From positions 1-64,000 of the forward strand of contig DASUWA010000058.1 of assembly GCA_036378675.1 (NCBI GenBank): 64,000 nucleotides of DNA, in the 5' to 3' direction. Made by a program: the position numbers and the translations under genes. This document shows, in pieces, positions 1 through 64,000 of the stretch; position 1 is the stretch's first letter; every line of letters starts with the position of its first letter. A model generated the notes under the pieces. It was given only the letters and a program-made list of their open reading frames with translations. It searched no databases and was not told the origin of the DNA. Source of the stretch: Acidimicrobiales bacterium (lineage in GTDB: Bacteria; Actinomycetota; Acidimicrobiia; Acidimicrobiales; Palsa-688).

Positions 1-1334
1 AGCCAGTACACGTGGCGCGCTTTCTTCGACATCTCGGCGAGGACCCAGGCCTGGGCGGCGTGGTAGTTGTTGCGGGCGTCGCCGAGGAGCAGGACCGTCG
101 TCTTCGGGTTGACCTCGCGTCCCCAGCGGTCCCAGAAGGTCTCGAAGGCGTGGCCGTAGTCGGAGTGGCCGTCGACCCAGATCACGTCGGCCTCGGTGTT
201 GATCCGGTGGATGGCGAGGCCGATGTCCTCGTTGCCCTTGAAGTAGTCGGTGACCTCGTCGATGCCGTCGATGAAGACGAACGACCGGACCCGGCTGAAC
301 TGCGAGCTGATTGCGTACACCATCTGCAGCGTGAACCGCGCGAAGGCGGCGACCGAACCGGAGATGTCGGCGATCACCACGATCTCCGGCTTCGACGGCC
401 GGGGATAGCGGAACTTGGGATCGGCAGGGACGCCTCCGTATGACAAAGAGTGACGCATGGTGTTGCGGAAGTCGAGCGGCCCCTTGCGGCCGTGACGACG
501 CTTGCGGGCAAGACGGACGGCCAGCTTCCGTGTCAATGGAGCGATCGCCTTGCGGAGAGCGACCAGCTCCTCCCTGCTCGCGTGCATGAAGTCGATGTCC
601 TCGGGAAGCGGCTTGCGCAAAGACTTGGCGACCGCTTCGGCTCCGCGGTCGGCGACCAGGCGCCGGCGGATCTCGGCTTCGATCTCGCGCCGCAGAGCGT
701 CCAGGCGCGCTTCGTACTCCTCCTTGGCGAGCCGCTCCTCGAGTTCGGTCAGCTCGCCCGGTGCACGGTTTCTGGCCGATTCCATCATCCTGTCGAGCAC
801 CGCGTCGAGATCGAGCTGGCGGAGGGTGCGGTACAGGTAATAGGTGCCGCCGACGGGACGACCCGGCTCCATGCCCGCGAACCGGGTGACCGCTGCGCGG
901 GCGATCGCGCGCAGCATCGCGTCGTTGCCGTCCATCAGCGCCTTGAACAGCAGCTCCGCGAGCTGCTCCGGAGTCAAGCCTTCGGTGCTTCCTGATGCGG
1001 ACTCGCCCTCGCGTGATCCGAGGATGTCCTGGATCAGGTCGTCGAGACTCGAGGCCTCGTCGCCGGTGAGCTTGTACTCCCGGCCGCGCATCGAGAAGTA
1101 GACCTCGAAGACGGTTTCGAAGGCCTTCCAGTGGGCGTTGTTCTTCACGAGCGTCGCGGCGAGTGCGTACTTGAACGCGTCGCGGTCCTCGAGCGGGATG
1201 TGGCGCAACGCCTCCATAGCGTCGAGGTTTTCGGTGAGGCTCACCGGGATTCCCGCAGTCCGCAGCTCCTTCACGAACCCGGACAACGACTCCAGCAGCC
1301 CCGCCGAGCTCCCCTCCGGAAGGGTTGCGCTCAC
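1..1334 (-). CDS. VWA domain-containing CoxE-like protein, 3' end beyond window
   Basis: Reading the minus strand from a GTG at 1334 gives an uninterrupted frame of about 444 codons to the window edge, so the C-terminus is missing. The N-terminal two thirds is charged and helical. A von Willebrand A fold begins near residue 318 with the MIDAS-type motif ADISGSV, followed by a segment with VDGHSDYG. This layout matches the CoxE/YehP-type VWA proteins that partner MoxR AAA+ ATPases. The GTG overlaps the TGA of the upstream MoxR gene by 4 bp, so the two are translationally coupled. Known family role: metal-dependent protein binding in MoxR-assisted assembly or cofactor insertion. The client is unknown and no CO dehydrogenase genes are visible here. 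Confidence 0.85.
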   Translation of the reverse strand, partial: MSATLPEGSSAGLLESLSGFVKELRTAGIPVSLTENLDAMEALRHIPLEDRDAFKYALAATLVKNNAHWKAFETVFEVYFSMRGREYKLTGDEASSLDDLIQDILGSREGESASGSTEGLTPEQLAELLFKALMDGNDAMLRAIARAAVTRFAGMEPGRPVGGTYYLYRTLRQLDLDAVLDRMMESARNRAPGELTELEERLAKEEYEARLDALRREIEAEIRRRLVADRGAEAVAKSLRKPLPEDIDFMHASREELVALRKAIAPLTRKLAVRLARKRRHGRKGPLDFRNTMRHSLSYGGVPADPKFRYPRPSKPEIVVIADISGSVAAFARFTLQMVYAISSQFSRVRSFVFIDGIDEVTDYFKGNEDIGLAIHRINTEADVIWVDGHSDYGHAFETFWDRWGREVNPKTTVLLLGDARNNYHAAQAWVLAEMSKKARHVYW

Positions 1335-2236
1335 CGCGCCGGAGAAGACGAGCCGGCGAGGTCCTTCGCCGCCTTCTCGATGTCGGACTGGTACTTCAAC
1401 AGGATGTGCAAGGTCTCGGTGGCAGTGTCGGCGTCGACCGATTGGATGCCCAGCAGCAGGAGCGTGCGTGCCCAGTCGAGCGTTTCGGACACCGACGGAG
1501 CCTTTTTCAGCTCCAGGTTCCGGATCGAGCGAACGATGCGCACCACCTGATCGGCGAGCGACTCGGAGATGCCGGGAACCCGGGTGAGCACGATCTCGCG
1601 CTCGCGGTCGATGTCGGGGTAGTCGATGTGCAGGAACAGGCACCGCCGCTTGAGGGCTTCCGAGAGCTCCCTGGTGTTGTTCGACGTGAGGAACACGAGT
1701 GGGATCTGGGTCGCGCTCACCGTGCCCAGCTCGGGAATCGACACCTGGTAGTCGGAGAGAATCTCGAGGAGGAGCGCCTCGGTCTCGACCTCGACCCGGT
1801 CGACCTCGTCGATGAGCAGCACCACGGGATCGTCCGCCCGGATCGCCTCGAGCAGCGGCCGGGTGAGCAGGAACGGCTCCGAGAAGATGTCCTCCTCTAT
1901 GTCGGCCCAGCTGGTCGGCCCGTCGGACTCGGACACCCGTTGCGCCTGGATGCGAAGGAGCTGCTTCTTGTAGTTCCACTCGTAGAGCGCCTTCGACTCG
2001 TCGAGCCCCTCGTAGCACTGCAAACGGATCAGGCGCGAGCCGGTCAGCTCCGCCACAGACTTGGCCAGCTGCGTCTTTCCCGTTCCCGCCGGGCCTTCGA
2101 TGAGCACCGGCTTGCCCAGCCGCTCGGCCAGGTAGACCACCCCGGCGATGCCCTCGTCGGCGAGGTAGTCGACTCGTCGCAGCCCTTCGCGGACTGAGGC
2201 GGGGGACTCGAACCGGCTCGGCGCAGCGTCGCTCAC
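1331..2236 (-). CDS. MoxR-family AAA+ ATPase
   Basis: 301 aa, normal for MoxR ATPases. The Walker A motif GPAGTGKT is at residues 48-55 and Walker B LIDEVD at 141-146. A sensor-1-type stretch, FLTSNNTREL, and a conserved arginine-rich RRCLFLHIDYPD segment follow. The protein is predicted to be a cytosolic hexameric ATPase that remodels a client together with the VWA protein encoded immediately downstream, whose start overlaps its stop codon. It lies divergent from the MATE exporter gene, with a GC-rich tandem repeat in the intervening DNA. The family is secure; the client is not known. Confidence 0.93.
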   Translation of the reverse strand: MSDAAPSRFESPASVREGLRRVDYLADEGIAGVVYLAERLGKPVLIEGPAGTGKTQLAKSVAELTGSRLIRLQCYEGLDESKALYEWNYKKQLLRIQAQRVSESDGPTSWADIEEDIFSEPFLLTRPLLEAIRADDPVVLLIDEVDRVEVETEALLLEILSDYQVSIPELGTVSATQIPLVFLTSNNTRELSEALKRRCLFLHIDYPDIDREREIVLTRVPGISESLADQVVRIVRSIRNLELKKAPSVSETLDWARTLLLLGIQSVDADTATETLHILLKYQSDIEKAAKDLAGSSSPAR

Positions 2237-2318
2237 GTGTCAGATCCTTTGATGCTCTTGGTGCCCGAATGGCACGGCGTCCCAGCTTACCGAGAGGGTC
2301 CTGAGCGGCGCCCGTTCG

Positions 2319-2485
2319 GTAACACCGGCCCGGACGGGGCCCCAGCCCCATCCTCCTCCGGAGCGTGGGGACCCCAGCCCCACGCCCGTCCGTAACACCG
2401 GCCCGGACGGGGCCCCAGCCCCAGCCTCCTCCGGAGCGTGGGACCCCAGCCCCACGCCCGTCCGTAACACTGGGCCGGATGGACG
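2319..2485. repeat. GC-rich 73-bp tandem repeat, about 2.3 copies
   Basis: A unit starting GTAACACCGGCCCGGACGGG begins at 2319, recurs at 2392 with very few changes, and starts a third time at 2464 as GTAACACTGGGCCGGATGGA before running into the MATE start codon at 2479. The period is 72-73 bp. Each unit holds the repeated word ACGGGGCCCCAGCCCC and a TCCTCCGGAGCGTGGG core. The array fills most of the gap between the divergent moxR and MATE genes. It explains the Pro/Arg-rich open frames seen here in several phases, which are repeat artefacts. Confidence 0.9.
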
Positions 2486-3783
2486 GTGCGGCCCCACGGC
2501 GAATACTGGCCTTGGCGGGGTCGGCGTTCGTGGTGCTGGCGGCGGAGCCGTTGTACCTGCTGGTCGATACGGCGGTTGTCGGTCATCTCGGTCCGAAACC
2601 GCTGGCCGGGCTAGGTGTCGGCGCGGCGCTCATGACCCTGGTCCTGCTCCTGGGCACGTTTCTCGAGTACGGGACCACCAGCCGGGCGGCCAGGTGGTAC
2701 GGCGCCGGCCAGCGCGACGCGGCGGTGAACGAGGGGGTGCAGGCCGGGTGGCTGGCTCTATCTATAGGAGTCGCCTCGATCGCCCTCGGCGAAGCGCTCG
2801 CGGGTCCGTTGACGAGCCTGCTTGCCGGGCACTCGGGCTCGCCGGTGCAGCAGGCCGCCGAGTCCTGGTTCCGGATCGCCGTGGTCGGCCTTCCGGGAGT
2901 GATGCTCGTGCTCGGCGGGAACGGTTGGATGCGCGGGATTCAGGAGACCCGCCAGCCGGTTCGGATCGTTCTCGCCGCCAACGGTGTGTCGGCAGCGCTC
3001 TCTCCGTTGCTGGTGTACAGCGCCGGCCTCGGACTGCGCGGCTCTGCGGTGGCGAACGTCGCCGGCCAGGCGGTGGGCGGGTTTCTGTTCGTGCGGGCCC
3101 TGTTGCGTACCGGTGTTGGGATGCGGCCGGAGTGGGCGGTCATGCGCAGGCAGCTAGTGGTGGGGCGCGACCTGATGTTGCGGAACGTCGGTTTTCAGGC
3201 GGCGTTCCTCTCTGCTGCGGGCGTCGCCGCGAGGATGGGGACGGCTCAGGTCGCTGCTCACCAGATCGCGCTGCAGCTGTGGGAGTTCGCCGCGCTGGTG
3301 CTGGACTCTTTCGCCATTGCGGCGCAGTCATTGGTGGGCGCGGCGCTCGGCGGTCGTGACGAGGAGGCCGCGCGGCGCACGGCGTGGCAGGTAGGGGTTT
3401 ACGGTCTGTGGGCGGGGGTCGGTTTCGGGGTTTTCCTCGCCGCCGGCTGGTACCTCCTGCCGCAGGCGTTCACCTCGTCGCCGGCGGTGCTGAAGCAGTG
3501 CCACGAGCTGTGGCCGTGGTTCGTCGGCATGGAGCCGGCGGCGGGGCTGGTGTTCGCTTTGGACGGGGTGCTGATCGGCGCCGGCGATGTCCGCTTCATG
3601 CGCACGCTCACGCTGGTCGCCGCTCTGGGCGCCTTCGTTCCGATCAACCTGGCCGCCCTGCACTGGCACTGGGGGATCGGCGGCGTGTGGGCGGGACTGA
3701 CCGCTTTCGTCGGCGTGCGGCTGGTCGGGATGCTTGCCCGCACACGGAGCAGCCGTTGGGTGGTGCTCGGGGAGCAGCTGTGA
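2479..3783 (+). CDS. MATE-family (DinF-like) multidrug/metabolite exporter
   Basis: 434 aa, typical for MATE transporters, with about twelve hydrophobic segments in two pseudo-symmetric halves. The start of the first helix (LVDTAVVGHLGPKPLAGLGV) is the family signature, and the equivalent helix of the second half contains FSIAAQS-type residues (DSFAIAAQSLVGAALGG). The protein is an inner-membrane antiporter exporting organic cations or metabolites using a Na+ or H+ gradient; the substrate cannot be predicted. An ATG at 2479 is preferred over the in-frame ATG at 2365, because the longer version would only add a Pro-rich translation of the tandem repeat. A large hairpin follows the gene. Confidence 0.9.
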   Translation: MDGAAPRRILALAGSAFVVLAAEPLYLLVDTAVVGHLGPKPLAGLGVGAALMTLVLLLGTFLEYGTTSRAARWYGAGQRDAAVNEGVQAGWLALSIGVASIALGEALAGPLTSLLAGHSGSPVQQAAESWFRIAVVGLPGVMLVLGGNGWMRGIQETRQPVRIVLAANGVSAALSPLLVYSAGLGLRGSAVANVAGQAVGGFLFVRALLRTGVGMRPEWAVMRRQLVVGRDLMLRNVGFQAAFLSAAGVAARMGTAQVAAHQIALQLWEFAALVLDSFAIAAQSLVGAALGGRDEEAARRTAWQVGVYGLWAGVGFGVFLAAGWYLLPQAFTSSPAVLKQCHELWPWFVGMEPAAGLVFALDGVLIGAGDVRFMRTLTLVAALGAFVPINLAALHWHWGIGGVWAGLTAFVGVRLVGMLARTRSSRWVVLGEQL

Positions 3784-3801
3784 GCGCTTTCTGGGCGTAG
3801 A

Positions 3802-3863
3802 TTTCGCGTTTGGGTGTGGGTTTCGACCTTCCGCTGCTGAAACCGCCCGCCCAAACCGCGAAA
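3802..3863 (+). terminator. Nested inverted repeat downstream of the MATE gene
   Basis: TTTCGCGTTTGGG (3802-3814) pairs with CCCAAACCGCGAAA (3850-3863) with one bulged base. Inside it, GGTTTC (3819-3824) pairs with GAAACC (3839-3844). The structure lies 19 nt after the MATE stop. It has no T-run, so it is at best a non-canonical terminator or an RNA-stabilising hairpin. The remaining 177 bp up to the next start codon shows no other feature. Confidence 0.5.
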
Positions 3864-4040
3864 GCCACCACCAAAAAGGCGGCGAGCAGGCCGGCGGGCA
3901 TACATCTCAAGGTTGATTTCGGGGCGTCGATCACCTTAGGAAGGGCGACGCTCGCTACCCTGATTCGTAAGGGGCAAGCCTTGTGCGAGCCCCCCGAATC
4001 TGTACAGAGAGTTGGACAGAGAGAAGGAACAGGATCAGCC

Positions 4041-5249
4041 ATGGCCATTCTCGGACGTGAGTTCATAGCGGTACCGGACGACCGCAAGAATCAGATCGTC
4101 TACAAGTGGCCGGACGTCAGCATCCGCCGCTACACCAAGGCGATCGTCAACGCCGACGAGATGGCGCTGTTCGTCAACACCGGCCAGGTGGTCGCGACCA
4201 TGGGCCCCGGCCGCCACGAGGTCGACGCCGACGAGTTGCCCGGGCTCGGCATCCTGATCGACGCGGCGACCGGCGGCAGGGCGTATCGCGCCGAGCTGTA
4301 CTTCGTCGGAACGCGCGAGTACCCCGGCAACACCTTCGGCGGCCGGATCGACGACGTGCAGGACCCGCAAACCGGGATGATCGTCACCCTGCGCGTCTTC
4401 GGTGACTACTCGGTTCAGGTGAAGGATCCCGCGGCCCTGATCACCAACTTGACCGGGACGGTCAACGTCGCAGACAACGACGCGATCACCGGATGGGTCA
4501 GCGACCAACTACTCAAGGTCATGCGCACCCACATGACGGTTCAGATCGTTCGCAACGGATGGCCGATCCTCGGTCTCTCGGCGTACACGCCCGACATCGA
4601 GAAGGAAGTGATCGCCGCCGCGAACGGCCAACTCCAGCCTTACGGCGTCGCGCTGATCCGCATGGGTAACTTCGACATCAACCTGTCCGATGCCGACGAG
4701 GCACAGCTGAAGACGCTCGCGAAGGACACCGCCTACTCGCGTCTCGCGGGGAGCTTCAACCAGTACGCCGCCGGCGAGATGCAGATCGGCGCGGGAGAAG
4801 GGATGGCCAAGGGCGGCGGCGGAGTCGGCGGAGCGTTCATCGCCGCGGGTATGGGCGCGGCGGGCGGAGCGGCTTCGACTCAGCCGGGGCCGACCCCGCC
4901 GGCGGGCCCAGGATTTGTCGGGGGCGGAGCTGGTTTTGCTGGCCAATCGGTGTCGCAGCAGGGCGCGCAGGGCGTCGAGTGCCCGAACTGCCATACCGAG
5001 AACGCGACGGGCGCGAAGTTCTGTTCGTCGTGCGGCACGTCGCTCGCGCCGGCGGCGGTGGTTTGCTCGAACTGCCAAGCAGAAAACGCACCAGGCGCGA
5101 AGTTCTGCTCGTCCTGCGGCACCGCGCTCGCAGCCGAACAGGCGGGGCCCGCCGCGTGCGCGTCGTGCGGAACCGAACTGGCCCCCGGCGCGAAGTTCTG
5201 CGCGTCGTGCGGCACGGCCGTCACTCCGGAAAGTCCAACCGAAAGCTGA
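4041..5249 (+). CDS. SPFH-domain protein with C-terminal triple zinc ribbon
   Basis: 402 aa. Residues 1 to about 240 form an SPFH (stomatin/prohibitin-like) domain of the YdjI/virion-core-protein type. A Gly/Ala/Pro-rich linker follows (about 255-310). The C-terminus then holds three zinc-ribbon units of the form CxxC...GAKFCxSCGT, the last lacking part of its first knuckle spacing. No transmembrane helix is evident, so the protein is predicted to form cytosolic or membrane-associated oligomers. The stop is 1 bp before the ATG of the TIM44-like gene, so the two are co-transcribed. The ATG at 4041 was chosen because the upstream in-frame sequence is low-complexity and includes the MATE hairpin. 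The cellular role of this family is not established. Confidence 0.87.
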   Translation: MAILGREFIAVPDDRKNQIVYKWPDVSIRRYTKAIVNADEMALFVNTGQVVATMGPGRHEVDADELPGLGILIDAATGGRAYRAELYFVGTREYPGNTFGGRIDDVQDPQTGMIVTLRVFGDYSVQVKDPAALITNLTGTVNVADNDAITGWVSDQLLKVMRTHMTVQIVRNGWPILGLSAYTPDIEKEVIAAANGQLQPYGVALIRMGNFDINLSDADEAQLKTLAKDTAYSRLAGSFNQYAAGEMQIGAGEGMAKGGGGVGGAFIAAGMGAAGGAASTQPGPTPPAGPGFVGGGAGFAGQSVSQQGAQGVECPNCHTENATGAKFCSSCGTSLAPAAVVCSNCQAENAPGAKFCSSCGTALAAEQAGPAACASCGTELAPGAKFCASCGTAVTPESPTES

Positions 5250-5250
5250 G

Positions 5251-6210
5251 ATGAGCCTCCTTGCGACCGCGATCGTCGAACGTGCCGGTGGGGGGCACGG
5301 TTTCGGCGGAGGTGGGGGCAGTAGAGGCGGTGGCTCCTACGGCGGCGGCGGCGGTTTCTTCTTCTTCCCCGGCGGCGGGGGCGGAGGCGCAGGCGCCGGA
5401 TTCGGGATCTTCATCCTGATCCTCATCCTGCTGTTCATCTTCTTCGCCGTGATAAGGCCGCGCATGAACCGCCGCATCGGCGGCGGGGGAAGCCAGTTCG
5501 GCAGGTCGTTTGACGACGATCGCGGCGCGCCGCCCTCACCCCCGTCGGCAACCGACTGGTCCCATTCCGATCAGCCGGCGATCAACAGTGTTCGCGGGGA
5601 CCTTTTTCCCGGGACCGCCGACACTGCAATGCATCCGGAAAACTCCGCCGAGGGGCTCGCTGCGATCACCGCCCACGACCCTGACTTCGACCGGGAGGCG
5701 TTCCTCGAGCAGGCGCAGCGGACGTTCTTCATCGTCCAGGAAGCGTGGAGCCAGCGCAAGCCGGACATGAGCCGGCAGGTGATGGCCGACGGTTTGTGGC
5801 AGCAGCACAAGGTTCAGATTCAGGGCTACGTCGACGCGCACAAGCGGAACGTGCTCGAGGACCTCGCCGTCGCCGACTTGTCGGTCATCGCCGCGCACAG
5901 CGACGCGACCTACGACACCATCACCGTGCGAGTCACCGCCTGCTGCGCCGACTACGACGTCGACGACCAGTCGGGCAAGGTCGTGCGCGGCAACCGAGCG
6001 GTCGAGAACTGGATGGAGGACTGGACCTTCCAGCGTTCTTCCTCCGCGACGACCAAGCCGGCGGGGACGATGACGGCTCACTGCCCGAACTGCGGCGCCC
6101 CGTTGGACCTCGACCTCGCCGGCGTGTGCAAGTACTGCAAGGCGCCGATCAGCTCCGGCGCGTACGACTGGGTCCTCGCCCGGATCGCCCAGGTTCCGGC
6201 GTACTACTGA
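5251..6210 (+). CDS. TIM44-like domain membrane protein with terminal zinc ribbon
   Basis: 319 aa. A Gly-rich N-terminus (about 14-50) precedes a single hydrophobic helix of Ile/Leu/Phe (about 52-70). After a linker, residues about 130-260 resemble the TIM44/MRPL45 import-associated fold, with FFIVQEAWSQRKPDMSRQVM, a segment typical of bacterial TIM44-like proteins. The C-terminus has CPNCGAP and CKYCKAP, a zinc ribbon echoing those in the upstream SPFH protein. The start ATG sits 1 bp after the upstream stop; the longer in-frame open reading frame back to 4915 is an Arg-rich shadow. Its function is unknown, but pairing with an SPFH protein suggests a membrane-anchored partner. Confidence 0.85.
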   Translation: MSLLATAIVERAGGGHGFGGGGGSRGGGSYGGGGGFFFFPGGGGGGAGAGFGIFILILILLFIFFAVIRPRMNRRIGGGGSQFGRSFDDDRGAPPSPPSATDWSHSDQPAINSVRGDLFPGTADTAMHPENSAEGLAAITAHDPDFDREAFLEQAQRTFFIVQEAWSQRKPDMSRQVMADGLWQQHKVQIQGYVDAHKRNVLEDLAVADLSVIAAHSDATYDTITVRVTACCADYDVDDQSGKVVRGNRAVENWMEDWTFQRSSSATTKPAGTMTAHCPNCGAPLDLDLAGVCKYCKAPISSGAYDWVLARIAQVPAYY

Positions 6211-6217
6211 CGGTTCG

Positions 6218-7960
6218 TCAGTGCGGCTGCGGCAAAACCGCGAGCGACGGGCCCTTCGTCGACGCCGCCGGCGGCGCCGGCGCGGTGAGCCCGGCGGCCT
6301 GCAACCGTTGCGGGATCACCCACGCGAGCATCTGCTGGTAGACGGTCATGATCGAGATGCCGTACTCCAGGCTGGACGCCCATTTCCCGGCGAGCGCCAT
6401 CCACGTCGGGCAGCAACCGCCGACGCCAACGTTGCCGATGAGATGCGTGTCCACCTTCGTCGTTGAGGCGTAGGACTCGAGGAGCTCCATCTGGGCGCTG
6501 ACACCGGTGAGGGCGTCAGGAAAACGCCACCCGTGAGCGCAGGAGTCGCATGCGCCGATACCGGCGAAGTTGTTGTCGGCGGGGGTCAGCTGCCCGTAGG
6601 ACGGGAACGAGAAGTAGCCGGTCTCGACGACCGACTGGGCGAACGCAACGTCGAAGCGCACCCCGGTGGTGATGCCCGCCTGCTGGTAGTCGGCGGCGAG
6701 CTGCTGGATCGGCACCGTGACGTTCGCGTTGTGGCTGGTGCTGGCGAACCAAGCAGCGAGCTCGTCCTGGGTGAGCATCGAAGCCCCGAGGATCGAAGGC
6801 GAAACCGGCGGCGGGAGGGTGACCGACGCGGCGACGCTGCCCGGCGACCCACGACCTGGCGGCTTGCCCGGTTTCGTGGTGGTGGTCGAGATGGTCGGAA
6901 CGCCTCCCGACGAGCCGTCGCCGGCCGGTGGGCTGCCCGGGGCAGTGGTGGTCGGCGCGTCGGTCGCTTGTTGACCGTTCGGGATGGCGAGCAGCCCGAT
7001 CTCGGCCGCCGCTCCTGGAACGGTGGCAGCCTGGGTAACAACTGCGAGGGTCTGCTGACTGGACTGCAGGTTGTTCTGGGCGACGGCCACCGCCGCCTGC
7101 GCCTGCTGGACCCCGGCGTTGGCAAAAGCGGTGACCTGCTCGGCCTTCTCCAGTCCCTTCTTGGTGTCGGCCAGATCGTGGCGCACCCGCTCGGCGACCA
7201 GCTTGAGCATCTCCTGCGCGTCACCGGCCAGCTCCCCGCTCAGCCCTCCCGGGGACTTGACTGTCGACAGACCCTGGTTGCCGACGCCCTGCGGCCCCGC
7301 CGCCGGCGACGCGAAACCGAGCCCGACATAGGCGGCGATCGCCAGGTGCTCGAGTCGCTTCGAGGCGTCCCCGACCCGGCCGGCGGCGTCCTGCTGTGAC
7401 TTCACCGCCGAGGCGAGGACGTTCTGGGCTGACTGCAACTCGGCGCCGGCGGAGGTCACCCCCTGCTGCATCGAGGTCACGGTCGCCTGGGCCTGCTTGT
7501 AGTCGCCTATCGCGGTCAGCTGGGTGAGGTCGGCGTCGACCGCGGTGAGGATCGGGTTGGGGTCGGGAGGAGGTGGCGGAGGAGCGCCCTTCGGCGGGGG
7601 CGTAGTCGGCGGTCCGGCGACCGGCACGGAGGGAACCCCGGTCCCCTTGGGGATCGTTGTCGTCGTGGTGGTCGAGGGCGCGGTGGTGGAGGGGGGAGGT
7701 GCGGTTGTCGTCGGGCCCGGCAGCGGGGAAGGAGGAAGAGTGGTCTGGCTGGGTGTCTGCCCGGGTAGCACCTGATTTGACGTGCCGGGCGACGCCGATG
7801 CCGCTGGGATCCCGGCGAGCACGAGGCCGGTCACGGCGGCGAGTGAGGCGAGTGTGGCCAGTGTGGCGAGTGTGGCGAGCACCGCCCCTGGGGCGAGCGC
7901 GCCTGCCGCTGGACGCCCCGGACGAACCGGGGGAAGCCGGTTGGATCTAGCCCTTGACAT
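6218..7960 (-). CDS. Secreted cell-wall hydrolase with glucosaminidase domain
   Basis: 580 aa. An N-terminal hydrophobic segment (about 25-55) ends in an AASAS-type signal cleavage site. A Thr/Pro-rich region follows (about 58-135), then a long helical, probably coiled-coil stretch rich in Gln/Ala (about 137-320), another Pro/Ser/Thr linker, and a mannosyl-glycoprotein endo-beta-N-acetylglucosaminidase-type domain (about 397-550) containing FAQSVVETGYFSF with the presumptive catalytic Glu, and NNFAGIGACDSC. It is predicted to be exported and to cleave peptidoglycan glycan strands. The coiled-coil plus hydrolase plan resembles regulated septal or RipA-like hydrolases, but no NlpC/P60 domain is present. 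It is convergent with the TIM44-like gene. Confidence 0.85.
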   Translation of the reverse strand: MSRARSNRLPPVRPGRPAAGALAPGAVLATLATLATLASLAAVTGLVLAGIPAASASPGTSNQVLPGQTPSQTTLPPSPLPGPTTTAPPPSTTAPSTTTTTTIPKGTGVPSVPVAGPPTTPPPKGAPPPPPPDPNPILTAVDADLTQLTAIGDYKQAQATVTSMQQGVTSAGAELQSAQNVLASAVKSQQDAAGRVGDASKRLEHLAIAAYVGLGFASPAAGPQGVGNQGLSTVKSPGGLSGELAGDAQEMLKLVAERVRHDLADTKKGLEKAEQVTAFANAGVQQAQAAVAVAQNNLQSSQQTLAVVTQAATVPGAAAEIGLLAIPNGQQATDAPTTTAPGSPPAGDGSSGGVPTISTTTTKPGKPPGRGSPGSVAASVTLPPPVSPSILGASMLTQDELAAWFASTSHNANVTVPIQQLAADYQQAGITTGVRFDVAFAQSVVETGYFSFPSYGQLTPADNNFAGIGACDSCAHGWRFPDALTGVSAQMELLESYASTTKVDTHLIGNVGVGGCCPTWMALAGKWASSLEYGISIMTVYQQMLAWVIPQRLQAAGLTAPAPPAASTKGPSLAVLPQPH

Positions 7961-8055
7961 GAAACCCGCGAATTCTTCGACGGTCAGTACCGTATGCCTC
8001 TTTGACCTCCGCCTCCGCCCGGCGGGGCAGGCTAGCAGCTAGCTGCTGAGAGCAG

Positions 8056-8751
8056 CTATAGGTGCAGGCCGCACTCCGTTTTGTCCTGCCCGGTCCAGCG
8101 ACCCGAGCGCGGGTCGTCGCCCTCGGCGACCGGCTGGGTGCACGGCCAGCAGCCGATGGAGGGGTAGCCCTTCGAAAGGAGCGGGTTGACGGGGACGTCG
8201 TGGTCGGCGATGTAGCCACTCACGTCTAGATCGGTCCAGGTGGCGATGGGGTTGACCTTCACTAGGCCGCGGAGATCCCTGGCCACGATCGGGGCGGTCG
8301 CCCGGGTGGGCGCCTCCGCACGGCGGAGCCCGCTCATCCAGGCCAGCTTCCCCACCAGCGCACGGTCGAGCTGCTCGATCTTGGCTACCGAGCAGCAGTT
8401 GGACGGGTCCTGCTTCCACAGCTCGACCGGCTGGGGCGGGACGGTCAGCACCCGCAGGTTGAGGCCGTAGTGCTTCCGGACCAGCTCGACGGTCTCGAGG
8501 GTCTCGGGGAAGTGGTAACGGGTGTCGATGAACACCACCTCGATCGACGGCTCCACCTTCACGGCCAGGTCGATAAGGACCGCGTCGGTCATCGACGCCG
8601 ACAGGCACATGAAGGGGTGGAACTGCTCGACCGCCCACTCGATGACCGCCTGGGCGGGGAGGTGCTCGAACTCGCGGTTCAGGGCGGCGAGCTCCTCGTC
8701 GCTGAAGTCAGGAGCGTGTAGGTGGGTGCCGGTGCCGAGCAGGCTGGTCAT
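8056..8751 (-). CDS. cysH: Adenylyl-sulfate (APS/PAPS) reductase
   Basis: 231 aa, the usual CysH length. The PP-loop nucleotide-binding start (LSASMTDAVLIDLA) lies in the N-terminal third. The paired cysteines in SNCCSVAKIEQL and the GCWPC motif are the four ligands of the [4Fe-4S] cluster that marks APS-type reductases. The C-terminal ECGLH contains the catalytic cysteine that carries the sulfite adduct. The enzyme reduces activated sulfate to sulfite with thioredoxin in the cytosol. It follows the sulfite reductase gene by 24 bp on the same strand, so sulfate is carried through to sulfide by one transcript. No ATP sulfurylase gene is in the window. Confidence 0.95.
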   Translation of the reverse strand: MTSLLGTGTHLHAPDFSDEELAALNREFEHLPAQAVIEWAVEQFHPFMCLSASMTDAVLIDLAVKVEPSIEVVFIDTRYHFPETLETVELVRKHYGLNLRVLTVPPQPVELWKQDPSNCCSVAKIEQLDRALVGKLAWMSGLRRAEAPTRATAPIVARDLRGLVKVNPIATWTDLDVSGYIADHDVPVNPLLSKGYPSIGCWPCTQPVAEGDDPRSGRWTGQDKTECGLHL

Positions 8752-8775
8752 GGTCGAGTTCGTATCCGGTTCCGC

Positions 8776-10593
8776 TCAGCTCGCCGCGCACTCGCCTTCG
8801 CCGACCTCGCCCGAGAACGGGCCGGTCTCGTCGAAGTCGATGTAATAGTCGGGTCGCTCGTCGGGCTCGGGCCACTCGTCGAGGTCCTTGAGCTCGGCGG
8901 CGATGGCCTTCACCCCGCCGGCCCGCTCCATCCATCCGGCGAACGCCTCGCCGGCGCCGCGTTCCTCGGCGAAACGGCCCACCAGCCTCACCGTCGCCTC
9001 GGCCGCAGCCTTGGCGGGGAGGCGCAGGGCGCGCTGGCCGAACTCGACCTCCGTATTGCCGATGCGCCCGCCGAGCAGGAGCTGGTACCCGGGCGCCGGC
9101 CGGCCGTGCGCCCGCCGCTCTGCCCCGTAAAAACCAATATCCGCCACGTGATGCTGCCCGCAGCTGTTCGTGCACCCGGAGATGTTGATTCGCACTCCTC
9201 CGACGTCGGCGAGGCCGGCCTCCTCGAGGGCGCGACCGATGTCGTCGGCGAGGCCCCGGCTCTGGGTCACCGCCAGGTTGCAGGTGTCGGCTCCCGGGCA
9301 GGCCACGACGTCGCGGGCCAGCTCCGCACCCGGCTCGGCCATGCCGATCTCCTCGAGACGGCGGTACAGGTCGGGGAGCTGCTCGGCCGTGAGGTCCCGA
9401 AACGCCAGGTTCTGTCGGTTGGTGGCCCGGACGGTCACACCGAAGTCCCGGACGATCTGGGCCAGCGCGCGGAACTGGTCGGAGGTGATGTCACCCAACC
9501 GGGCGTACGCGATCGCCGAAACGGTGCCCTTGGCGGCACCCACAACCACATTGGTGGACTCCCACCGGGTGTACGGGTCGGCCTTCGAGTCGACCCTCAG
9601 CGTGACCGGAACACCCAGAGGGGTCGGGTCGAGGCCGGTGGCGACACCGGCGGGGGCGTCGCCCAGCTCCTCGACGATGGAGGGGATGCCTCCCGGCCAG
9701 GTCGACGAGGCGAGCAGCAGCTGCCGTTCCCGGAGGACCCGCCGGCGCAGCTCGTCGATGCCGAGCTCGTCGACTACCCACTTCAGGCGGGCGCGCAGCT
9801 TGTTGTACCGGTTCCCGAAGTGATCGAACGTGCGGAGGATCGCCTCGATCGTCGGAAGCAGGTCCTCCCGGGCGGTGAACTCCTCGAGTGCCTGGGCAGG
9901 GTGGGGGTTTGCGCCGAGGCCTCCGGCCATGAACACCCGGAATCCCGGCTCGACCGTTCCGTCGGGACGGGGACGGGAGACCGCCACGACGCCGACGTCG
10001 TTGAACATCGCCTGGCCGCAATCGGTCATGCACCCGGAGAAGTTGATCTTGAACTTGCGGGGAAGCCGCTGCGCGTAGGGGTGGTGCAGGAAGTGCCGGA
10101 AGGTCGCCTCGGCCCACGGGCTGATGTCGAGCACCTCGTACGGGCAGGCGCCGGCGAGGTGGCATCCCATCACGTTCCGCACGGTGTCGCCGCAGGCCTC
10201 GCGCGTGGTCATGCCGACCTCCGCGAACTCGCGCAGCAGCGCCGGCACGTTCTCGAGCTGGACGAAGTGGAACTGGATGTTCTGGCGGGTGGTGATGTGC
10301 CCCCAGCCGCGGCTGTAGCGGTCGGCGACGCTGCCCAGCAGCTCGAGCTGCTCGGCGGTCACGTTCCCGTACGGCATCTTCACCCTGACCATCTGGTTGT
10401 GCCCGCCCTGGCGCTGGCCGTAGATGCCGTTGTTCAATCGGAATACACGAAAGGCATCCTCGTCCACTCTGCCGGCCAGGTGGTCGGCGAGGAGCCGTTC
10501 GAACTTGGCGATGTCCTCCGCCAGCTCCGGATCGATCGGCTTGCGCGTTTGTCCAGTCGTCCCTATTTGGGTCGTCTCCACAAGGCCAGTCAA
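8776..10593 (-). CDS. sir: Ferredoxin-dependent sulfite (nitrite) reductase
   Basis: 605 aa, close to the family norm. Two ferredoxin-like halves alternate with two nitrite/sulfite reductase 4Fe-4S/siroheme domains. The cluster and siroheme ligands are visible as CPGADTC (Cx5C) and SGCTNSCG (Cx3C) in the C-terminal half; the paralogous pseudo-site in the first half is SGCMTDCG. The siroheme-contacting GHITTRQNIQFHF segment is also present. It reduces sulfite to sulfide by six electrons. The position directly before cysH favours sulfite over nitrite, but sequence alone cannot exclude dual use. The start is a TTG at 10593; a GTG four codons later is an alternative. It lies 40 bp downstream of the DAHP synthase gene on the same strand. 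Confidence 0.92.
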   Translation of the reverse strand: MTGLVETTQIGTTGQTRKPIDPELAEDIAKFERLLADHLAGRVDEDAFRVFRLNNGIYGQRQGGHNQMVRVKMPYGNVTAEQLELLGSVADRYSRGWGHITTRQNIQFHFVQLENVPALLREFAEVGMTTREACGDTVRNVMGCHLAGACPYEVLDISPWAEATFRHFLHHPYAQRLPRKFKINFSGCMTDCGQAMFNDVGVVAVSRPRPDGTVEPGFRVFMAGGLGANPHPAQALEEFTAREDLLPTIEAILRTFDHFGNRYNKLRARLKWVVDELGIDELRRRVLRERQLLLASSTWPGGIPSIVEELGDAPAGVATGLDPTPLGVPVTLRVDSKADPYTRWESTNVVVGAAKGTVSAIAYARLGDITSDQFRALAQIVRDFGVTVRATNRQNLAFRDLTAEQLPDLYRRLEEIGMAEPGAELARDVVACPGADTCNLAVTQSRGLADDIGRALEEAGLADVGGVRINISGCTNSCGQHHVADIGFYGAERRAHGRPAPGYQLLLGGRIGNTEVEFGQRALRLPAKAAAEATVRLVGRFAEERGAGEAFAGWMERAGGVKAIAAELKDLDEWPEPDERPDYYIDFDETGPFSGEVGEGECAAS

Positions 10594-10633
10594 CCAAATG
10601 TGACTGTGTTAATCAACTTTTGAGGGTTTTAAT

Positions 10634-11977
10634 TTATCTGCGGAGCAAATCGGCGACCTGGAAGGCCAGGTCGAGGGACTGGCTGCCGTTTAGGCGGGGG
10701 TCGCAAGTGGTCGTGTAGCGCAGCTCGAGCTGGTTCTCGAGGACCTCCTCGGTACCGCCGAGGCACTCGGTGACGTTGTCACCGGTGAGCTCCACGTGTA
10801 CCCCACCCGGCCAAACCCCCTCCTGGCGGCAGACGCCGAAGAACTCCCGGATCTCGGCGAGCACGTGGTCGAAGTGCCTGGTCTTCCTACCGCCGGGGCT
10901 GCTGTATGTATTGCCGTGCATCGGGTCGCACGCCCACACGACCGGATGCCCCGACGCGCCGACCGCCTCGAGCAGCGCGGGCAGGACCGCCTCGACCCGT
11001 CCCGCGCCAATACGGCTGATCAAGGTGAGCCTCCCCGGGACCCGGTCGGGGTCGAGCGCGTCGCACAGCGCCACCACCTCCTCGGGGGTCGCCGTCGGTC
11101 CGATCTTCGCCGCGACCGGATTGGACAGTCCCGACAGGAACTCGACGTGCGCCCCGCCCAGCTGCCGGGTCCTTTCCCCGACCCACACCAGATGCGCGGA
11201 CGTGTCGTACCAGTCGCCGGTGAGGGAGTCCTTGCGGGTCATCGCCTCCTCGAAGCCGAGGATCAGCGCTTCGTGGCTGGTCCAGAACTCGACCTCCTGG
11301 AGGTGCCGCTCGCCGGACATGTTGATCCCGCAGGCCTGCATGAACCGCAGGGCCCGATCGATCTCGCCGGCTAGTTGCTCGTACTGCTGACCCCCGGTGC
11401 TCCGCGCGACGAACTGCTGGTTCCACGTATGCACCTGGGAGAGATCCGCGAACCCGCCCTTGGTGAACGCCCGCAGAAGGTTCAGCGTCGACGCGGCTTG
11501 GTGGTAAGCGGCGAGCATCCGGGTCGGGTCGGGGATGCGGGCCGATTCGGTCGGCGCGTCGTCGTTGACGACGTGACCGCGGAAGCTCGGCAGCTCCCGC
11601 CCGTTGACGATCTCGGTTGCAGAAGTCCTGGGCTTGGCGAACTGGCCGGCGATCCTCCCGAGCTTGACGACAGGAACGCCGGCGCCATAGGTCAGGACCA
11701 CGGCCATCTGGAGGATCACTTTGAGCTTGTCGCGGATGCTGTCGGCGGTGAAGTCGTAAAAAGACTCCGCGCAGTCGCCTGCCTGTAAAAGGAACGCTTC
11801 ACCCGCCGCGACCTCTGCGAGGGCCTGCCTCAGGCTGCGGGCCTCGCCGGCGAACACGAGCGGGGGCATTCCGGCGAGCGTCTTCAACGCCTGATCGAGG
11901 GCGTGCACGTCCGGCCATTCCGGCTGCTGTTCCGCCGGAAAATCCCGCCAGCTCGACGGAGCCCAAGACGTCCTCAT
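10634..11977 (-). CDS. aroG: Class II 3-deoxy-7-phosphoheptulonate (DAHP) synthase
   Basis: 447 aa, matching plant-type (class II) DAHP synthases. Recognisable motifs include QAGDCAESF, VVKLGRIAGQFAKPRTS, the HEALILGFEEAM region, VSKIGPTATPEE-like VAAKIGPTATPEE and WACDPMHGNT, which together supply the metal and PEP/E4P binding residues. The enzyme condenses phosphoenolpyruvate and erythrose 4-phosphate, the entry step of the shikimate pathway. It is divergent from nadD with 71 bp between starts, which must contain both promoters. The following sulfite reductase gene may be co-transcribed, although the pathways are unrelated. Confidence 0.96.
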   Translation of the reverse strand: MRTSWAPSSWRDFPAEQQPEWPDVHALDQALKTLAGMPPLVFAGEARSLRQALAEVAAGEAFLLQAGDCAESFYDFTADSIRDKLKVILQMAVVLTYGAGVPVVKLGRIAGQFAKPRTSATEIVNGRELPSFRGHVVNDDAPTESARIPDPTRMLAAYHQAASTLNLLRAFTKGGFADLSQVHTWNQQFVARSTGGQQYEQLAGEIDRALRFMQACGINMSGERHLQEVEFWTSHEALILGFEEAMTRKDSLTGDWYDTSAHLVWVGERTRQLGGAHVEFLSGLSNPVAAKIGPTATPEEVVALCDALDPDRVPGRLTLISRIGAGRVEAVLPALLEAVGASGHPVVWACDPMHGNTYSSPGGRKTRHFDHVLAEIREFFGVCRQEGVWPGGVHVELTGDNVTECLGGTEEVLENQLELRYTTTCDPRLNGSQSLDLAFQVADLLRR

Positions 11978-12048
11978 GACTCACCAGCGTGGCGGATGAG
12001 GAGCCTCATAGCAAAGCAGATCCCCGGATCTCCTAACGTCGGGCGGTC

Positions 12049-12645
12049 ATGCGCGAGCGGATCGGCATCTTCGGAGGCACGTTCGATCCCATCCACGTCG
12101 GTCACCTCGTCGCAGCGATAAACGCGAAGCACGCCGTCGACCTCGACCGGGTGGTGCTAATGGTCGCAAACGTCCCGTGGCAGAAGGCCGGGACCCGGGT
12201 GGTCAGCAGCGCCGCCGATCGGCTGGCGATCGTCGAAGCCGCGGTGGGCGACGTGCCCGGCCTGGAGGCCGGCAGCATGGAGATCGAACGCGGGGGCACG
12301 TCGTACACGGCCGACACCCTGGCCGCGATGCGGGACGCGTCGCCGAGAGACGAGTTGTTCCTGATCGTCGGATGGGATGTCGCCGGCGAGCTGCGTTCCT
12401 GGGAGCGCCAGGAGGAGATCAAGGCGCTGTCCACTCTCGTGGTGGTCAACCGGCCCGGGGCGGGCCGCCCGGCCGAGCTCGAAAAGGAAGGTTGGCGGGT
12501 GGTCGAAGTCACCGTCCCCAACCTCGAGATCTCGAGCACCGACCTGCGCGCCAGGGCCGCCGACGGCAGGCCCCTCGACTATTTGATACCTGAGGCTGCA
12601 GTCCACTGCATCCGGCAGCGGCGTATGTACGCTGTGGGTGGATGA
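12049..12645 (+). CDS. nadD: Nicotinate-nucleotide adenylyltransferase
   Basis: 198 aa. The nucleotidyltransferase signature GGTFDPIHVGH is at residues 9-19 and the C-terminal ISSTDLRARAADG (ISSTxxR) motif follows. It adenylates nicotinate mononucleotide to deamido-NAD+ in NAD biosynthesis. The order nadD, small membrane protein, rsfS matches the common bacterial nadD-rsfS pairing. The stop overlaps the next ATG (ATGA), giving translational coupling. Confidence 0.97.
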   Translation: MRERIGIFGGTFDPIHVGHLVAAINAKHAVDLDRVVLMVANVPWQKAGTRVVSSAADRLAIVEAAVGDVPGLEAGSMEIERGGTSYTADTLAAMRDASPRDELFLIVGWDVAGELRSWERQEEIKALSTLVVVNRPGAGRPAELEKEGWRVVEVTVPNLEISSTDLRARAADGRPLDYLIPEAAVHCIRQRRMYAVGG

Positions 12646-12875
12646 CAACGGTCGACTCGCCGAGCACCGCGCCCCCAGCGGACGCGGTGGGGGTGTCGGT
12701 AGAGATACCCACTGGCGAGGTCTTGATCGGGGACCGGCTCCGCCGGCTCGAGCAGCGACGCAAGCTGGTTCGCGAAGAGGTCCTGGCCGTTCTCGTCCTG
12801 TTCGTCGCCTTGGCCGCGACCGTCGCGGTGCTGGCGATGCAATGGTTGGGTTCATCTTCAGGAGGTTTGACTTGA
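12642..12875 (+). CDS. Small single-pass membrane protein between nadD and rsfS
   Basis: 77 aa. The ATG overlaps the nadD stop by 4 bp and the gene ends 25 bp before rsfS. The N-terminal 35 residues are polar and include a basic, coiled-coil-like stretch (RLRRLEQRRKLVREEV). Residues about 48-68 form one hydrophobic helix (LAVLVLFVALAATVAVLAM), and the tail is short and Ser/Gly-rich. No domain is recognised. Position alone suggests it is expressed with the NAD/ribosome-silencing genes. In related actinobacteria a LytR-type gene often occupies this slot, and this protein shows no trace of that. Confidence 0.75.
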   Translation: MTTVDSPSTAPPADAVGVSVEIPTGEVLIGDRLRRLEQRRKLVREEVLAVLVLFVALAATVAVLAMQWLGSSSGGLT

Positions 12876-12900
12876 CTCACTCGGCGGGCGTTCTGCAGTG

Positions 12901-13305
12901 ATGGCGGTAGAAAACCGGGCGACGTTGGATGAAGTCCGAGAAGCGACTGCGGTCGCGGCCCGGGCAGCCTGGTCGAAGGGCGGTGCCGGCACGATCATCT
13001 TGTCGGTAGGGAAGGTTCTCGCCATCACCGACGCATTCGTTATCACCAGTGGGTCGAATCCGCGAATGGTGCGCACGATTGCCGAAGAGGTTGAGAAGAA
13101 GGTGAAGCTCGCGTCGTCCAGGTCGCCGCTCGCGATCGAAGGGCTCGACGATGCGCGTTGGGTACTCATGGACTATGGCGACTTCGTCGTGCACGTGTTC
13201 ATCGATGAGGCTCGAGAGTTCTACCAGTTCGACCGTTTGTGGGGCGACGCCGGGCGATGGGATTGGGATCCAGGAGATTCCGGCGCACTCGCGTCGGGAG
13301 AGTGA
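12901..13305 (+). CDS. rsfS: Ribosomal silencing factor RsfS (Iojap)
   Basis: 134 aa from the ATG at 12901; a GTG immediately before could add one residue. The protein has the Iojap fold, with ITDAFVITSGSNPRMVRTIAEEV and DYGDFVVHVFIDEAREFYQFDRLWGDA, both family hallmarks. Known role: it binds ribosomal protein L14 (uL14) on the 50S subunit and blocks subunit joining under nutrient limitation. It is the third gene of the nadD transcript. Confidence 0.96.
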   Translation: MAVENRATLDEVREATAVAARAAWSKGGAGTIILSVGKVLAITDAFVITSGSNPRMVRTIAEEVEKKVKLASSRSPLAIEGLDDARWVLMDYGDFVVHVFIDEAREFYQFDRLWGDAGRWDWDPGDSGALASGE

Positions 13306-13320
13306 AGCGGTAGCTAGCTC

Positions 13321-14094
13321 TTAAGCGCCGGTTGGTGGTTGCCACCAACCGTTGTCGGAGGTGGCGCTGTTTGTTGGAGGAACCGGGCCCCCCGTGGGCG
13401 GTAGCGGCGCGGGCGCCGGTGCGCTCGGTCCCTGTTGACCCGACCAGTCGCTGCACCAGCCGTAAGGATCGTATGGTCCGGTGCCCACGTGCCAGGAGTT
13501 CCAAGCCTCGTTCTCGTAGGCCGCGGGGCAAGGATCGGCGATCACGATCTCCGCGCTGTCGGGACACACGCCATCGCGGTGATAACAGGTCATCGCCTGA
13601 TGGCCCATCGCGTTCCCGGGGCAAACCAACGAGAACTCTGGGTTCGCGTGTTGCGCCAGGTATTGCAGCGCAGCCTGGCAGCCGAACCCGTTCTGAGTCG
13701 ACTGTTGGTAGACCTGGCCGACCGTCGACGAGCCGGACATCGAACCGCCGGCGTCATAGGCGGATGTCGCGGGCGGGTTGGTCGCTGGAGAAGCTGGCGA
13801 CTGCTTCGCGGACGGCACTCCTGCCGCAACGACAGTCGGTTGGGGCGTCGGTTCAGCGGAGGCAGCGGTGCTCACCGGCTCCGAGCCCACAGCGGATAAC
13901 GCGGCCGCGCGGTCCTGCTTGGCGACGTTGCCAGTCGACGCCGCTTGGAGGCCGTCGACCGATGATGCGGCGACACCTGCATGGGATGCCGAAGCGAGGG
14001 ACCGAACAGTCAAGTCCCCGGCTTGCGCGGCGAGCGCTCCGGCCCACACCACGCCGCCGATTGCCGCGACCGCGACCTTGTGTCTCAACGCCAT
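13321..14094 (-). CDS. Secreted protein of unknown function with six conserved-looking cysteines
   Basis: 257 aa. A signal peptide (about 1-26, ending AAQAG) precedes a long Ala/Ser/Thr/Pro-rich region to about residue 130. A compact Cys-containing domain follows (about 135-215), including FGCQAAL, LVCPGNAMGHQAMTCYH, GVCPDSAE, IADPCPAAYENEAWNSWH and GWCSDW, then a Pro-rich tail. Six cysteines suggest three disulfides outside the cell. I do not recognise the domain as an enzyme. The His/Asn/Trp-rich core could be a binding module. It is convergent with rsfS, separated by 15 bp, and marks the edge of the accessory island. Confidence 0.75.
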   Translation of the reverse strand: MALRHKVAVAAIGGVVWAGALAAQAGDLTVRSLASASHAGVAASSVDGLQAASTGNVAKQDRAAALSAVGSEPVSTAASAEPTPQPTVVAAGVPSAKQSPASPATNPPATSAYDAGGSMSGSSTVGQVYQQSTQNGFGCQAALQYLAQHANPEFSLVCPGNAMGHQAMTCYHRDGVCPDSAEIVIADPCPAAYENEAWNSWHVGTGPYDPYGWCSDWSGQQGPSAPAPAPLPPTGGPVPPTNSATSDNGWWQPPTGA

Positions 14095-14584
14095 CGCTTC
14101 CCCCAGCTTGCTGGCGAACCTGTTTTAGCCGATTAGGCCGGCTTTCCGAAAATTCGGCCCAGTAGTTCCTTTTGACGCGTGTTACACACCCGACGGCGCT
14201 GAGATTCGCCGCCGGGTGCGCGAATCTGGTTGACCCCTTCCCCGTGCAGGTGGCTCAGGTTTGTCCAGGTTTGCTGCGAAAAGCCACGCGTAGTTTAGAG
14301 ACGAAGCGACTCACCAAATCAAGACCAATTGTCGATATTTGCTCCATTTGACCTCGGCCATGCCTCCGCCTCGGGCACTGGAAATTCGCCAAACCAGAGC
14401 GTGAGGTTCGTCTCCTCTTTGATACATGCCTTTTTGGCACATGCCGGGCGGTTGGGAGCTCCCACACTTCCAGCCCAACGCTGCTGTCTCGGCCGGACAC
14501 TCTGTGTGTTTATCCTCTCACTACCGGCGCACACTTGACCTTATTGAGCGTGGCAGCGGAGGGGCGTTTTGCAACATATCGGTA

Positions 14585-14613
14585 TTGCAATGATGGTTTA
14601 TCCGATTTATGCT
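14585..14613 (+). promoter_or_regulatory. Candidate sigma-70-type promoter for the lanthipeptide operon
   Basis: TTGCAA (14585-14590) and TATGCT (14608-14613) are separated by exactly 17 bp, in the least GC-rich part of the leader and about 150 bp upstream of the LanKC start. This is a match by eye only, with no transcript data. Confidence 0.35.
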
Positions 14614-14677
14614 CTTTGCCATCTACCGGCGTCAACCGCTCGGCGCGGGAAGTTAGGTCGTGATGGTGAGGGAGGTC

Positions 14678-14726
14678 CTACAACACTGAGCCGGTAGCTC
14701 CAAGTACTACAACATTGCACCAGTAG
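14678..14726 (+). promoter_or_regulatory. Pair of direct-repeat dyads upstream of LanKC
   Basis: Two 20-bp sites, 14678-14697 and 14707-14726, agree at 16 positions. Each begins CTACAACA, ends GTAG, and so has the dyad form CTAC-N12-GTAG. They are 29 bp apart start to start and lie 38-86 bp before the LanKC start codon. Paired sites at this location are what a dimeric regulator would use; in Streptomyces the LuxR-type RamR binds repeated sites before ramC. No regulator gene is in this cluster, so the binding protein is unknown. Confidence 0.5.
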
Positions 14727-14763
14727 GCGGACAAGTCGCAGGGCACGGCGGCGACTCCAAGAG

Positions 14764-17484
14764 GTGTCGATCGTAGGTGACGATCCGCCTTCGGTGGAGC
14801 TGGGGAGAAGCAATGCACGTTGGCTCAGAGGGCTGCTCGCCGACTGTCGGTGGCCGTCCCGGTACCTGCGTAACGGCGGTGTGGGAGTAGTGGATCGCGG
14901 TTACGAGCACTACTGCCTCGTCGATCCGACGTTCTATGACTCTCCCTACCTGCGAAGACCAAACGATCCGGACCTCCGCGCTGCGCAGCGACCCGTTCCG
15001 TCAGGATGGCTGAGAGAAGAGCTGGGTGACTGGCTCGCCTATTCCCCGGACCCTGTTGAGCTGCCGTTGCAGGGCTGGAAGGTCCATGTCTCGGCGTGTC
15101 TCGACAATGCCGAGGACATAGGCGAGGCCGTATTCGACTACTGCGTCGCCAGGAAGTTGACGTTCAAGTTTGTCCGGAGCGTTCAGCTGCTCTTGTTGCG
15201 CAACGGCAAATACGCCGACCGAGCCTCGAGCGGAAAGTTCGCCGCGATATACGCGCGCGATGAATCCGAGCTGCAGAGCATCCTCGAAGGACTAGGCGAA
15301 AAGCTCGGTGGGCAACCGGGTCCTTACATACTGAGCGATCTCAGATGGGGGGACGGCCCGCTGTACGTCCGCTACGGCGGATTCGCCGAGCGATATTGCG
15401 TCGGAGAGTCGGGAGAGCAGGTACTCGCGATCGAGGATCCCACCGGTCGCCTGGTTCCGGATAAGCGCGGACCCCGATTCGAGCCTCCGTCTTGGCTCGA
15501 TCTGCCGTATTTCCTGGGTCCTCATCTTGCCGCCCGCAACGCCGTCACCGTCGACGAAATGCCGTACCAGATAGAAGAAGCGCTTCATTTCTCCAACGGA
15601 GGCGGGCTTTATGCAGGCGTCGATCGGCGCACCAACCGCCCAGTGGTGCTGAAGGAAGCTCGCCCTCACGCTGGCATCGCGTTGGACCGATCCGACGCAG
15701 TGACCCGGCTGGCCAGAGAGCACGACACCCTCCAAAGGCTGGCCGGGAATGGAATCGTGCCGGAGGTCCTCGACGGTTTCTCTCTTGGGGACCATCGGTT
15801 CCTCGTGTTGGAGAAAGTTGATGGCGAGCCTTTGCACTCAGCGTTCGTATCTCGCTACCCGTTGATTGCCTGGGCGCCGACCGACGAAGAGATCGCGTCC
15901 TATACGGCTTGGGCGCTCGATATCTACGAAAGAGTCGAAACCGCTGTCGACCTCGTCCACGATCGAGGGATCGTCATCGGGGACCTCCATCCAAACAACG
16001 TTTTGGTGACGCCGGACGGTGGCGTGGTGCTGCTCGACTTTGAAGCTTCGAGTCCTGTTTCCGACTGGGATCGTCAGACGATGGCTGATCCAGGGTTCAT
16101 GTCTCCGCCTGATCGATCCGGATTCGACGTCGATCGCTATGCCCTCGGATGTCTTGCCCTGTATTTGTTTCTTCCGTTGCCGACTCTCATGCGGTTGGCG
16201 CCGGCCAAAGTGGGCCAATTCAAAAGAGTGATTGCCGACGCGTTCCCCGTCCCGAAGAAGTTCCTGACGAAGGCGGTCGCGACGATCGCACCTGGCCGCC
16301 GACCCAGAGCTCCTTCTTGCTGGTCCGTTGACCCGAGCTGCGACGGCTGGTTGTCATCCCGAGCATCCGCCGCTCGGGCGATAATCGCCAGCGCCACCCC
16401 CGAACGCGACGATCGTCTGTTTCCGGGCGACGTGAAGCAGTTTGCCGAAGGTGGGCTCAACATCGCCCACGGGGCCTCCGGAGTGCTCTACGCGTTAGCC
16501 GTTACCGGGGCGGAGCGTCGTGAGGAACACGAGCAGTGGCTTTTGCGACATGCACTGTCCCCATCGACTGGCACGCGGTACGGTTTCTACGACGGTCTGA
16601 TCGGCGTTGCCTTCGTCCTCGATCGTCTGGGGCGGCGCGAGGAAGCGTTGAAAGTTTTGGAGCTTTCCATGCTCGACCTGCGCGGGAAATGGGCCCAGTT
16701 GGGAATAGATCTCTATGGTGGACTCGCCGGCATCGGGTTGGCCCTGATGCACTTTTCGACGGCGATAGAGGACAGCTCCTTGTGGGGTGAGGTGCTGTCC
16801 ATAGCCGACACCTTGTCAGGGCGGCTTGGGTCGGAGACGGCTGTTCCGGAGATCAGTGGCGGTGAGTCGGGTTTCGCAGGTCTCTTGAGGGGATCATCAG
16901 GCCCGGCGTTGTTTTACTTGAGGCTGTTCGAGCGAACAGGTGAGGCGGCCTTCCTAGACCTTGCTCGGACCGCGATCGGTCAAGACCTGCGTCGCTGCAT
17001 CATCCGGGATGACGGTGCCATGAATGTCGACGAGGGTTGGCGCTCGATGCCTTACCTGGGGGAGGGCAGCGTTGGGATCGGCATGGTCCTTGACGACTAT
17101 CTCATCCACCGCCAGGAGGAACAGTTTGTCGACGCCGCCGTCCGTATCCGGGGAGCCGCGGAGTCGCAGTTCTACATCGAGCCGGGCCTTTTCTACGGTC
17201 GGGCGGGAATGATCCTGTATTTGGCCCGCAAGCAAGCACCCGGCCAGGGCGGCGACGATCCCGTTGTGGCGGGGCAGATCCGACGGCTCGCGTGGCACGC
17301 GCTCTCCTACAAGGGCCATCTGGCGTTCCCAGGTGAGCAACTTCTCCGACTCTCGATGGATTTGGGGAGTGGCACAGCTGGAGTGCTGCTGTCCCTCGGC
17401 GCCGCGCTGCACGACAAAGCGGTGTCGCTCCCATTCCTCGAGAGTCGCTGCAACCCCGGCATTAGGCCACCAAGATCGGAATGA
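14764..17484 (+). CDS. lanKC: Class III lanthipeptide synthetase LanKC (RamC-like)
   Basis: 906 aa, the usual class III length. The order is N-terminal phospho-Ser/Thr lyase region (about 35-260, with EHYCLVDPTFYD at its start), a Ser/Thr kinase-like domain (about 270-540) and a LanC-like cyclase (about 560-895). The kinase shows VVLKEARP with Lys297, GDLHPNN at 406-412 and DFE at 425-427, the class III variant of DFG. The cyclase has GxxG-type helices (GESGFAGLLRG, GEGSVGIG, FYGRAGMILYLAR) but none of the zinc-ligand CHG signature of classes I, II and IV, as expected for class III. It should phosphorylate precursor Ser/Thr, eliminate phosphate and form lanthionine or labionin rings. The GTG at 14764 gives the expected N-terminus. 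The precursor gene starts 21 bp after its stop. Confidence 0.93.
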   Translation: MSIVGDDPPSVELGRSNARWLRGLLADCRWPSRYLRNGGVGVVDRGYEHYCLVDPTFYDSPYLRRPNDPDLRAAQRPVPSGWLREELGDWLAYSPDPVELPLQGWKVHVSACLDNAEDIGEAVFDYCVARKLTFKFVRSVQLLLLRNGKYADRASSGKFAAIYARDESELQSILEGLGEKLGGQPGPYILSDLRWGDGPLYVRYGGFAERYCVGESGEQVLAIEDPTGRLVPDKRGPRFEPPSWLDLPYFLGPHLAARNAVTVDEMPYQIEEALHFSNGGGLYAGVDRRTNRPVVLKEARPHAGIALDRSDAVTRLAREHDTLQRLAGNGIVPEVLDGFSLGDHRFLVLEKVDGEPLHSAFVSRYPLIAWAPTDEEIASYTAWALDIYERVETAVDLVHDRGIVIGDLHPNNVLVTPDGGVVLLDFEASSPVSDWDRQTMADPGFMSPPDRSGFDVDRYALGCLALYLFLPLPTLMRLAPAKVGQFKRVIADAFPVPKKFLTKAVATIAPGRRPRAPSCWSVDPSCDGWLSSRASAARAIIASATPERDDRLFPGDVKQFAEGGLNIAHGASGVLYALAVTGAERREEHEQWLLRHALSPSTGTRYGFYDGLIGVAFVLDRLGRREEALKVLELSMLDLRGKWAQLGIDLYGGLAGIGLALMHFSTAIEDSSLWGEVLSIADTLSGRLGSETAVPEISGGESGFAGLLRGSSGPALFYLRLFERTGEAAFLDLARTAIGQDLRRCIIRDDGAMNVDEGWRSMPYLGEGSVGIGMVLDDYLIHRQEEQFVDAAVRIRGAAESQFYIEPGLFYGRAGMILYLARKQAPGQGGDDPVVAGQIRRLAWHALSYKGHLAFPGEQLLRLSMDLGSGTAGVLLSLGAALHDKAVSLPFLESRCNPGIRPPRSE

Positions 17485-17505
17485 GCAAGGAAAGGAGGTG
17501 AACGG

Positions 17506-17649
17506 ATGTCGGTTCTCGACCTTCAGAGCATGAAGCAGAAGGCGCCGGCCAGCGGAGCAGGAGCTCGGAACAGCGGTGCGAGCAAGGGCTGCTTCCTGGG
17601 CGGTTCCGCTGGAGAAGGGCCAAGCACGTTGAGCCTTCTTCTCTGCTAG
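17506..17649 (+). CDS. lanA: SapB/RamS-like class III lanthipeptide precursor (47 aa)
   Basis: A 47-codon gene, short enough to be missed by standard gene calling. It has a near-ideal Shine-Dalgarno AAAGGAGGTG at 17491-17500, five bases before the ATG. The leader contains VLDLQSM at residues 3-9, the LxLQ recognition motif of class III leaders and very close to the Streptomyces RamS leader as I remember it. The C-terminal half holds two labionin-type motifs: S23-G-A-S26-K-G-C29 and S40-T-L-S43-L-L-L-C47. The second ends the peptide and shares SLLLC with the first ring of SapB. The two cysteines are the only ones present. Position between LanKC and two ABC exporters is exactly that of ramS. 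The mature product is predicted to be a two-ring, amphiphilic secreted peptide; a leader cleavage site is not obvious. Confidence 0.92.
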   Translation: MSVLDLQSMKQKAPASGAGARNSGASKGCFLGGSAGEGPSTLSLLLC

Positions 17650-17663
17650 TAGCGAATTGACCA

Positions 17664-17702
17664 GCTGGGACAGCCGCTACTTGGGGCCGCGGCTGTCCCA
17701 GC
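17664..17702 (+). terminator. Perfect 14-bp inverted repeat between precursor and exporter genes
   Basis: GCTGGGACAGCCGC (17664-17677) is matched exactly by GCGGCTGTCCCAGC (17689-17702), leaving an 11-nt loop. It begins 15 bp after the precursor stop. There is no T-run. A strong hairpin at this point would act as a partial terminator or 3'-end stabiliser, letting the small precursor mRNA exceed that for the exporters. Confidence 0.75.
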
Positions 17703-17788
17703 CACCACACAGAACCAGCCGGTGCCCCCCTGAGAGGGTCGGACAACCGGGGGTTCCACCAGACATCGTTCCACACGAAGCGGCGCTA

Positions 17789-19588
17789 ATGGAGGCAGCA
17801 GAGCCGGGCATGCCCGCCATCGACTCAGCAAGGGCGAAGGATCCAACCGCCGAGGCGGACCATAAGGCCGCTAACCGGCTGCTCCTGCTTGCCACCCGCC
17901 AAAGCGGGCCCTGGCTTGCAGTGCTCGCTGTGAGCGCTTTGCTACTCGCCGCTGCCTACGTTGTGCTGCCCGCGGTGATCGGGCTCGCGACCGACGCATT
18001 GCTCGGCCGAGCCTCAAAGTCTTGGCTCACCTGGCTAGGCGTGCTGGCCGTCGTTATGGTCTGCCTGGACGCGGCCGAGGATCTGGCGACCGGCGAGACG
18101 ACCGCCCATTCGACCGCCTGGTTGCGTCGAGCCGTGTTCCGACAGGTCCTTTCGGCGGGACCGAAGGCGGTCGAGCGGTTCGGCGCTGGGGACATTGGGA
18201 GCCGTCTAACCGGTAACTCGGCCGACGTCGGGCGAGTCGCTCCCGACGCTGTGCGAGCAGTAGCGAACGTGATCCCGTCGGCAGGAGCGTTAGTGGCGCT
18301 CGGAATAATCGACCCCTGGCTGTGCGTCACCTTCGTGATCGGACTTCCGATTCTTATGCTGTTAGTCCGGCTTTTCGCCCGTCGAGCAGCCGGGATCGCG
18401 CATGACTATCTGACGACGCAGGCCAAAATTGCCAACACCCTGGTGGAGGCCTTATCAGGGGCCCGGACGATAGCCGCGGCCGGGACCGCTGATCGTGAAG
18501 CGGAACGGGTTCTGCGCAATCTGCCCGAGCTCCGCGGACACGGCATGGCTCTGTGGCGGAGCCAGATCACTTTGATGACCCAGAACGCCGTCATCGTCTC
18601 CTTGCTGGAGGTCGCCGTCCTTGCAGTCGCCGGCGTGGAGGTCAGCAACGGCCGGATCACCCCCGGCGAACTGCTGGCCGCCAGCCAATACGTTGTGCTG
18701 GCAGCGACACTCGGACATACATCTTCCTCGTTATCTCGGATCACTCGAGACAGAGCAGCGGCTCGGCGAGTTTCCGAGCTTCTCGACACGGAGACCCGCA
18801 ACTACGGCACGCAAAACCTTCCGAGCGGACTCGGTCGGCTCGAGTTTCGCGACGTCACAGTTCGATCTGGCGATCTGGTTCTCCTTGACCGCATCAACCT
18901 GGTCTTGCCGGGAGGCACGCTCGTTGCGGTTGTTGGTGCCTCGGGTTCGGGAAAATCACTCCTGGGTGCGGTCGCCGGAAGGATGGTCGATCCGGACGAG
19001 GGTGACGTATTGCTCGACGGCGTGTCGCTTTCCGAGCTCTCTCGTCACCTTCTGAGAAGCGTAGTTACCTACGGTTTCGAGAGGCCCTCTCTCATCGGTG
19101 ACACAGTCAGCGCGGCGATCCGATTGGGTGTGTTCGAGCCGACGGAGCGAGAAGTTCAAGCGGCTGCCCAGGCTGCACGGGCGGACGGGTTTATTCGCCA
19201 TTTTCCACGAGGATACGAAACCCCGCTTGTAGAGGCTCCCATGTCCGGGGGGGAGGCTCAGCGAGTGGGATTGGCGAGAGCATTCGCCCACGCCGGCCGT
19301 TTAATCATCCTGGACGATGTTGCAGCCAGCCTTGACACGGTCACCGAACACGAGGTCACTTCGACGCTTACTACGGAGCTGCGTGACCGAACCCGGATCG
19401 TCATAGCGCACAGGGCGTCCACCGCCGCACGAGCAGACTGCGTGGTCTGGATGTACAAGGGACGCATCCAAGAGGTCGCTCCGCATGATGAGCTCTGGCA
19501 CGATCGAGCCTACCGAGCGCTCTTCAATAGCGAAGACGAAGACACGGACCTCGCCAGTGCATCGCCCCGGTCGGGATGGTTGCAATGA
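17789..19588 (+). CDS. Lanthipeptide ABC exporter subunit 1 (RamA-like), TMD-NBD half-transporter
   Basis: About 599 aa. Six membrane helices (about 35-310) precede an ATP-binding domain with Walker A VGASGSGKS near 382, signature MSGGEAQR near 484 and Walker B LIILDDVAASLD near 507, followed by an H-loop IAHRAS. The residue after the Walker B Asp is Asp, not the catalytic Glu, so this site is probably degenerate and pairs with the canonical second subunit. No N-terminal C39 peptidase is present, as in RamA/RamB. The ATG at 17789 is chosen; the open frame runs back to a TTG at 17657 but would translate through the hairpin. It exports the lanthipeptide with the next protein. Confidence 0.87.
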   Translation: MEAAEPGMPAIDSARAKDPTAEADHKAANRLLLLATRQSGPWLAVLAVSALLLAAAYVVLPAVIGLATDALLGRASKSWLTWLGVLAVVMVCLDAAEDLATGETTAHSTAWLRRAVFRQVLSAGPKAVERFGAGDIGSRLTGNSADVGRVAPDAVRAVANVIPSAGALVALGIIDPWLCVTFVIGLPILMLLVRLFARRAAGIAHDYLTTQAKIANTLVEALSGARTIAAAGTADREAERVLRNLPELRGHGMALWRSQITLMTQNAVIVSLLEVAVLAVAGVEVSNGRITPGELLAASQYVVLAATLGHTSSSLSRITRDRAAARRVSELLDTETRNYGTQNLPSGLGRLEFRDVTVRSGDLVLLDRINLVLPGGTLVAVVGASGSGKSLLGAVAGRMVDPDEGDVLLDGVSLSELSRHLLRSVVTYGFERPSLIGDTVSAAIRLGVFEPTEREVQAAAQAARADGFIRHFPRGYETPLVEAPMSGGEAQRVGLARAFAHAGRLIILDDVAASLDTVTEHEVTSTLTTELRDRTRIVIAHRASTAARADCVVWMYKGRIQEVAPHDELWHDRAYRALFNSEDEDTDLASASPRSGWLQ

Positions 19589-21492
19589 GCAGTTCCTCGT
19601 CGCGGCCACTAATTCGGAGCCTCCTCGCCGGCTCGATGAAGGCTCGGATGCCAATCGTGCGGTCGCTCATTGGCTGGTCAGCGATCCAGGCCATTCCGGC
19701 CCTGCTATCGGGTCGTCTGGTAGCTCAAGCAATCGACCATGGCTTTCTCGCCCACAGCACCCGCGTGGGCTTATTGTGGCTGGTTGCTCTCGCCGCATCG
19801 CTGCTGGTCGGAGCGTGGGGAAGGCGGCGCGCCTACCAGCGCCTCGCGTCTCTGACTGAACCGTTTCGCGATGAGTTAGTCACCACAGCGGTGCGCGGAG
19901 CGCTCCGGGACTGTGCATCCGGGTCCCGCTCGGACACCGGGTCCGTCGCCCGCCTGACCCGGCACATCGAGATCGCGCGGGAGGCCTATGCCAGTGTCTT
20001 CATGGTCGCGCAGGCGTTCGTAGTGTCGGCCGTGAGCGCACTGCTCGGATTGTTCAGCCTCATGCCTGCGGTGCTTGTCTTCGTTCTGCCACCGTTGCTC
20101 GGCGGACTTGTGGTCTTCGTTGTGGCTCTAAAGCGGACCGCGTCGCAGCGTCGTTTGTCCCTGCTCGTCGAGGAGCGGATCGCGGAGGCTACGGGTGAGT
20201 TCGTGGACGGTCTGCGGGACATTGTTGCGTCGGGCGCGGAGGACATCGCGTCGACACGTGCGGACGAGGAGATCCGCAGGCAGGCCATCGCTACGGTCCA
20301 GGTGGCGCGGTTCACCGCGGTCCAGACGGGCGCGATTGCGCTTGGCGGGTGGCTGCCGGTCGTCCTGATCCTCGCTGGTGGCTCGTGGCTAAGGAGCAAC
20401 GGAGCGACCATCGGGGTCATCCTTGGCGCGTTGACGTACGTTCTCCGAGGTGTGCAGCCAGCGCTCGAGGCGCTGATTCGCGGCGTGGGAAGCAACGGCC
20501 TATGGCTGCTCGTCACCCTGGAGCGAATCGTGGAGGCTATCGGCACGGACGCTGGCGTATCTGCTAGCCGGGGCGGCGACGGCTCGCGCCGGTCTGCGGT
20601 CTCGGGGGAGCCGGATCAGGGGAACGGCAGTGCGAGAGTATCGAGCGCCGAAGTTCCAGGCGTGACGCTAAGCGACGTCTCCTTCGGGTACGGGCCCGAG
20701 CCAGTGATCCACGGTCTCAACCTCAACATTCCGCCAGGCGATCATCTAGCCGTCGTCGGCCCCAGCGGGGTGGGAAAATCGACCCTCGCAAACTTGATGG
20801 CCGGGCTCCTGGAGCCGCAAGCCGGCCGGATAACAATCGGCGGGAAACCTGTCAGCGAGCTCGACCACGTCGTCCTGACCAGCACTCGGTCGTTGATACC
20901 CCAGGAGGCGTATGTCTTCGTAGGGACCCTCTGGGATAATCTCGTCTATCTGCGCCCCGACGCGGGTGAATCGGAGGTGGAAGCCGCGGCGGCAGCCGTT
21001 GGGATGACACCTCTAGTTGAGAGGGTGGGCGGCTACCGGGCTGAGCTCGCCCCGCGGGCGCTGTCAGCTGGCGAACGTCAGCTTGTCACCCTCGCTCGTG
21101 CGTACCTCTCGCCGGCGCGTCTGTTCATCCTGGATGAAGCTACCTGCCACCTGGATCCGATCTCTGAAGCCCGAGTCGAGAACGCTTTTGCTCGTCGCGG
21201 GGGGACAGTCGTGGTGGTCGCTCATCGAATCAGCTCGGCCCGTCGAGCCAAGCGAATCCTGGTCATGGACGGAGTCCGGGCGGCTGTGGGCACGCACGAG
21301 TCGCTCGTGCTCGAGTCGAAACTCTACCGGGATCTCGTCGGTCACTGGACAGCCGGAGACTTGGCTGAGCCTGACCCTTCTGTTACGAACGGCCACCTCC
21401 CCGGCAGGACTAACGGAGCGGGAAGCCCGCTGGGAAACGGGAAGCATGCCGGTGATCTGCGCTCCAAGCCTTTACGAGCCAGACCGGGTTGA
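19585..21492 (+). CDS. Lanthipeptide ABC exporter subunit 2 (RamB-like), TMD-NBD half-transporter
   Basis: 635 aa from the ATG at 19585, which overlaps the upstream stop as ATGA; an ATG three codons earlier is possible. A six-helix membrane domain (about 25-310) is followed by a linker and an ATPase domain with Walker A VGPSGVGKST near 392, signature LSAGERQ near 493, canonical Walker B LFILDEATCHLD near 513 and H-loop VVAHRISSA. The intact Glu after Walker B complements the degenerate partner. A C-terminal tail of about 45 polar residues is unusual. The coupling of starts and the domain asymmetry support a heterodimeric exporter. Confidence 0.9.
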   Translation: MSSSSSRPLIRSLLAGSMKARMPIVRSLIGWSAIQAIPALLSGRLVAQAIDHGFLAHSTRVGLLWLVALAASLLVGAWGRRRAYQRLASLTEPFRDELVTTAVRGALRDCASGSRSDTGSVARLTRHIEIAREAYASVFMVAQAFVVSAVSALLGLFSLMPAVLVFVLPPLLGGLVVFVVALKRTASQRRLSLLVEERIAEATGEFVDGLRDIVASGAEDIASTRADEEIRRQAIATVQVARFTAVQTGAIALGGWLPVVLILAGGSWLRSNGATIGVILGALTYVLRGVQPALEALIRGVGSNGLWLLVTLERIVEAIGTDAGVSASRGGDGSRRSAVSGEPDQGNGSARVSSAEVPGVTLSDVSFGYGPEPVIHGLNLNIPPGDHLAVVGPSGVGKSTLANLMAGLLEPQAGRITIGGKPVSELDHVVLTSTRSLIPQEAYVFVGTLWDNLVYLRPDAGESEVEAAAAAVGMTPLVERVGGYRAELAPRALSAGERQLVTLARAYLSPARLFILDEATCHLDPISEARVENAFARRGGTVVVVAHRISSARRAKRILVMDGVRAAVGTHESLVLESKLYRDLVGHWTAGDLAEPDPSVTNGHLPGRTNGAGSPLGNGKHAGDLRSKPLRARPG

Positions 21493-21583
21493 CGTGACGT
21501 CTACGTAGCCCGGGCGGCCCGGAGGCGTAAGCACCCGGGCCGATGAGATGTATCAGGGGGCTGTGTAACCGCTCTCATTCCCG

Positions 21584-21790
21584 ATGACTTGCCGGGTTAC
21601 CCCGTGGCGCGGGGCGCGCCATCGAAGCAGTCCCATCAGGCCTTTCGATGTAGTCCCGGGTCATCTTGTGGATGCCGCGAAGCGGATCTTCAAGCTCTTC
21701 AAGCCCTCGACGATCGCCCAACTGGCCAGCGACGGTTCGACCGGAGCCGTGCCGCCGGTCGCAGGGGGCGCAGGCCCCCCATCGGACTAG
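21584..21790 (+). CDS. 68-aa protein with PFDxVPxxLVxAAKR motif closing the lanthipeptide cluster
   Basis: A 68-codon frame from an ATG at 21584, three bases upstream of the next gene's GTG. The N-terminus is Arg-rich. Residues 19-38 read RPFDVVPGHLVDAAKRIFKL, and the tail is Ala/Gly/Pro-rich. The same pattern, QPFDTVPPELVEAAKRLF, occurs in the 93-aa protein at 59696-59977 downstream of the sigma factor, with a degenerate match in the 57796-58224 protein. Agreement at the protein level between distant loci supports real coding despite a poor ribosome-binding site. The single Cys (residue 3) and absence of a leader motif argue against a second lanthipeptide precursor. Its function is unknown; an amphipathic helix for protein binding is plausible. 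Confidence 0.6.
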   Translation: MTCRVTPWRGARHRSSPIRPFDVVPGHLVDAAKRIFKLFKPSTIAQLASDGSTGAVPPVAGGAGPPSD

Positions 21791-21793
21791 GTC

Positions 21794-22912
21794 GTGTACC
21801 TTCCTGCCCCACCTGTGACACCGGGCTCGGACGTCGCGACCGGCGCCACAGTCGTCGACTTGACCCGTCTGGAGGTCGTTCCTGCTCGAGCATCGGGCCG
21901 GCGCAGGCTCGTCATCCGGATGACCGTCGGGCTTCTAATCGGTGCTGCTCTCGTGCTGGTCTTCCTGAGGTTCATCAACCTCGGTGCGGCCCTGCGCCGG
22001 GTTGAGCATCTCAACCCGTGGGTTGCGCTGCTCAGCGGGCTGGTGTTCCTCAGCGCGTACGCAGTACGCGCGCTCCGCTGGCGTCGGTTCCTCGCGCCGG
22101 ATGAGGTACCAGTTCACAGAGTCGTGTCGATCTATCTCGTAGCGGTCTTCCTGAACTGGGCGTTGCCAATCCAGGGCGGCGAGCTAGCCAAGACCGCCAT
22201 CCTCCGGCAAACAAACGGCATCCCTGTGAGCCGGTCGCTCGGGACGGTGAGCATGGACAAGGCGATGGATCTGCTACCGGGAGTAGCGCTCCTCATGGTG
22301 GTGCCTTTTGCTCATCTCCAGCTGAGCGGTGCTCTGTGGTTCATGTTGCTCATGGCCTCGGTTGGGTTCGTCGGCCTGATCTTCGTGCTCACCTTCGCCG
22401 CCTGGAGAAGGGATCGAGCGCTCGCCTGGATTTCCAGGGCCGTGGTCATCATGCTCCCCCGACGTCTGTCCGAGCGTGTCAATCCGTTCGTCGCCCAGTT
22501 CGTCGACACGATGTTGCGGCTGGTTCGCCAGCCGCGTCTCATGCTTATCGCCTCGATGTACACCGCGGTCGCCGCCTGCCTCGATGCGCTCTTTTGCTAT
22601 CTGGCGTTCCGGGCAGTAGGTACCACCATCCCTATCGGGGTCGCCTTCTACGGGTACACCTTCTACAACCTCGCGTACATCCTCCCGACACCGCCCGGGC
22701 ACGTAGGCACGAATGAGGTCGTCGGATTGTTGGTGTTCTCCGGTGTATTCGGTGTTCGCCGGTCGGCCGTCGGTGCCATGTTCCTGTTCTCGCACCCTTG
22801 GACGGGCCTTCTCATGACGACCAGTGGGCTGATCGCCCTGAAGATAGTCGGTTTGAGAATCCCCGCCGCGCTCGCGATCGGATCGGACAGCAAGGGCGAG
22901 GCGGAGAAATGA
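21794..22912 (+). CDS. Flippase-like integral membrane protein (LPG synthase TM / UPF0104 family)
   Basis: 372 aa with about eight hydrophobic helices. The family (PF03706-type) is recognised from VFLSAYAVRALRWRRFL, LNWALPIQGGELAKTAIL with its conserved Gly-Glu, and the late NLAYILPTPPGHVGTNEV motif, where PxxPGxxGxxE is typical. Members transfer or translocate lipid-linked groups at the membrane, and in polysaccharide clusters they usually accompany glycosyltransferases, as here. No C-terminal aminoacyl-transferase domain is present, so lysyl-PG synthesis is excluded. The GTG start lies three bases after the upstream small gene. It opens the glycan-assembly block. Confidence 0.85.
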   Translation: MYLPAPPVTPGSDVATGATVVDLTRLEVVPARASGRRRLVIRMTVGLLIGAALVLVFLRFINLGAALRRVEHLNPWVALLSGLVFLSAYAVRALRWRRFLAPDEVPVHRVVSIYLVAVFLNWALPIQGGELAKTAILRQTNGIPVSRSLGTVSMDKAMDLLPGVALLMVVPFAHLQLSGALWFMLLMASVGFVGLIFVLTFAAWRRDRALAWISRAVVIMLPRRLSERVNPFVAQFVDTMLRLVRQPRLMLIASMYTAVAACLDALFCYLAFRAVGTTIPIGVAFYGYTFYNLAYILPTPPGHVGTNEVVGLLVFSGVFGVRRSAVGAMFLFSHPWTGLLMTTSGLIALKIVGLRIPAALAIGSDSKGEAEK

Positions 22913-22976
22913 ACCGCCCGTTATTACAACGACAGACAACTGACAGCACCGTAAGACTCAGCAAGGGGCACGTTAG

Positions 22977-23747
22977 ATGGGCGATCTGAAACCAGAAGTT
23001 AGCGTCATAGTTCCCACCAAGGACGAGGCAGAGTGCGTCGAGCCTCTAGTGGAGCGTTTAGTCGCCGCACTAAGCGGTATCTCCGCGGAGATCATCTTCG
23101 CCGACGACAGCAGCGATCACACGCCCTCGATCATCGAGAAGGTATCTGACACTGCGGTGGTGCCCGTCATTTGCGTCCATCGACCTCCCGGAGAGCGAAC
23201 GGGCGGTTTGGGCGGGGCCGTCGTTGCTGGGTTGCGGGTGGCTTCTGGAGAATTTGCCGTCGTGATGGACGGCGACCTCCAACACCCACCAGAGTGTGTT
23301 CCACTATTGGTCGAGGCTCTCAACGTTCAGGCGTTTGATTTAATTGTCGCCAGCCGGTACTCCGATGGAGGACAGGCCGGTGGGCTGAGCAATCAAACTC
23401 GAAGAACCGTTTCCCGCGCGGTTACGGACTTGGCGCGGGTGATGTTCCCGAGGCGGCTCCGAGCGGTGTCGGATCCGATGAGCGGCTTCTTCTCCTTTCG
23501 GATCGCTGCCGTCGACATCGAACGACTTCGGCCGATCGGCTACAAGATCCTGCTCGAGGTCATCTTGCGAACCAAGTATCTGCGGGTCGGAGAAATCGGG
23601 TTTGACTTTGCGCCACGGTTCGGCGGAACGAGCAAGGCGACTTTCCGTGAGGGTATGCGCTTCCTCGTACACATCTTCCGTCTACGCGTCGCAACCGTCA
23701 TTAGGTTCCGGCGACCCGTCGGACCGCTTCAAGTAGCGCACGCCTGA
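22977..23747 (+). CDS. GT2 glycosyltransferase, polyprenyl-phosphate mannose synthase type
   Basis: 256 aa with a complete GT-A catalytic fold and no membrane helices. Key elements are VIVPTKDEAECVEPLVERL, the IFADDSSDHT first aspartate pair, VMDGDLQHPPE carrying the metal-binding DxD, and SDPMSGFFSFR. These are diagnostic of DPM1/Ppm1-like enzymes that make polyprenyl-phosphate sugars as donors. Such a donor would feed the two multi-spanning glycosyltransferases downstream, which use lipid-linked sugars. The gene has a good ribosome-binding site (AAGGGG) and lies 64 bp after the flippase-like gene. Confidence 0.9.
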   Translation: MGDLKPEVSVIVPTKDEAECVEPLVERLVAALSGISAEIIFADDSSDHTPSIIEKVSDTAVVPVICVHRPPGERTGGLGGAVVAGLRVASGEFAVVMDGDLQHPPECVPLLVEALNVQAFDLIVASRYSDGGQAGGLSNQTRRTVSRAVTDLARVMFPRRLRAVSDPMSGFFSFRIAAVDIERLRPIGYKILLEVILRTKYLRVGEIGFDFAPRFGGTSKATFREGMRFLVHIFRLRVATVIRFRRPVGPLQVAHA

Positions 23748-23792
23748 TATGGAAGCTTTGACGGGGTTGGGGGAGGCCAGGGAGGGAGGGCC

Positions 23793-26700
23793 GTGAGTAT
23801 CGAGACTGAGCGTCCTCCGGCTGAGTCCGCCTCCGCGGACTATTGCCTCAGCCTCGAGGAGCACGGCCTCGAACTCGAAAACTCGCCTAACGGTCAGGAA
23901 ACGGGGGTGAGGGACGTCCGCGGCTGGCTCGGACCGGAGCCCGCCGCACGCGTCTCCAGACTGCTGGTACTCAGCGTGTTCGCTGCGGTGCTGTGGCTCT
24001 TCTTGGAGAGGCCCAGGCCCTGGGAGCCGTTTCTCGCTCTAGGACTTGTCAGTGTTGTGGTCAGTCGAAATCGCCGCGTGCGCCACTGGGGTCCCTTTGC
24101 GTTCGTCCATCAAAGGATCGGACAGACGGTCACAGCGAGGAGCCAACGGCTCCGGCGCGGTGGAGGGCTCATTGCCAAGATGCTCGGTTGGTGGAGCGGA
24201 GCGCCCGACTCGCTGAGGGTGACCGTAGCAGCGCTCCTGGCGCTCAACACGGTGATCGCCGCCACCTTGCTGCACAGGAATGTTCTCGTGTTCTTGGCGA
24301 TGGCTTGTCTGAACTTCCTCGCCCTGACCCTGGTGCCCGACGTCCGTCCGCACGCTGTCGAGCCTGAGGAGATTCGGGTCCCATCTAGTCCACCGGGACC
24401 TGTGAGGGATTTCGTGCCGAGTGAGGGTCGGTCAGAGTCGAAGCTCATTTCGCTTCCGTCGCTTCGGCCGTTCCCAACTCTGCACGCTCCAGGGTGGGAC
24501 ACGTGGGAGAGTTGGGACAGCCTCAAGCCTCCGGAGTTACCTCAGTCAGCAACGGTCGACCCCCGAGGCGAGAGCCTCGGAGACGAAAGATCGGTCGTCA
24601 CTCTGGGGATGGATCTTGACGACTCAGCCGCTGCCCTGGATCGACGATTGGACTCCGCGGACACCGGGGACTCCGTGGATTCCCGGGACGCGGCGGGCGC
24701 CGAGGACGTCGGGGACGCCGAGCCCGATACCGAGGAGGTGCGGCGGCATCCAGGCGTCGTTCGGTTCCTCGAAAGGTTCAATTCCATGGCGTCGGTTGGG
24801 GTCCTCGTCGTGGCTGGGGGATGGATCGCGTACGCCCACCCCGGTCCGTTCCTCATCCCGTGCGTACTGGCTATCGGCCTGGGCTTCATGCTCGTGAACA
24901 AGGCCAATCGCGACGAGACCGTCCGGATGGTGCTCGCGCTCGGAGTGGTGGTCGGTGGGATCGACTATGTGAGTTGGCGGTTCGTCGTGACCAACTGGAG
25001 CGGCTGGTGGATCGCGATACCACTTCTGGGAGCAGAGACGCTGGGAGCAATCCACGTGCTTGGCTTTCAGGTCACTCTGTGGCCTTGGGAGGCACCCAAG
25101 ACGCGACAACTGGACGACCCGACGCAATTCCCGATCTTCATCCTCGTCCCAACTCTCAATGAAGGCCCGGAGGTATTGCGGCCGACGGTTCAGGCGTGTC
25201 TCGTCGCACGCGAGCGTTATGTCGCTCAACATCCGAACGCACGCGTGAGAGTGATCGTCTGCAACGACGGTCGAGCCGCCGGTTACTCCGATTGGAAAGA
25301 AGTCGAGTCCATGGCTCGGAGCCTCGGGGCAGCGTGCGTGAGCAGACGCCACTCCGGGGGCGCTAAAGCCGGAAACATCGAACACGCTCGTCGATGCTTC
25401 AGGATCACCCGCAAGGCTCTCCTCGTCATATTTGACGCTGACCAGGTTCCTAGCTCCAACTTTCTTCTGAGGACAGTTCCGTCCTTCGCGGATCCGAAAG
25501 TGGGTTGGGTTCAGACGGGTCAGTACTACGCCAACCGGACGAATCCCGTGTCGCGTTGGGCGGACGACCAGCAATCGTTGTTCTACAACTTGCTTTGCCC
25601 AGGCAAGGCGGCGCACAACTCCGCCTTCATTTGCGGTACCAATGTTGTAATCCGAGCGGCCGCCCTCGACGAGATTGGCGGATTACCACAGAACTCGGTG
25701 ACGGAGGACTTCGCGGCGTCGATAGCCTTGCACGCGCGGTGGCAGGGCATTTACTTGACCGAGGTGCTCGCCACGGGACTTGGACCTCTCGATCTTCCGT
25801 CATATCTCAAGCAGCAGCGACGCTGGGCTGTCGGAACGCTCGGTGTTCTGAGAACTAACTGGCGGGACATCTTCTTGCCTAAACGAGGTGGACTGCGAGG
25901 AATACAGCGAGTCCAGTACTTCCTTGCGTGTACGCACTATCTAAGCGGGATCAGAGACGTCGTGTACCTCGTCTGCCCGATGATATTCATAGCGACCGGC
26001 GTGCCCGCGGTCCGCAGTGCCAGTCTCGGTCAGTACCTCTCGCATTTCGTGCCATACGGGATTCTCAGCTATTCCGCTCTCTGGTACTCCGCGCGGGGCG
26101 TCACGGGCCTCAGGGGAATCGTGATGGGTTTCGGAAGCTTTCCTACACTCGTTGCGAGCTTCATCACGGTTGCCAGCGGGCGGAGGGCGTCATTTGCCGT
26201 AACCGCCAAGCGGCGACACGCCAAGCAGTCTCTCAGGTACCTGCGTACCTACATCCTGTGCGCCTTGGCGTGCCTTGGCACGATCGTCTGGGCCACCCAG
26301 GTGGGCGCCCGACAGCACGCGTCGATGTTTATCAGCCTGTGGTGGGTCGTCTATACCTTGCTGATGCTGAGTGCGTTCTTGTGGCTGGCCATAAGTGACC
26401 TTCGCACCCAACGAGCTCAGTCACAGGGTCCTCAGATCAGCGAAACGAGCTCGACAACTCCGTACCCGTCTCGGCTCGAACATCGGCCCGTTGGGCTTCG
26501 GCCCGTATGGAACCTCGGTGCGGCAGCACTCTTGGCTGTCCCTCTTCTGCTAGCGGGGCAACTGAAATCGGCCGGGCTGTTCGCTCCAGAGGCCTCCAAA
26601 CAATTCGCAATCGGGGTTGGACATCCGGGCGCTCCGTACGCCGGGGTGTCAATCCCAGCGCAGTTGTTGAGCATCGAAAGGCAGTTGGTCGCCGAAGACT

Positions 26701-27515
26701 TGGGAGGCACGGCTGCCGTTGTAGGGAGAACCTTGGATTTATCGGATCACTTCCCGGGTCGATGGGCCGAAGAAGTTGCTGCAGACGGGGGGCAACCATG
26801 GATAACGCTGCAGTTCGGCGAGTTTGGGCGCGGCGGCGCCGTTCCGCTCTCTGCGAGCCTGCCTGCGATCATAAACGGCGTAGATGATGGCGCCGTAGGA
26901 CGGTGGGCGACGGAGATTCGCGACTACGGAAAGCCCGTCTTCCTGACGATCCTTACCCATGTTGACCGTAACTGGTCGGTGTCGTCCGGGGTGGCGAACG
27001 GCGGGATCCCCGAGGACGTGCCAAAGGCCTGGCTGCACGTGAGATCGGTTTTTCGCAGCCACGGAGCTAGGAACGTCGCGTGGGTTTGGGCACCGGCCGA
27101 TCCGCTCCACGATCAGGAGTTCGCTCCGCCGCTCGCTTCTGTCGATGCTGTGCTCCAGAACTTCATCAACTATCCGGGGACAGTGTGGGGCAATCCCAAC
27201 GTCGTTCTGCATGATCTTCAGAGTCGCTACCCCACGAAGCCGTTCTTCCTTGACGTGAGCGTGAATGGGCCCTCGGTGGAGAAATCAGCGTGGCTAGCCG
27301 GTCTCGGACGCGCGATCAGGAGCACCCCGAACGTCTATGTAGTCTTGTACCACGAAGGTGGTCCGGAGTTGGCGCCGACGGCGCAGCAGGTGAAGGAATG
27401 GTCGGTTGGATCGGATCCCTCGTCGCTGATGACGTGGCGTAACGACCTGGTCGACCTCGGACATGGAGCAAACCGAGGTGAAGTTGCGCCCCAGTCGTCG
27501 GCCAGGGTGGGATAG
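23793..27515 (+). CDS. Cellulose-synthase-like GT2 fused to a GH26-like extracytoplasmic domain
   Basis: 1240 aa. Two to four N-terminal membrane helices and an acidic Ser/Asp/Gly-rich region (about 260-320) lead to a processive GT2 domain (about 450-690) with all four motifs: D491 in CNDG, D548-x-D550 in FDADQ, TED at 637-639 and QQRRW at 674-678. Membrane helices follow (about 700-880). A C-terminal domain (about 920-1215) has HVDRNW, WVWAPADP and FFLDVS, resembling glycoside hydrolase family 26 barrels. It should synthesise and extrude a beta-linked polysaccharide, with the hydrolase-like domain trimming or binding it outside the membrane. Whether the hydrolase catalytic acids are intact is not clear. 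GTG start with GGAGGG upstream; the next gene starts 3 bp after the stop. Confidence 0.85.
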   Translation: MSIETERPPAESASADYCLSLEEHGLELENSPNGQETGVRDVRGWLGPEPAARVSRLLVLSVFAAVLWLFLERPRPWEPFLALGLVSVVVSRNRRVRHWGPFAFVHQRIGQTVTARSQRLRRGGGLIAKMLGWWSGAPDSLRVTVAALLALNTVIAATLLHRNVLVFLAMACLNFLALTLVPDVRPHAVEPEEIRVPSSPPGPVRDFVPSEGRSESKLISLPSLRPFPTLHAPGWDTWESWDSLKPPELPQSATVDPRGESLGDERSVVTLGMDLDDSAAALDRRLDSADTGDSVDSRDAAGAEDVGDAEPDTEEVRRHPGVVRFLERFNSMASVGVLVVAGGWIAYAHPGPFLIPCVLAIGLGFMLVNKANRDETVRMVLALGVVVGGIDYVSWRFVVTNWSGWWIAIPLLGAETLGAIHVLGFQVTLWPWEAPKTRQLDDPTQFPIFILVPTLNEGPEVLRPTVQACLVARERYVAQHPNARVRVIVCNDGRAAGYSDWKEVESMARSLGAACVSRRHSGGAKAGNIEHARRCFRITRKALLVIFDADQVPSSNFLLRTVPSFADPKVGWVQTGQYYANRTNPVSRWADDQQSLFYNLLCPGKAAHNSAFICGTNVVIRAAALDEIGGLPQNSVTEDFAASIALHARWQGIYLTEVLATGLGPLDLPSYLKQQRRWAVGTLGVLRTNWRDIFLPKRGGLRGIQRVQYFLACTHYLSGIRDVVYLVCPMIFIATGVPAVRSASLGQYLSHFVPYGILSYSALWYSARGVTGLRGIVMGFGSFPTLVASFITVASGRRASFAVTAKRRHAKQSLRYLRTYILCALACLGTIVWATQVGARQHASMFISLWWVVYTLLMLSAFLWLAISDLRTQRAQSQGPQISETSSTTPYPSRLEHRPVGLRPVWNLGAAALLAVPLLLAGQLKSAGLFAPEASKQFAIGVGHPGAPYAGVSIPAQLLSIERQLVAEDLGGTAAVVGRTLDLSDHFPGRWAEEVAADGGQPWITLQFGEFGRGGAVPLSASLPAIINGVDDGAVGRWATEIRDYGKPVFLTILTHVDRNWSVSSGVANGGIPEDVPKAWLHVRSVFRSHGARNVAWVWAPADPLHDQEFAPPLASVDAVLQNFINYPGTVWGNPNVVLHDLQSRYPTKPFFLDVSVNGPSVEKSAWLAGLGRAIRSTPNVYVVLYHEGGPELAPTAQQVKEWSVGSDPSSLMTWRNDLVDLGHGANRGEVAPQSSARVG

Positions 27516-27518
27516 CTC

Positions 27519-28928
27519 GTGGTTGCGTACCGGCCCCGGCATCGCGCGGTCTATGACCGAACGCGCACGCTCCGTTTCTTCTTGGCGGCTGCCGTGATCC
27601 TGGAGGTTTTGGCGGCTACGGCGCGGGCTGGAGGCCTCGCGGATCCTGGGGCTAGCCCGAGGCCGCGCCCCGGAGTCGTTTCCGTCGAGCCAGGTCACGT
27701 GCCAGCGGGGGCTTGGACGACTCTGAGCTTTTCGGTCCGAGCGGGTAAAGCAGGGGTTGACAGCGGAACCGTCGGCATCGATGTCCCGGTCGGTTGGTCG
27801 GCCCCGAGTACCGAGGTACTGGCCCCGGGACGAGTAATGGCATCTACGGGATCTGTGACCATCGAGGGGCGGACCATCAACGTGAAAGGAATTCGCCTTC
27901 TCCCGTCTTCAACTTTCATCGTTACGTACGGCGGAGGGTATGGTGGCGCCACTGAGCCAACCGAGGTTGGAACCTATCGGTTCGGAGCCTCGGTGATCGC
28001 TGACAACGGGACGTGGGTCGGCGAGAAGCCGCAATTCGCGGTCGTCGCAGTAACAGCTCCTCTGTACGGTTGTAACTCTGCGACTCGACCAGCTGGCGTT
28101 GGCGGGCAGTTTCCACTTCAGAACGGCGTTGTTCAAGCCAACCTCTACAACACCTGGAAGTCAGCCGGGTCGATCCGCCAGTGCTCCGGCCCGACCGGAG
28201 TGACCAATGACCTCGCGCTTGGCGACCTCAAGGCGACCAACTACGGACCGGCCGGCTATCCCGAAGTAGCTTATGGATACAACTTGAACGATGTCTCGTT
28301 CTGCGGTACCTGCCCAACTCGCCCGTTCCCAGTGCGCGTATCCGAACTCCTGGGCGACAGCAACGATCTACGCCTGTCGCTCGACTACGCGCTCGGGAAG
28401 GCCTTCCCCCCCACCTTGCCGCGGGACTTCATCTATGACATCTGGCTGGAACAAGCTGCGCGCCCAGGCCGGCCCCCAGTTGCTGGCGACGTCGAGCTGA
28501 TCGTCATTCTGTATCAACACGCAATCGCAACTTGCTCCGGCGGAACCGCCCCTGTGCCATTTTCGACTGTCCTTACTGTCAACGGGAAGGCAGTCCGATC
28601 GACCTGGCACGTTTGCCGCATCAAGGGAGGAACTGCGGCGACCCCAGTTGCATTCTTCCTTGATTCTCCAGCTCAGTCGGATAGCGGCCGGTTAGTCCTC
28701 GGCCTTCGCGACTTCGTTGCCGCGGCAAGCACTTACCTTGGTCAGAGTCTGTTGGATCACTCTGTTCTAGGCCTCGAAGTCGGCGGAGAGTTCGACCAGT
28801 GCTCAGTACACGACGGCTGTGAGGTTCCCCAACTGAGGTGGGGATGGAGGGTCCACGATTTGACGATCATCAACGGTCGGGGATCCGTTCCAATCGTGTT
28901 CAGCCAACGCCAACCGGGCCTGGGTTAG
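27519..28928 (+). CDS. Secreted Cys-containing protein of unknown function
   Basis: 469 aa. Hydrophobic residues about 20-36 form a signal peptide or anchor. Residues about 50-170 look like an Ig-like or surface-binding beta domain (VVSVEPGHVPAGAWTTLSFS, FIVTYGGGYGG). The remaining 300 residues contain eight cysteines (for example SFCGTCP and CSVHDGCEVPQLRW) and end in a beta-rich segment. The second half, with YDIWLEQ and LSLDYALGKAFP, is reminiscent of GH12-like or carbohydrate-binding jelly rolls, but I cannot assign catalytic residues. It is tightly placed, 3 bp after the synthase-hydrolase fusion and abutting the next glycosyltransferase gene, so it probably works on the same extracellular glycan. 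Confidence 0.75.
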   Translation: MVAYRPRHRAVYDRTRTLRFFLAAAVILEVLAATARAGGLADPGASPRPRPGVVSVEPGHVPAGAWTTLSFSVRAGKAGVDSGTVGIDVPVGWSAPSTEVLAPGRVMASTGSVTIEGRTINVKGIRLLPSSTFIVTYGGGYGGATEPTEVGTYRFGASVIADNGTWVGEKPQFAVVAVTAPLYGCNSATRPAGVGGQFPLQNGVVQANLYNTWKSAGSIRQCSGPTGVTNDLALGDLKATNYGPAGYPEVAYGYNLNDVSFCGTCPTRPFPVRVSELLGDSNDLRLSLDYALGKAFPPTLPRDFIYDIWLEQAARPGRPPVAGDVELIVILYQHAIATCSGGTAPVPFSTVLTVNGKAVRSTWHVCRIKGGTAATPVAFFLDSPAQSDSGRLVLGLRDFVAAASTYLGQSLLDHSVLGLEVGGEFDQCSVHDGCEVPQLRWGWRVHDLTIINGRGSVPIVFSQRQPGLG

Positions 28929-30578
28929 GTGTCGATGGCCGCGACCTTCCTCCCCGCCGAAATCGCTCCAACGACGACGAGCCGTGCGATCGGTGCGCTT
29001 GCCCGTTGGCCCTTGGCAATGGTGATGGCCGTCCAGGCGTTGGTCTCGGTCGCTCTATTGCACAACACCGCCTTCCAGGACGAGGCTCTGTATTTATACG
29101 CCGGGCGGACGATCGTCGGTCACTGGCTGGGAGGTCCGGCGCCTCTAGACCACTACGCCAAGTACTTCTCGGGGTACCCGCTCATATATCCGGTCATCGG
29201 GGGGTCTCTGGATCGCATCGGTGGACTGGGCCTGGCCCGCCTGTTCAGCCTCGGCTGCATGTTGGGTGTCACTGCGATCGTCTACCACGTCACGGCGAGG
29301 CTATTTCAGCGTTCGGCAGCCTTATTCGCCTCGGCGACCTATGCGTTCTCGGGAGTAGTTCTCTTCGTCGGGCGGCTGGCAACCTTTGACGCGCTGTGCC
29401 TGCTGTTCATTGCGCTCGGGACTCTCGTCGCCATCAACGGGGCAAGTTCGGAGCGCCCATTCCTGGTCCTTCTGCTAGGACCTATTTTTGTGCTCGGGGT
29501 ACTGACTAAGTACGCCGGGTTGCTGTTTGCTCCACCCGTACTCGGGCTAATGGTGATCTACAGCTGGAAGACTGGTGGTTGGAAGCGAGTGGTAGCTAGG
29601 ACCCTCGCTGCCGTGTTCTCGCTAGCGGTAGCGATGGGGGTCGCCTACTTCGCGGTTGACCATGCCGCTTTTCACGCGATCAAAGGGAGCACTACCAATC
29701 GCTCCATCAGCAACCCGGGTAATCGGCTCCACCTCTTCACTCACGGCTTGGGACTCGTGGGCCCCCTTTATGCGATGGCAATTTTCGGCGGAATCGTGCT
29801 GTTCAGCCAGAGAAGGCTCCGATTCCTCGGCCTGGGTCTGCTTGGCACGTCTCTCCTTACTCCCGCTTACCACATCTACATGTCCGAGCCGGTGTCTTTC
29901 GAGAAGCACCTGGCATACGGCCTGTTCTTCGCCGCGCCCTTGGCTGGGGTGAGCCTGGACTGGCTTTCCGTTGACGCACGACACGCCCTGCAGACTCGGC
30001 GACCGCAATGGGTTGCCGGCATCGCGGTCGTCGCTGTTATCGCCGCGCTCGGACTCCAGCAGGCCCACTCCCTGTATGGGGAGTGGGCCAACACATCGGG
30101 ATTGGGTTACTCGCTACATACCCAGCTCCGGGACGGTACCGGGCGCATACTCGCTGAGGACATCGAGGTCGCCCGTTTCGACGCCCGGGACGTGACGCAA
30201 GAGTGGCAGTGGAACAGCTTCTACTACCCGTATTACTTCGACGAGTCGCACGTCGAGTACTTTGGACGAGACGCTCTGATCAAGGGCGTTCAGACCGGTT
30301 ACTACGATCTGGTCGAGCTGAGCTTCGTCTACTTCCCACAGCAGGCCTTCTTCTTGGCCGAGAAGATGGCTGAATCGAGGAACTACGACCTTGTGGCTGT
30401 GGTTCCTTTCAAGAACACATATGGCAGGGGGCATTACTTCCTCTGGAGAACGGCCCTTGTCCCAGGCCAAGGCAATTTCACCGATCCGGCACAGGCCGAA
30501 ACGCCCGCCTGGTTCAAGGCGTGCGCTGGGCCGGTCTGCCAGCCCACATCGTCAGGATGGCCAGAGAGCCACCGTTGA
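28929..30578 (+). CDS. GT39/ArnT-like multi-spanning glycosyltransferase
   Basis: 549 aa with about eleven membrane helices and a soluble C-terminal region. The first periplasmic loop holds AFQDEALYLYAG, the acidic D-E pair conserved in polyprenyl-phosphate-sugar-dependent transferases (GT39, GT83 and relatives). The loop HYAKYFSGYP follows. It is expected to move a sugar from a lipid carrier onto a protein, lipid or glycan on the outer face of the membrane. The start GTG abuts the previous stop directly, with an in-frame ATG two codons later. The polyprenyl donor could come from the GT2 at 22977-23747. Confidence 0.82.
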   Translation: MSMAATFLPAEIAPTTTSRAIGALARWPLAMVMAVQALVSVALLHNTAFQDEALYLYAGRTIVGHWLGGPAPLDHYAKYFSGYPLIYPVIGGSLDRIGGLGLARLFSLGCMLGVTAIVYHVTARLFQRSAALFASATYAFSGVVLFVGRLATFDALCLLFIALGTLVAINGASSERPFLVLLLGPIFVLGVLTKYAGLLFAPPVLGLMVIYSWKTGGWKRVVARTLAAVFSLAVAMGVAYFAVDHAAFHAIKGSTTNRSISNPGNRLHLFTHGLGLVGPLYAMAIFGGIVLFSQRRLRFLGLGLLGTSLLTPAYHIYMSEPVSFEKHLAYGLFFAAPLAGVSLDWLSVDARHALQTRRPQWVAGIAVVAVIAALGLQQAHSLYGEWANTSGLGYSLHTQLRDGTGRILAEDIEVARFDARDVTQEWQWNSFYYPYYFDESHVEYFGRDALIKGVQTGYYDLVELSFVYFPQQAFFLAEKMAESRNYDLVAVVPFKNTYGRGHYFLWRTALVPGQGNFTDPAQAETPAWFKACAGPVCQPTSSGWPESHR

Positions 30579-30607
30579 TAGTCCCGCGTGCTGGAGTTGG
30601 AATAGGG

Positions 30608-30874
30608 TTACGGCCGTCCTTCGCCGACCCGGCGGCGGAAGGTCCGGACTTTTAGCGCCACCGCGTCGGGGTGCCGTTCTCTTTCGGCGACGGCGTCGTC
30701 ATGCGCCCTCACCAGGAAGGACGGAACGGCAGCAGCGGAGCTGCCCAGCCCTTGCCCCGCCCGGAGCTCGGAAAGTGCCTGGTAGTGGTACTTCGCCCAG
30801 TACAGATTGATGTGGCATGCCGTGCAGTTCAGCCCGTCGTCAGGGGTTTCCTCATCGCAGCGCGGACACTTCAT
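30608..30874 (-). CDS. 88-aa zinc-ribbon protein on the opposite strand
   Basis: Starts at an ATG at 30874 with the ribosome-binding sequence GGGGAAAG before it. The N-terminus has MKCPRCDEETPDDGLNCTAC, two CxxC knuckles about 15 residues apart that form a zinc ribbon, followed by HINLYWAKYHYQAL and a basic, helical tail. It is the only minus-strand gene within the 14.7-42.7 kb plus-strand block. Proteins of this small type are often of unknown role in actinobacteria; nucleic-acid or protein binding is likely. The open frame extends upstream to 31174, but that part has no coding resemblance. Confidence 0.75.
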   Translation of the reverse strand: MKCPRCDEETPDDGLNCTACHINLYWAKYHYQALSELRAGQGLGSSAAAVPSFLVRAHDDAVAERERHPDAVALKVRTFRRRVGEGRP

Positions 30875-31059
30875 ATTCTTTCCCCTTCGGAGATCGCCCT
30901 TTGGCGGTCTAGGACGCTGTGTTGTTGTCCCTGCTCCCCATGACAGGTTGATGGTGCCTGTCGTGGCGATCATCAGAAAAGAGGCTAGGGCCGACCGGCC
31001 TGATACGTGTAGGGACAATTTGTATCTATCAAGACGGGTCGTGCTCTGTAACGGCAACT

Positions 31060-32217
31060 GTGAAAGCTGACCTGCTAGATGGCAAACGGCGCCGATTCGG
31101 GGGCGAATTCGCCGCCAGTGGCGCGCGGTCGCGAGAAAAGTTGGCTTCAACCGCGTCGGCGCCACGGAGAACAAAGGGCCGGGAGCGGTCTTCCGACGAC
31201 GCGTTGCTCTCGTGCAGCGTCGGCATCATGGCGTACAACGAGGAAGCCAACATCGCCGAAGCAATCACTAGCGTGCTCAATCAGCAGGTCTCGTGTGGGA
31301 AGGTCGCCGAGCTGATTGTGGTCGCCAGCGGCTGCACCGACTCGACCGTCGAAATCGTCGCGGGGCTCGCGGCTGTTGACCCCCGGATCCAACTGATCGT
31401 TCAGGAGGAGCGGGCGGGCAAGGCTTCGGCGATCAACCTCTTCATCGAGGCTGCCCGGTCCCCGATTCTTCTCATGGTCGGCGCTGACACCGTGGTAGCT
31501 TACGGGTCCGTCGGCGAGCTGCTCCAGCACTTCAAGGACCCCACGGTCGGAATGGTGGGTGGCCACCCGGTTCCGGTCAATGACGACGAGACTTTCATTG
31601 GCCACTCGGTTCACCTTCTGTGGCGGCTTCACGACCGGATTGCCCGGCGGACACCGAAACTAGGGGAGATCGTCGCATTCCGGAACGTCATCACTGGCAT
31701 CCCTTCAGATACTGCAGTCGACGAGATCTCTATCGAAGTCGCCATTAACGAACTCGGGTATCGGCTGGTGTACGAAACGCGAGCCTTCGTTTACAACAAG
31801 GGACCGACGACGGTTGCCGATTTCCTTAGGCAGCGACGGAGGATCGCGGCCGGGCATCATGAAATCGCCAAGCAGGACGGCTATGTCGCCTCCACCATGA
31901 GCGTGTGGCGCATCGTTCAAATCGGTCTTCGGTCGGTTATCTGGACCCTAGGCGCGGTGGCCCTCGAGGGAACGGCTAGGGGGCTGGGCTATTACGACTT
32001 CCGCCGGCACCGACCGCATCACATTTGGGAAACGGTCAGCACCACGAAGACGAACATAGCTGAGCAAGTAAGCGCCGTGCGAAGTACAGGAAGGTTACCG
32101 GCCACCCGCGATGATTCGAATGAGCCCTGTGGCGACGTTGTGGTCGACCTAACTGCAAGTTCTCGGCTCTCCCACTTGGATCGCACGTCCGAGGAGGTCC
32201 GATCGTCGTGGGGATGA
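31060..32217 (+). CDS. GT2 glycosyltransferase
   Basis: 385 aa. After a basic, probably cytosolic N-terminus of about 45 residues, a GT-A domain begins at SVGIMAYNEEANIAEAI, with VVASGCTDSTVEIV, a variant metal-binding GADTVV (GAD in place of DxD) and a QRRRIAAGHHEIA element in the QxxRW position. One or two hydrophobic segments lie after about residue 290. It adds a sugar to a growing lipid- or surface-linked glycan; the acceptor is unknown. The GTG start at 31060 has a weak ribosome-binding site, and an internal start nearer the catalytic domain is possible. Its stop overlaps the radical SAM gene start by 10 bp. Confidence 0.85.
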   Translation: MKADLLDGKRRRFGGEFAASGARSREKLASTASAPRRTKGRERSSDDALLSCSVGIMAYNEEANIAEAITSVLNQQVSCGKVAELIVVASGCTDSTVEIVAGLAAVDPRIQLIVQEERAGKASAINLFIEAARSPILLMVGADTVVAYGSVGELLQHFKDPTVGMVGGHPVPVNDDETFIGHSVHLLWRLHDRIARRTPKLGEIVAFRNVITGIPSDTAVDEISIEVAINELGYRLVYETRAFVYNKGPTTVADFLRQRRRIAAGHHEIAKQDGYVASTMSVWRIVQIGLRSVIWTLGAVALEGTARGLGYYDFRRHRPHHIWETVSTTKTNIAEQVSAVRSTGRLPATRDDSNEPCGDVVVDLTASSRLSHLDRTSEEVRSSWG

Positions 32218-33377
32218 CAGAAGTGCTCGGCCAGATACCGGCCCTCAAAGCCTCGTACATGAGCGGACGGGTTACGACGCTGCCTGTGAACATAACGGTA
32301 AGCGTCAGCTACAAGTGCAACTCGCGCTGCAAGACCTGCAACGTGTGGCAACTGCCTAACGATGATCTGACCCTCAACGAGTGGGATCTGGTCTTTCAGT
32401 CGCTTGGTAAGGCTCCTTACTGGTTCACCTTCAGCGGGGGAGAGCCGACCTGGCGACCTGACCTACCCGAAATGGTCGAGAGTGCATACCGGCACTGCCG
32501 GCCGGGGATAATCAACATTCCGACGAACGGCATTCTCGACCGGGTCATTCCCGGTCGGATCGAGCGAGTTCTGCAAGTGGCACCCGAGTCGGAAGTAGTC
32601 GTGAACCTGTCGATCGATGGCTACGGCGAGAAGCACGACGAAATTCGTGGCGTCCCGAACAACTGGCGACGCGCGATGAGCACATACCAGCAGTTCAAGG
32701 AATTGAAGAGCAAGTACAGCAACCTGACCTTGGGAATCCACACGGTCCTCTCCAACTTCAATATCGACTCATTTCCGGAGCTGTGCGAGTTTGTTCAGAA
32801 GGAGTTGAAGCCGGATCAGTACATAACCGAGATCGCCGAGGAGCGCGTTGAGCTCGACACGGTCGGGCTCGGAATAACCCCCACAGCGGAGAGGTACGAG
32901 GTTGCCATCGACGTTCTTCTCGACAGTTTGCGAGGGCAACGCCTGCTCGGCGTGGCCGAGGTGACGCAGGCTTTCCGGCGCCGGTACTACGAGATAGTCA
33001 AGCGGACCCTTCGAGAGCAGAAGCAGATCATTCCGTGCATGGCGGGTGTTGCTTCTGCTCAGATCGCGCCCAACGGTGATGTATGGACGTGTTGCATCAG
33101 GGCACAGTCCATGGGGAACCTGCGCGAGCATAACTACGACTTCGGTACAGTATGGCGCACCGGGAAAGCGCAGGAGTTGCGCCGGAGCATCAAGGCTGGC
33201 GAGTGTTATTGCCCACTAGCAAACGCCGCCTACACCAACATGCTCACCCACGTGCCAACCCTCGCCCGGGTGGCGGGAGAAGTCGGGCGTTCGAAGGCCG
33301 TCGCCTTCCTCGGCAAGCGCCCGATCTCGAGTGTCGAAGGCCTCAGTGAGTCAGCAGAGCCCGCTCCCGCAAGCTGA
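32208..33377 (+). CDS. Radical SAM protein with SPASM-like C-terminus
   Basis: 389 aa. The cluster motif C37-x3-C41-x2-C44 (CNSRCKTC) is followed by FTFSGGEPTWRPDL, the SAM-binding GGEP motif. A C-terminal segment with five or six cysteines (IPCMAGVAS, WTCCIRAQS, GECYCPLAN) resembles a SPASM/twitch auxiliary [4Fe-4S] site. It should generate a 5'-deoxyadenosyl radical on a peptide or sugar-type substrate. It is embedded among glycosyltransferase and SDR genes rather than beside the lanthipeptide precursor, so sugar or lipid modification is at least as likely as peptide maturation. The GTG at 32208 is well spaced from GAGGAGG at 32191-32197. The next gene overlaps its 3' end by 47 bp. Confidence 0.88.
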   Translation: MGMTEVLGQIPALKASYMSGRVTTLPVNITVSVSYKCNSRCKTCNVWQLPNDDLTLNEWDLVFQSLGKAPYWFTFSGGEPTWRPDLPEMVESAYRHCRPGIINIPTNGILDRVIPGRIERVLQVAPESEVVVNLSIDGYGEKHDEIRGVPNNWRRAMSTYQQFKELKSKYSNLTLGIHTVLSNFNIDSFPELCEFVQKELKPDQYITEIAEERVELDTVGLGITPTAERYEVAIDVLLDSLRGQRLLGVAEVTQAFRRRYYEIVKRTLREQKQIIPCMAGVASAQIAPNGDVWTCCIRAQSMGNLREHNYDFGTVWRTGKAQELRRSIKAGECYCPLANAAYTNMLTHVPTLARVAGEVGRSKAVAFLGKRPISSVEGLSESAEPAPAS

Positions 33378-34410
33378 AAGTGGAACCAGCGGTACCGTCC
33401 TAGTAACAGGCGGCGCGGGATTCCTCGGGTCTGCGCTCGTGCGAGAACTGGTCGCCAGAGGGGTTAGGGTCCGGGTGCTTGTTCGACGGGCGAAACAGGC
33501 GGAGGAGCAATGGCGTCTCGGCGCCGAGCCAATTCTCGGCGACGTCGCAGATCGCTCGGCTCTCGAAGCCGGGCTGGACGGCGTAAGTTGCGTCTACCAC
33601 CTCGCGGGGAAGCTTCTCGAGCCAGGTGAGCCACCTGAGCAGTACCGGTGTACACATGTCGAGGGAACCCAGCTTCTGCTGGAGTGCGCCAGGCAGGTAT
33701 CGAGTCTCAGGCGCTTCGTGCACTGCAGCACGACTGGAGTGCTCGGGCCTACCGGAGACAAGCCTGCGGACGAAGAGGCACCGATGCGGCCCAGCAACGT
33801 CTATGAGGCAACGAAGTCCGAAGCTGAGCTCGCGGTGCGCGCGGCGATCCAGCTTGGTCTTCCGGGGGTAATCGTCCGTCCTGGCCTCGTGTACGGTCCT
33901 GGGGACTGGCACCTCCTGAAATTCTACGATGCCATCCTGCGCCGGCAGTTCCGGCCAATCGGACGACGAGAGGTGTGGCTGCACCCTATCTACATCGATG
34001 ACATGACCCACGCGTTCGTACGCTGCGCCTCGGAATCCAAGGCGGTCGGCGAGTGCCTCAACGTGGCTGGCCAAGAAGTCGTGTCGCTTGCCCAGCTCGC
34101 AGACACGATCGCCAGGGCCGGTGGAACCTTCCTGCCTGTGGGCCGTATACCGCTGGCCCTAGCCTGGGTAGCGGCTCTGACGTTCGATGCTCTGCCTGCC
34201 AGGCTCCGGCAGCGGGCGCCCCTGACCCGGGACCGGCTCGACTTCCTTACTCACAGCCGTGTTTACGACGTGGAGAAGGCTTTCGAGATCCTGAACTTCC
34301 GTGCGAAAACTGACCTTGTTACGGGTGTTGGCCGAACGATGGCCTGGTACCTCGAATCCACTTCTGAGCGCCCGCCGAGGACGGTCCCTCGGGTCGCGGT
34401 GGCTGACTGA
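33331..34410 (+). CDS. Extended SDR, NAD(P)-dependent sugar epimerase/dehydratase or 3-beta-HSD-like
   Basis: 359 aa. The Rossmann motif TGGAGFLG lies near residues 26-33, and the catalytic pair is Y158-x3-K162 (YEATK), with an upstream Ser/Thr in HCSTTGV. The layout resembles the three minus-strand SDRs at 42764-46661, with a similar Tyr position once the N-terminal extension is discounted. Reactions in this family include epimerisation, dehydration or oxidation of nucleotide sugars and oxidation of sterol-like alcohols; sequence cannot decide. The GTG start at 33331 overlaps the radical SAM gene; a GTG five codons later would shorten the overlap. It probably acts in the same pathway as the radical SAM protein. 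Confidence 0.88.
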   Translation: MSKASVSQQSPLPQAESGTSGTVLVTGGAGFLGSALVRELVARGVRVRVLVRRAKQAEEQWRLGAEPILGDVADRSALEAGLDGVSCVYHLAGKLLEPGEPPEQYRCTHVEGTQLLLECARQVSSLRRFVHCSTTGVLGPTGDKPADEEAPMRPSNVYEATKSEAELAVRAAIQLGLPGVIVRPGLVYGPGDWHLLKFYDAILRRQFRPIGRREVWLHPIYIDDMTHAFVRCASESKAVGECLNVAGQEVVSLAQLADTIARAGGTFLPVGRIPLALAWVAALTFDALPARLRQRAPLTRDRLDFLTHSRVYDVEKAFEILNFRAKTDLVTGVGRTMAWYLESTSERPPRTVPRVAVAD

Positions 34411-34455
34411 CCCGACCCAGCGGCGGTCTGCGACGCCCCTCCGTATCGCCAATAC

Positions 34456-34473
34456 CAATTTGGCACCAAATTG
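34456..34473. promoter_or_regulatory. Perfect 18-bp palindrome upstream of the surface-repeat protein
   Basis: CAATTTGGCACCAAATTG has two perfect 8-bp arms around a CA centre. It stands out as AT-rich in GC-rich DNA and lies 48 bp before the ATG of the next gene, in the 110-bp gap after the SDR gene. The position and symmetry fit an operator for a dimeric repressor or activator. Confidence 0.55.
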
Positions 34474-34520
34474 ATTGAGAATCACGTATCGGGAAGCGAC
34501 CACCCTTCTCTGTTTAGGAG

Positions 34521-37262
34521 ATGAGGTCCCGAAGGCGGACGGTCGCGGCATCAGGGGCAGTCGGGAAGCGAATACTTGTAGTTGCCGGAGTCGTGTTCGT
34601 ATTCGCCTGGATAGCCGGCGTCTGGTCCCCCTCGGCTCGAGCGTCGAGCATCACGAGCACCAGCAGTTTTCCGACGCCCTACAGCGATCCTTGGGGAACT
34701 GCATTCGACAACGCCGGCCGCGTCTGGGTCGCGATGCCCCAGTGTGATCCATCACCCACTTGTTCCAGCACCTTTCCTGGGAAGCTCGGACTTTTCGATC
34801 CGGCCACCGGGTCCTGGACCACAACTGTCGACCTTCCCACGGGTTATGGGCAGCCGTTGTTCGTGCAAGTCGACTCGTCGGGCGCCGTTTGGTTCGCGAT
34901 GCCGATGAGCAACAGCATCGGCAGGTACAACCCATCGACGACTCAGGTGTCACAATGGGCGGTCCCAACTTCAGGATCAGGACCCTGGGACCTAGCTATT
35001 GATTCCCACGGCAAGGTCTGGTTCACGGAGCATTACGGCAACAAGATCGGCTCCTTCGATCCCAGTACTCAGACATTCAACGAAGTCGCTACCCCGGCCA
35101 CGAACAGCCAGCCGTATGGGATCACGGTCGACAGCTCAGACAACGTCTGGTTTACGGAAAACAACAGCTCTGTGGCCCTGATCGCTGAGTACACCACGGC
35201 TGGGACGCTGACGGAGTACAAGATTCGCAACGGCAATACATCTGGGTTGACTCCTCACCTGATAACCATCGGCCCGAACGGTAACCCCTGGTGGTCCGAA
35301 GGGTTCGTAGGAGAGATCGGAACCCTGGACCTGTCTCAGGCCCAACCAGGCACCAACAAAGGCGTTACCGAGTTCAGCTATTCACGCACCTGCTCCAATT
35401 GCGGCACGCACACGTCCGGGATTGCTGTGGACGCAAACGGTCTTATCTGGTTCGACGACTCTCTTCAGAATACGTTCGGATCGTTCACTCCTAGCAGCTC
35501 TGCTTTCAACGTCTTCACCAGTCCGAACGGCGGACATCCGCATGACGGTCTGAACGTCGACTCCCAGAACCGAATTTGGTTCGACGAAGAGTTCAACAAC
35601 GCCATCGTCGAGGCGGTCCAGTCGGGATCTACGACCACGACAACCAGTTCACCTACTACGTCGACTAGCACGACATCGACGACGGTGGCTCAGACGACCA
35701 CGACTACGACGACTACTTCGACGACGGTGCCTCAGACGACCACGACTACGTCGACTACCTCGACGACGGTTCCTCAGACGACCACGACTACGTCGACTAG
35801 CACGACATCGACGACGGTGCCTCAGACGACCACGACTACGTCGACTACTTCGACGACGGTGGCTCCGACGACCACGACTACGTCGACTACCTCGACGACG
35901 GTGGCTCCGACGACCACGACTACGACATTGCCGTCGGGACCCCCACTCCTGGCGAGTGACAACTTTCGACGATCCAACCAGACCTTCTGGGGAACCGCTT
36001 CAGACGGCCATGTCTGGGGAGGCGATGCCAATGGCCTCAACTTGTTCTCGATTTCAAACAACACAGGTATGGTTTCCAGTAGCTTTGCCACCTATAGCGC
36101 GGTCCTTGGACCTTCCGCCACCGACGCGGAGGATTTCGCAACGGGATCTATGAGTGCGTTTTCAAATGCCAACTTTGGTGACGTTCTCAGGTGGACCGAT
36201 GGCAACAACTGGTACAAGGCGTATATCGACGGCTCCAGCTTCATTCTCCAAAAGAAGGTGGGTGGAACGACATCGATCATTGCCACCATGCCGTTCAGCG
36301 CGAACGCTGCCACTTCGTACACCATTCACTTCAGGGCGTTGGGTTCGACCCTTTCCGCCAACGTTTGGCCATCATCCGGCGCAGAACCAGCCGGATGGAT
36401 GCTGACAGCGAACGACACCACCTTTACCTCCGGGACCTGCGGCATGCGCTTCCTCACCCAATCCGGGGCCGCCACAATCACTTCATTCCAGGCTTACAAC
36501 CTGAGCAGCTCCGGGCCACCTCCGACCACCACGACCACCTCTACGACATCGACCACCTCTACGACATCGACTACCTCTACGACATCGACTACCTCTACGA
36601 CGTCTACGACCATCCCGTCCACAACCACGTCGACCACGTCCACCACCGTTCCGTCGACCACGACAACCACCACTACGACACTCCCCGGCTCTGGATCCAC
36701 GATCGCGATGGACAACTTCAGCCGGAGCAATCAGACCTTCTGGGGTACCGCGTCGGATGGTCAGAAGTGGGGTGGTGATGCCAACAACCTCAACGTGTTC
36801 TCGGTTGCAAATGGGGCTGGCGTCGTATCCAACACGAGCTTCGCCACCTACAGCGCTGTTCTCGGGCCATCCGTCACCAACGCGCAGGTGTTCGCGACCG
36901 GGTCGATGAGCGCGTTCTCGAGCAGCAACTTTGGTGATGTGCTTCGCTGGACGGACGGTAACAACTGGTACAAGGCCTATATCGACGGCTCCAACCTGAT
37001 CATCCAGAAGAAGGTCGCAGGAACAACCACGATTCTCACAAGTGTGCCATTCGCGGCGAGAGCGGGCACGGCCTACACCATTCACTTCGAGGCCGTCGGC
37101 TCGACGCTGGAGGCCAATGTCTGGCCGTCCACGGGAACCGAACCAGCCGGATGGATGGCTACTGCGAACGACACCACATTCACATCTGGTTTCTGCGGGA
37201 TGCGCTTCCTGACCCAAGCTGGATCAGCCACGATCACTGCCTTCAGGGCGGCCACAGTCTGA
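34521..37262 (+). CDS. Secreted propeller protein with two repeat domains on Thr-rich stalks
   Basis: 913 aa. A signal peptide (about 1-42) precedes a Vgb/NHL-like beta-propeller (about 45-365) made of repeated strands such as GKVWFTEHYGNKIGSFDP and NVWFTENN. A Thr/Ser stalk (about 369-472), a jelly-roll-like domain (about 475-660), a second Thr stalk (about 665-723) and a second copy of the jelly roll (about 728-912) follow. The two copies are strikingly alike, sharing SNQTFWGTASDG, NFGDVLRWTDGNNWYKAYID and TANDTTFTSG. The plan suggests a cell-surface adhesin or glycan-binding scaffold; the Thr stalks are likely O-mannosylation targets. No sorting signal or C-terminal anchor is visible. The ATG at 34521 has AGGAG directly upstream. 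Confidence 0.85.
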   Translation: MRSRRRTVAASGAVGKRILVVAGVVFVFAWIAGVWSPSARASSITSTSSFPTPYSDPWGTAFDNAGRVWVAMPQCDPSPTCSSTFPGKLGLFDPATGSWTTTVDLPTGYGQPLFVQVDSSGAVWFAMPMSNSIGRYNPSTTQVSQWAVPTSGSGPWDLAIDSHGKVWFTEHYGNKIGSFDPSTQTFNEVATPATNSQPYGITVDSSDNVWFTENNSSVALIAEYTTAGTLTEYKIRNGNTSGLTPHLITIGPNGNPWWSEGFVGEIGTLDLSQAQPGTNKGVTEFSYSRTCSNCGTHTSGIAVDANGLIWFDDSLQNTFGSFTPSSSAFNVFTSPNGGHPHDGLNVDSQNRIWFDEEFNNAIVEAVQSGSTTTTTSSPTTSTSTTSTTVAQTTTTTTTTSTTVPQTTTTTSTTSTTVPQTTTTTSTSTTSTTVPQTTTTTSTTSTTVAPTTTTTSTTSTTVAPTTTTTTLPSGPPLLASDNFRRSNQTFWGTASDGHVWGGDANGLNLFSISNNTGMVSSSFATYSAVLGPSATDAEDFATGSMSAFSNANFGDVLRWTDGNNWYKAYIDGSSFILQKKVGGTTSIIATMPFSANAATSYTIHFRALGSTLSANVWPSSGAEPAGWMLTANDTTFTSGTCGMRFLTQSGAATITSFQAYNLSSSGPPPTTTTTSTTSTTSTTSTTSTTSTTSTTSTTIPSTTTSTTSTTVPSTTTTTTTTLPGSGSTIAMDNFSRSNQTFWGTASDGQKWGGDANNLNVFSVANGAGVVSNTSFATYSAVLGPSVTNAQVFATGSMSAFSSSNFGDVLRWTDGNNWYKAYIDGSNLIIQKKVAGTTTILTSVPFAARAGTAYTIHFEAVGSTLEANVWPSTGTEPAGWMATANDTTFTSGFCGMRFLTQAGSATITAFRAATV
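35627..35938 (+). repeat. Thr-rich linker repeat 1 (in-gene tandem array)
   Basis: About 310 bp of imperfect tandem repeat built on ACGACGGTGCCTCAGACGAC and GACTACGTCGACTA-type units, with a main unit near 42 bp plus 6-bp internal periodicity. It encodes Thr/Ser with periodic Val-Pro/Ala-Gln/Pro. Different units carry CCTCAG, GCTCAG or GCTCCG, so expansion by slippage or unequal exchange is likely. It is an in-frame part of the surface protein. Confidence 0.9.
36517..36690 (+). repeat. Thr-rich linker repeat 2 (in-gene tandem array)
   Basis: A second array, largely of 15-bp CTCTACGACATCGAC-type units, runs five or so times and then changes to CCGTCGACCACG-type units. It encodes a Thr-Ser-Thr stalk between the two jelly-roll domains. 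Its codon use differs from that of linker 1, so it expanded separately. Confidence 0.88.
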
Positions 37263-37273
37263 GAGGCTGAAAA

Positions 37274-37819
37274 ATGGCGGAACTCACTACAAGAGTCGCA
37301 ACGCTCGTGCTGCTCGGCGCATTCGTTGCCCTGTCGGCGTCCTGCACCAGCGGCCCCGAACACAAGGATCAGAATGGTGCCGCGCGGTTGGGTGGGACGC
37401 CGACGGCGATCATCCCTACTTCTAGCGGTGGAAGTCCCGGGACAGGTCCCATACTCGGCAGCAACGCGAGCGGGCCCATCGCTCTTCCGGACCGAAGCCT
37501 AGCCATCGTCAGTTTCACGAAGCGCTTGCAGAAGAGTAACCAGGCCGAATTCGTCGATATCAGCCTCACAATTAGGAATGAGGGGCAATCGTCCATTACC
37601 AACGAGCCGAGGTTCTTCTCACTGATCGGAAGGGGGGGTGATGTGTTTTCCTATCAAGACAATAGTTCCGACGACTTCTACCTTCCTATCGACCCGCACA
37701 CTTCACGTACGGGATTGATCGAGTTCGAAATCCCCGCAGCGGCGGCGCAAGGGTTGCAGCTTCTCTACCGCCCAGACGCCCCAACGGACACGGTGATAGC
37801 CAGGCTCGTTCCCTCCTAA
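37274..37819 (+). CDS. Lipoprotein with DUF4352-like beta domain
   Basis: 181 aa. A signal peptide with lipobox LSASC places the lipid-modified cysteine at residue 24. A Gly/Ser/Pro linker follows, and residues about 80-180 form a beta-sandwich of DUF4352-like type (FVDISLTIRNEGQSSI and FYLPIDPHTSRTGLIEFEIP). Such domains bind or stabilise partner proteins outside the membrane. It lies 11 bp after the surface-repeat protein gene and 8 bp before the next glycosyltransferase gene, so it is within the same transcript and may tether the repeat protein or help secretion of the glycan. Confidence 0.82.
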   Translation: MAELTTRVATLVLLGAFVALSASCTSGPEHKDQNGAARLGGTPTAIIPTSSGGSPGTGPILGSNASGPIALPDRSLAIVSFTKRLQKSNQAEFVDISLTIRNEGQSSITNEPRFFSLIGRGGDVFSYQDNSSDDFYLPIDPHTSRTGLIEFEIPAAAAQGLQLLYRPDAPTDTVIARLVPS

Positions 37820-37827
37820 TTGCAATC

Positions 37828-39300
37828 GTGACCATCACCCGCGAGACCGGCGAAACGCATCTCATCTTGGTAGACGCTCCCTTCGACGCGCCCGAGGAGG
37901 ATTGGTCGACGTGGGGCGCTGCTGCCTCCGGTGCAAAGCAAGTAATCACCCCGGTCCAAGTCGGCGTGCTCGTGTCGCTGCTTGCCTTGTTCATCGTCGG
38001 GCTCTACCGGGCCCCGGATCACGCCCTGAGAGCTGCCCTCGACGCGACCACCTTCGTCTATCTGTTGACCGGGCTGCACAAGGTCCGACTCCTAGTCAGA
38101 AGCGAGAGTGCGTCTGGAAACATCGCTAGCGAGCCGATCCTTCCGGAGGACGACCAACTCCCTATCTATACAGTGATGGTGCCGCTTCACCGCGAAGGTC
38201 GGGTGATCCCGTCGCTAGTCCAGCGGCTGGAGGCTATCGACTACCCCCCGGACCGTCTCCAGATCTTGTTGCTGATCGAAACTGACGACGAGGAAACCGT
38301 AAACGCTGTGGCGGCCTATCCGCTTCCCGTGAACATTCGCCCAGTACTCATGGCCCCTGGCGAGATCCGGACCAAGCCGCGGGCACTCAATATCGGGCTC
38401 CAGCATGCGGCCGGTGAGTTTGTCGTGGTGTACGACGCGGAGGACCAACCTGAGCCGGATCAGTTGAGGAAGGCTGTCGCAGCGCTCAGGTCCGCGCCTG
38501 AGGAAGTCGTGTGTGTCCAGGCCCGGCTCAACTTCTATAACCGACATCAGTCGACGCTCACGCGGCTCTTTGCCATTGACTACGCCATCTGGTACGACCA
38601 GCTGTTGCCTGGGCTCTCAGGCGATCGCGGCCAGCGGCACGCTTTCGTCCCCCTAGGCGGCACCTCCAATCACTTCTGGACCGAAATGCTCCGGCACATC
38701 GGTGGCTGGGACCCCTACAACGTGACCGAGGACTGCGATCTTGCCGTGCGCCTGAGCCGGGAGGGATTCAAGGTAGCGATGATGGACTCGGTGACTTGGG
38801 AGGAAGCTGTTCCGCGAGTCCAACCATGGATCAAACAACGCTCACGGTGGATCAAAGGCTACTTACAGACCTTCTTGGTCCACACGCGACACCCGTTTCG
38901 CCTGTGGCGCGAAGTCCACTCTCGCGCCTACGTCGACTTTCACGTACTTGTGGGGGGCACTGCGCTGCTGTTGCTGCTCAACCCGTTGATGTGGACCTTG
39001 ACTGCGGTGTACATGTCAACCAAGGGAACCCAAGTGGGGGGTTACATACAGACGCTTTACCCCCCTTACGTCTACTACCCGTCGCTCGTGAGTCTCCTCC
39101 TCTGGAACTTCATTCTCTTCTATACGGGGGCCTACGTCTGCGTTCGGCACGGTCTGGCCGACCTCGCCCGGTACGCCCTCCTCGTTCCGTTTTATTGGGT
39201 CATCCTTAGTGTCGGCGCTTGGGTTGGGCTGATCAGCCTGGTTCGCAATCCGTTCTACTGGGACAAGACCGAGCACGGCGTTAGCGTTAACGGTACCTGA
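37828..39300 (+). CDS. Processive-type GT2 glycosyltransferase (cellulose/hyaluronan synthase-like)
   Basis: 490 aa. Two N-terminal membrane helices (about 47-90) precede a GT2 domain with D203-AED206 as the DxD-type motif, TED at 300-302 and QRSRW at 337-341. Several membrane helices follow (about 370-480). This is the second complete processive synthase in the block, smaller than the fusion at 23793-27515 and without a PilZ domain. It should polymerise and translocate a glycan. The GTG start is 8 bp after the lipoprotein stop, and the next gene follows by 5 bp. Confidence 0.88.
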   Translation: MTITRETGETHLILVDAPFDAPEEDWSTWGAAASGAKQVITPVQVGVLVSLLALFIVGLYRAPDHALRAALDATTFVYLLTGLHKVRLLVRSESASGNIASEPILPEDDQLPIYTVMVPLHREGRVIPSLVQRLEAIDYPPDRLQILLLIETDDEETVNAVAAYPLPVNIRPVLMAPGEIRTKPRALNIGLQHAAGEFVVVYDAEDQPEPDQLRKAVAALRSAPEEVVCVQARLNFYNRHQSTLTRLFAIDYAIWYDQLLPGLSGDRGQRHAFVPLGGTSNHFWTEMLRHIGGWDPYNVTEDCDLAVRLSREGFKVAMMDSVTWEEAVPRVQPWIKQRSRWIKGYLQTFLVHTRHPFRLWREVHSRAYVDFHVLVGGTALLLLLNPLMWTLTAVYMSTKGTQVGGYIQTLYPPYVYYPSLVSLLLWNFILFYTGAYVCVRHGLADLARYALLVPFYWVILSVGAWVGLISLVRNPFYWDKTEHGVSVNGT

Positions 39301-39305
39301 TCGGT

Positions 39306-40985
39306 ATGGTTCAAGTAGAGATCGAAGCCCCCACTCGTGTCAGGGCGCTACAAAATCCTGTTTCGATCCGAGATCAGGTATTCGCCCTCTATAAATGGCT
39401 CAGAGTGCATGTCTCGGACACGTGGTGGGTCGGGATAATTGCCGCGTCTGTGAGCCTCGCCGTCTACGCCTGGTACGAGTCGCGCGGCATGACCACATTG
39501 TTCAACGACGCCCGTGTCCGGGAGCTGATCGCACGACGCGTAATTTCGAGCCGCACACCCGGGCTCGCCCAACTCGGAGCTACCTGGCTGCCATTACCTG
39601 GCATTCTCATGATGCCGTTCATTTGGAGCGATGCCCTTTTCCGGGACGGTCTCGCCGGCGCCATCCCATCGATGCTGGCATATGTGTTGGCCGCCACCTA
39701 CGTGTACCGCTTCGCCAGACTCGCCACGTCGAGTCGCGCAGCTGGCTGGCTTGCCGCAGGGATTCTCATGGCCAACCCCAGCCTCCTGTACATGCAGAGC
39801 ACCGCGATGAGCGAGACGGTTTCGCTCTGCGCATTTGTGGCCGGCCTCTTTTATGCGTTTCGGCTGACAAAGACACATCACTCCTCCGACATCGTCAAAT
39901 GTGCCTCGGCGGTAGCGGCCGGGTCGCTCGTCCGTTACGACGACTGGCTAATCGCGTTTGCCCTAGTTCCAGTGCTGGCTTGGATCGCCTGGAAACACGG
40001 GGGGTACCTCCTGGCCGAAGCCTGGGTCATCCTGTACAGCCTCCTTGCTTTCGCCGGGTGTGTTGCTTGGGTCATCTACAACGCGGTTATCTTCCACGAC
40101 CCGCTCTTGTCCTTCTTCTACGGGCAGTCCAGCCACAAGTACTATCCGAATACCCCCGGCCGGCTCCTTCCCGCCCGGGGTCACCCGATCGTCGCTCTGA
40201 AGATGTACGGGTTTTCGGTAGCTGGGACCGTTGGCTGGCCGCTGATAGCGCTCGCGCTGGCCGGACTATTGGTCGCCATGTGGCGGTTGAGGGTGCGAGC
40301 TGACTCGCTGCCTGTGTTCATGAGCCTCTTACCCTTCGTCTTCTATTCGCTCGTGTTCTATCTCGGGGTGAATACCGCGAACGTTCCCCAGCTGAGTTTT
40401 GGTGGTTACTACAACGTCCGGTTCGCACTTGCCATGGTTCCGGCTGTCGCGCTATTCGCCGCTTTCTTCGCCTCGATGGGCGAGTCGCGCACGCGAAGAT
40501 GGGTGGCGGGAAGCCTCCTGCTTCCCGTGGCGGTCTGGGGATTTTGGGGATCCACCCACCAGAAGCCCTTTGTGGTGCGCGAAGCGGTGTACGGAAACGC
40601 CAACCTTCGGGTTCCTGGCCACACAGAGGCGAACTGGATGGCCGCGAACTACCACGGGGGGAACATTCTTCTGACCTACCTGGACAACTCAGCGATGGCG
40701 TTTTACCTGATGACCGACTACCGGGTCCCCGACCGTGCGTTCCTAACCGACGCCAACGGCGTCCAGTTTGCAGCAGCGCTTGCCCACCCCCAGGATTCAG
40801 TGACCTGGATAATCCTGAGCCTCAATCTCCAGGACGGTGGGAACCGGATCAGGACTGCGCTGCTGGGGGATCCTGCCTGGCGGTCGTACTTCGCCCTGCG
40901 GGCGACACTTGGGACAACCCAGATATACGAGAAACTCCAGAACGTCTCCTCCGGCGGCGAGGCGACTTACGCACTCGGCCCCTAG
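39306..40985 (+). CDS. Multi-spanning GT39/GT87-like glycosyltransferase
   Basis: 559 aa with about ten membrane helices. The first extracytoplasmic loop carries LFNDARVRELIARRV, an acidic/basic motif at the position used for metal or donor binding in lipid-linked-sugar transferases. SLVRYDDW is a second conserved-looking polar loop. A soluble C-terminal region of about 130 residues lies outside the membrane. It probably transfers a sugar from a polyprenyl carrier onto an external acceptor. It is tightly linked to the upstream GT2 and is the last membrane enzyme of the plus-strand block. Confidence 0.8.
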   Translation: MVQVEIEAPTRVRALQNPVSIRDQVFALYKWLRVHVSDTWWVGIIAASVSLAVYAWYESRGMTTLFNDARVRELIARRVISSRTPGLAQLGATWLPLPGILMMPFIWSDALFRDGLAGAIPSMLAYVLAATYVYRFARLATSSRAAGWLAAGILMANPSLLYMQSTAMSETVSLCAFVAGLFYAFRLTKTHHSSDIVKCASAVAAGSLVRYDDWLIAFALVPVLAWIAWKHGGYLLAEAWVILYSLLAFAGCVAWVIYNAVIFHDPLLSFFYGQSSHKYYPNTPGRLLPARGHPIVALKMYGFSVAGTVGWPLIALALAGLLVAMWRLRVRADSLPVFMSLLPFVFYSLVFYLGVNTANVPQLSFGGYYNVRFALAMVPAVALFAAFFASMGESRTRRWVAGSLLLPVAVWGFWGSTHQKPFVVREAVYGNANLRVPGHTEANWMAANYHGGNILLTYLDNSAMAFYLMTDYRVPDRAFLTDANGVQFAAALAHPQDSVTWIILSLNLQDGGNRIRTALLGDPAWRSYFALRATLGTTQIYEKLQNVSSGGEATYALGP

Positions 40986-41166
40986 CCGTCGCTCAGGGAG
41001 AACAGAACTCCCAGGTCAGAACACCTGCGGAGGGGCGCGGAATGTCAGTGGGCGACAGCTTGGCCGCCGGCCATTAACCTCCCGACCGGGGCTTAAAGGT
41101 TACTGCCGATCCGGCCGAGACCTCGGAGTGCGCCGGGGCGCGACCGGCCGCGAACGGAGACATCCG

Positions 41167-42729
41167 ATGAAGCTCTCCAGGCTGCGGCGTCTTCGGTGGT
41201 TGGTCGTCGGCCTGCTCGTCTTGGGTGTGCTCCCCTTTATCGCGTTCGTGCTCGGGACGACACCTCCGACTCCGGCTCGCGCGTCCCTACACAACAGGAG
41301 TCACACGTCGAGCACGACGATAACCAATCCCACCACGACTTCCTCGATTGCGACCACCACAACCGTGGCCCGCCCGAGCACCGCATCAGTCACTCGCTCC
41401 ACGGCCACGACCGTGGCGTCGTCCCGGACCGCCGTTCCCGCGCCGGTGACGATTCCGGCCTCGCCGCCTCCCCACATCGGGATTGGAATCTCTGCTGGCC
41501 AGGATGCCAACGGTCTCAACGGCTGGGTCCCGAACAGTCATATTCCCTTCGACTACACGTATCAGTACCTTTCCGGCGGAGTCAACACCGGCCACGGTTG
41601 GCAAGGGTGGAACACCGACGCGGAGTTCCCCGTCTCCTATGCCGAGTCAGCCGCCGCGGGTGGCCACACTCCGGTATTCCCGTATTACATGCTTCGTCAA
41701 TCGAATGGGCCCTGCAACAGCTGTGCAGAGGCCAACGTCGACCTGGCCAACCTGAACAGCCAGACGGTCATGACGTCTTATTACGCCGACTTCACGACCC
41801 TCATGCAACGCCTCGGACCCGGGACATACGGAGGCTTAACCGGGTTCGGCGGAAAAGTGATCGTACAGCTTGAGCCGGACCTCTCCGGCTATGCCGAGCA
41901 GGCAGTCCTCGATGCTTCGCACTGTTATAGCTTCTGCACCGGGGGCGCAAACGATCCGAACAATCTCACCGCCTCGGTTGCGAGTTCAGGTGATCCAGAT
42001 GTGACGGCCTATCCGAACAGTTACCGAGGCTTCAATCTCGCCCTCCTCCATCTAAGAGACCTGTACGCACCGAATGTTGAGCTCGCCTTTCATATCAGCG
42101 ACTGGGCCTCATTGCAGGACATCGGATCGTCGACGAACCCGAACCTGAACGTTGTCAGTCTTGGGAGCGAAGTCGCCGCATTCGCCAAGGCCAGCGGCGT
42201 CGGTGGCGCCCCAGCCGGGACGTCTAACTACAACCTCCTCTTCAACGACGTCAGCAACGGCGATGCGGGGTATTACTCGACCGTCATGCACGATTCCTCG
42301 GGATGGTGGGACACCCTCAACGCGACGTTCCCGAACTTCCATCGTTGGGAGCATTACCTCGGGACCATCACCAGCCAGCTGGCCAAGTCCGCCTTCGTGT
42401 GGCAGATTCCACTGGGCAACCAGTGGTTCGACACGGAGAACAACACCAAGGGTCACTACCAGGACAACAAGATCTCCTACTTCTTCGACCACATGGCGGA
42501 GCTCTCCGATATCAAGGTCACCGGGCTGCTTTTCGGTAGCGGCGTCTCGGGGAGCACTGTCAACTTCGACGGGATGAAAGACGGAGTAACCAACCCGTCT
42601 CCTACATGCAACAGCTCGGGCGTTAGTAGCGGGACCGTGTGCGCCAACCGCACGTCCAGTGTCTCCGATGACGACGGCGGCTATCTCCGAATTGAGGCGG
42701 TAGCGTATTTCGCATCCCACCCTGGATGA
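41167..42729 (+). CDS. Secreted protein with putative glycoside-hydrolase barrel
   Basis: 520 aa from the ATG at 41167; the open frame extends further upstream but that part is Arg-rich and non-coding in character. A signal peptide (about 1-40) is followed by a Thr/Ser linker (about 45-100) like those of the surface-repeat protein, then one globular domain (about 105-520). Segments such as HTPVFPYYMLRQSNG, KVIVQLEPDLSGYAEQAV and VELAFHISDWASL read like successive strands of a TIM-barrel hydrolase; the Glu in VQLEPD could be catalytic. I cannot place it in a numbered GH family. It probably remodels the polysaccharide made by the neighbouring synthases. Confidence 0.75.
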   Translation: MKLSRLRRLRWLVVGLLVLGVLPFIAFVLGTTPPTPARASLHNRSHTSSTTITNPTTTSSIATTTTVARPSTASVTRSTATTVASSRTAVPAPVTIPASPPPHIGIGISAGQDANGLNGWVPNSHIPFDYTYQYLSGGVNTGHGWQGWNTDAEFPVSYAESAAAGGHTPVFPYYMLRQSNGPCNSCAEANVDLANLNSQTVMTSYYADFTTLMQRLGPGTYGGLTGFGGKVIVQLEPDLSGYAEQAVLDASHCYSFCTGGANDPNNLTASVASSGDPDVTAYPNSYRGFNLALLHLRDLYAPNVELAFHISDWASLQDIGSSTNPNLNVVSLGSEVAAFAKASGVGGAPAGTSNYNLLFNDVSNGDAGYYSTVMHDSSGWWDTLNATFPNFHRWEHYLGTITSQLAKSAFVWQIPLGNQWFDTENNTKGHYQDNKISYFFDHMAELSDIKVTGLLFGSGVSGSTVNFDGMKDGVTNPSPTCNSSGVSSGTVCANRTSSVSDDDGGYLRIEAVAYFASHPG

Positions 42730-42763
42730 GTGGTGGGAAGGTTGTCAGGGCAGCAAGGATTAC

Positions 42764-43789
42764 CTACGAGACGGCCGCTTCTGACCGGTCGTTGACTGTC
42801 CAAGCAGGGCCGTATTCCTGCTCGTACCACCGGCAGCTGAGGCGGACTCCCTCGCGCACTGTTACCTTCGGTTGGTAGCCCAACCGCTGACGGGCCTTCT
42901 GGATCGAGTGGCGATTGGCGGTCCCGTAAAGCTTGACCCCATGCCGGGTGACCACGGGGGAGCCATTTCGTGTGAAGCCGGCCGCTCCCTCGGCGACGGC
43001 GGCAGCGGTCAAAGCGAGAGGGTACGGCACGTGGATTCGCGGAGGTCTAACACCCAGATCGACTGCGACCGAGTCGAGGAAGGATCTCTGGGTGAGCGGC
43101 TCGTCATTCGTGATATTGAACGCCTCCCCTTCAGCCTCCTGCGCGTCGGCGCACAGAAGCAGCCCTTGTACCACATCAGTTACAAAGACCAAAGGCAAGA
43201 AGTTGCGACCTGACCCGATCACGATCGCCTTGCCGGCGCGGATCTTTTCGGCCACCCGAGCGAAGTTGAGACGGTCGTGAACTCCGAAGATCGTTCCTGG
43301 TCGCACTATTGCTGCTGGCAGGGCGTGCTCTTCAATCCACCTTTGCACCAAGAGATCGCCTTGAGCCTTGGTGATCCAGTATGGGTCGTCGCCTGGTGCC
43401 GGTTTGACGCTCTCCTCGAGCGCCCACCCCCGGTTGATCCCATAGATCGTCCAGGAACTTACATGCACAAGGCGACGAATGCCGGACGCGAGCACTGCGC
43501 GGCACACGTTGTCGGTACCTTGGACGTTCACCTCTGCGTACTCCTTCATCGGGACCCACTGGCCCTGCAGGGCCGCGAGGTGGAAGAGCGTGTCTACACC
43601 GTTCGTGGGTGCCTCTAGCGATTCGCGGTCGCAGACGTCCCCGCGGTAGACCTGCACACCGAGCTCCTCCAATTGCCGAGTGTTCTCAGCGGGCAAGACG
43701 AGGGCCCTGACGGAATCGCCTCGGTCCAGCAGGGCTTCAACCAGATGGCGCCCCAATAATCCGGTTGCGCCTGTGACGAGTGCCTGCAC
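42764..43789 (-). CDS. Extended SDR (3-beta-HSD/nucleotide-sugar epimerase-like), paralogue 1
   Basis: 341 aa from a GTG at 43789, preceded by AAAGGAGA; the longer open frame to 44020 would overlap the neighbour. The NAD(P) motif TGATGLLG is at residues 6-13, and the active site is Y137-WIT-K141 with Ser in VHVSSWTIYG. Its strand is opposite to the plus-strand glycan block and it is the last of a four-gene minus-strand run. It is closely similar in layout to the genes at 44609 and 45660, whose catalytic Tyr and Lys are at the same residue numbers. Confidence 0.88.
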   Translation of the reverse strand: MQALVTGATGLLGRHLVEALLDRGDSVRALVLPAENTRQLEELGVQVYRGDVCDRESLEAPTNGVDTLFHLAALQGQWVPMKEYAEVNVQGTDNVCRAVLASGIRRLVHVSSWTIYGINRGWALEESVKPAPGDDPYWITKAQGDLLVQRWIEEHALPAAIVRPGTIFGVHDRLNFARVAEKIRAGKAIVIGSGRNFLPLVFVTDVVQGLLLCADAQEAEGEAFNITNDEPLTQRSFLDSVAVDLGVRPPRIHVPYPLALTAAAVAEGAAGFTRNGSPVVTRHGVKLYGTANRHSIQKARQRLGYQPKVTVREGVRLSCRWYEQEYGPAWTVNDRSEAAVS

Positions 43790-43802
43790 GGGGTCTCCTT
43801 TC

Positions 43803-44606
43803 CTAGATAGATGCCGGGGGCTCCGCGTACGCGGGCATCTTGCTTCCTTCGGGCTGGCCCCGGTGCCTCCACGAGAACGCGGCATCCGCGAGACCAGGAG
43901 CCACCCGGTCCAACCAGACAACTCCGAGATACTTCGTGGGCACAACACGGTCCCGGCGGGGCCGCTTGGCGATTCGAACGATTGCCTTGGCGACCGCCTC
44001 CGGCCCTGGCATCTCCTCATCGAGGGAGCGAGTCATCGCGGTGCGGATGTTTCCTGGCGAGACGAGGCAGACAGAAACCCCGCTGCCAGAGAGCTGTCGC
44101 CGCAGTGCCAGCGAGAATCCTCGCACACCGAATTTGGTTGCCGAATAGAGAGGCTCTATCGGCACGTGCCCCGCTACGGAGCCAACCGAGATGATCGTTC
44201 CCGTTCGGCGACGCTGCATGTCTGGCAAGACGGCGAGCGACAATTGCACGGTGGCCAACAAATTGACGGACACGACCCGGCGAACCTCATCGGGCGACGT
44301 GTCCCCGAGCCTTCGAGACCAATTCACGCCTGCGTTGTTCACGAGGATATCGATTGGTCCGAACTCTTTGGATGTCCGCTCGACAAGGTGGGATACCTGT
44401 ACGGGATCGGTCACGTCGGTAGGGATCGCCAGAACTCGTCCGCCGGCCTCAACGACTTCGCGCGCCCGTTCCTCCAGCATGCCGCTTCGCCGTGCAGCAA
44501 TGACCACCCGAGCACCTTGCTGGCCGAATTCCATTGCAGTCGCTGCTCCGATTCCGGAGCTCGCTCCCGTTACCAGCACAACACTTCCATCGAGTGACCG
44601 GCTCAT
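43803..44606 (-). CDS. Classical short-chain dehydrogenase/reductase
   Basis: 267 aa. The ATG at 44606 is 2 bp after the stop of the preceding gene. Cofactor motif TGASSGIG is at 13-20, NNAG at 90-93, and the catalytic Ser in IISVGSV plus Y154-SAT-K158. It is a cytosolic oxidoreductase of the DltE/SDR-classical type. Between extended SDR paralogues it probably acts on the same class of substrate. The C-terminal 30 residues are extended and basic (KRPRRDRVVPTKYLG). Confidence 0.9.
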   Translation of the reverse strand: MSRSLDGSVVLVTGASSGIGAATAMEFGQQGARVVIAARRSGMLEERAREVVEAGGRVLAIPTDVTDPVQVSHLVERTSKEFGPIDILVNNAGVNWSRRLGDTSPDEVRRVVSVNLLATVQLSLAVLPDMQRRRTGTIISVGSVAGHVPIEPLYSATKFGVRGFSLALRRQLSGSGVSVCLVSPGNIRTAMTRSLDEEMPGPEAVAKAIVRIAKRPRRDRVVPTKYLGVVWLDRVAPGLADAAFSWRHRGQPEGSKMPAYAEPPASI

Positions 44607-44608
44607 CG

Positions 44609-45643
44609 TCAGCTCTCTAGCCCAGTTCGGATACCGGCGACGGCGTGAGATCCTGATGCCGTGTCCCGATCGAAGTACCACCTGCAAGCGGTGCGTACAG
44701 CGTCGTCTGCACGTACCTGGGGCTCGAATCCCAGCTCCGCTTGGGCCTTTGCGATCGAGATCCAGTTGTTCGCGCCATATAGCTTGACCCCATGCCGCGT
44801 AACGAACGGTCTGATCCGGTTGTTCGTTATCCGTGCGACTCTCTCGGCGATGCCTGCGGCGGCGTAGAGCGCCGCGTAAGGGACATGTCTTCGTGGCACA
44901 TTGACGCCGCACTCATCCGCGATGATCGACAGGTATTCGATTTGGTTTATCGGAACGTCCGGTCCGAGGTTGTATACGTTGCCGAGCGCTCCAGCCGACT
45001 CGAGTGCCAAGAGCAGGCCGCGGACCATGTCGGCCACGTCGAAGAGTAGAAGGGCATTGGCGCCCGACCCGATCACGACACCTTTTCCGGATCGAATCCG
45101 GTCCGCCATCCGACCGAAGTTCAACTGGTCACCGGGTCCAATCAAGGTTCCTGGTCGGATTACTGTCGCCGGAAGGCCCTCGTCGAGTACAAGACGCCTC
45201 ACGAGCTCATCGCCCTGCGCCTTCGTCAGGCTGTATGGCTCATCGAGCGGAGAGAGAGGGTCGCTCTCGGTCGCGGGGCGGTCGCCGGAGGTCTCGTACA
45301 CCATCGCCGAGCTGACGTGGATCAATCGACCAACACCGGTGCCCATCGCGGCGCGACAGACGTTCTCGGTTCCTCGAACGTTAACGGCGAAGTAGTCGCT
45401 CATCGGACGCCAGACACCGATCATCGCCGCCAGATGGAACACAGCGTCAACACCATCGAACGGCGTCCGAAGGGTATTGGGGTCGAGGATGTTGCCGCGG
45501 TAAACGGCCACGTTGCGCTCTTGAAGCCAGGTGGTGTCCTCAGCATCTAATGCAAGGACTCTTGTGGAATAGCCGCGATCCTGGAGCGCGCTGACGAGAT
45601 TGTGGCCGAGGAACCCGTTTCCTCCAGTGACAAGGATTTCCAA
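44609..45643 (-). CDS. Extended SDR, paralogue 2
   Basis: 344 aa. It begins with TTG at 45643, because the Rossmann strand (EILVTGGNGFLG) starts at once. NAD(P) motif TGGNGFLG is at 6-13, active site Y137-SLT-K141, with SSAMVYE upstream. It resembles the flanking paralogue 1 closely; both have CRW followed by a short tail and a VTRHGVKLYG motif. Substrate is unknown. It is one of four same-strand oxidoreductases with gaps of only 2-16 bp, so one operon is likely. Confidence 0.88.
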   Translation of the reverse strand: MEILVTGGNGFLGHNLVSALQDRGYSTRVLALDAEDTTWLQERNVAVYRGNILDPNTLRTPFDGVDAVFHLAAMIGVWRPMSDYFAVNVRGTENVCRAAMGTGVGRLIHVSSAMVYETSGDRPATESDPLSPLDEPYSLTKAQGDELVRRLVLDEGLPATVIRPGTLIGPGDQLNFGRMADRIRSGKGVVIGSGANALLLFDVADMVRGLLLALESAGALGNVYNLGPDVPINQIEYLSIIADECGVNVPRRHVPYAALYAAAGIAERVARITNNRIRPFVTRHGVKLYGANNWISIAKAQAELGFEPQVRADDAVRTACRWYFDRDTASGSHAVAGIRTGLES

Positions 45644-45659
45644 CGAGCAAGCCCCTTAG

Positions 45660-46661
45660 CTAGTGAAGAGCGGTAGTCAACGCCTGGGTGCGAAACCAAG
45701 CGACGCTGTCTCGGACCCCGGCTTCTAAACCAAACTTGGGGACGAATCCGAGTTCGTGACGTGCGCGGTCGACGATGAAGCGGTTCTCACCCCCGAACTG
45801 CTTGAGGCCGAAACGGGTCACCGGTGGCGGTTGTTTGCTTCCCATGATCCGAAATGCCGTTTCTACCGATCCCGCCAGTGCAAGGGCCGGGCGATACGGG
45901 ATATGGAACCGTGGGGTTGCGGCTCCAAGCTCCTCGGCGATCCTGCTGAGAAAGTCGAGCTGGGTCGTGGGTTCGTCGTTGACGAGGAGGTAAGTCCGAC
46001 CGACGGCGTGTCGAGCCTCGCTGGCCAGGAGGATCCCACGCGCGGCGTCACTAACGTGGATGAGCGGCATCTGATTGCGCCCTGACCCGATAATGACCAT
46101 CCGGCCACCATCGATAAGTCGCGCAATCCGACCGAAGGTATGGGAATCTCTCGGTCCGTAGATCATTCCGGGCCTGACAATGGTCACTGAAGCATTCTCT
46201 TGGGCGATCCGTTGCTGCAAGACTTGCTCGGCCTCGAGCTTCGTGCGCGTGTATGGATCGCCGTCGGAAACCAGAGGGCTTGATTCGGTGGCGGTACCCC
46301 TGACGTCGGCCCCGTGAACGGTGATCGAACTCACGTGGATGAAGCGTTTCACGCCCGCCTGCAGCGAGGCGTTCAGCAGCCGCTCGGTGCCTTCGACGTT
46401 GATTCTGTGGTAGTCGAAATAGTGTCCCCATGGTCCGGTCTTTGCTGCGCAGTGCAGTACAAGTTCGGCTCGGTCGACAGCGCGTTCGAGGGAGTCCCGG
46501 TCGTCGAGGTCGCCATAGCAGATGTCCGCGTTCGTTTCCGTCAACGCGGTGACGTCCTCCCCAGGTTGCACGAGCGCGCGTACCGCATATCCCGACGCGC
46601 GCAGGGTTTCTGCGAGGTGGCCTCCGAGGAATCCCCCTGCTCCAGTGATTAGTACCGTCAT
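45660..46661 (-). CDS. Extended SDR, paralogue 3 (first gene of the minus-strand operon)
   Basis: 333 aa from an ATG at 46661. NAD(P) motif TGAGGFLG is at 6-13 and active site Y137-TRT-K141. It shares with the two other paralogues the late VTRFGLKQFGGENRF-type segment (VTRHGVKLYG in the others), so all three come from tandem duplication. It is more divergent than the other two. The upstream 562-bp non-coding region must contain the operon promoter. Confidence 0.88.
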   Translation of the reverse strand: MTVLITGAGGFLGGHLAETLRASGYAVRALVQPGEDVTALTETNADICYGDLDDRDSLERAVDRAELVLHCAAKTGPWGHYFDYHRINVEGTERLLNASLQAGVKRFIHVSSITVHGADVRGTATESSPLVSDGDPYTRTKLEAEQVLQQRIAQENASVTIVRPGMIYGPRDSHTFGRIARLIDGGRMVIIGSGRNQMPLIHVSDAARGILLASEARHAVGRTYLLVNDEPTTQLDFLSRIAEELGAATPRFHIPYRPALALAGSVETAFRIMGSKQPPPVTRFGLKQFGGENRFIVDRARHELGFVPKFGLEAGVRDSVAWFRTQALTTALH

Positions 46662-47223
46662 TCGATCAACTGAAGGTCAGGGCCGCGCCGATGCGTGGAG
46701 CGGTCTCGCCGTGTCTGGCTGTGCGAATGTCACCTAGAGCGAACTCCATAACGATGTTGAGAGGAAGCAGGCGCTGGTTTGATACATTGGCGCCCGGATT
46801 TGCGGACTCCCCGGACTGTGAAGGCCGCGCGGGCGGGGCCGGGGCGAGGCGTGCTACTCGTCGAACCCGTAGGTTTTCCCCACCTACTTCCCGCGCTTTT
46901 CCCCAAGTTCATCCACTGGACTTTGGCCGCGCATGTGCTTTGATAAACGACGGCCGACGGCCCCTGACAAGGAAAACGTGCGGCCGACCCATCGAGGGGG
47001 AGGATCTGAGTCCCGGCGGTTGTTGCGGGCTTCCAGACCCCGCGACAAGGAACTGCCGGAGGAGCCGTGTCCCTCCGGCCGCTGGAGACCCCCGTCCGAC
47101 CTCTCGGGGGTCTCCATTCCTTTCCGGGGTTTGGTTCGAGCCCGCGGGCGCCCCCGCCGATTCGGACTGAAAGCAGTGACATGGCGCCGGCTGGCCCCTG
47201 AAGCGCCGGCGGGTGCCTGGAAG
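46662..47223. other. 562-bp non-coding region with strong hairpins
   Basis: Open frames here lack ribosome-binding sites and family resemblance. I looked for tmRNA, RNase P and SRP hallmarks and found none. Towards the tRNA end are two adjacent hairpins (47055-47115), listed separately. A pyrimidine-rich strip near 46870-46905 contains TTTTCCCC twice. Confidence 0.65.
47055..47115. terminator. Two consecutive strong hairpins near the tRNA gene
   Basis: GCCGGAGG (47055-47062) pairs with CCTCCGGC (47072-47079) around a 9-nt loop. GGAGACCCCCG (47084-47094) pairs perfectly with CGGGGGTCTCC (47105-47115) around a 10-nt loop, and is followed on the plus strand by ATTCCTTTCC. Read on the minus strand they lie 109 bp past the tRNA 3' end, so they may end the tRNA transcript; read on the plus strand they could terminate an unseen small RNA. 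Confidence 0.5.
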
Positions 47224-47296
47224 TGGAGCTGACGGGAATCGAACCCGTGGCCTCTACAATGCCATTGTAGCGCTCTACCAACTGAGCTACAGCCCC
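47224..47296 (-). tRNA. tRNA-Ala (anticodon GGC)
   Basis: A 73-nt cloverleaf on the minus strand. The acceptor stem GGGGCTG pairs with CAGCTCC and includes the G3:U70 wobble pair that is the main alanine identity element. The anticodon stem-loop CTACA-ATGGCAT-TGTAG has GGC at 34-36, reading GCC. The T-arm is ACGGG-TTCGATT-CCCGT. The discriminator is A and no CCA is encoded. Confidence 0.97.
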
Positions 47297-47496
47297 GCAA
47301 CGGAGCCCCCAAAGCTACCACTGGCGCGCAGATGGCGTCGCCGTCACACCCGCTTCATATCGTCTCGGTCCATGAGTGGGACACCTTCGGAAGTGGGCGC
47401 CCGCACCGGGTGTCACTTGCGCCTCGGCCCGACCCTGAATAACCAATCGAAGGGCATCCGCTTTGCCGCCGACTACGCGGTCGGTACATTCGAGCC

Positions 47497-48141
47497 GTGA
47501 GGTTCAAGGGCTGGCCCGTAACCGCGTTGGAGTTCTACGAAGGCCTCGAGGCCGACAACTCCAAGGTCTACTGGAACGACCACAAGCATCTCTACGAGCA
47601 GCATGTACGAGCCCCGATGGAGGCACTCCTCGCCGAGTTGGCCGGCGAGTTCGGCGAGGGCAAGATCTTCCGGCCGTACCGGGACGTGCGGTTCAGCGCC
47701 GACAAGTCGCCCTACAAGACGGCGATGGGAGCGACGGTGGGCGACGGATACGTTCAGATCTCGGCGGAGGGGTTGTTCGTTGGATCGGGGATGTACCACC
47801 TGATGACCGATCAGCTCGAGCGCTACCGCAAGGCCGTCGATGCCGAGACGTCCGGTGAGGAGCTCGAGAACCTGATCGTCCGGCTGAGGAAGTCGGGGCT
47901 CGACGTTCACGGGACCGACCCCCTGAAGACCGCGCCCAAGGGGTTCGCGAGGGACCACCCTCGTGTGGAGATGCTCCGGTACAGGGGCATCATCGCCGCC
48001 AAGCGGTTCGCGGTCGCCGCATGGCTGGGAACCGCCAAGGCCAAGGCAGAGATCGTCAAGGTGCTGAAGGCTGCGGCGCCGCTCAACGACTGGCTGGCCC
48101 GCAACGTCGGGCCTTCGACGATGGACGAGCCCCGCCGTTAA
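47497..48141 (+). CDS. DUF2461 family protein
   Basis: 214 aa, normal for DUF2461 (TIGR02453-type). The family pattern is clear: LEFYEGLEADNSKVYWNDHK near the N-terminus, FRPYRDVRFSADKSPYKT in the centre and a C-terminal Lys-rich helix. No catalytic function has been assigned to the family. GTG start. It lies 43 bp upstream of leuS on the same strand. Confidence 0.92.
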   Translation: MRFKGWPVTALEFYEGLEADNSKVYWNDHKHLYEQHVRAPMEALLAELAGEFGEGKIFRPYRDVRFSADKSPYKTAMGATVGDGYVQISAEGLFVGSGMYHLMTDQLERYRKAVDAETSGEELENLIVRLRKSGLDVHGTDPLKTAPKGFARDHPRVEMLRYRGIIAAKRFAVAAWLGTAKAKAEIVKVLKAAAPLNDWLARNVGPSTMDEPRR

Positions 48142-48184
48142 GCCACCGGGCCGCGGCTCCTGTCGCCAGTACCCTGTAACACCT

Positions 48185-50668
48185 ATGGCAGAGCAGTACG
48201 ATCCCCAGGCCGTCGAGTCCAAATGGCAGCGGCGCTGGGAAGAGGAAGGCGCTTACGAGGTCGAAAACGATGACCCGCGTCCAACTCAGTTCGTCCTCTG
48301 CATGTACCCCTACCCGAGCGGCCCAGCCCACCAGGGTCACGTCCGGAACTACACCTTCGGCGATTTGCTCGTTAGGCACCGGACGATGCAGGGCTACGCC
48401 GTCCTGAGCCCCATCGGCTTCGACAGCTTCGGTCTTCCCGCCGAGAACGCTGCGATCAAGACCGGAGTCCACCCGCGGACGTTCACCGAGGCGCGCATCG
48501 AGGAGTTGAAGGCGAGCCTCAAGCGCCTCGGCGCCTCCTACGACTGGAGGCGGGAGCTCAGGTCCCATGACCCGCTGTACATGCGTTGGAACCAGGTCAT
48601 TTTTCAAAAGTTCCTCGATGCCGGACTGGCGTACCGGAAGAACGCGCCGGTCAACTGGTGCCCCGGCTGTCACACGGTGCTGGCCAACGAGCAGGTACTT
48701 CCCGACGGCACCTGCGAGCGCAGCGGCGACCTGGTGGTCAAAAGAGACCTGGAGCAGTGGTTCTTCAAGATCACCGCTTACGCGGACGAGCTGCTAGAAG
48801 CCATCGACGGGCTCGAATGGCCGGAGCGGGTCAAGACCATGCAGCGAAACTGGATCGGCCGTTCCGAGGGCGCCGAGTTCGATCTTCGGGTCGACGGGCG
48901 CGACGACCTGCGGCCGATAAGGGTTTTCACCACCCGTCCGGACACCGGCTTCGGGATGACGTTCGTCGTCCTCGCGCCGGAACACCCGCTCGTCTCCGAG
49001 ATCACCACCGACGACCACCGCGGCGACGTCGATGCGTTCGTGCAGCGGGTCAGCACGGAATCGGAGATCGAGCGGCAATCAAGCGAGGGCGCGCTGGAGA
49101 AGCGGGGGGTGTTCACCGGCGCGCACGCAATCAACCCCTTCAACGGCAAGCCCGTTCCGATCTACCTCGCCGACTATGTCCTGATGACCTACGGCACCGG
49201 TGCGATCATGGCGGTACCGGGGGAGGACCAGCGCGACTGGGACTTTGCGACGGCCTATGGGCTGGACATCATTCCGACGGTTCAGCGTCCGGAAGGCTGG
49301 CAAGGCGAGGCCTACACCGGGGACGGTCCCCGCATCAACAGCGAGTGGCTCGACGGCATCGTCGATACGGCGGAGGCGAAGAGCCGCGCGATCGAATGGC
49401 TCGAATCGCGAGAGATCGGCGCCAGAAAGGTCAACTACCGCCTGCGTGATTGGCTCCTGTCACGGCAGCGCTACTGGGGTTGCCCGATCCCGGTGATCCA
49501 CTGCCCGACGGACGGGATCGTCAAGGTGCCCGAGAACGAACTCCCCATCCTGCTGCCGGACGACGTCGAGTTTCGCCCCACCGGCGAGTCGCCCCTTCGC
49601 TACCACGAGGCCTTCCTTCACACGACGTGTCCGACGTGCGGGGGCCCGGCGGAGCGCGAGACGGACACCATGGACACCTTCGTCGACTCGTCCTGGTACT
49701 TCCTGCGCTTCTGCAACCCCTGGACGACCGACCATGCCATCGACGTCGAGGCCGCGCGCGCGTGGATGCCCGTCGACCAGTACATCGGCGGGATCGAGCA
49801 CGCCATCCTGCACCTGTTGTACGCCCGGTTCTACACCCGAGCCCTGGGCGACGTCGGCTTGAGCCCGCGGGAGGTGCGGGAGCCGTTCGCACGGCTGTTC
49901 ACCCAGGGAATGATCACCATGGACGGCTCGAAGATGTCCAAGTCCAAAGGGAACCTGGTCGCGCCCGAGCGTTACTTCAACTCGGTGGGTGCGGACTCGT
50001 TGCGGTTGTACCACCTGTTCGTGGGGCCGCCTGCCGACGACTTCGACTGGAGTGAGCAGACGGATCAGATGCTGGAGGGGTGTCATCGTTTTCTGGGACG
50101 CCTGTGGCGCCTCGGGCTGGGTGGCCTGGAGGGCGCCCACGTTGTCGACCGTGATCGTCAAGCATCGGATGTCGAACTGGAAAAAGAGACCCACAGGCTG
50201 ATCGACCGGATGAGTGCCGACTACGAGCGCTGGTCGTACAACACCGCGGTGGCCCGGGCCATGGAATTTGTCAACCTGGTGTACAAAGCCTTGCAGGGAA
50301 CGGACGGGGTCGCCCGATCAGTGCTGGACTTCGCGGTCGACTCCCTACTTTTGCTGCTCGCGCCGATGACGCCACACATCACGGCGGAGTTGTGGGAGCG
50401 CCGCTACCCCGACTCGGCCCCTGTTCACTCGCAGCCCTGGCCCGCAGCTGATCCGGACATGGTCGCGGTCGAGCAGGTGACCATGATCGTCCAGGTGAAC
50501 GGCAAGCTCAAAGATCGGCTGACTGTGGACGCCTCGATCGACGAGGCCGAGGCGATCCGCCTGGCTCTGTCGTCGCCGAAGGTCGCCGAGGCGCTGAAGG
50601 CTGCCGGACTCACCGAGCCAAAGCGGGTCATCGCCCGACCGCCGGCGCTGGTCAACGTCGTCATCTAG
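48185..50668 (+). CDS. leuS: Leucyl-tRNA synthetase
   Basis: 827 aa, the normal bacterial length. The class I HIGH-equivalent is HQGH at 49-52 in YPYPSGPAHQGH, and KMSKS is at 583-587. The CP1 editing domain (TTRPDTGFGMTFVVLAPEHP and TYGTGAIMAVPGEDQRD) and the zinc-binding TTCPTCGG are present. It charges tRNA-Leu and hydrolyses misacylated products. No T-box or attenuator is visible in the short upstream gap. The start is an ATG at 48185. Confidence 0.98.
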   Translation: MAEQYDPQAVESKWQRRWEEEGAYEVENDDPRPTQFVLCMYPYPSGPAHQGHVRNYTFGDLLVRHRTMQGYAVLSPIGFDSFGLPAENAAIKTGVHPRTFTEARIEELKASLKRLGASYDWRRELRSHDPLYMRWNQVIFQKFLDAGLAYRKNAPVNWCPGCHTVLANEQVLPDGTCERSGDLVVKRDLEQWFFKITAYADELLEAIDGLEWPERVKTMQRNWIGRSEGAEFDLRVDGRDDLRPIRVFTTRPDTGFGMTFVVLAPEHPLVSEITTDDHRGDVDAFVQRVSTESEIERQSSEGALEKRGVFTGAHAINPFNGKPVPIYLADYVLMTYGTGAIMAVPGEDQRDWDFATAYGLDIIPTVQRPEGWQGEAYTGDGPRINSEWLDGIVDTAEAKSRAIEWLESREIGARKVNYRLRDWLLSRQRYWGCPIPVIHCPTDGIVKVPENELPILLPDDVEFRPTGESPLRYHEAFLHTTCPTCGGPAERETDTMDTFVDSSWYFLRFCNPWTTDHAIDVEAARAWMPVDQYIGGIEHAILHLLYARFYTRALGDVGLSPREVREPFARLFTQGMITMDGSKMSKSKGNLVAPERYFNSVGADSLRLYHLFVGPPADDFDWSEQTDQMLEGCHRFLGRLWRLGLGGLEGAHVVDRDRQASDVELEKETHRLIDRMSADYERWSYNTAVARAMEFVNLVYKALQGTDGVARSVLDFAVDSLLLLLAPMTPHITAELWERRYPDSAPVHSQPWPAADPDMVAVEQVTMIVQVNGKLKDRLTVDASIDEAEAIRLALSSPKVAEALKAAGLTEPKRVIARPPALVNVVI

Positions 50669-50804
50669 GACCCTGGCAGGTAGACGCCGGCGGGCCTTTC
50701 CAACCTTTAGTGGAATGCCTTGGGCGAGGGGCACCGCTTTGTGGAATGAAACGGGGGCCATGGAGCCGCCGGCCAGCGCTCGTGAGCACCGATATGCTCC
50801 GGTC

Positions 50805-51821
50805 ATGAAAATCGACGGGGGGATCCGGCCAAACCTTCGCCACGCGGCAGCCGATGCGCAGAAGGCCGAACAAGCCGGGTACGACGCCGTGTGGACCGCT
50901 GAGACATCGCACGACCCGTTCCTGCCGCTGCTCCTGGCGGCGGAGCACACTGAGTCGATCGGTCTGGGAACGGCCATCACAGTCGCCTTTGCCCGCAATC
51001 CGATGACCACCGCGAACACGGCCTGGGACTTGAACAGTTACTCCAACGGGCGTTTCATGCTCGGCCTCGGATCCCAGATCAAAGCCCACATCGAGAAGCG
51101 GTTCTCGATGCCGTGGTCGCATCCCGCGCCTCGCATGAAGGAGTTCATTTCCGCCATGAGGGCAATCTGGGACTCTTGGCAGAACGGGACCAAGCTCGAC
51201 TTTCGCGGCGACTTCTACAACCACACTCTGATGACACCATTTTTCAACCCAGGTCCCAGCGAGTACGGCACGCCGAGGGTGTTTCTCGCAGCTGTGGGCG
51301 AAGGTATGACACGAGTGGCCGGCGAGGTGGCCGACGGGATGCTGGTCCACGGGTTCACGACCGAGCGATACCTGCGCGAAAGGACATTGCCGGCGGTCCT
51401 CGAAGGGCTCGCGAGGTCGGGCCGTACGCGGGCCGAGTTCCAGCTCTCGTATCCGGCGTTTGTTGTCAGCGGCGAGACCGACGCGGACATGGAGGCGGCC
51501 GCCGGCGGGACGAGGAAGCAGATCGCCTTCTACGGATCAACGCCCGCGTACCGGCCGGTCCTGGAACTGCACGGCTGGGGTGATTTGCAGACGGAGTTGA
51601 ACACGCTGTCCAAGCGGGGCGAGTGGGACGAGATGGGACGGTTGATCGATGATGACGTGCTGAACGCGTTCGCCGTCGTAGGTTCCGCGGACGAGGTACC
51701 GAAGCTGCTCAACGAACGATTCGGCGACGTCGTCGATCGGCTCAACTTCTACACGCCATACGAGGGGGCAGCGAGTGCGACGATCCCGCGCGTCATGGCC
51801 GGACTGCGCAGCAAGGGGTAA
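50805..51821 (+). CDS. LLM-class flavin/F420-dependent oxidoreductase
   Basis: 338 aa from the ATG at 50805; an upstream in-frame ATG at 50715 would add 30 non-conserved residues. It is a luciferase-like TIM barrel, with EQAGYDAVWTAETSHDPFLPL, GTAITVAFARNPM and the C-terminal GSADEVPKLL motif that is typical of F420-linked members (TIGR03617-like). It is expected to catalyse hydride transfer with F420 or FMN; the substrate is unknown. No F420 biosynthesis genes lie in the window. Confidence 0.87.
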   Translation: MKIDGGIRPNLRHAAADAQKAEQAGYDAVWTAETSHDPFLPLLLAAEHTESIGLGTAITVAFARNPMTTANTAWDLNSYSNGRFMLGLGSQIKAHIEKRFSMPWSHPAPRMKEFISAMRAIWDSWQNGTKLDFRGDFYNHTLMTPFFNPGPSEYGTPRVFLAAVGEGMTRVAGEVADGMLVHGFTTERYLRERTLPAVLEGLARSGRTRAEFQLSYPAFVVSGETDADMEAAAGGTRKQIAFYGSTPAYRPVLELHGWGDLQTELNTLSKRGEWDEMGRLIDDDVLNAFAVVGSADEVPKLLNERFGDVVDRLNFYTPYEGAASATIPRVMAGLRSKG

Positions 51822-51846
51822 GCGCCACAGGCAAACGCCTCTCGGG

Positions 51847-52713
51847 TTATCGCTGATCGCGCAGAAACTTCTCGAGCTCAGCGGCGATCTCGTCGCCTGA
51901 CGGGATCTCGCCGAAGTTGGTCGCCGCCGCGCCCTGCTCCTCGTCGTACTGCGTCTCGAGTTGCTTGACCAGCGCGAGGTGCTCTTCGCTTCCGGCCAGC
52001 AGCTGATCGATCTGCCGGTGGGTGGCGGTGGCAGCCGCCTGGAGACCCGAGACGTCGACCTCGATCCCGGTGAGCTGAGCGAGCCCGCCGACCAACGCGG
52101 CTGACGCGGCCGGGTAAGCCATCGCCGCCGCGTAGTGGGGCACGCGCGCCCACAGGCCGACGGCTGGTGTTCCAGCCTGTCCGAACGCGACTTCCAGAGC
52201 CCCCTGGACGCCCGACGGAACATCGATTCCGGCTGGAAGAAAGCCGACCTGAGCGGCTAGGTCGGCTTCGGTCGAAGTCCCCACCAGTCGCACGGGCCGG
52301 GTGTGCGGAACCGGCGCCGGAAACGCCCCGAGGCCCAGCACCATCTCGACTTCGAGTCGCGACGCAAGAGCGACTACTTCCTGCAGGAAACGGTTCCACT
52401 TCATGTCTGGTTCGGGCCCGGTGAGTATCAGCACGCTCCGACCTGTCCGGTTGGTCGCCGCGAGGAGGCGGATCTCCGGCCACCGCAGCTCGGTGTCGAC
52501 ACCGTTGACGATCCGAAGCGTGGGCCGCCGGGCACGGTAATCCACCAGCTCGTCGGCATCGAAGGTTGCAATCACCTCATACGGCATCGAGGCGACGAGA
52601 TGGGCGACCGCGGTCGCGGAGCCCGCCCCTGCATCGATCCATCCCTCCATGGCGACCACCAGGATCGGTCTCTCCAGCGCCGGCCATGAATGGACCTGTG
52701 CCAGCTCCGTCAT
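51847..52713 (-). CDS. PAC2-family protein (proteasome-assembly chaperone-like)
   Basis: 288 aa. PAC2 motifs are LVVAMEGWIDAGAGSATAVAHL at the N-terminus, the VLILTGPEPDMKW strand and ALLVGLAQLTGIEVD-like LVGGLAQLTGIEVDVSGL. The C-terminal helical region has acidic repeats. In actinobacteria PAC2 proteins are widespread but their link to proteasome assembly is not settled, and no proteasome genes are nearby. Directly upstream lies the four-copy palindrome array. The gene is convergent with the LLM oxidoreductase. Confidence 0.88.
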   Translation of the reverse strand: MTELAQVHSWPALERPILVVAMEGWIDAGAGSATAVAHLVASMPYEVIATFDADELVDYRARRPTLRIVNGVDTELRWPEIRLLAATNRTGRSVLILTGPEPDMKWNRFLQEVVALASRLEVEMVLGLGAFPAPVPHTRPVRLVGTSTEADLAAQVGFLPAGIDVPSGVQGALEVAFGQAGTPAVGLWARVPHYAAAMAYPAASAALVGGLAQLTGIEVDVSGLQAAATATHRQIDQLLAGSEEHLALVKQLETQYDEEQGAAATNFGEIPSGDEIAAELEKFLRDQR

Positions 52714-52715
52714 CG

Positions 52716-52796
52716 GATAATCCTGGTCAACGTCATGTGACCATCCTGGTCAATCTCATAGACCATCCTGGTCAATCTCATAAGACCATCCTGGTC
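52716..52796. repeat. Four-copy palindromic direct-repeat array upstream of the PAC2 gene
   Basis: GACCATCCTGGTC, itself a GACCA/TGGTC dyad, occurs at 52739-52751, 52761-52773 and 52784-52796, with a two-mismatch copy GATAATCCTGGTC at 52716-52728. The spacing is 22-23 bp, about two helical turns, and the intervening bases also repeat (AATCTCATA). The last copy overlaps the stop codon of the phosphotransferase gene, and the first lies 3 bp from the PAC2 start codon, so the array fills the gap. Confidence 0.85.
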
Positions 52797-53865
52797 AGGC
52801 TCCGAGGCTTAACGTCGCGGCCCGGGCCTGACTGGCAAGCCAGGCGATGCTGTCGGGGTAGCCGCCCGCGTCGAAGCCATCGTTCCCCATCGCACCCCCG
52901 ACGTAACGCGCGTAGACGCCTTCAAGGATGCACGCGAGCTTCCAGTAGGCGAATGCCACGTAGAAGTCGATCCGCCCTATGTCCCGGCCGCTCACCTGGG
53001 TGTATTGCTTGGTCAGCTCGTCTCTGGTGATGAACCCGGAGGCCGTTGTGGGGGACCCTCCAAGCACGGAACGCTCGCCCGGCTCGGGCCAGTAGACGAG
53101 CAGCTGCCCGACGTCGGCGAGCGGGTCGCCGAGGGTGCACAGCTCCCAGTCGAGCACCGCCAGCATTTCCCCATCGGAGGAGACGATGCAGTTGTCGAGC
53201 CGGTAGTCACCGTGGACGATCGTTGCGGGACCCTGCTCGGGAATCCTGGCGCTGAGGAAGTCGTGGATCTCGACCACGTCGGCGAGCGTCGTCCCTCCGC
53301 GTGATTCGTTCGCGGCCCGGTAGTTGGCGTACCACCGCTTCAGCTGCCGCGCGATATATCCCTCGGTGCGGCCGAGATCTCCCAGGCCGACGGCCGCGGG
53401 ATCGACGGAGTGGATCTGGGCCAGGGTGTCTATCAAGGACAGGCTCACCTTTCGGCGGGCATCGGCGTCCAGATTCTGCTGAGCGATCTCGGCGGTGCGG
53501 GCGATTATGCCGTCGACGAATCCCATTACATAAAAAGGAGCCCCGTTGACGGCCTCGTCCGTGCACAGCCCTAGAGCGGGCGGCACCGGCACTCCGGCAG
53601 GGCCCAACGCGGAGATGATCTTGAATTCCCGGCTCATGTCGTGCGCGGTAGGCAGGATGTGCCCAGTCGGTGGCCGGCGCAGCACGTAGCGGTGGGCTGC
53701 GGAGTCATCTACCTCGAACGTGAGGTTCGATCGCCCTCCTGCGACGAGACTGAACGTGAGAGGCGGCACCGCCCCGGGCACGTTGTCCTCGAACCAGGCG
53801 GTGACCTTCGGCACGTCGATACCGGCCGTAGCCTGGGTACCCTCGGAGGCAGCAGGGTGATTCAT
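52795..53865 (-). CDS. Phosphotransferase-family protein (ACAD10/aminoglycoside phosphotransferase-like)
   Basis: 356 aa from the ATG at 53865; longer in-frame starts run into the promoter of the divergent thioredoxin gene. The APH fold is clear: GGRSNLTFEV as the P-loop equivalent, YVLRRPPTG, catalytic VHGDYRLDNCIV (HGD-x4-N) and LDWELCTLGDPLADVG with the metal-binding Asp. Homologues of this subgroup (ACAD10/11 N-terminal-like) phosphorylate hydroxyacyl-CoA intermediates; in an actinobacterium a macrolide or unknown substrate is equally possible. Confidence 0.88.
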   Translation of the reverse strand: MNHPAASEGTQATAGIDVPKVTAWFEDNVPGAVPPLTFSLVAGGRSNLTFEVDDSAAHRYVLRRPPTGHILPTAHDMSREFKIISALGPAGVPVPPALGLCTDEAVNGAPFYVMGFVDGIIARTAEIAQQNLDADARRKVSLSLIDTLAQIHSVDPAAVGLGDLGRTEGYIARQLKRWYANYRAANESRGGTTLADVVEIHDFLSARIPEQGPATIVHGDYRLDNCIVSSDGEMLAVLDWELCTLGDPLADVGQLLVYWPEPGERSVLGGSPTTASGFITRDELTKQYTQVSGRDIGRIDFYVAFAYWKLACILEGVYARYVGGAMGNDGFDAGGYPDSIAWLASQARAATLSLGA

Positions 53866-53927
53866 GCCCTGAAAACTAACCTGCGCCCGCCACGCGGCAC
53901 AGTTTGCGACACCCGGAGGATCGCAGA

Positions 53928-54656
53928 ATGGCAATCGACGTAACAGATGCCACTTTCGAGACCGACGTGCTGGAACGGTCCACGACCGCCACGGTCGTGA
54001 TCGACCTGTGGGCCGACTGGTGCGGTCCGTGCCGCGTGCTCGGACCGATCCTCGAGAAGGTCGTCGGCGAGACGGCCGGGGTGGACCTGGTCAAGATCGA
54101 CGTAGACGCCAACCCGCGATCAGCCGCGACCTTCCAGGTTCAGTCGATCCCGGCGGTGTACGCGATACGTGACCGGAAGGTCGTTGACAGCTTTGTCGGA
54201 GCACTTCCAGAGCCGGCCGTTCGGCAGTGGATCGCCGGACTGACCCGTCCCCCGAGCGAAGTGGACCGGTTGGTGGCCGCCGGCGACGAGGCGTCGCTCC
54301 GCAAGGCGCTTGAACTTGAACCGGCCAACGAGAAGGCGGTGATGGCGTTGGCGACCCTCCTGATCGACGGCGGTGCGGCCGGGGAGGATTCGCGGGAGGA
54401 GGCGCTGTCGATTCTCGCTCGCCTTCCGGAGACTCCAGAGACCCGCCGGCTAGCGGCACAGGCACGGCTTGGGTCCGAGCTCGCATCCGCAGAGTCGAAC
54501 GGGGACGGCGTCGAAGCCAAGCTGGACGCGCTTCTCGAGAAGGTCAGGGACGACGACGGCGCAAGGCAGGAGTTCGTGGATCTTCTCGAGGTGCTCGGAC
54601 CCGACGATCCTCGAACCGCTTCCTACCGCAGGGCGCTCACCGCGAAGTTGTTCTGA
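53928..54656 (+). CDS. Thioredoxin-TPR fusion protein (CnoX/YbbN-like)
   Basis: 242 aa from the ATG at 53928, with CGGAGGA just upstream. An N-terminal thioredoxin fold (about 1-110) has the active site WCGPC at 31-35 in WADWCGPCR. Residues about 120-240 are helical TPR-like repeats. This is the layout of the YbbN/CnoX chaperedoxins, which protect substrates from over-oxidation and hand them to chaperones. Here the CGPC motif is intact, so redox activity is retained. It is divergent from the phosphotransferase gene. Confidence 0.9.
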   Translation: MAIDVTDATFETDVLERSTTATVVIDLWADWCGPCRVLGPILEKVVGETAGVDLVKIDVDANPRSAATFQVQSIPAVYAIRDRKVVDSFVGALPEPAVRQWIAGLTRPPSEVDRLVAAGDEASLRKALELEPANEKAVMALATLLIDGGAAGEDSREEALSILARLPETPETRRLAAQARLGSELASAESNGDGVEAKLDALLEKVRDDDGARQEFVDLLEVLGPDDPRTASYRRALTAKLF

Positions 54657-54725
54657 GCTGTTCCGAACCGTTCCGAACCAAACCGCAGCCGGTCGGGACT
54701 GAATGGCGCACTAGGGTCGCCGGAC

Positions 54726-55556
54726 GTGTTGTTGGAGCTGGGCGACCGGGCTTTCGATTTGACCTCGCGGTCTCTCGTCATGGGAATCCTGAACCGGACG
54801 CCGGACTCGTTCTATGACCGCGGCTTGTATTGGGACATGGACGCGTTCTACCGCCGCGCCGAGCAGCTGGTGGCAGAGGGCGCTGACATTCTCGACGTGG
54901 GAGGCGTGAAGGCCGGTCCAGGACCGGAGGTCACAGAAGCAGAGGAGCTCGATCGGGTCGTTCCCGCAGTCGCCGCTCTAAGTCAACGCTTCGACGTTCC
55001 GCTGTCCGTGGACACGTGGCGGGCCGCGGTAGCCGGCGAGTCTTTCCGAGCCGGCGCGGTCATGGGTAACGACATCAGCGGCTTTGCCGACCCCGGCTAT
55101 CTCCGCGTCGCGTCGGACGCCGGCGCGGCGGTGGTGGCGACGCACATCCGGCTCAGGCCGAGAGTCGCGGACCCTGAGCCCCATTACACCGACGTTGTCG
55201 CCGAGGTGTCCGAGTTCCTCGTGCAGCGTGCCAAGACTGCGCGCGACGAGGGCATACCCGACTCGCGGATCGTCCTCGACGCAGGACTCGATCTCGGCAA
55301 GACCGCCGCGCAATCGGTCGAGTTGCTCAGAGCGTCTGATCGCCTCACGGCCCTCGGTTGGCCGGTCCTTCTTTCTGCGTCCAACAAGACGTTTCTCGGA
55401 GTCGAGTTCGACCTGGAAATCGGCGACCGGTGGGAGGCGACCCTCGCTGCTCATGCTTTGGGTGTCAGCCTGGGTTGCCGCATCCTTCGTGCCCACGATG
55501 TTCGAGCGGCCCGCCGGGTGTGCGACACCATTGCAGCGGTACTCGAAGCCCGATGA
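54726..55556 (+). CDS. folP2: Dihydropteroate synthase homologue, FolP2-like
   Basis: 276 aa with a pterin-binding TIM barrel: MGILNRTPDSFYDRG, AEGADILDVGG, the SVDTW loop, GNDISGFADPG and the late LLSASNKTFLG strand. The usual sulfonamide-site loop (D-x-GGxSTRPG) reads DVGGVKAGPGPEV, as in mycobacterial FolP2, which is not a proven dihydropteroate synthase. It may act in another pterin or phosphoglycerate reaction. The stop overlaps the holA start as ATGA. The GTG start is at 54726. Confidence 0.87.
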   Translation: MLLELGDRAFDLTSRSLVMGILNRTPDSFYDRGLYWDMDAFYRRAEQLVAEGADILDVGGVKAGPGPEVTEAEELDRVVPAVAALSQRFDVPLSVDTWRAAVAGESFRAGAVMGNDISGFADPGYLRVASDAGAAVVATHIRLRPRVADPEPHYTDVVAEVSEFLVQRAKTARDEGIPDSRIVLDAGLDLGKTAAQSVELLRASDRLTALGWPVLLSASNKTFLGVEFDLEIGDRWEATLAAHALGVSLGCRILRAHDVRAARRVCDTIAAVLEAR

Positions 55557-56563
55557 CTACGCCGACTCTGCTTTCGTTCCCGGTGGTCCTAGTCGATGGA
55601 GATGATCCTTCTCTCATCAGTGAAGCTCTGGCCGGGATGATGCGCGAGCTCGTCGGGGATGCCGACCGGGACCTGGTGGTAGAGGACTACCGGGGGGACA
55701 ACGTCGACCTGGCGGCGGTGGCAGACAGCTGCGCGACTCCGCCGTTTCTTTCCGACCGTCGCGTAGTGGTCGTTCGTGACGTGGGGCGTTACTCCACCGA
55801 TGAGGTGGCTCCTCTTATCGCCTACCTCGAGGACCCGTTGCCGTCGACGGTGCTGGTTCTCGGTGCGGGGGAGGGAAGCATCGCCCCCAAGCTGGTCGCC
55901 GCGATCAAGGCCAAGGGCCACGTCCAATCCACGAAGGTCGCGCCCAGGGAGGCAGCAGACTGGGTGAGGGCTCGGCTGCGATCGGCTCCGGTGCGACTCG
56001 ACGCGTCCGCGGAACGACTCGTTCTCGATCACCTCGGCGAGGACCTCGGGCGGCTCGGCTCGCTGCTGGATGTCTTGGCATCGGCTTATGGCGAGGGCGA
56101 GCGAGTCGATGCTGGCGCCGTCGCTCCCTACCTTGGCGAAGCGGGATCGATCGCTCCGTGGGACCTCACCGACGCGATCGATGCGGGACGCACCGAAGAC
56201 GCCCTGAAGAACCTTCACCGGCTTCTCGGGTCCGGTGAGCGCCACCCGCTCGTCGTGCTTGCGATACTCCACCGGCATCTGCAGTCGCTGCTGAAGGTCG
56301 ACAGCCCTTCAATACGCACGGAGGCACAGGCCGCTGAGGCGATGGGGATCGCCAAGGGGCGCAGTACGTTTCCCGCCAAGAAGGCGCTGAACGCCGCTCA
56401 GCGATGGGGGTCTGCCGGCATCGCTGATGGAATCGGCCTCGTCGCTCGAGCCGAGCTCGACCTCAAAGGCGCAAGCTCCTGGTCGCCCGAGGCGACCCTC
56501 GAAGTCCTCGTTGCCAGGTTGTGCTTCCGCGCGCGGTCGGGGCGGGCGTCGGGCGCCCGCTGA
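55553..56563 (+). CDS. holA: DNA polymerase III delta subunit
   Basis: 336 aa from the ATG at 55553, coupled by ATGA to the preceding stop. The family pattern is present: VVLVDGDDPSLISEAL, the LSDRRVVVVRDVG strand, VLVLGAGEGSIAPKL (degenerate P-loop), and LDHLGEDLGRLGSLLDVLA plus a late HPLVVLAILHRHLQSLL segment. It opens the beta clamp during clamp loading. rpsT lies next to holA, as is common in bacteria. Confidence 0.93.
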   Translation: MTTPTLLSFPVVLVDGDDPSLISEALAGMMRELVGDADRDLVVEDYRGDNVDLAAVADSCATPPFLSDRRVVVVRDVGRYSTDEVAPLIAYLEDPLPSTVLVLGAGEGSIAPKLVAAIKAKGHVQSTKVAPREAADWVRARLRSAPVRLDASAERLVLDHLGEDLGRLGSLLDVLASAYGEGERVDAGAVAPYLGEAGSIAPWDLTDAIDAGRTEDALKNLHRLLGSGERHPLVVLAILHRHLQSLLKVDSPSIRTEAQAAEAMGIAKGRSTFPAKKALNAAQRWGSAGIADGIGLVARAELDLKGASSWSPEATLEVLVARLCFRARSGRASGAR

Positions 56564-56568
56564 GCTCC

Positions 56569-57453
56569 GTGGATCTCACCGCTCTCGACTATTTGGCTGC
56601 GGCGGGAGCCGCGGGCGCAGCCGGAGCGATCAACGCGCTTGCCGGGGGCGGAACGCTCGTGTCGTTTCCGACACTGGTAGCACTCGGGGTCGCTCCCGTT
56701 TCCTCCAACGTGACCAACACCGTGGCCCTGGTCCCCGGATACCTCGGTGGCAGCTGGGCGCAGCGCGACGAGCTTTTGCCCCAGCTGAAAAGGACTCGGC
56801 TGCTCAGCGCTGTGAGCATCGCGGGGGGACTGGCGGGATCGATCCTTTTGGTGAGTCTGTCCGAGCATGCGTTCCGCGAGGCAGTGCCGTACCTCATCCT
56901 GCTGTCGTCTGTCTTGCTGCTCGCGCAGGATCGGGTTCGGCGCCTCGCGGGGACTCACGACGAGGACGAGGCGCTCCACGCTCCCGAAGTTGTCGACGTC
57001 TCAGGACGCGCCGCCGGGCCGCCGGGGGTGGACGCGGGGCCCGGCACGGGGGCAGTCGCACCGGACGTGACCGCGTCCACCCGCCGCGAGGGCGGACCAA
57101 AAATGCGGCCTGCCCTGGTGATATTGGTGTTCGCCGGCGCAGTGTACGGCGGCTTTTTCGGGGCCGGTCTGGGAATCATGCTTTTGGCCATTCTCGGCAT
57201 ATTCACCACCGAAAGCCTGACCTCGTCCAACGCCCTGAAGCAGGGGCTGTCATTCCTCATCAATGTGGTCGCGGCGGTTTTCTTCGCATTCTCGGGCCAC
57301 GTTCTGTGGTCGCTCGTTCCGGTGATGGCCGTCGCGAGCATCGCCGGCGGCTTCCTCGGAGGGCGGTTTGTTAGCCGGATAAGCGGTGAGTTGTTGCGGC
57401 GCTTGGTCGTGATCGCCGGGGTCGGAGTGGCGATCGCTTTTTGGGTCGGATAG
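56569..57453 (+). CDS. TauE/SafE-family permease
   Basis: 294 aa from the GTG at 56569; a GTG at 56521 overlaps holA and is less likely. About eight hydrophobic helices with the family signature NALAGGGTLVSFPTLVALG and a duplicated counterpart GAVYGGFFGAGLGIMLLAILG. A hydrophilic Gly/Pro/Asp loop (about 135-175) separates the halves. It is a membrane exporter of sulfite, sulfoacetate or similar anions; the substrate is not known. It is convergent with rpsT. Confidence 0.9.
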   Translation: MDLTALDYLAAAGAAGAAGAINALAGGGTLVSFPTLVALGVAPVSSNVTNTVALVPGYLGGSWAQRDELLPQLKRTRLLSAVSIAGGLAGSILLVSLSEHAFREAVPYLILLSSVLLLAQDRVRRLAGTHDEDEALHAPEVVDVSGRAAGPPGVDAGPGTGAVAPDVTASTRREGGPKMRPALVILVFAGAVYGGFFGAGLGIMLLAILGIFTTESLTSSNALKQGLSFLINVVAAVFFAFSGHVLWSLVPVMAVASIAGGFLGGRFVSRISGELLRRLVVIAGVGVAIAFWVG

Positions 57454-57459
57454 CGCCGG

Positions 57460-57747
57460 CTACTCGCCCGAGCCGGCTTCCGGGCCGCCAGTCAAGGCGT
57501 TGATCCGCCGAACGAGCCGCGACTTACGGTTCGCAGCCTGATTCTTGTGGATGATCCCGCGTGCGGCGGCCTTGTCCAGGCGCTTCACAGCAACACGCAG
57601 ATCCTCCGCCGCGGTCTCAGCGCCAGAACTGGCGGAGGCGACGGCCTTCTTGATGCGGGTCTTGACCTCTGACTTGGCTGCCTTGTTGCGAAGGCGTGCT
57701 TTCTCGTTGGTCAGGTTGCGCTTGATCTGGCTCTTTATGTTGGCCAC
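57460..57747 (-). CDS. rpsT: 30S ribosomal protein S20
   Basis: 95 aa, basic, three-helix protein with the standard start [26 protein letters not shown] and the C-terminal [15 protein letters not shown] motif. It binds 16S rRNA in the 30S body. Confidence 0.98.
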
Positions 57748-57795
57748 GGGGGGTTCCTACCACTCGACTCGGGAACCCGGAGATGTTAGCAGCGA

Positions 57796-58224
57796 TCAGA
57801 CTTGGAACCAGTCGCTCCAGAGCGTCGGCTCGCCGCCGGACTCGAACGAGAGTCGGACCACTCCGTGGGCTATGCCGTCGAACCCGAACGAGCCGTCCGC
57901 CACGGCCTTTACCAGGGCCACCTCCGAGCCTTCGAGGTGAAGGACCGCCCTCGCGAACTCGCTCCCGTGGACGGTCCCACGAAGGATTGTGTCCGATGCG
58001 CCGACCGAGACTTGCAGGTCGATGGTCGTTGCGCCCGTCTTGAACTTCAGGAGGTGCGCACCCGCGGGGTCGCCGCGCTCGACGAGAGAGTCGGACACCA
58101 GTTCGGCAACTGGGCCGCTCGCCCTCTGGGAAAAAGCATCCCGGGCGCGCTTGATCGCGCCTTCGGGCACGGGATCCAGGCCGCCTTGTCGCCGCGGGTC
58201 GTCGTCTTCCATCGATCCGCCCAT
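57796..58224 (-). CDS. 142-aa protein with a helical motif and beta-rich C-terminus, divergent from the sigma factor
   Basis: The N-terminal third contains PVPEGAIKRARDAFSQR, a degenerate form of the PFDxVPxxLVxAAKR motif found in the proteins at 21584 and 59696. The rest is beta-rich: LLKFKTGATTIDLQV, ILRGTVHG, FGFDGIAHGVVRLSF and WSDWFQV. This plan resembles small actinobacterial proteins that I associate with ECF-like sigma factor genes, where a helix with an AAK-type motif precedes a beta-sandwich. It is divergent from the sigma gene with a 562-bp gap. A role in sigma control is inference; no anti-sigma zinc motif is visible. Confidence 0.72.
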   Translation of the reverse strand: MGGSMEDDDPRRQGGLDPVPEGAIKRARDAFSQRASGPVAELVSDSLVERGDPAGAHLLKFKTGATTIDLQVSVGASDTILRGTVHGSEFARAVLHLEGSEVALVKAVADGSFGFDGIAHGVVRLSFESGGEPTLWSDWFQV

Positions 58225-58786
58225 CAGAAAACCACGCTAGAGAACTTCATGACCCACTATCAGGTTTCCCTGTCCAACGTCCTTTGGCAAGCACCGTCCG
58301 CCGGCGCATTCTTCCCAATGTATTTAAATTAGCCCCTTTCCCCCGGAATGTATCAAATAGTACTGTCCGCCCCCGAGGGGAAGGGGCGCAGGTTGGCGGT
58401 ACTGAAATCTCGGATTGACGCGATTGTCCCTTGTGGAAGGGATTTGCGCGTAGCAGAGTGTTTTGGGCAAATCTTCTGTTTTAGCGTGAGGGGCTGAAAC
58501 GACGACATGAGGGCGCTTGGGCTGAGGCGATGCGCGCGAGGGGCCGCGCGGGATCCGGGGCACCCGTGGAGCTCACCGGTCTCGATGAAGAAATGAGCGG
58601 ACTTGGGTATCAAATGGCCGATTGCGGCCTCGTTGGTCCGTGTCCGACGAGGGGTATTGGGCGCGAGCTCATTTCTGGTCTTTCTCGTCTGACCGAAAGT
58701 TCATGTTCCGTTGCTTTCAGCAAGCTCCGGATACAGAGTGACAAATACCGGTTTGGGGTTGATTGGGCGAAGGGGCCAGTACATCG
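58225..58786. other. 562-bp divergent intergenic region upstream of the sigma factor
   Basis: No gene is supported. GCCCCTTTCCCC (58332-58343) and GGGGAAGGGGC (58377-58387) form an imperfect inverted repeat. On the minus strand TTGATA and GCTAAT occur 17 bp apart in the same segment, which would suit the promoter of the 57796-58224 gene, but this is an eye match only. Confidence 0.55.
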
Positions 58787-59506
58787 ATGACGGTTCAATC
58801 CAGCGCAGCGCTTGGGGGGCAATTTCTGGACGGCGGAACCGGTGGCTTAGCCGCTGAACAGGGCTTTTCCGCCGCTGACAATCCGGCTACCAGCCGGGTA
58901 GAACGGAGACGCCGCGCTCGCGGGTTAGACGCTCGACAGGAGGTCGGGAGTTTGGTCGAACAGGCAGCGGTAGGAAGTCAGGACGCGTGGAACGCGCTGG
59001 TCGACCGCTTCGCGTCGACGGTCTGGGCGATCGCCCGCGGGCACCGGTTGAACCCTCACGACGCCGCCGACGTCTTCCAAACGACATGGCTGCGCCTGGT
59101 CGAACATCTCGACAGGATCGAGCACCCCGAACGGGTTGGCGCCTGGCTTGCTACCACGGCCCGCCACGAGTCGCTGCGGGTGCTGCGCGTCGGAGGGCGG
59201 CAGCTCCCGAACGGGGCGGATTTCGACACAATCGCAGACGATCGTGTCGATCGCGCACCCGACTCCGATCTCATCTCCGCCGAACAGAGCGAACTGCTCA
59301 ACCAGTTGGTTGAGCTCCTTCCCATTCGTTCTCAGACGCTGTTGCGTCTGCTGAGCGCCGATTCACCCCTCAGCTACAAGGACATCAGCGAGGCGCTGTC
59401 AATGCCTATCGGGAGCATCGGGCCTACCCGGGCCCGGGCGCTCGAGCAGCTTCGCCGTCTGGCCGCCGCCTCCGGTATCAATCTCGAAGACGTATTTACC
59501 GGCTGA
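58787..59506 (+). CDS. ECF-like (sigma-70 family) RNA polymerase sigma factor
   Basis: 239 aa from the ATG at 58787; a TTG at 58763 could add eight residues. A non-conserved extension of about 55 residues precedes region 2 (AWNALVDRFASTVWAIARGHRLNPHDAADVFQTTWLRL, about 65-110) and region 4 (LPIRSQTLLRLLSADSPLSYKDISEALSMPIGSIGPTRARALEQL, about 180-230). This is the group with short linkers and no region 1.1 or 3. It has no adjacent classical anti-sigma gene. The flanking small proteins at 57796 and 59696 share a motif and are the candidate partners. The sequence between regions 2 and 4 is 'VLRVGGRQ' rich and short. Confidence 0.9.
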   Translation: MTVQSSAALGGQFLDGGTGGLAAEQGFSAADNPATSRVERRRRARGLDARQEVGSLVEQAAVGSQDAWNALVDRFASTVWAIARGHRLNPHDAADVFQTTWLRLVEHLDRIEHPERVGAWLATTARHESLRVLRVGGRQLPNGADFDTIADDRVDRAPDSDLISAEQSELLNQLVELLPIRSQTLLRLLSADSPLSYKDISEALSMPIGSIGPTRARALEQLRRLAAASGINLEDVFTG

Positions 59507-59695
59507 TTCCTGAATCTTTATAGACGGCTAGGGTCAATCCCGGCCGCACAAAACAAAAGCCCAACCGGCTGCCTGATATGGATAGGCAGGGCAATTGTCA
59601 CGTTCAGAAATCACGTCACCACAATCCGAAGTATTTCTCGCCGGTGTCGAATCTCCTTATAAGTCGATGGAGTCTCTGCAGGGGGATGGGACACG

Positions 59696-59977
59696 ATGAA
59701 ACGGCCAGATCCCTTACCGTTCGGCGCCTCGCGAGGCAGGGGCCGACGCCGCACCGCGCCGCTCCAGCCGTTCGACACGGTCCCGCCCGAACTCGTGGAG
59801 GCCGCCAAAAGGTTGTTCGAGCAGCGCCATCAAACCGGCCCGCAAACCCGGGGGCCGAAGGCTGAGCCGAGCGCGGGGCCGGTTGCATCGGAAGAGGGTC
59901 CCAACGAGACGGGGCGTTTCCACCTTCGGCAGAAGAGCCTGACGTTCTCGGCGAGGAGGTGGAAGCTTTCCTGGTAA
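59696..59977 (+). CDS. 93-aa protein with PFDxVPxxLVxAAKR motif downstream of the sigma factor
   Basis: The ATG at 59696 lies 189 bp after the sigma factor, same strand. The N-terminus is Arg-rich, then QPFDTVPPELVEAAKRLF at about 24-41, matching the 68-aa protein at 21584 over some 18 residues. A Gly/Pro-rich centre and a C-terminus RQKSLTFSARRWKLSW follow, and the stop comes 6 bp before a 9-bp tandem repeat. It may be a shortened version of the larger 57796-58224 protein, lacking the beta domain. It is proposed as a partner of the sigma factor by position only. Confidence 0.65.
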   Translation: MKRPDPLPFGASRGRGRRRTAPLQPFDTVPPELVEAAKRLFEQRHQTGPQTRGPKAEPSAGPVASEEGPNETGRFHLRQKSLTFSARRWKLSW

Positions 59978-59983
59978 CCCCCG

Positions 59984-60019
59984 CCCGCCGAGCCCGCCGA
60001 GCCCGCCGAGCCCGCCGAG
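59984..60019 (+). repeat. Four tandem copies of a 9-bp unit
   Basis: GCCCGCCGA repeated exactly four times directly after the stop codon of the 93-aa gene and 25 bp before the stop of the acyltransferase on the opposite strand. In the frame of the upstream protein it would encode Pro-Ala-Glu repeats; its close position could mark a recent shortening of that gene. Confidence 0.85.
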
Positions 60020-60044
60020 CACAACCGACCCCTGAGCTCCCCTT

Positions 60045-60611
60045 TCAGCCGCCCTGGATGACCCGGGCCGGTATCCCGACGGCGGTGGCCCCGCCGGGGA
60101 CGTCGCAGACCACGACGGCGTTGGCACCGATCAATGCTTTGTCTCCCACCGTCACCGGCCCGAGGATTTTGGCGCCCGCTCCGATGAACACATCGTCGCC
60201 AATCACCGGACGGCGCTCGCCGCGATAGTCCCAACCGACGGTCACACCCTGATGGACCTGACAGTTCGCGCCGATCGACTCGGCGGAAAGGATCGTCGCC
60301 TGGCCGTGGGAGATGAACAGACCCGGCCCGATCGGGGTGTCGCCCAGGTCGAGCCCCGGGACCGTCTTCCACCAGCGAGCTGCCATCCGGCCGGCGAGCG
60401 CGCCGAGGGGATTGCCGGCCGCGAGACGGTGGTAGAAAACCCCGCGGAACTCCGGGAAGGCGTACAGCAGACGGGCGAGCATTCGCGACCGATCGTCGAC
60501 CCAGAGAAGCTCGGCCCATCGGTCGACGTCGGCGTCGATCACGTCACGCTGGTCGGTGAGCTTGTAGGCACCGAGCAGCGGGAGCGATGCAAGCGCCCTG
60601 ACCCCTTCCAT
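60045..60611 (-). CDS. Serine O-acetyltransferase-like hexapeptide acyltransferase
   Basis: 188 aa from an ATG at 60611; an alternative longer version to 60770 lacks an evident ribosome-binding site and overlaps the cytidylate-kinase-like gene. The C-terminal two thirds is a left-handed beta-helix: GPGLFISHGQATIL, NCQVHQGVTVGWDYRGERRPVIGDDVFIGAGAKILGPVTVGD and ALIGANAVVVCDVPGGATAVGIPARVI. It matches CysE-type enzymes in order but has a shorter helical N-terminus, so a different alcohol or amine acceptor is possible. Confidence 0.8.
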   Translation of the reverse strand: MEGVRALASLPLLGAYKLTDQRDVIDADVDRWAELLWVDDRSRMLARLLYAFPEFRGVFYHRLAAGNPLGALAGRMAARWWKTVPGLDLGDTPIGPGLFISHGQATILSAESIGANCQVHQGVTVGWDYRGERRPVIGDDVFIGAGAKILGPVTVGDKALIGANAVVVCDVPGGATAVGIPARVIQGG

Positions 60612-60678
60612 TTGAACGAGGAGCCACGCGGCCAGCCGCTCGAGCCGCGGTCGCGCGCCCGGGCCATGCGGACGTTCG

Positions 60679-61344
60679 CTAGACAGCAGATCCCTCGAAG
60701 AACTTGCCCGCCGCGAGCGATATGACCTCGACGGCCGGCTCGATGCCGAAAACCGTCGGATCGATAACAAGGTGGTACAGGGAGCAGTCGGCCGGATCGA
60801 CCCTGTAAAGCCGCTTCACGAAGAGGGTGCGGGCCTTGTCGGTCTCCGCCTGGCGCTGCCTCGCGGCCTCTACGTCGAGGTGCTCGAACTGCGCAGCCCA
60901 GGCGACCCTTCTGTCAACCGGGCCATCCAACCGGACGTGGAACGTCTTCGGTCGATCCCTCAGAGCTATGGCTCCGGCCCTGCCCAGGATGACCGCCGGC
61001 TCGCCGGCGGCGACGTGGCGCAACGCTTCCTCGACAGTGACTCGAATGTTCTCGTCGTCGTCGATGATCGGATCAGGTGCCATCATCGCTCCGACGCTGG
61101 CCGCCCTGGCGAAGTAGCTGAGAAAACGACCCGCGGGCGCGATCTCCCGTTCCCCCTCGCACAGGCTTTCCCGCGAAGCAGACCTTGCCTCCTCTCGCGC
61201 GACGTCCTGGGACATGTCGGCCGATATGAGCCGATCAACGAAAGGCAACCCGAGAACCTCGGACAGCCGGGGCGCGATGACACTGCCACCGGTTCCGTAG
61301 GTGGCCGATACCGTGACCACCGGCTCGAAGCCGCTCCGAGTCAT
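60679..61344 (-). CDS. Cytidylate kinase-like protein
   Basis: 221 aa. An N-terminal P-loop-like VTVSATYGTGGSVIAPRLSEVLG and a central RDRPKTFHVRLDGP match the cytidylate kinase-like (Cytidylate_kin2) family rather than canonical CMP kinase. The first glycine-rich loop is altered (ATYGTGGS rather than GxxGxGKS), so kinase activity is uncertain. It ends within the start region of the acyltransferase on the same strand and is divergent from lepA with 59 bp between starts. Confidence 0.82.
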   Translation of the reverse strand: MTRSGFEPVVTVSATYGTGGSVIAPRLSEVLGLPFVDRLISADMSQDVAREEARSASRESLCEGEREIAPAGRFLSYFARAASVGAMMAPDPIIDDDENIRVTVEEALRHVAAGEPAVILGRAGAIALRDRPKTFHVRLDGPVDRRVAWAAQFEHLDVEAARQRQAETDKARTLFVKRLYRVDPADCSLYHLVIDPTVFGIEPAVEVISLAAGKFFEGSAV

Positions 61345-61403
61345 CGGTCACACCCTAGGTGTTCCGGCCCTCGAGTTGCGGTTGGGCCACACTGGAAGGC
61401 CTC

Positions 61404-63188
<1,785 letters not shown>

Positions 63189-64000
63189 TCAGCCCGCGGC
63201 GTTCAAGCGGTCAATGTGCTCGGGCGTCAGGTGGACTTTGGCCGCGTTGCAGTTCTCCTCGAGGTGGCCGACCGAAGAGGTCCCCGGAATCGGAAGAATC
63301 ACCGGGCTGTTGGCGAGAAGCCAAGCGAGGGAGATCTGCGCCGGCGTGGCGCCGGTCTCTTTCGCTATGTCGTCAACCGGGCCGCCAGGTTCGGCGAGAC
63401 GTCCCGCGGCGATCGGGTGCCAAGGGATGAAGCCGATGCCCTCGGCCGCGCAATGGTCGAGTACGTCAACCGAGGAACGGTCGGTGAGGTTGTAACGGTT
63501 CTGGACGGTGACCACTGGGAGCGTCTTCTGGGCGCGCAGCAGCTCGTCGAGCGAGACGTTGGACAGACCGATGTTCTTCACCTTGCCTTCGCGAAGAACG
63601 TCGGACAGAAGGCCGAACTGATCGTCGGCGGGGACCTCGGGGTCGATGCGGTGGAGCTGGAAGAGGTCCAAGCTGTCGACGGCCAAGCGTCGAAGGCTCA
63701 TCTCTACCTCCTGCCGGAGGTACTCAGGGCGGGCCACCGGGTGCCACTCGCCGGGGCCGGTCCGGACCAGGCCGGCTTTGGTCGCGATGGTGAGCCCCTC
63801 GGGGTAGGGGTGGAGGGCTTCGCGAATCAGGTCCTCGCTGACGTACGGACCGTAGGAGTCGGCCGTATCGATGAAGTCGACCCCGAGATCAACCGCCCGC
63901 CGGAGCACCCGGATGCATTCCTGGCGGTCGCGTGGCTCCCCCCAGACTCCACGCCCGGTCAGTCGCATTGCCCCGAACCCGAGCCGGTGGACGGTGATGG
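63189..64000 (-). CDS. Aldo/keto reductase, 5' end beyond window
   Basis: A partial gene: the frame is open to the window edge and begins mid-sequence with the family start HRLGFGAMRLTG. Visible AKR elements are DTADSYG with the catalytic Asp/Tyr pair, KAGLVR with the catalytic Lys, LFQLHRID with the catalytic His, and a C-terminal LPIPGTSSVGHLEEN cofactor-binding segment. It is an NADPH-dependent oxidoreductase of the AKR type, substrate unknown. The downstream half is complete with a stop at 63189. Confidence 0.93.
   Translation of the reverse strand, partial: ITVHRLGFGAMRLTGRGVWGEPRDRQECIRVLRRAVDLGVDFIDTADSYGPYVSEDLIREALHPYPEGLTIATKAGLVRTGPGEWHPVARPEYLRQEVEMSLRRLAVDSLDLFQLHRIDPEVPADDQFGLLSDVLREGKVKNIGLSNVSLDELLRAQKTLPVVTVQNRYNLTDRSSVDVLDHCAAEGIGFIPWHPIAAGRLAEPGGPVDDIAKETGATPAQISLAWLLANSPVILPIPGTSSVGHLEENCNAAKVHLTPEHIDRLNAAG

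Follow-up and report, generated by a model that had tools for sequence, protein, structure and literature searches.

SapB-type peptides have so far been read as tools of Streptomyces development. In the available text of a survey from 2013 that covered some 100 actinobacterial genomes, ram clusters are reported from most streptomycetes and sporadically from other complex genera, and ramR is described as confined to streptomycetes (PMC4255298). The locus studied here, in a 64-kb stretch of DNA (the window; 64,000 nucleotides) from an actinobacterium other than Streptomyces, is part of a conserved sub-lineage whose first ring is polar, has no ramR adjacent and comes from a genome without a chaplin or SsgA match. 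It opens the question of what role such a peptide could have without an aerial hypha.

ORF calls and profile searches across the window place a class III lanthionine synthetase (LanKC, lyase-kinase-cyclase; ORF 14764..17484), a 47-residue precursor (17506..17649) and two ABC exporter halves, the RamA-like ABC1 (17789..19588, in an ORF opening at 17657) and the RamB-like ABC2 (19576..21492, overlapping the end of ABC1), in ramC-S-A-B order on the plus strand. This bears out the order and coordinates of the ram-type class III cluster proposed in an earlier sequence-only reading, and the profile matches exceed curated cut-offs; from its sequence, the cluster is almost certainly genuine and a member of class III.

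LanKC scores 1070 bits against NF038151 (cut-off 575), compared with 360 bits against the class IV LanL profile (cut-off 650). Its RamC_N, Pkinase and LANC_like domains all score above cut-off, the kinase motifs KEARP, GDLHPNN and LLDFE are present, and LRGSSGPA and FYGRAG occupy what we take to be the LanC zinc motif sites, which marks the cyclase as metal-free. Eight lyase residues (K106, H108, K135, K149, K158, D192, R203 and R235) agree with the ThurKC set at eight of eight positions, as listed in the available part of PMC10604976. With conserved lyase residues and lyase, kinase and LanC-like domains, the protein has the make-up of a class III synthetase. ThurKC itself (PDB 8sao, 8sap, 8sam) shares the lyase-kinase-metal-free cyclase make-up, but is a Bacillus enzyme with a different substrate and a distant homologue (259 bits). 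Synthetases of this group yield lanthionine, labionin or both, according to the available text of PMC13380574, and labionin is possible in the predicted product. The start at 14764, as first read, is less likely than GTG 14890, because the profile match begins at residue 47 and the ORF of the relative G809 begins there, although similarity to a second relative, G138, extends back to residue 28.

The precursor, MSVLDLQSMKQKAPASGAGARNSGASKGCFLGGSAGEGPSTLSLLLC, scores 32.1 bits against Pfam RamS (PF19402; cut-off 24.3) and 29.9 bits against the NCBIfam SapB/AmfS profile NF033212 (cut-off 25), and has homologues in other genomes. It carries an LxLQ-type leader followed by SxxSx(2-5)C core motifs, as these are defined in the available text of PMC11251773. 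The first ring motif is SGASKGC (17572-17592) and the second is STLSLLLC (17623-17646), the reverse of the numbering given before. The other features claimed for the peptide (47 codons, a VLDLQSM leader, two motifs and a strong ribosome-binding site) held up against the sequence and the two profiles, as did the proposal of a SapB/AmfS-family precursor in a non-Streptomyces actinobacterium. The Shine-Dalgarno sequence AAAGGAGGTG lies at 17491..17500 (plus strand), upstream of the precursor ATG. A leader with two such motifs occurs in one of 1404 start-stop combinations of 28-80 codons in the window and in none of 73445 from 40 dinucleotide-preserving shuffles; together with the profile scores, this places the precursor beyond chance. 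Six Ser/Thr residues lie among the 27 from Arg21, and loss of four waters from the core is no more than a reasonable guess. With that loss, cores beginning at Arg21 and at Ser23 would have monoisotopic masses of 2509.22 and 2239.08, respectively.

ABC1 exceeds the cut-offs for ABC_membrane and ABC_tran; ABC2 does so for ABC_tran and reaches 23 bits against ABC_membrane, below the cut-off of 28. Although TTG 17657 is the first codon of the ABC1 ORF, ATG 17789 or 17810 is the likelier start because homology to the ABC1 of Streptomyces KN37 (from its residue 11 on) begins only at 17855. The Walker B motif of ABC1 reads LDD instead of LDE, with Asp in all 12 ABC1 proteins compared, and that of ABC2 is the canonical LDE. 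The precursor is followed by a perfect 14-bp inverted repeat (17664..17702, plus strand). A terminator scan of 14000-22000 gave no plus-strand site there and a single site overall, on the minus strand within lanKC and fewer than the shuffle mean of 5.5, so we grade this putative hairpin only as possible attenuation or processing. Perfect repeats of at least 11 bp lie within 170 nt 3' of the precursor stop in six of nine loci inspected; G138, G809 and G1192 have none after that stop. A sigma-70 promoter scan of 14000-22000 found none, and none of the genes next to the cluster was recognised as a leader protease. There is one TTA codon in lanKC, with five more in ABC1 and three in ABC2; these were set aside as evidence of bldA-type control, because the surrounding stretch has a low GC3 that could explain them.

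The cluster sits in a variable, low-GC stretch (13269..47222; strand not assigned) bounded by rsfS and by tRNA-Ala(ggc) (47223..47296, minus strand), the latter kept in the relative G942. DNA matches to G942 end at 13268 and restart at 47223, which makes the stretch 34 kb; G942 has 6526 bp of unrelated genes in this interval, which no window ORF of at least 80 aa from the stretch matches at E 1e-15. GC in 2-kb bins is 0.586-0.654 at 14-48 kb, compared with 0.655-0.697 on the left side and 0.621-0.668 on the right, and GC3 is 0.69-0.73 in the four lan genes versus 0.85-0.89 in four flanking genes. The synthetase was found in none of 17 other family members searched. Acquisition of the cluster as a cassette is probable. 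The evidence supports a variable stretch and not an integrative element, as 14-mers from 47101-47400 revealed no tRNA-Ala attachment repeat elsewhere in the window. A radical SAM/SPASM gene (32208-33377) was rejected as a tailoring enzyme, lying 10.7 kb from ABC2 among glycosyltransferases; no such gene was recognised by eye in the ORF lists beside the G138 or G809 clusters.

Homologues of the window precursor occur in G138, G809, KN37, G1192, G1111, G1265 and G1057. Eight precursors pair a first ring that is polar and basic, S[G/R]ASK[G/Q]C, with a hydrophobic second ring resembling SxxSLLLC; three are from the window organism's order and five from Streptomycetaceae (the class and order genome samples overlap), and all eight are preceded by a GGAGGTGA ribosome-binding site. 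NF033212 matches all eight members of a set of seven polar-ring precursors plus that of G830 at E 0.01, the cut-off comparison being for the window only. Gene order and precursor type are both shared by G138, G809 and the Streptomyces loci KN37, G1192, G1111 and G1265. The prediction that relatives keep the labionin motifs was confirmed: G138, G809 and G830, which hold the other three clusters located in the order, each have two Ser-x2-Ser-x2/3-Cys motifs, and the G138 precursor repeats RNSGASKGC and LSLLLC without a single change at 57% synthetase identity.

The synthetase phylogenies agree with this grouping. A full-length LanKC tree of 29 rows, which omitted G1057 and G581 (its LanKC is split over two reading pieces), places the window in a clade of eight (98/97) apart from nine Streptomycetaceae rows (100/100). 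A C-terminal tree of 35 rows, which added G1057 and eight loci with LanKC ends and omitted the distant L007-L009, places it in a clade of nine (97/91) that is separate from one of 14 (100/100); the latter includes L062, L063, L065 and L071, whose RamS-like precursors end in GSRASLLLCG[DN]SSLS[VL][TV]TCN. The RamC and AmfT reference proteins are absent from both trees, and G300, with no precursor visible at its contig end, is assigned from the synthetase trees alone. The exporter tree, to which G1192 and G1265 contribute incomplete ABC2 sequences, groups the same polar-ring clusters (99/99) and keeps them separate from those with SapB-like precursors. By these sequence comparisons, the cluster is a distinct sub-lineage of the SapB/AmfS family.

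Ring chemistry separates the same groups. Mean Kyte-Doolittle hydropathy in the window is -0.29 for SGASKGC and +1.92 for STLSLLLC. Across the eight polar-ring precursors the first ring averages -0.69, versus +1.54 in 14 SapB-like peptides, and the last ring +1.73 versus +1.34; the SapB-like set excludes the five of L003, L053, L054, L064 and L067-L070, an ORF of L052 that arose by chance, and copies that are variants or repeats. Both rings are positive in all 14 of these peptides, and the window precursor lacks that pair of hydrophobic rings. This supports the earlier expectation of a product distinct from SapB. The first ring carries an invariant Lys in all eight precursors and a charge of +1 or +2; the window core from Ser23 has a net charge of 0, owing to one linker Glu, so that 'basic' fits the first ring and not the whole core.

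We propose that LanKC would bind the LxLQ leader helix, phosphorylate core Ser residues, eliminate the phosphate and close a thioether ring (lanthionine or labionin) on each of SGASKGC and STLSLLLC; that the two rings are made is very probable. An unlinked protease would remove the leader, and an ABC1-ABC2 heterodimer would in all likelihood export the peptide. The predicted product is an amphiphile with a small polar ring bearing the invariant Lys, an often Gly-rich linker and a very hydrophobic ring. It could act at the envelope or surface as a surfactant, coat or membrane-active peptide, not in an aerial-hypha programme; this role we regard as plausible at slightly under even chances. The best overall explanation, which we favour by a modest degree, is a cassette-borne class III sub-lineage cluster making an exported amphiphile for the envelope or surface. 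The amphiphilic shape could likewise suit an antimicrobial or a signal.

The sequence-only reading had seen here an extension of the SapB morphogens; in such a role the peptide would lower surface tension for aerial or emergent filaments. The ram gene order, the SapB/AmfS profile match and the likeness of the SLLLC ring to the SRASLLLC seen in RamS-like precursors (for example in L063 and L065) favour such a function, but the synthetase falls outside the clade with SapB-like precursors and the first ring is polar. A search with KN37 RamR (E 1e-10) matched nothing within 13001-24000 of the window, nor in the stretches from G138, G809 and G830 (in G300 the contig stops short of that side), whereas RamR-like genes lie beside the clusters of G1111, G1192, G1265 and SGAir0924. 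Chaplin and SsgA had no match in the 97%-complete genome, and the panel control matched nowhere; the positive-control genomes G512 and G1192 gave six and six chaplin and seven and eight SsgA matches. G830, alone among six Acidimicrobiia-like genomes tested in bearing chaplins, has an ordinary SapB-like precursor, and durhapeptin variants with Leu35 changed to Thr are inactive in the available text of PMC13380574. The morphogen reading is thus weak, and we consider it improbable for this organism; the predicted peptide is probably related to the aerial-growth peptide but serves another function. Polar rings of the same kind are present in Streptomyces, and in the Streptomyces-type genome G1192, which carries both chaplins and a polar-ring cluster, the peptide might have an aerial-growth role. 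In the genome of G1111 a polar-ring cluster occurs alongside an ordinary SapB-type one, which indicates that the two types are not interchangeable.

A membrane-active antimicrobial, with its basic ring bound to anionic lipid or lipid-linked intermediates, its hydrophobic ring inserted and the exporters also giving immunity, would suit the invariant Lys and charge of the first ring. It would also suit the patchy occurrence on a variable stretch, which is usual for bacteriocin-like cargo. Against it, a Pfam scan of 19 of the other ORFs in the stretch (four without any match) revealed no recognisable separate immunity gene, and to our knowledge the SapB family is not noted for strong antibacterial activity; we rate it as unlikely, roughly one chance among several. 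A secreted population signal, the role proposed for the species-selective activity of durhapeptin in the available text of PMC13380574, is more doubtful still, as no two-component or receptor gene was recognised beside the window, G138 and G809 clusters (ORF lists inspected by eye, with Pfam for the window). Finally, a transferred cluster that is now silent or decaying would agree with the synthetase's absence from the other family members, but four intact ORFs, conserved catalytic and ring residues and the strong ribosome-binding site make this very unlikely, and exact conservation of RNSGASKGC despite the divergence of the G138 synthetase argues for selection on the ring. Returning to the exported envelope amphiphile, a broader version is at most a tentative suggestion: a second functional SapB-family line, with a polar basic ring, a mostly Gly-rich linker and a hydrophobic ring forming a head-and-tail amphiphile on the envelope of actinobacteria from classes other than that of Streptomyces and without chaplin or SsgA machinery, may have been exchanged as a cassette between the window's order and Streptomycetaceae, where it stands beside a true SapB system in at least one species.

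Compared with known systems, the window shares with SapB/AmfS (ramCSAB-ramR, amfTSAB-amfR) the synthetase-precursor-ABC-ABC order, the LxLQ leader, the two SxxSx(2-5)C motifs and the NF033212 and Pfam RamS matches; it differs in its polar, Lys-bearing first ring, in its separate synthetase and exporter branch, and in lacking an adjacent ramR and a chaplin or SsgA match in its genome. Durhapeptin, from the dur cluster of Streptomyces durhamensis, which is described as like ramCSAB-ramR, shares a class III synthetase, an LDLQ leader and two labionin-type motifs, but both its motifs are SxxSxxxC and hydrophobic where the first motif of the window is SxxSxxC and polar (available text of PMC13380574). 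The clusters of KN37, G1192, G1111 and G1265 share both ring types and the ribosome-binding site; their synthetases (54-56% identity to the window's) and exporters form a sister clade and, unlike in the window, a RamR-like regulator adjoins ABC2 on the opposite strand. Among 36 plasmid records with a LanKC match, seven were examined; a tblastn search of plasmids with the 47-aa precursor gave no match, as is probably to be expected of so short and divergent a peptide. The relative in KN37, on plasmid NZ_CP139046.1, was located via LanKC, not via the precursor, and its WP_223772607.1 is annotated as a SapB/AmfS family lanthipeptide. The eight precursors, in which the first ring and its Lys are conserved and linker length varies, provide a ready alignment for chemistry.

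The cluster occupies window positions 14764-21492 and comprises, on one strand and in the order ramC-ramS-ramA-ramB, a LanKC synthetase, a precursor of 47 residues and two half-exporters of the ABC type (ABC1, RamA-like, and ABC2, RamB-like). LanKC scores 1070 bits against the NCBIfam class III synthetase profile (cut-off 575) and 360 bits against the class IV LanL profile, under its cut-off of 650; its RamC_N, Pkinase and LANC_like domains exceed the Pfam cut-offs. The precursor, MSVLDLQSMKQKAPASGAGARNSGASKGCFLGGSAGEGPSTLSLLLC, matches both Pfam RamS (32.1 bits, cut-off 24.3) and NCBIfam SapB/AmfS (29.9 bits, cut-off 25). The ram-order cluster claimed in the sequence-only reading is therefore borne out by ORF order and profile matches, as is the SapB-like nature of its precursor. 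An LxLQ-type leader combined with two SxxSx(2-5)C motifs occurs in one of 1404 small start-stop combinations in the window and in 0 of 73445 from 40 shuffles. Ring A (SxxSxxC) falls inside the known range, because the class III motif is defined as S-x2-S-x(2-5)-C (PMC11251773).

Eight lyase residues given as conserved among class III synthetases that form labionin (ThurKC Lys65, His67, Lys94, Lys108, Lys117, Asp152, Arg163 and Arg191; PMC10604976) align to K106, H108, K135, K149, K158, D192, R203 and R235 of the window LanKC, as counted along the HMMER alignment, taking ThurKC chain indices and published numbers to differ by 3 throughout. The kinase motifs KEARP, GDLHPNN and LLDFE are all there. 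At the presumed LanC zinc motif sites, the protein reads LRGSSGPA and FYGRAG, from which it is predicted to be a metal-free cyclase, like other LanKC. The Walker B catalytic Glu is replaced by Asp in 12/12 ABC1 proteins compared and kept in 12/12 ABC2 proteins, and the two halves look like a heterodimer. Since no Pfam peptidase domain was matched in either, cleavage of the leader presumably falls to a protease whose gene lies elsewhere.

Several kinds of precursor were seen beside the synthetases of relatives, one of which joins a polar first ring to a hydrophobic second. This polar kind includes the precursors of the window (RNSGASKGC...STLSLLLC), genomes G138 (RNSGASKGC...SGLSLLLC) and G809 (KSGASKGC...SRLSLLLC), the Streptomyces sp. 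KN37 plasmid cluster (SRASKQC...SRYSLLLC), the comparable Streptomyces-type genomes G1192 (SRASKGC...SRLSLLLC), G1111 (SGASKQC...SGLSLLLC) and G1265 (SRASKGC...SLFSLLFC), and G1057 (SRASKGC...SALSLLC, with additional terminal residues). The ring motifs noted in the sequence-only reading thus recur at homologous loci, the pair of a polar first and a hydrophobic second ring being present in G138 and G809. Both rings are hydrophobic in the SapB-like kind, e.g. GSRASLLLCGDSSLSVTTCN. In hydropathy, ring A averages -0.69 in the polar kind (n=8) versus +1.54 in the SapB-like kind (n=14), and the last ring +1.73 versus +1.34. The sequence GGAGGTGA precedes the start codon in 8/8 polar-kind precursors and, among the other precursors compared, only in that of G830, a genome of the window's order with a SapB-like precursor. 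A profile built from three polar-kind precursors matched 12/297 genomes of family f78, read here as Streptomycetaceae since G1111 shares 77% identity with KN37 in the synthetase and 84% in RamR; four of the 12 (G1192, G1111, G1265 and G1057) carry polar-kind precursors and the other eight different kinds. G1111 has both the polar and the SapB-like kind, each flanked by synthetase and ABC1 fragments, and the two are therefore no simple replacements for each other. At another locus, in Nonomuraea harbinensis (L003:11668-12488), a single LanKC is followed by five tandem LxLQ-leader precursors.

In a tree of full-length LanKC (29 rows, RamC and AmfT themselves absent), the window, G300, G138 and G809 group at 98/97, KN37, G1111, G1192 and G1265 at 100/99, and the two groups form one clade (98/97). 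Nine Streptomycetaceae rows, six with a SapB-like precursor, are separate (100/100), and G830 adjoins the polar-ring clade (91/93). Because RamC and AmfT were missing, four RamS-like loci were added in a second tree, which covers 347 C-terminal columns in 35 rows and puts them in a distinct clade of 14 (100/100); the polar-ring clade holds nine rows including G1057 (97/91), with G830 weakly beside it (80/68). The exporter tree is split likewise, with a polar-ring clade of seven (99/99) containing window-G138-G809 (98/98) and the four Streptomyces (100/100). It pairs G830 weakly with YIM121038 (77/88) outside that clade, so the position of G830 is unsettled. LanKC-like proteins at L007, L008 and L009 (G197, G221 and G212) score 425-452 bits, under the class III cut-off of 575, share ~33% identity with the first half of the window protein, and may be of class IV or of a different lyase-kinase-cyclase type.

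The KN37 precursor is annotated by NCBI as SapB/AmfS family. No paper in the open-licence literature was found with the strings SRASKGC, SGASKGC, SRASKQC or SGASKQC, or joining at least three of lanthipeptide, uncultured actinobacteria, Acidimicrobiales and class III. The accessible text of PMC8692599 reports one lanthipeptide cluster among Actinobacteriota clusters, class and host unnamed, and no cluster like the window's is described in the accessible parts of PMC8692599 and PMC9903846, which both mention lanthipeptide and Acidimicrobi. The window cluster is of the known class III SapB/AmfS-family type, in a polar-ring variant.

The window's genome (G000, 4.1 Mb, 97% complete) shares its phylum with f78 and differs in class. 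Its own class is probably Acidimicrobiia, judging by the composition of the class sample, where one family has many genomes of about 1 Mb. LanKC exceeds the curated cut-off in 3/395 genomes of the class sample (G000, G138 and G300) and is found at E 1e-60 in 4/397 of the order sample (G000, G138, G809 and G830) and 10/396 of the phylum sample, the window's own counted. At that threshold it is absent from the 17 other genomes of the window's family in the order sample; it occurs in 2/6 genomes of the family of G138, and a search of the congeneric G328 found none.

Among 12 family genomes searched, G942 has the top LeuRS and NadD identity (82% each). DNA similarity to G942 ends at window 13268 (rsfS) and restarts at 47223 (tRNA-Ala), an interval of 33,954 bases in the window versus 6,526 in G942, with no common ORFs at E 1e-15. 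This comparison is with one relative, nadD and leuS being on separate contigs in 10 of the 11 others and the 11th having no LeuRS match. Positions 13269-47222 are thus a variable stretch, 34 kb against 6.5 kb of unrelated genes, and possibly a cargo hot spot. GC3 is 0.69-0.73 in the four lan genes versus 0.85-0.89 in four flanking genes; GC of the stretch (0.586-0.654) lies below that of the left flank (0.655-0.697) and overlaps that of the right (0.621-0.668). Of 19 other ORFs of the stretch that were scanned with Pfam, four have no match; glycosyltransferases, PMT-like proteins, epimerases and dehydrogenases make up most of the rest, beside one radical SAM protein. No integrase was found among the 19, nor an attachment repeat in the window. 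The cluster was likely acquired by transfer. G138 and G809 have their clusters on opposite sides of a PAC2-like gene with shared neighbours (ORFs read by eye), which we take to include an lhr-like helicase and an M1-like peptidase. To the right of the window cluster, 21794-46661 looks like a surface glycan locus, with glycosyltransferases, PMT-like proteins, epimerases, a radical SAM/SPASM gene and a lysylphosphatidylglycerol-synthase-type membrane protein; 34521-37262 encodes a 913-aa protein that combines a Vgb-lyase-like domain with long linkers of Thr/Ser repeats.

A RamR-like regulator adjoins ABC2 in G1111, G1192, G1265 and SGAir0924, and a response regulator does so in KN37; no RamR-like regulator was found in the window, G138, G809 or G830 stretches. 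Chaplin and SsgA profiles gave no match in G000, with a 14-genome panel control likewise silent. Run on seven other genomes, they matched chaplins in G512, G1192 and G830 and SsgA in the first two of these, with neither in G138, G809, G300 or G942. Among the Acidimicrobiia-like genomes, the chaplin-bearing G830 holds an ordinary SapB-like precursor and the polar-ring ones lack a chaplin match. This pairing is only a hint, since it sets a single genome against G000, G138 and G809, whose precursors are visible, plus G300 by synthetase. The polar-ring cluster of chaplin-bearing G1192 counts against a simple split of the kinds by function. Variants of durhapeptin, the class III lanthipeptide of Streptomyces durhamensis, with Leu35 changed to Thr lack activity (PMC13380574), so a polar ring holds little promise for the same job. 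Taken together, the chaplin, regulator and durhapeptin evidence favours an amphiphilic envelope or surface peptide as the predicted product, the main rival being a membrane-active antimicrobial. The proposal that the cluster extends SapB-like morphogens is accordingly not favoured, there being no RamR beside it and no chaplin or SsgA match.

G830 itself has a 6.4-Mb genome, with its two hydrophobic rings encoded at L073:8651-8788 and five chaplin-domain matches over cut-off (L079, L080 and L081). It may represent a lineage that carries chaplins although it lies beyond the class of Streptomyces, unless contamination is the source. One of the matches (L081:2038-2691) sits on a 150-kb contig and has a possible LPVTGG sorting signal at its end.
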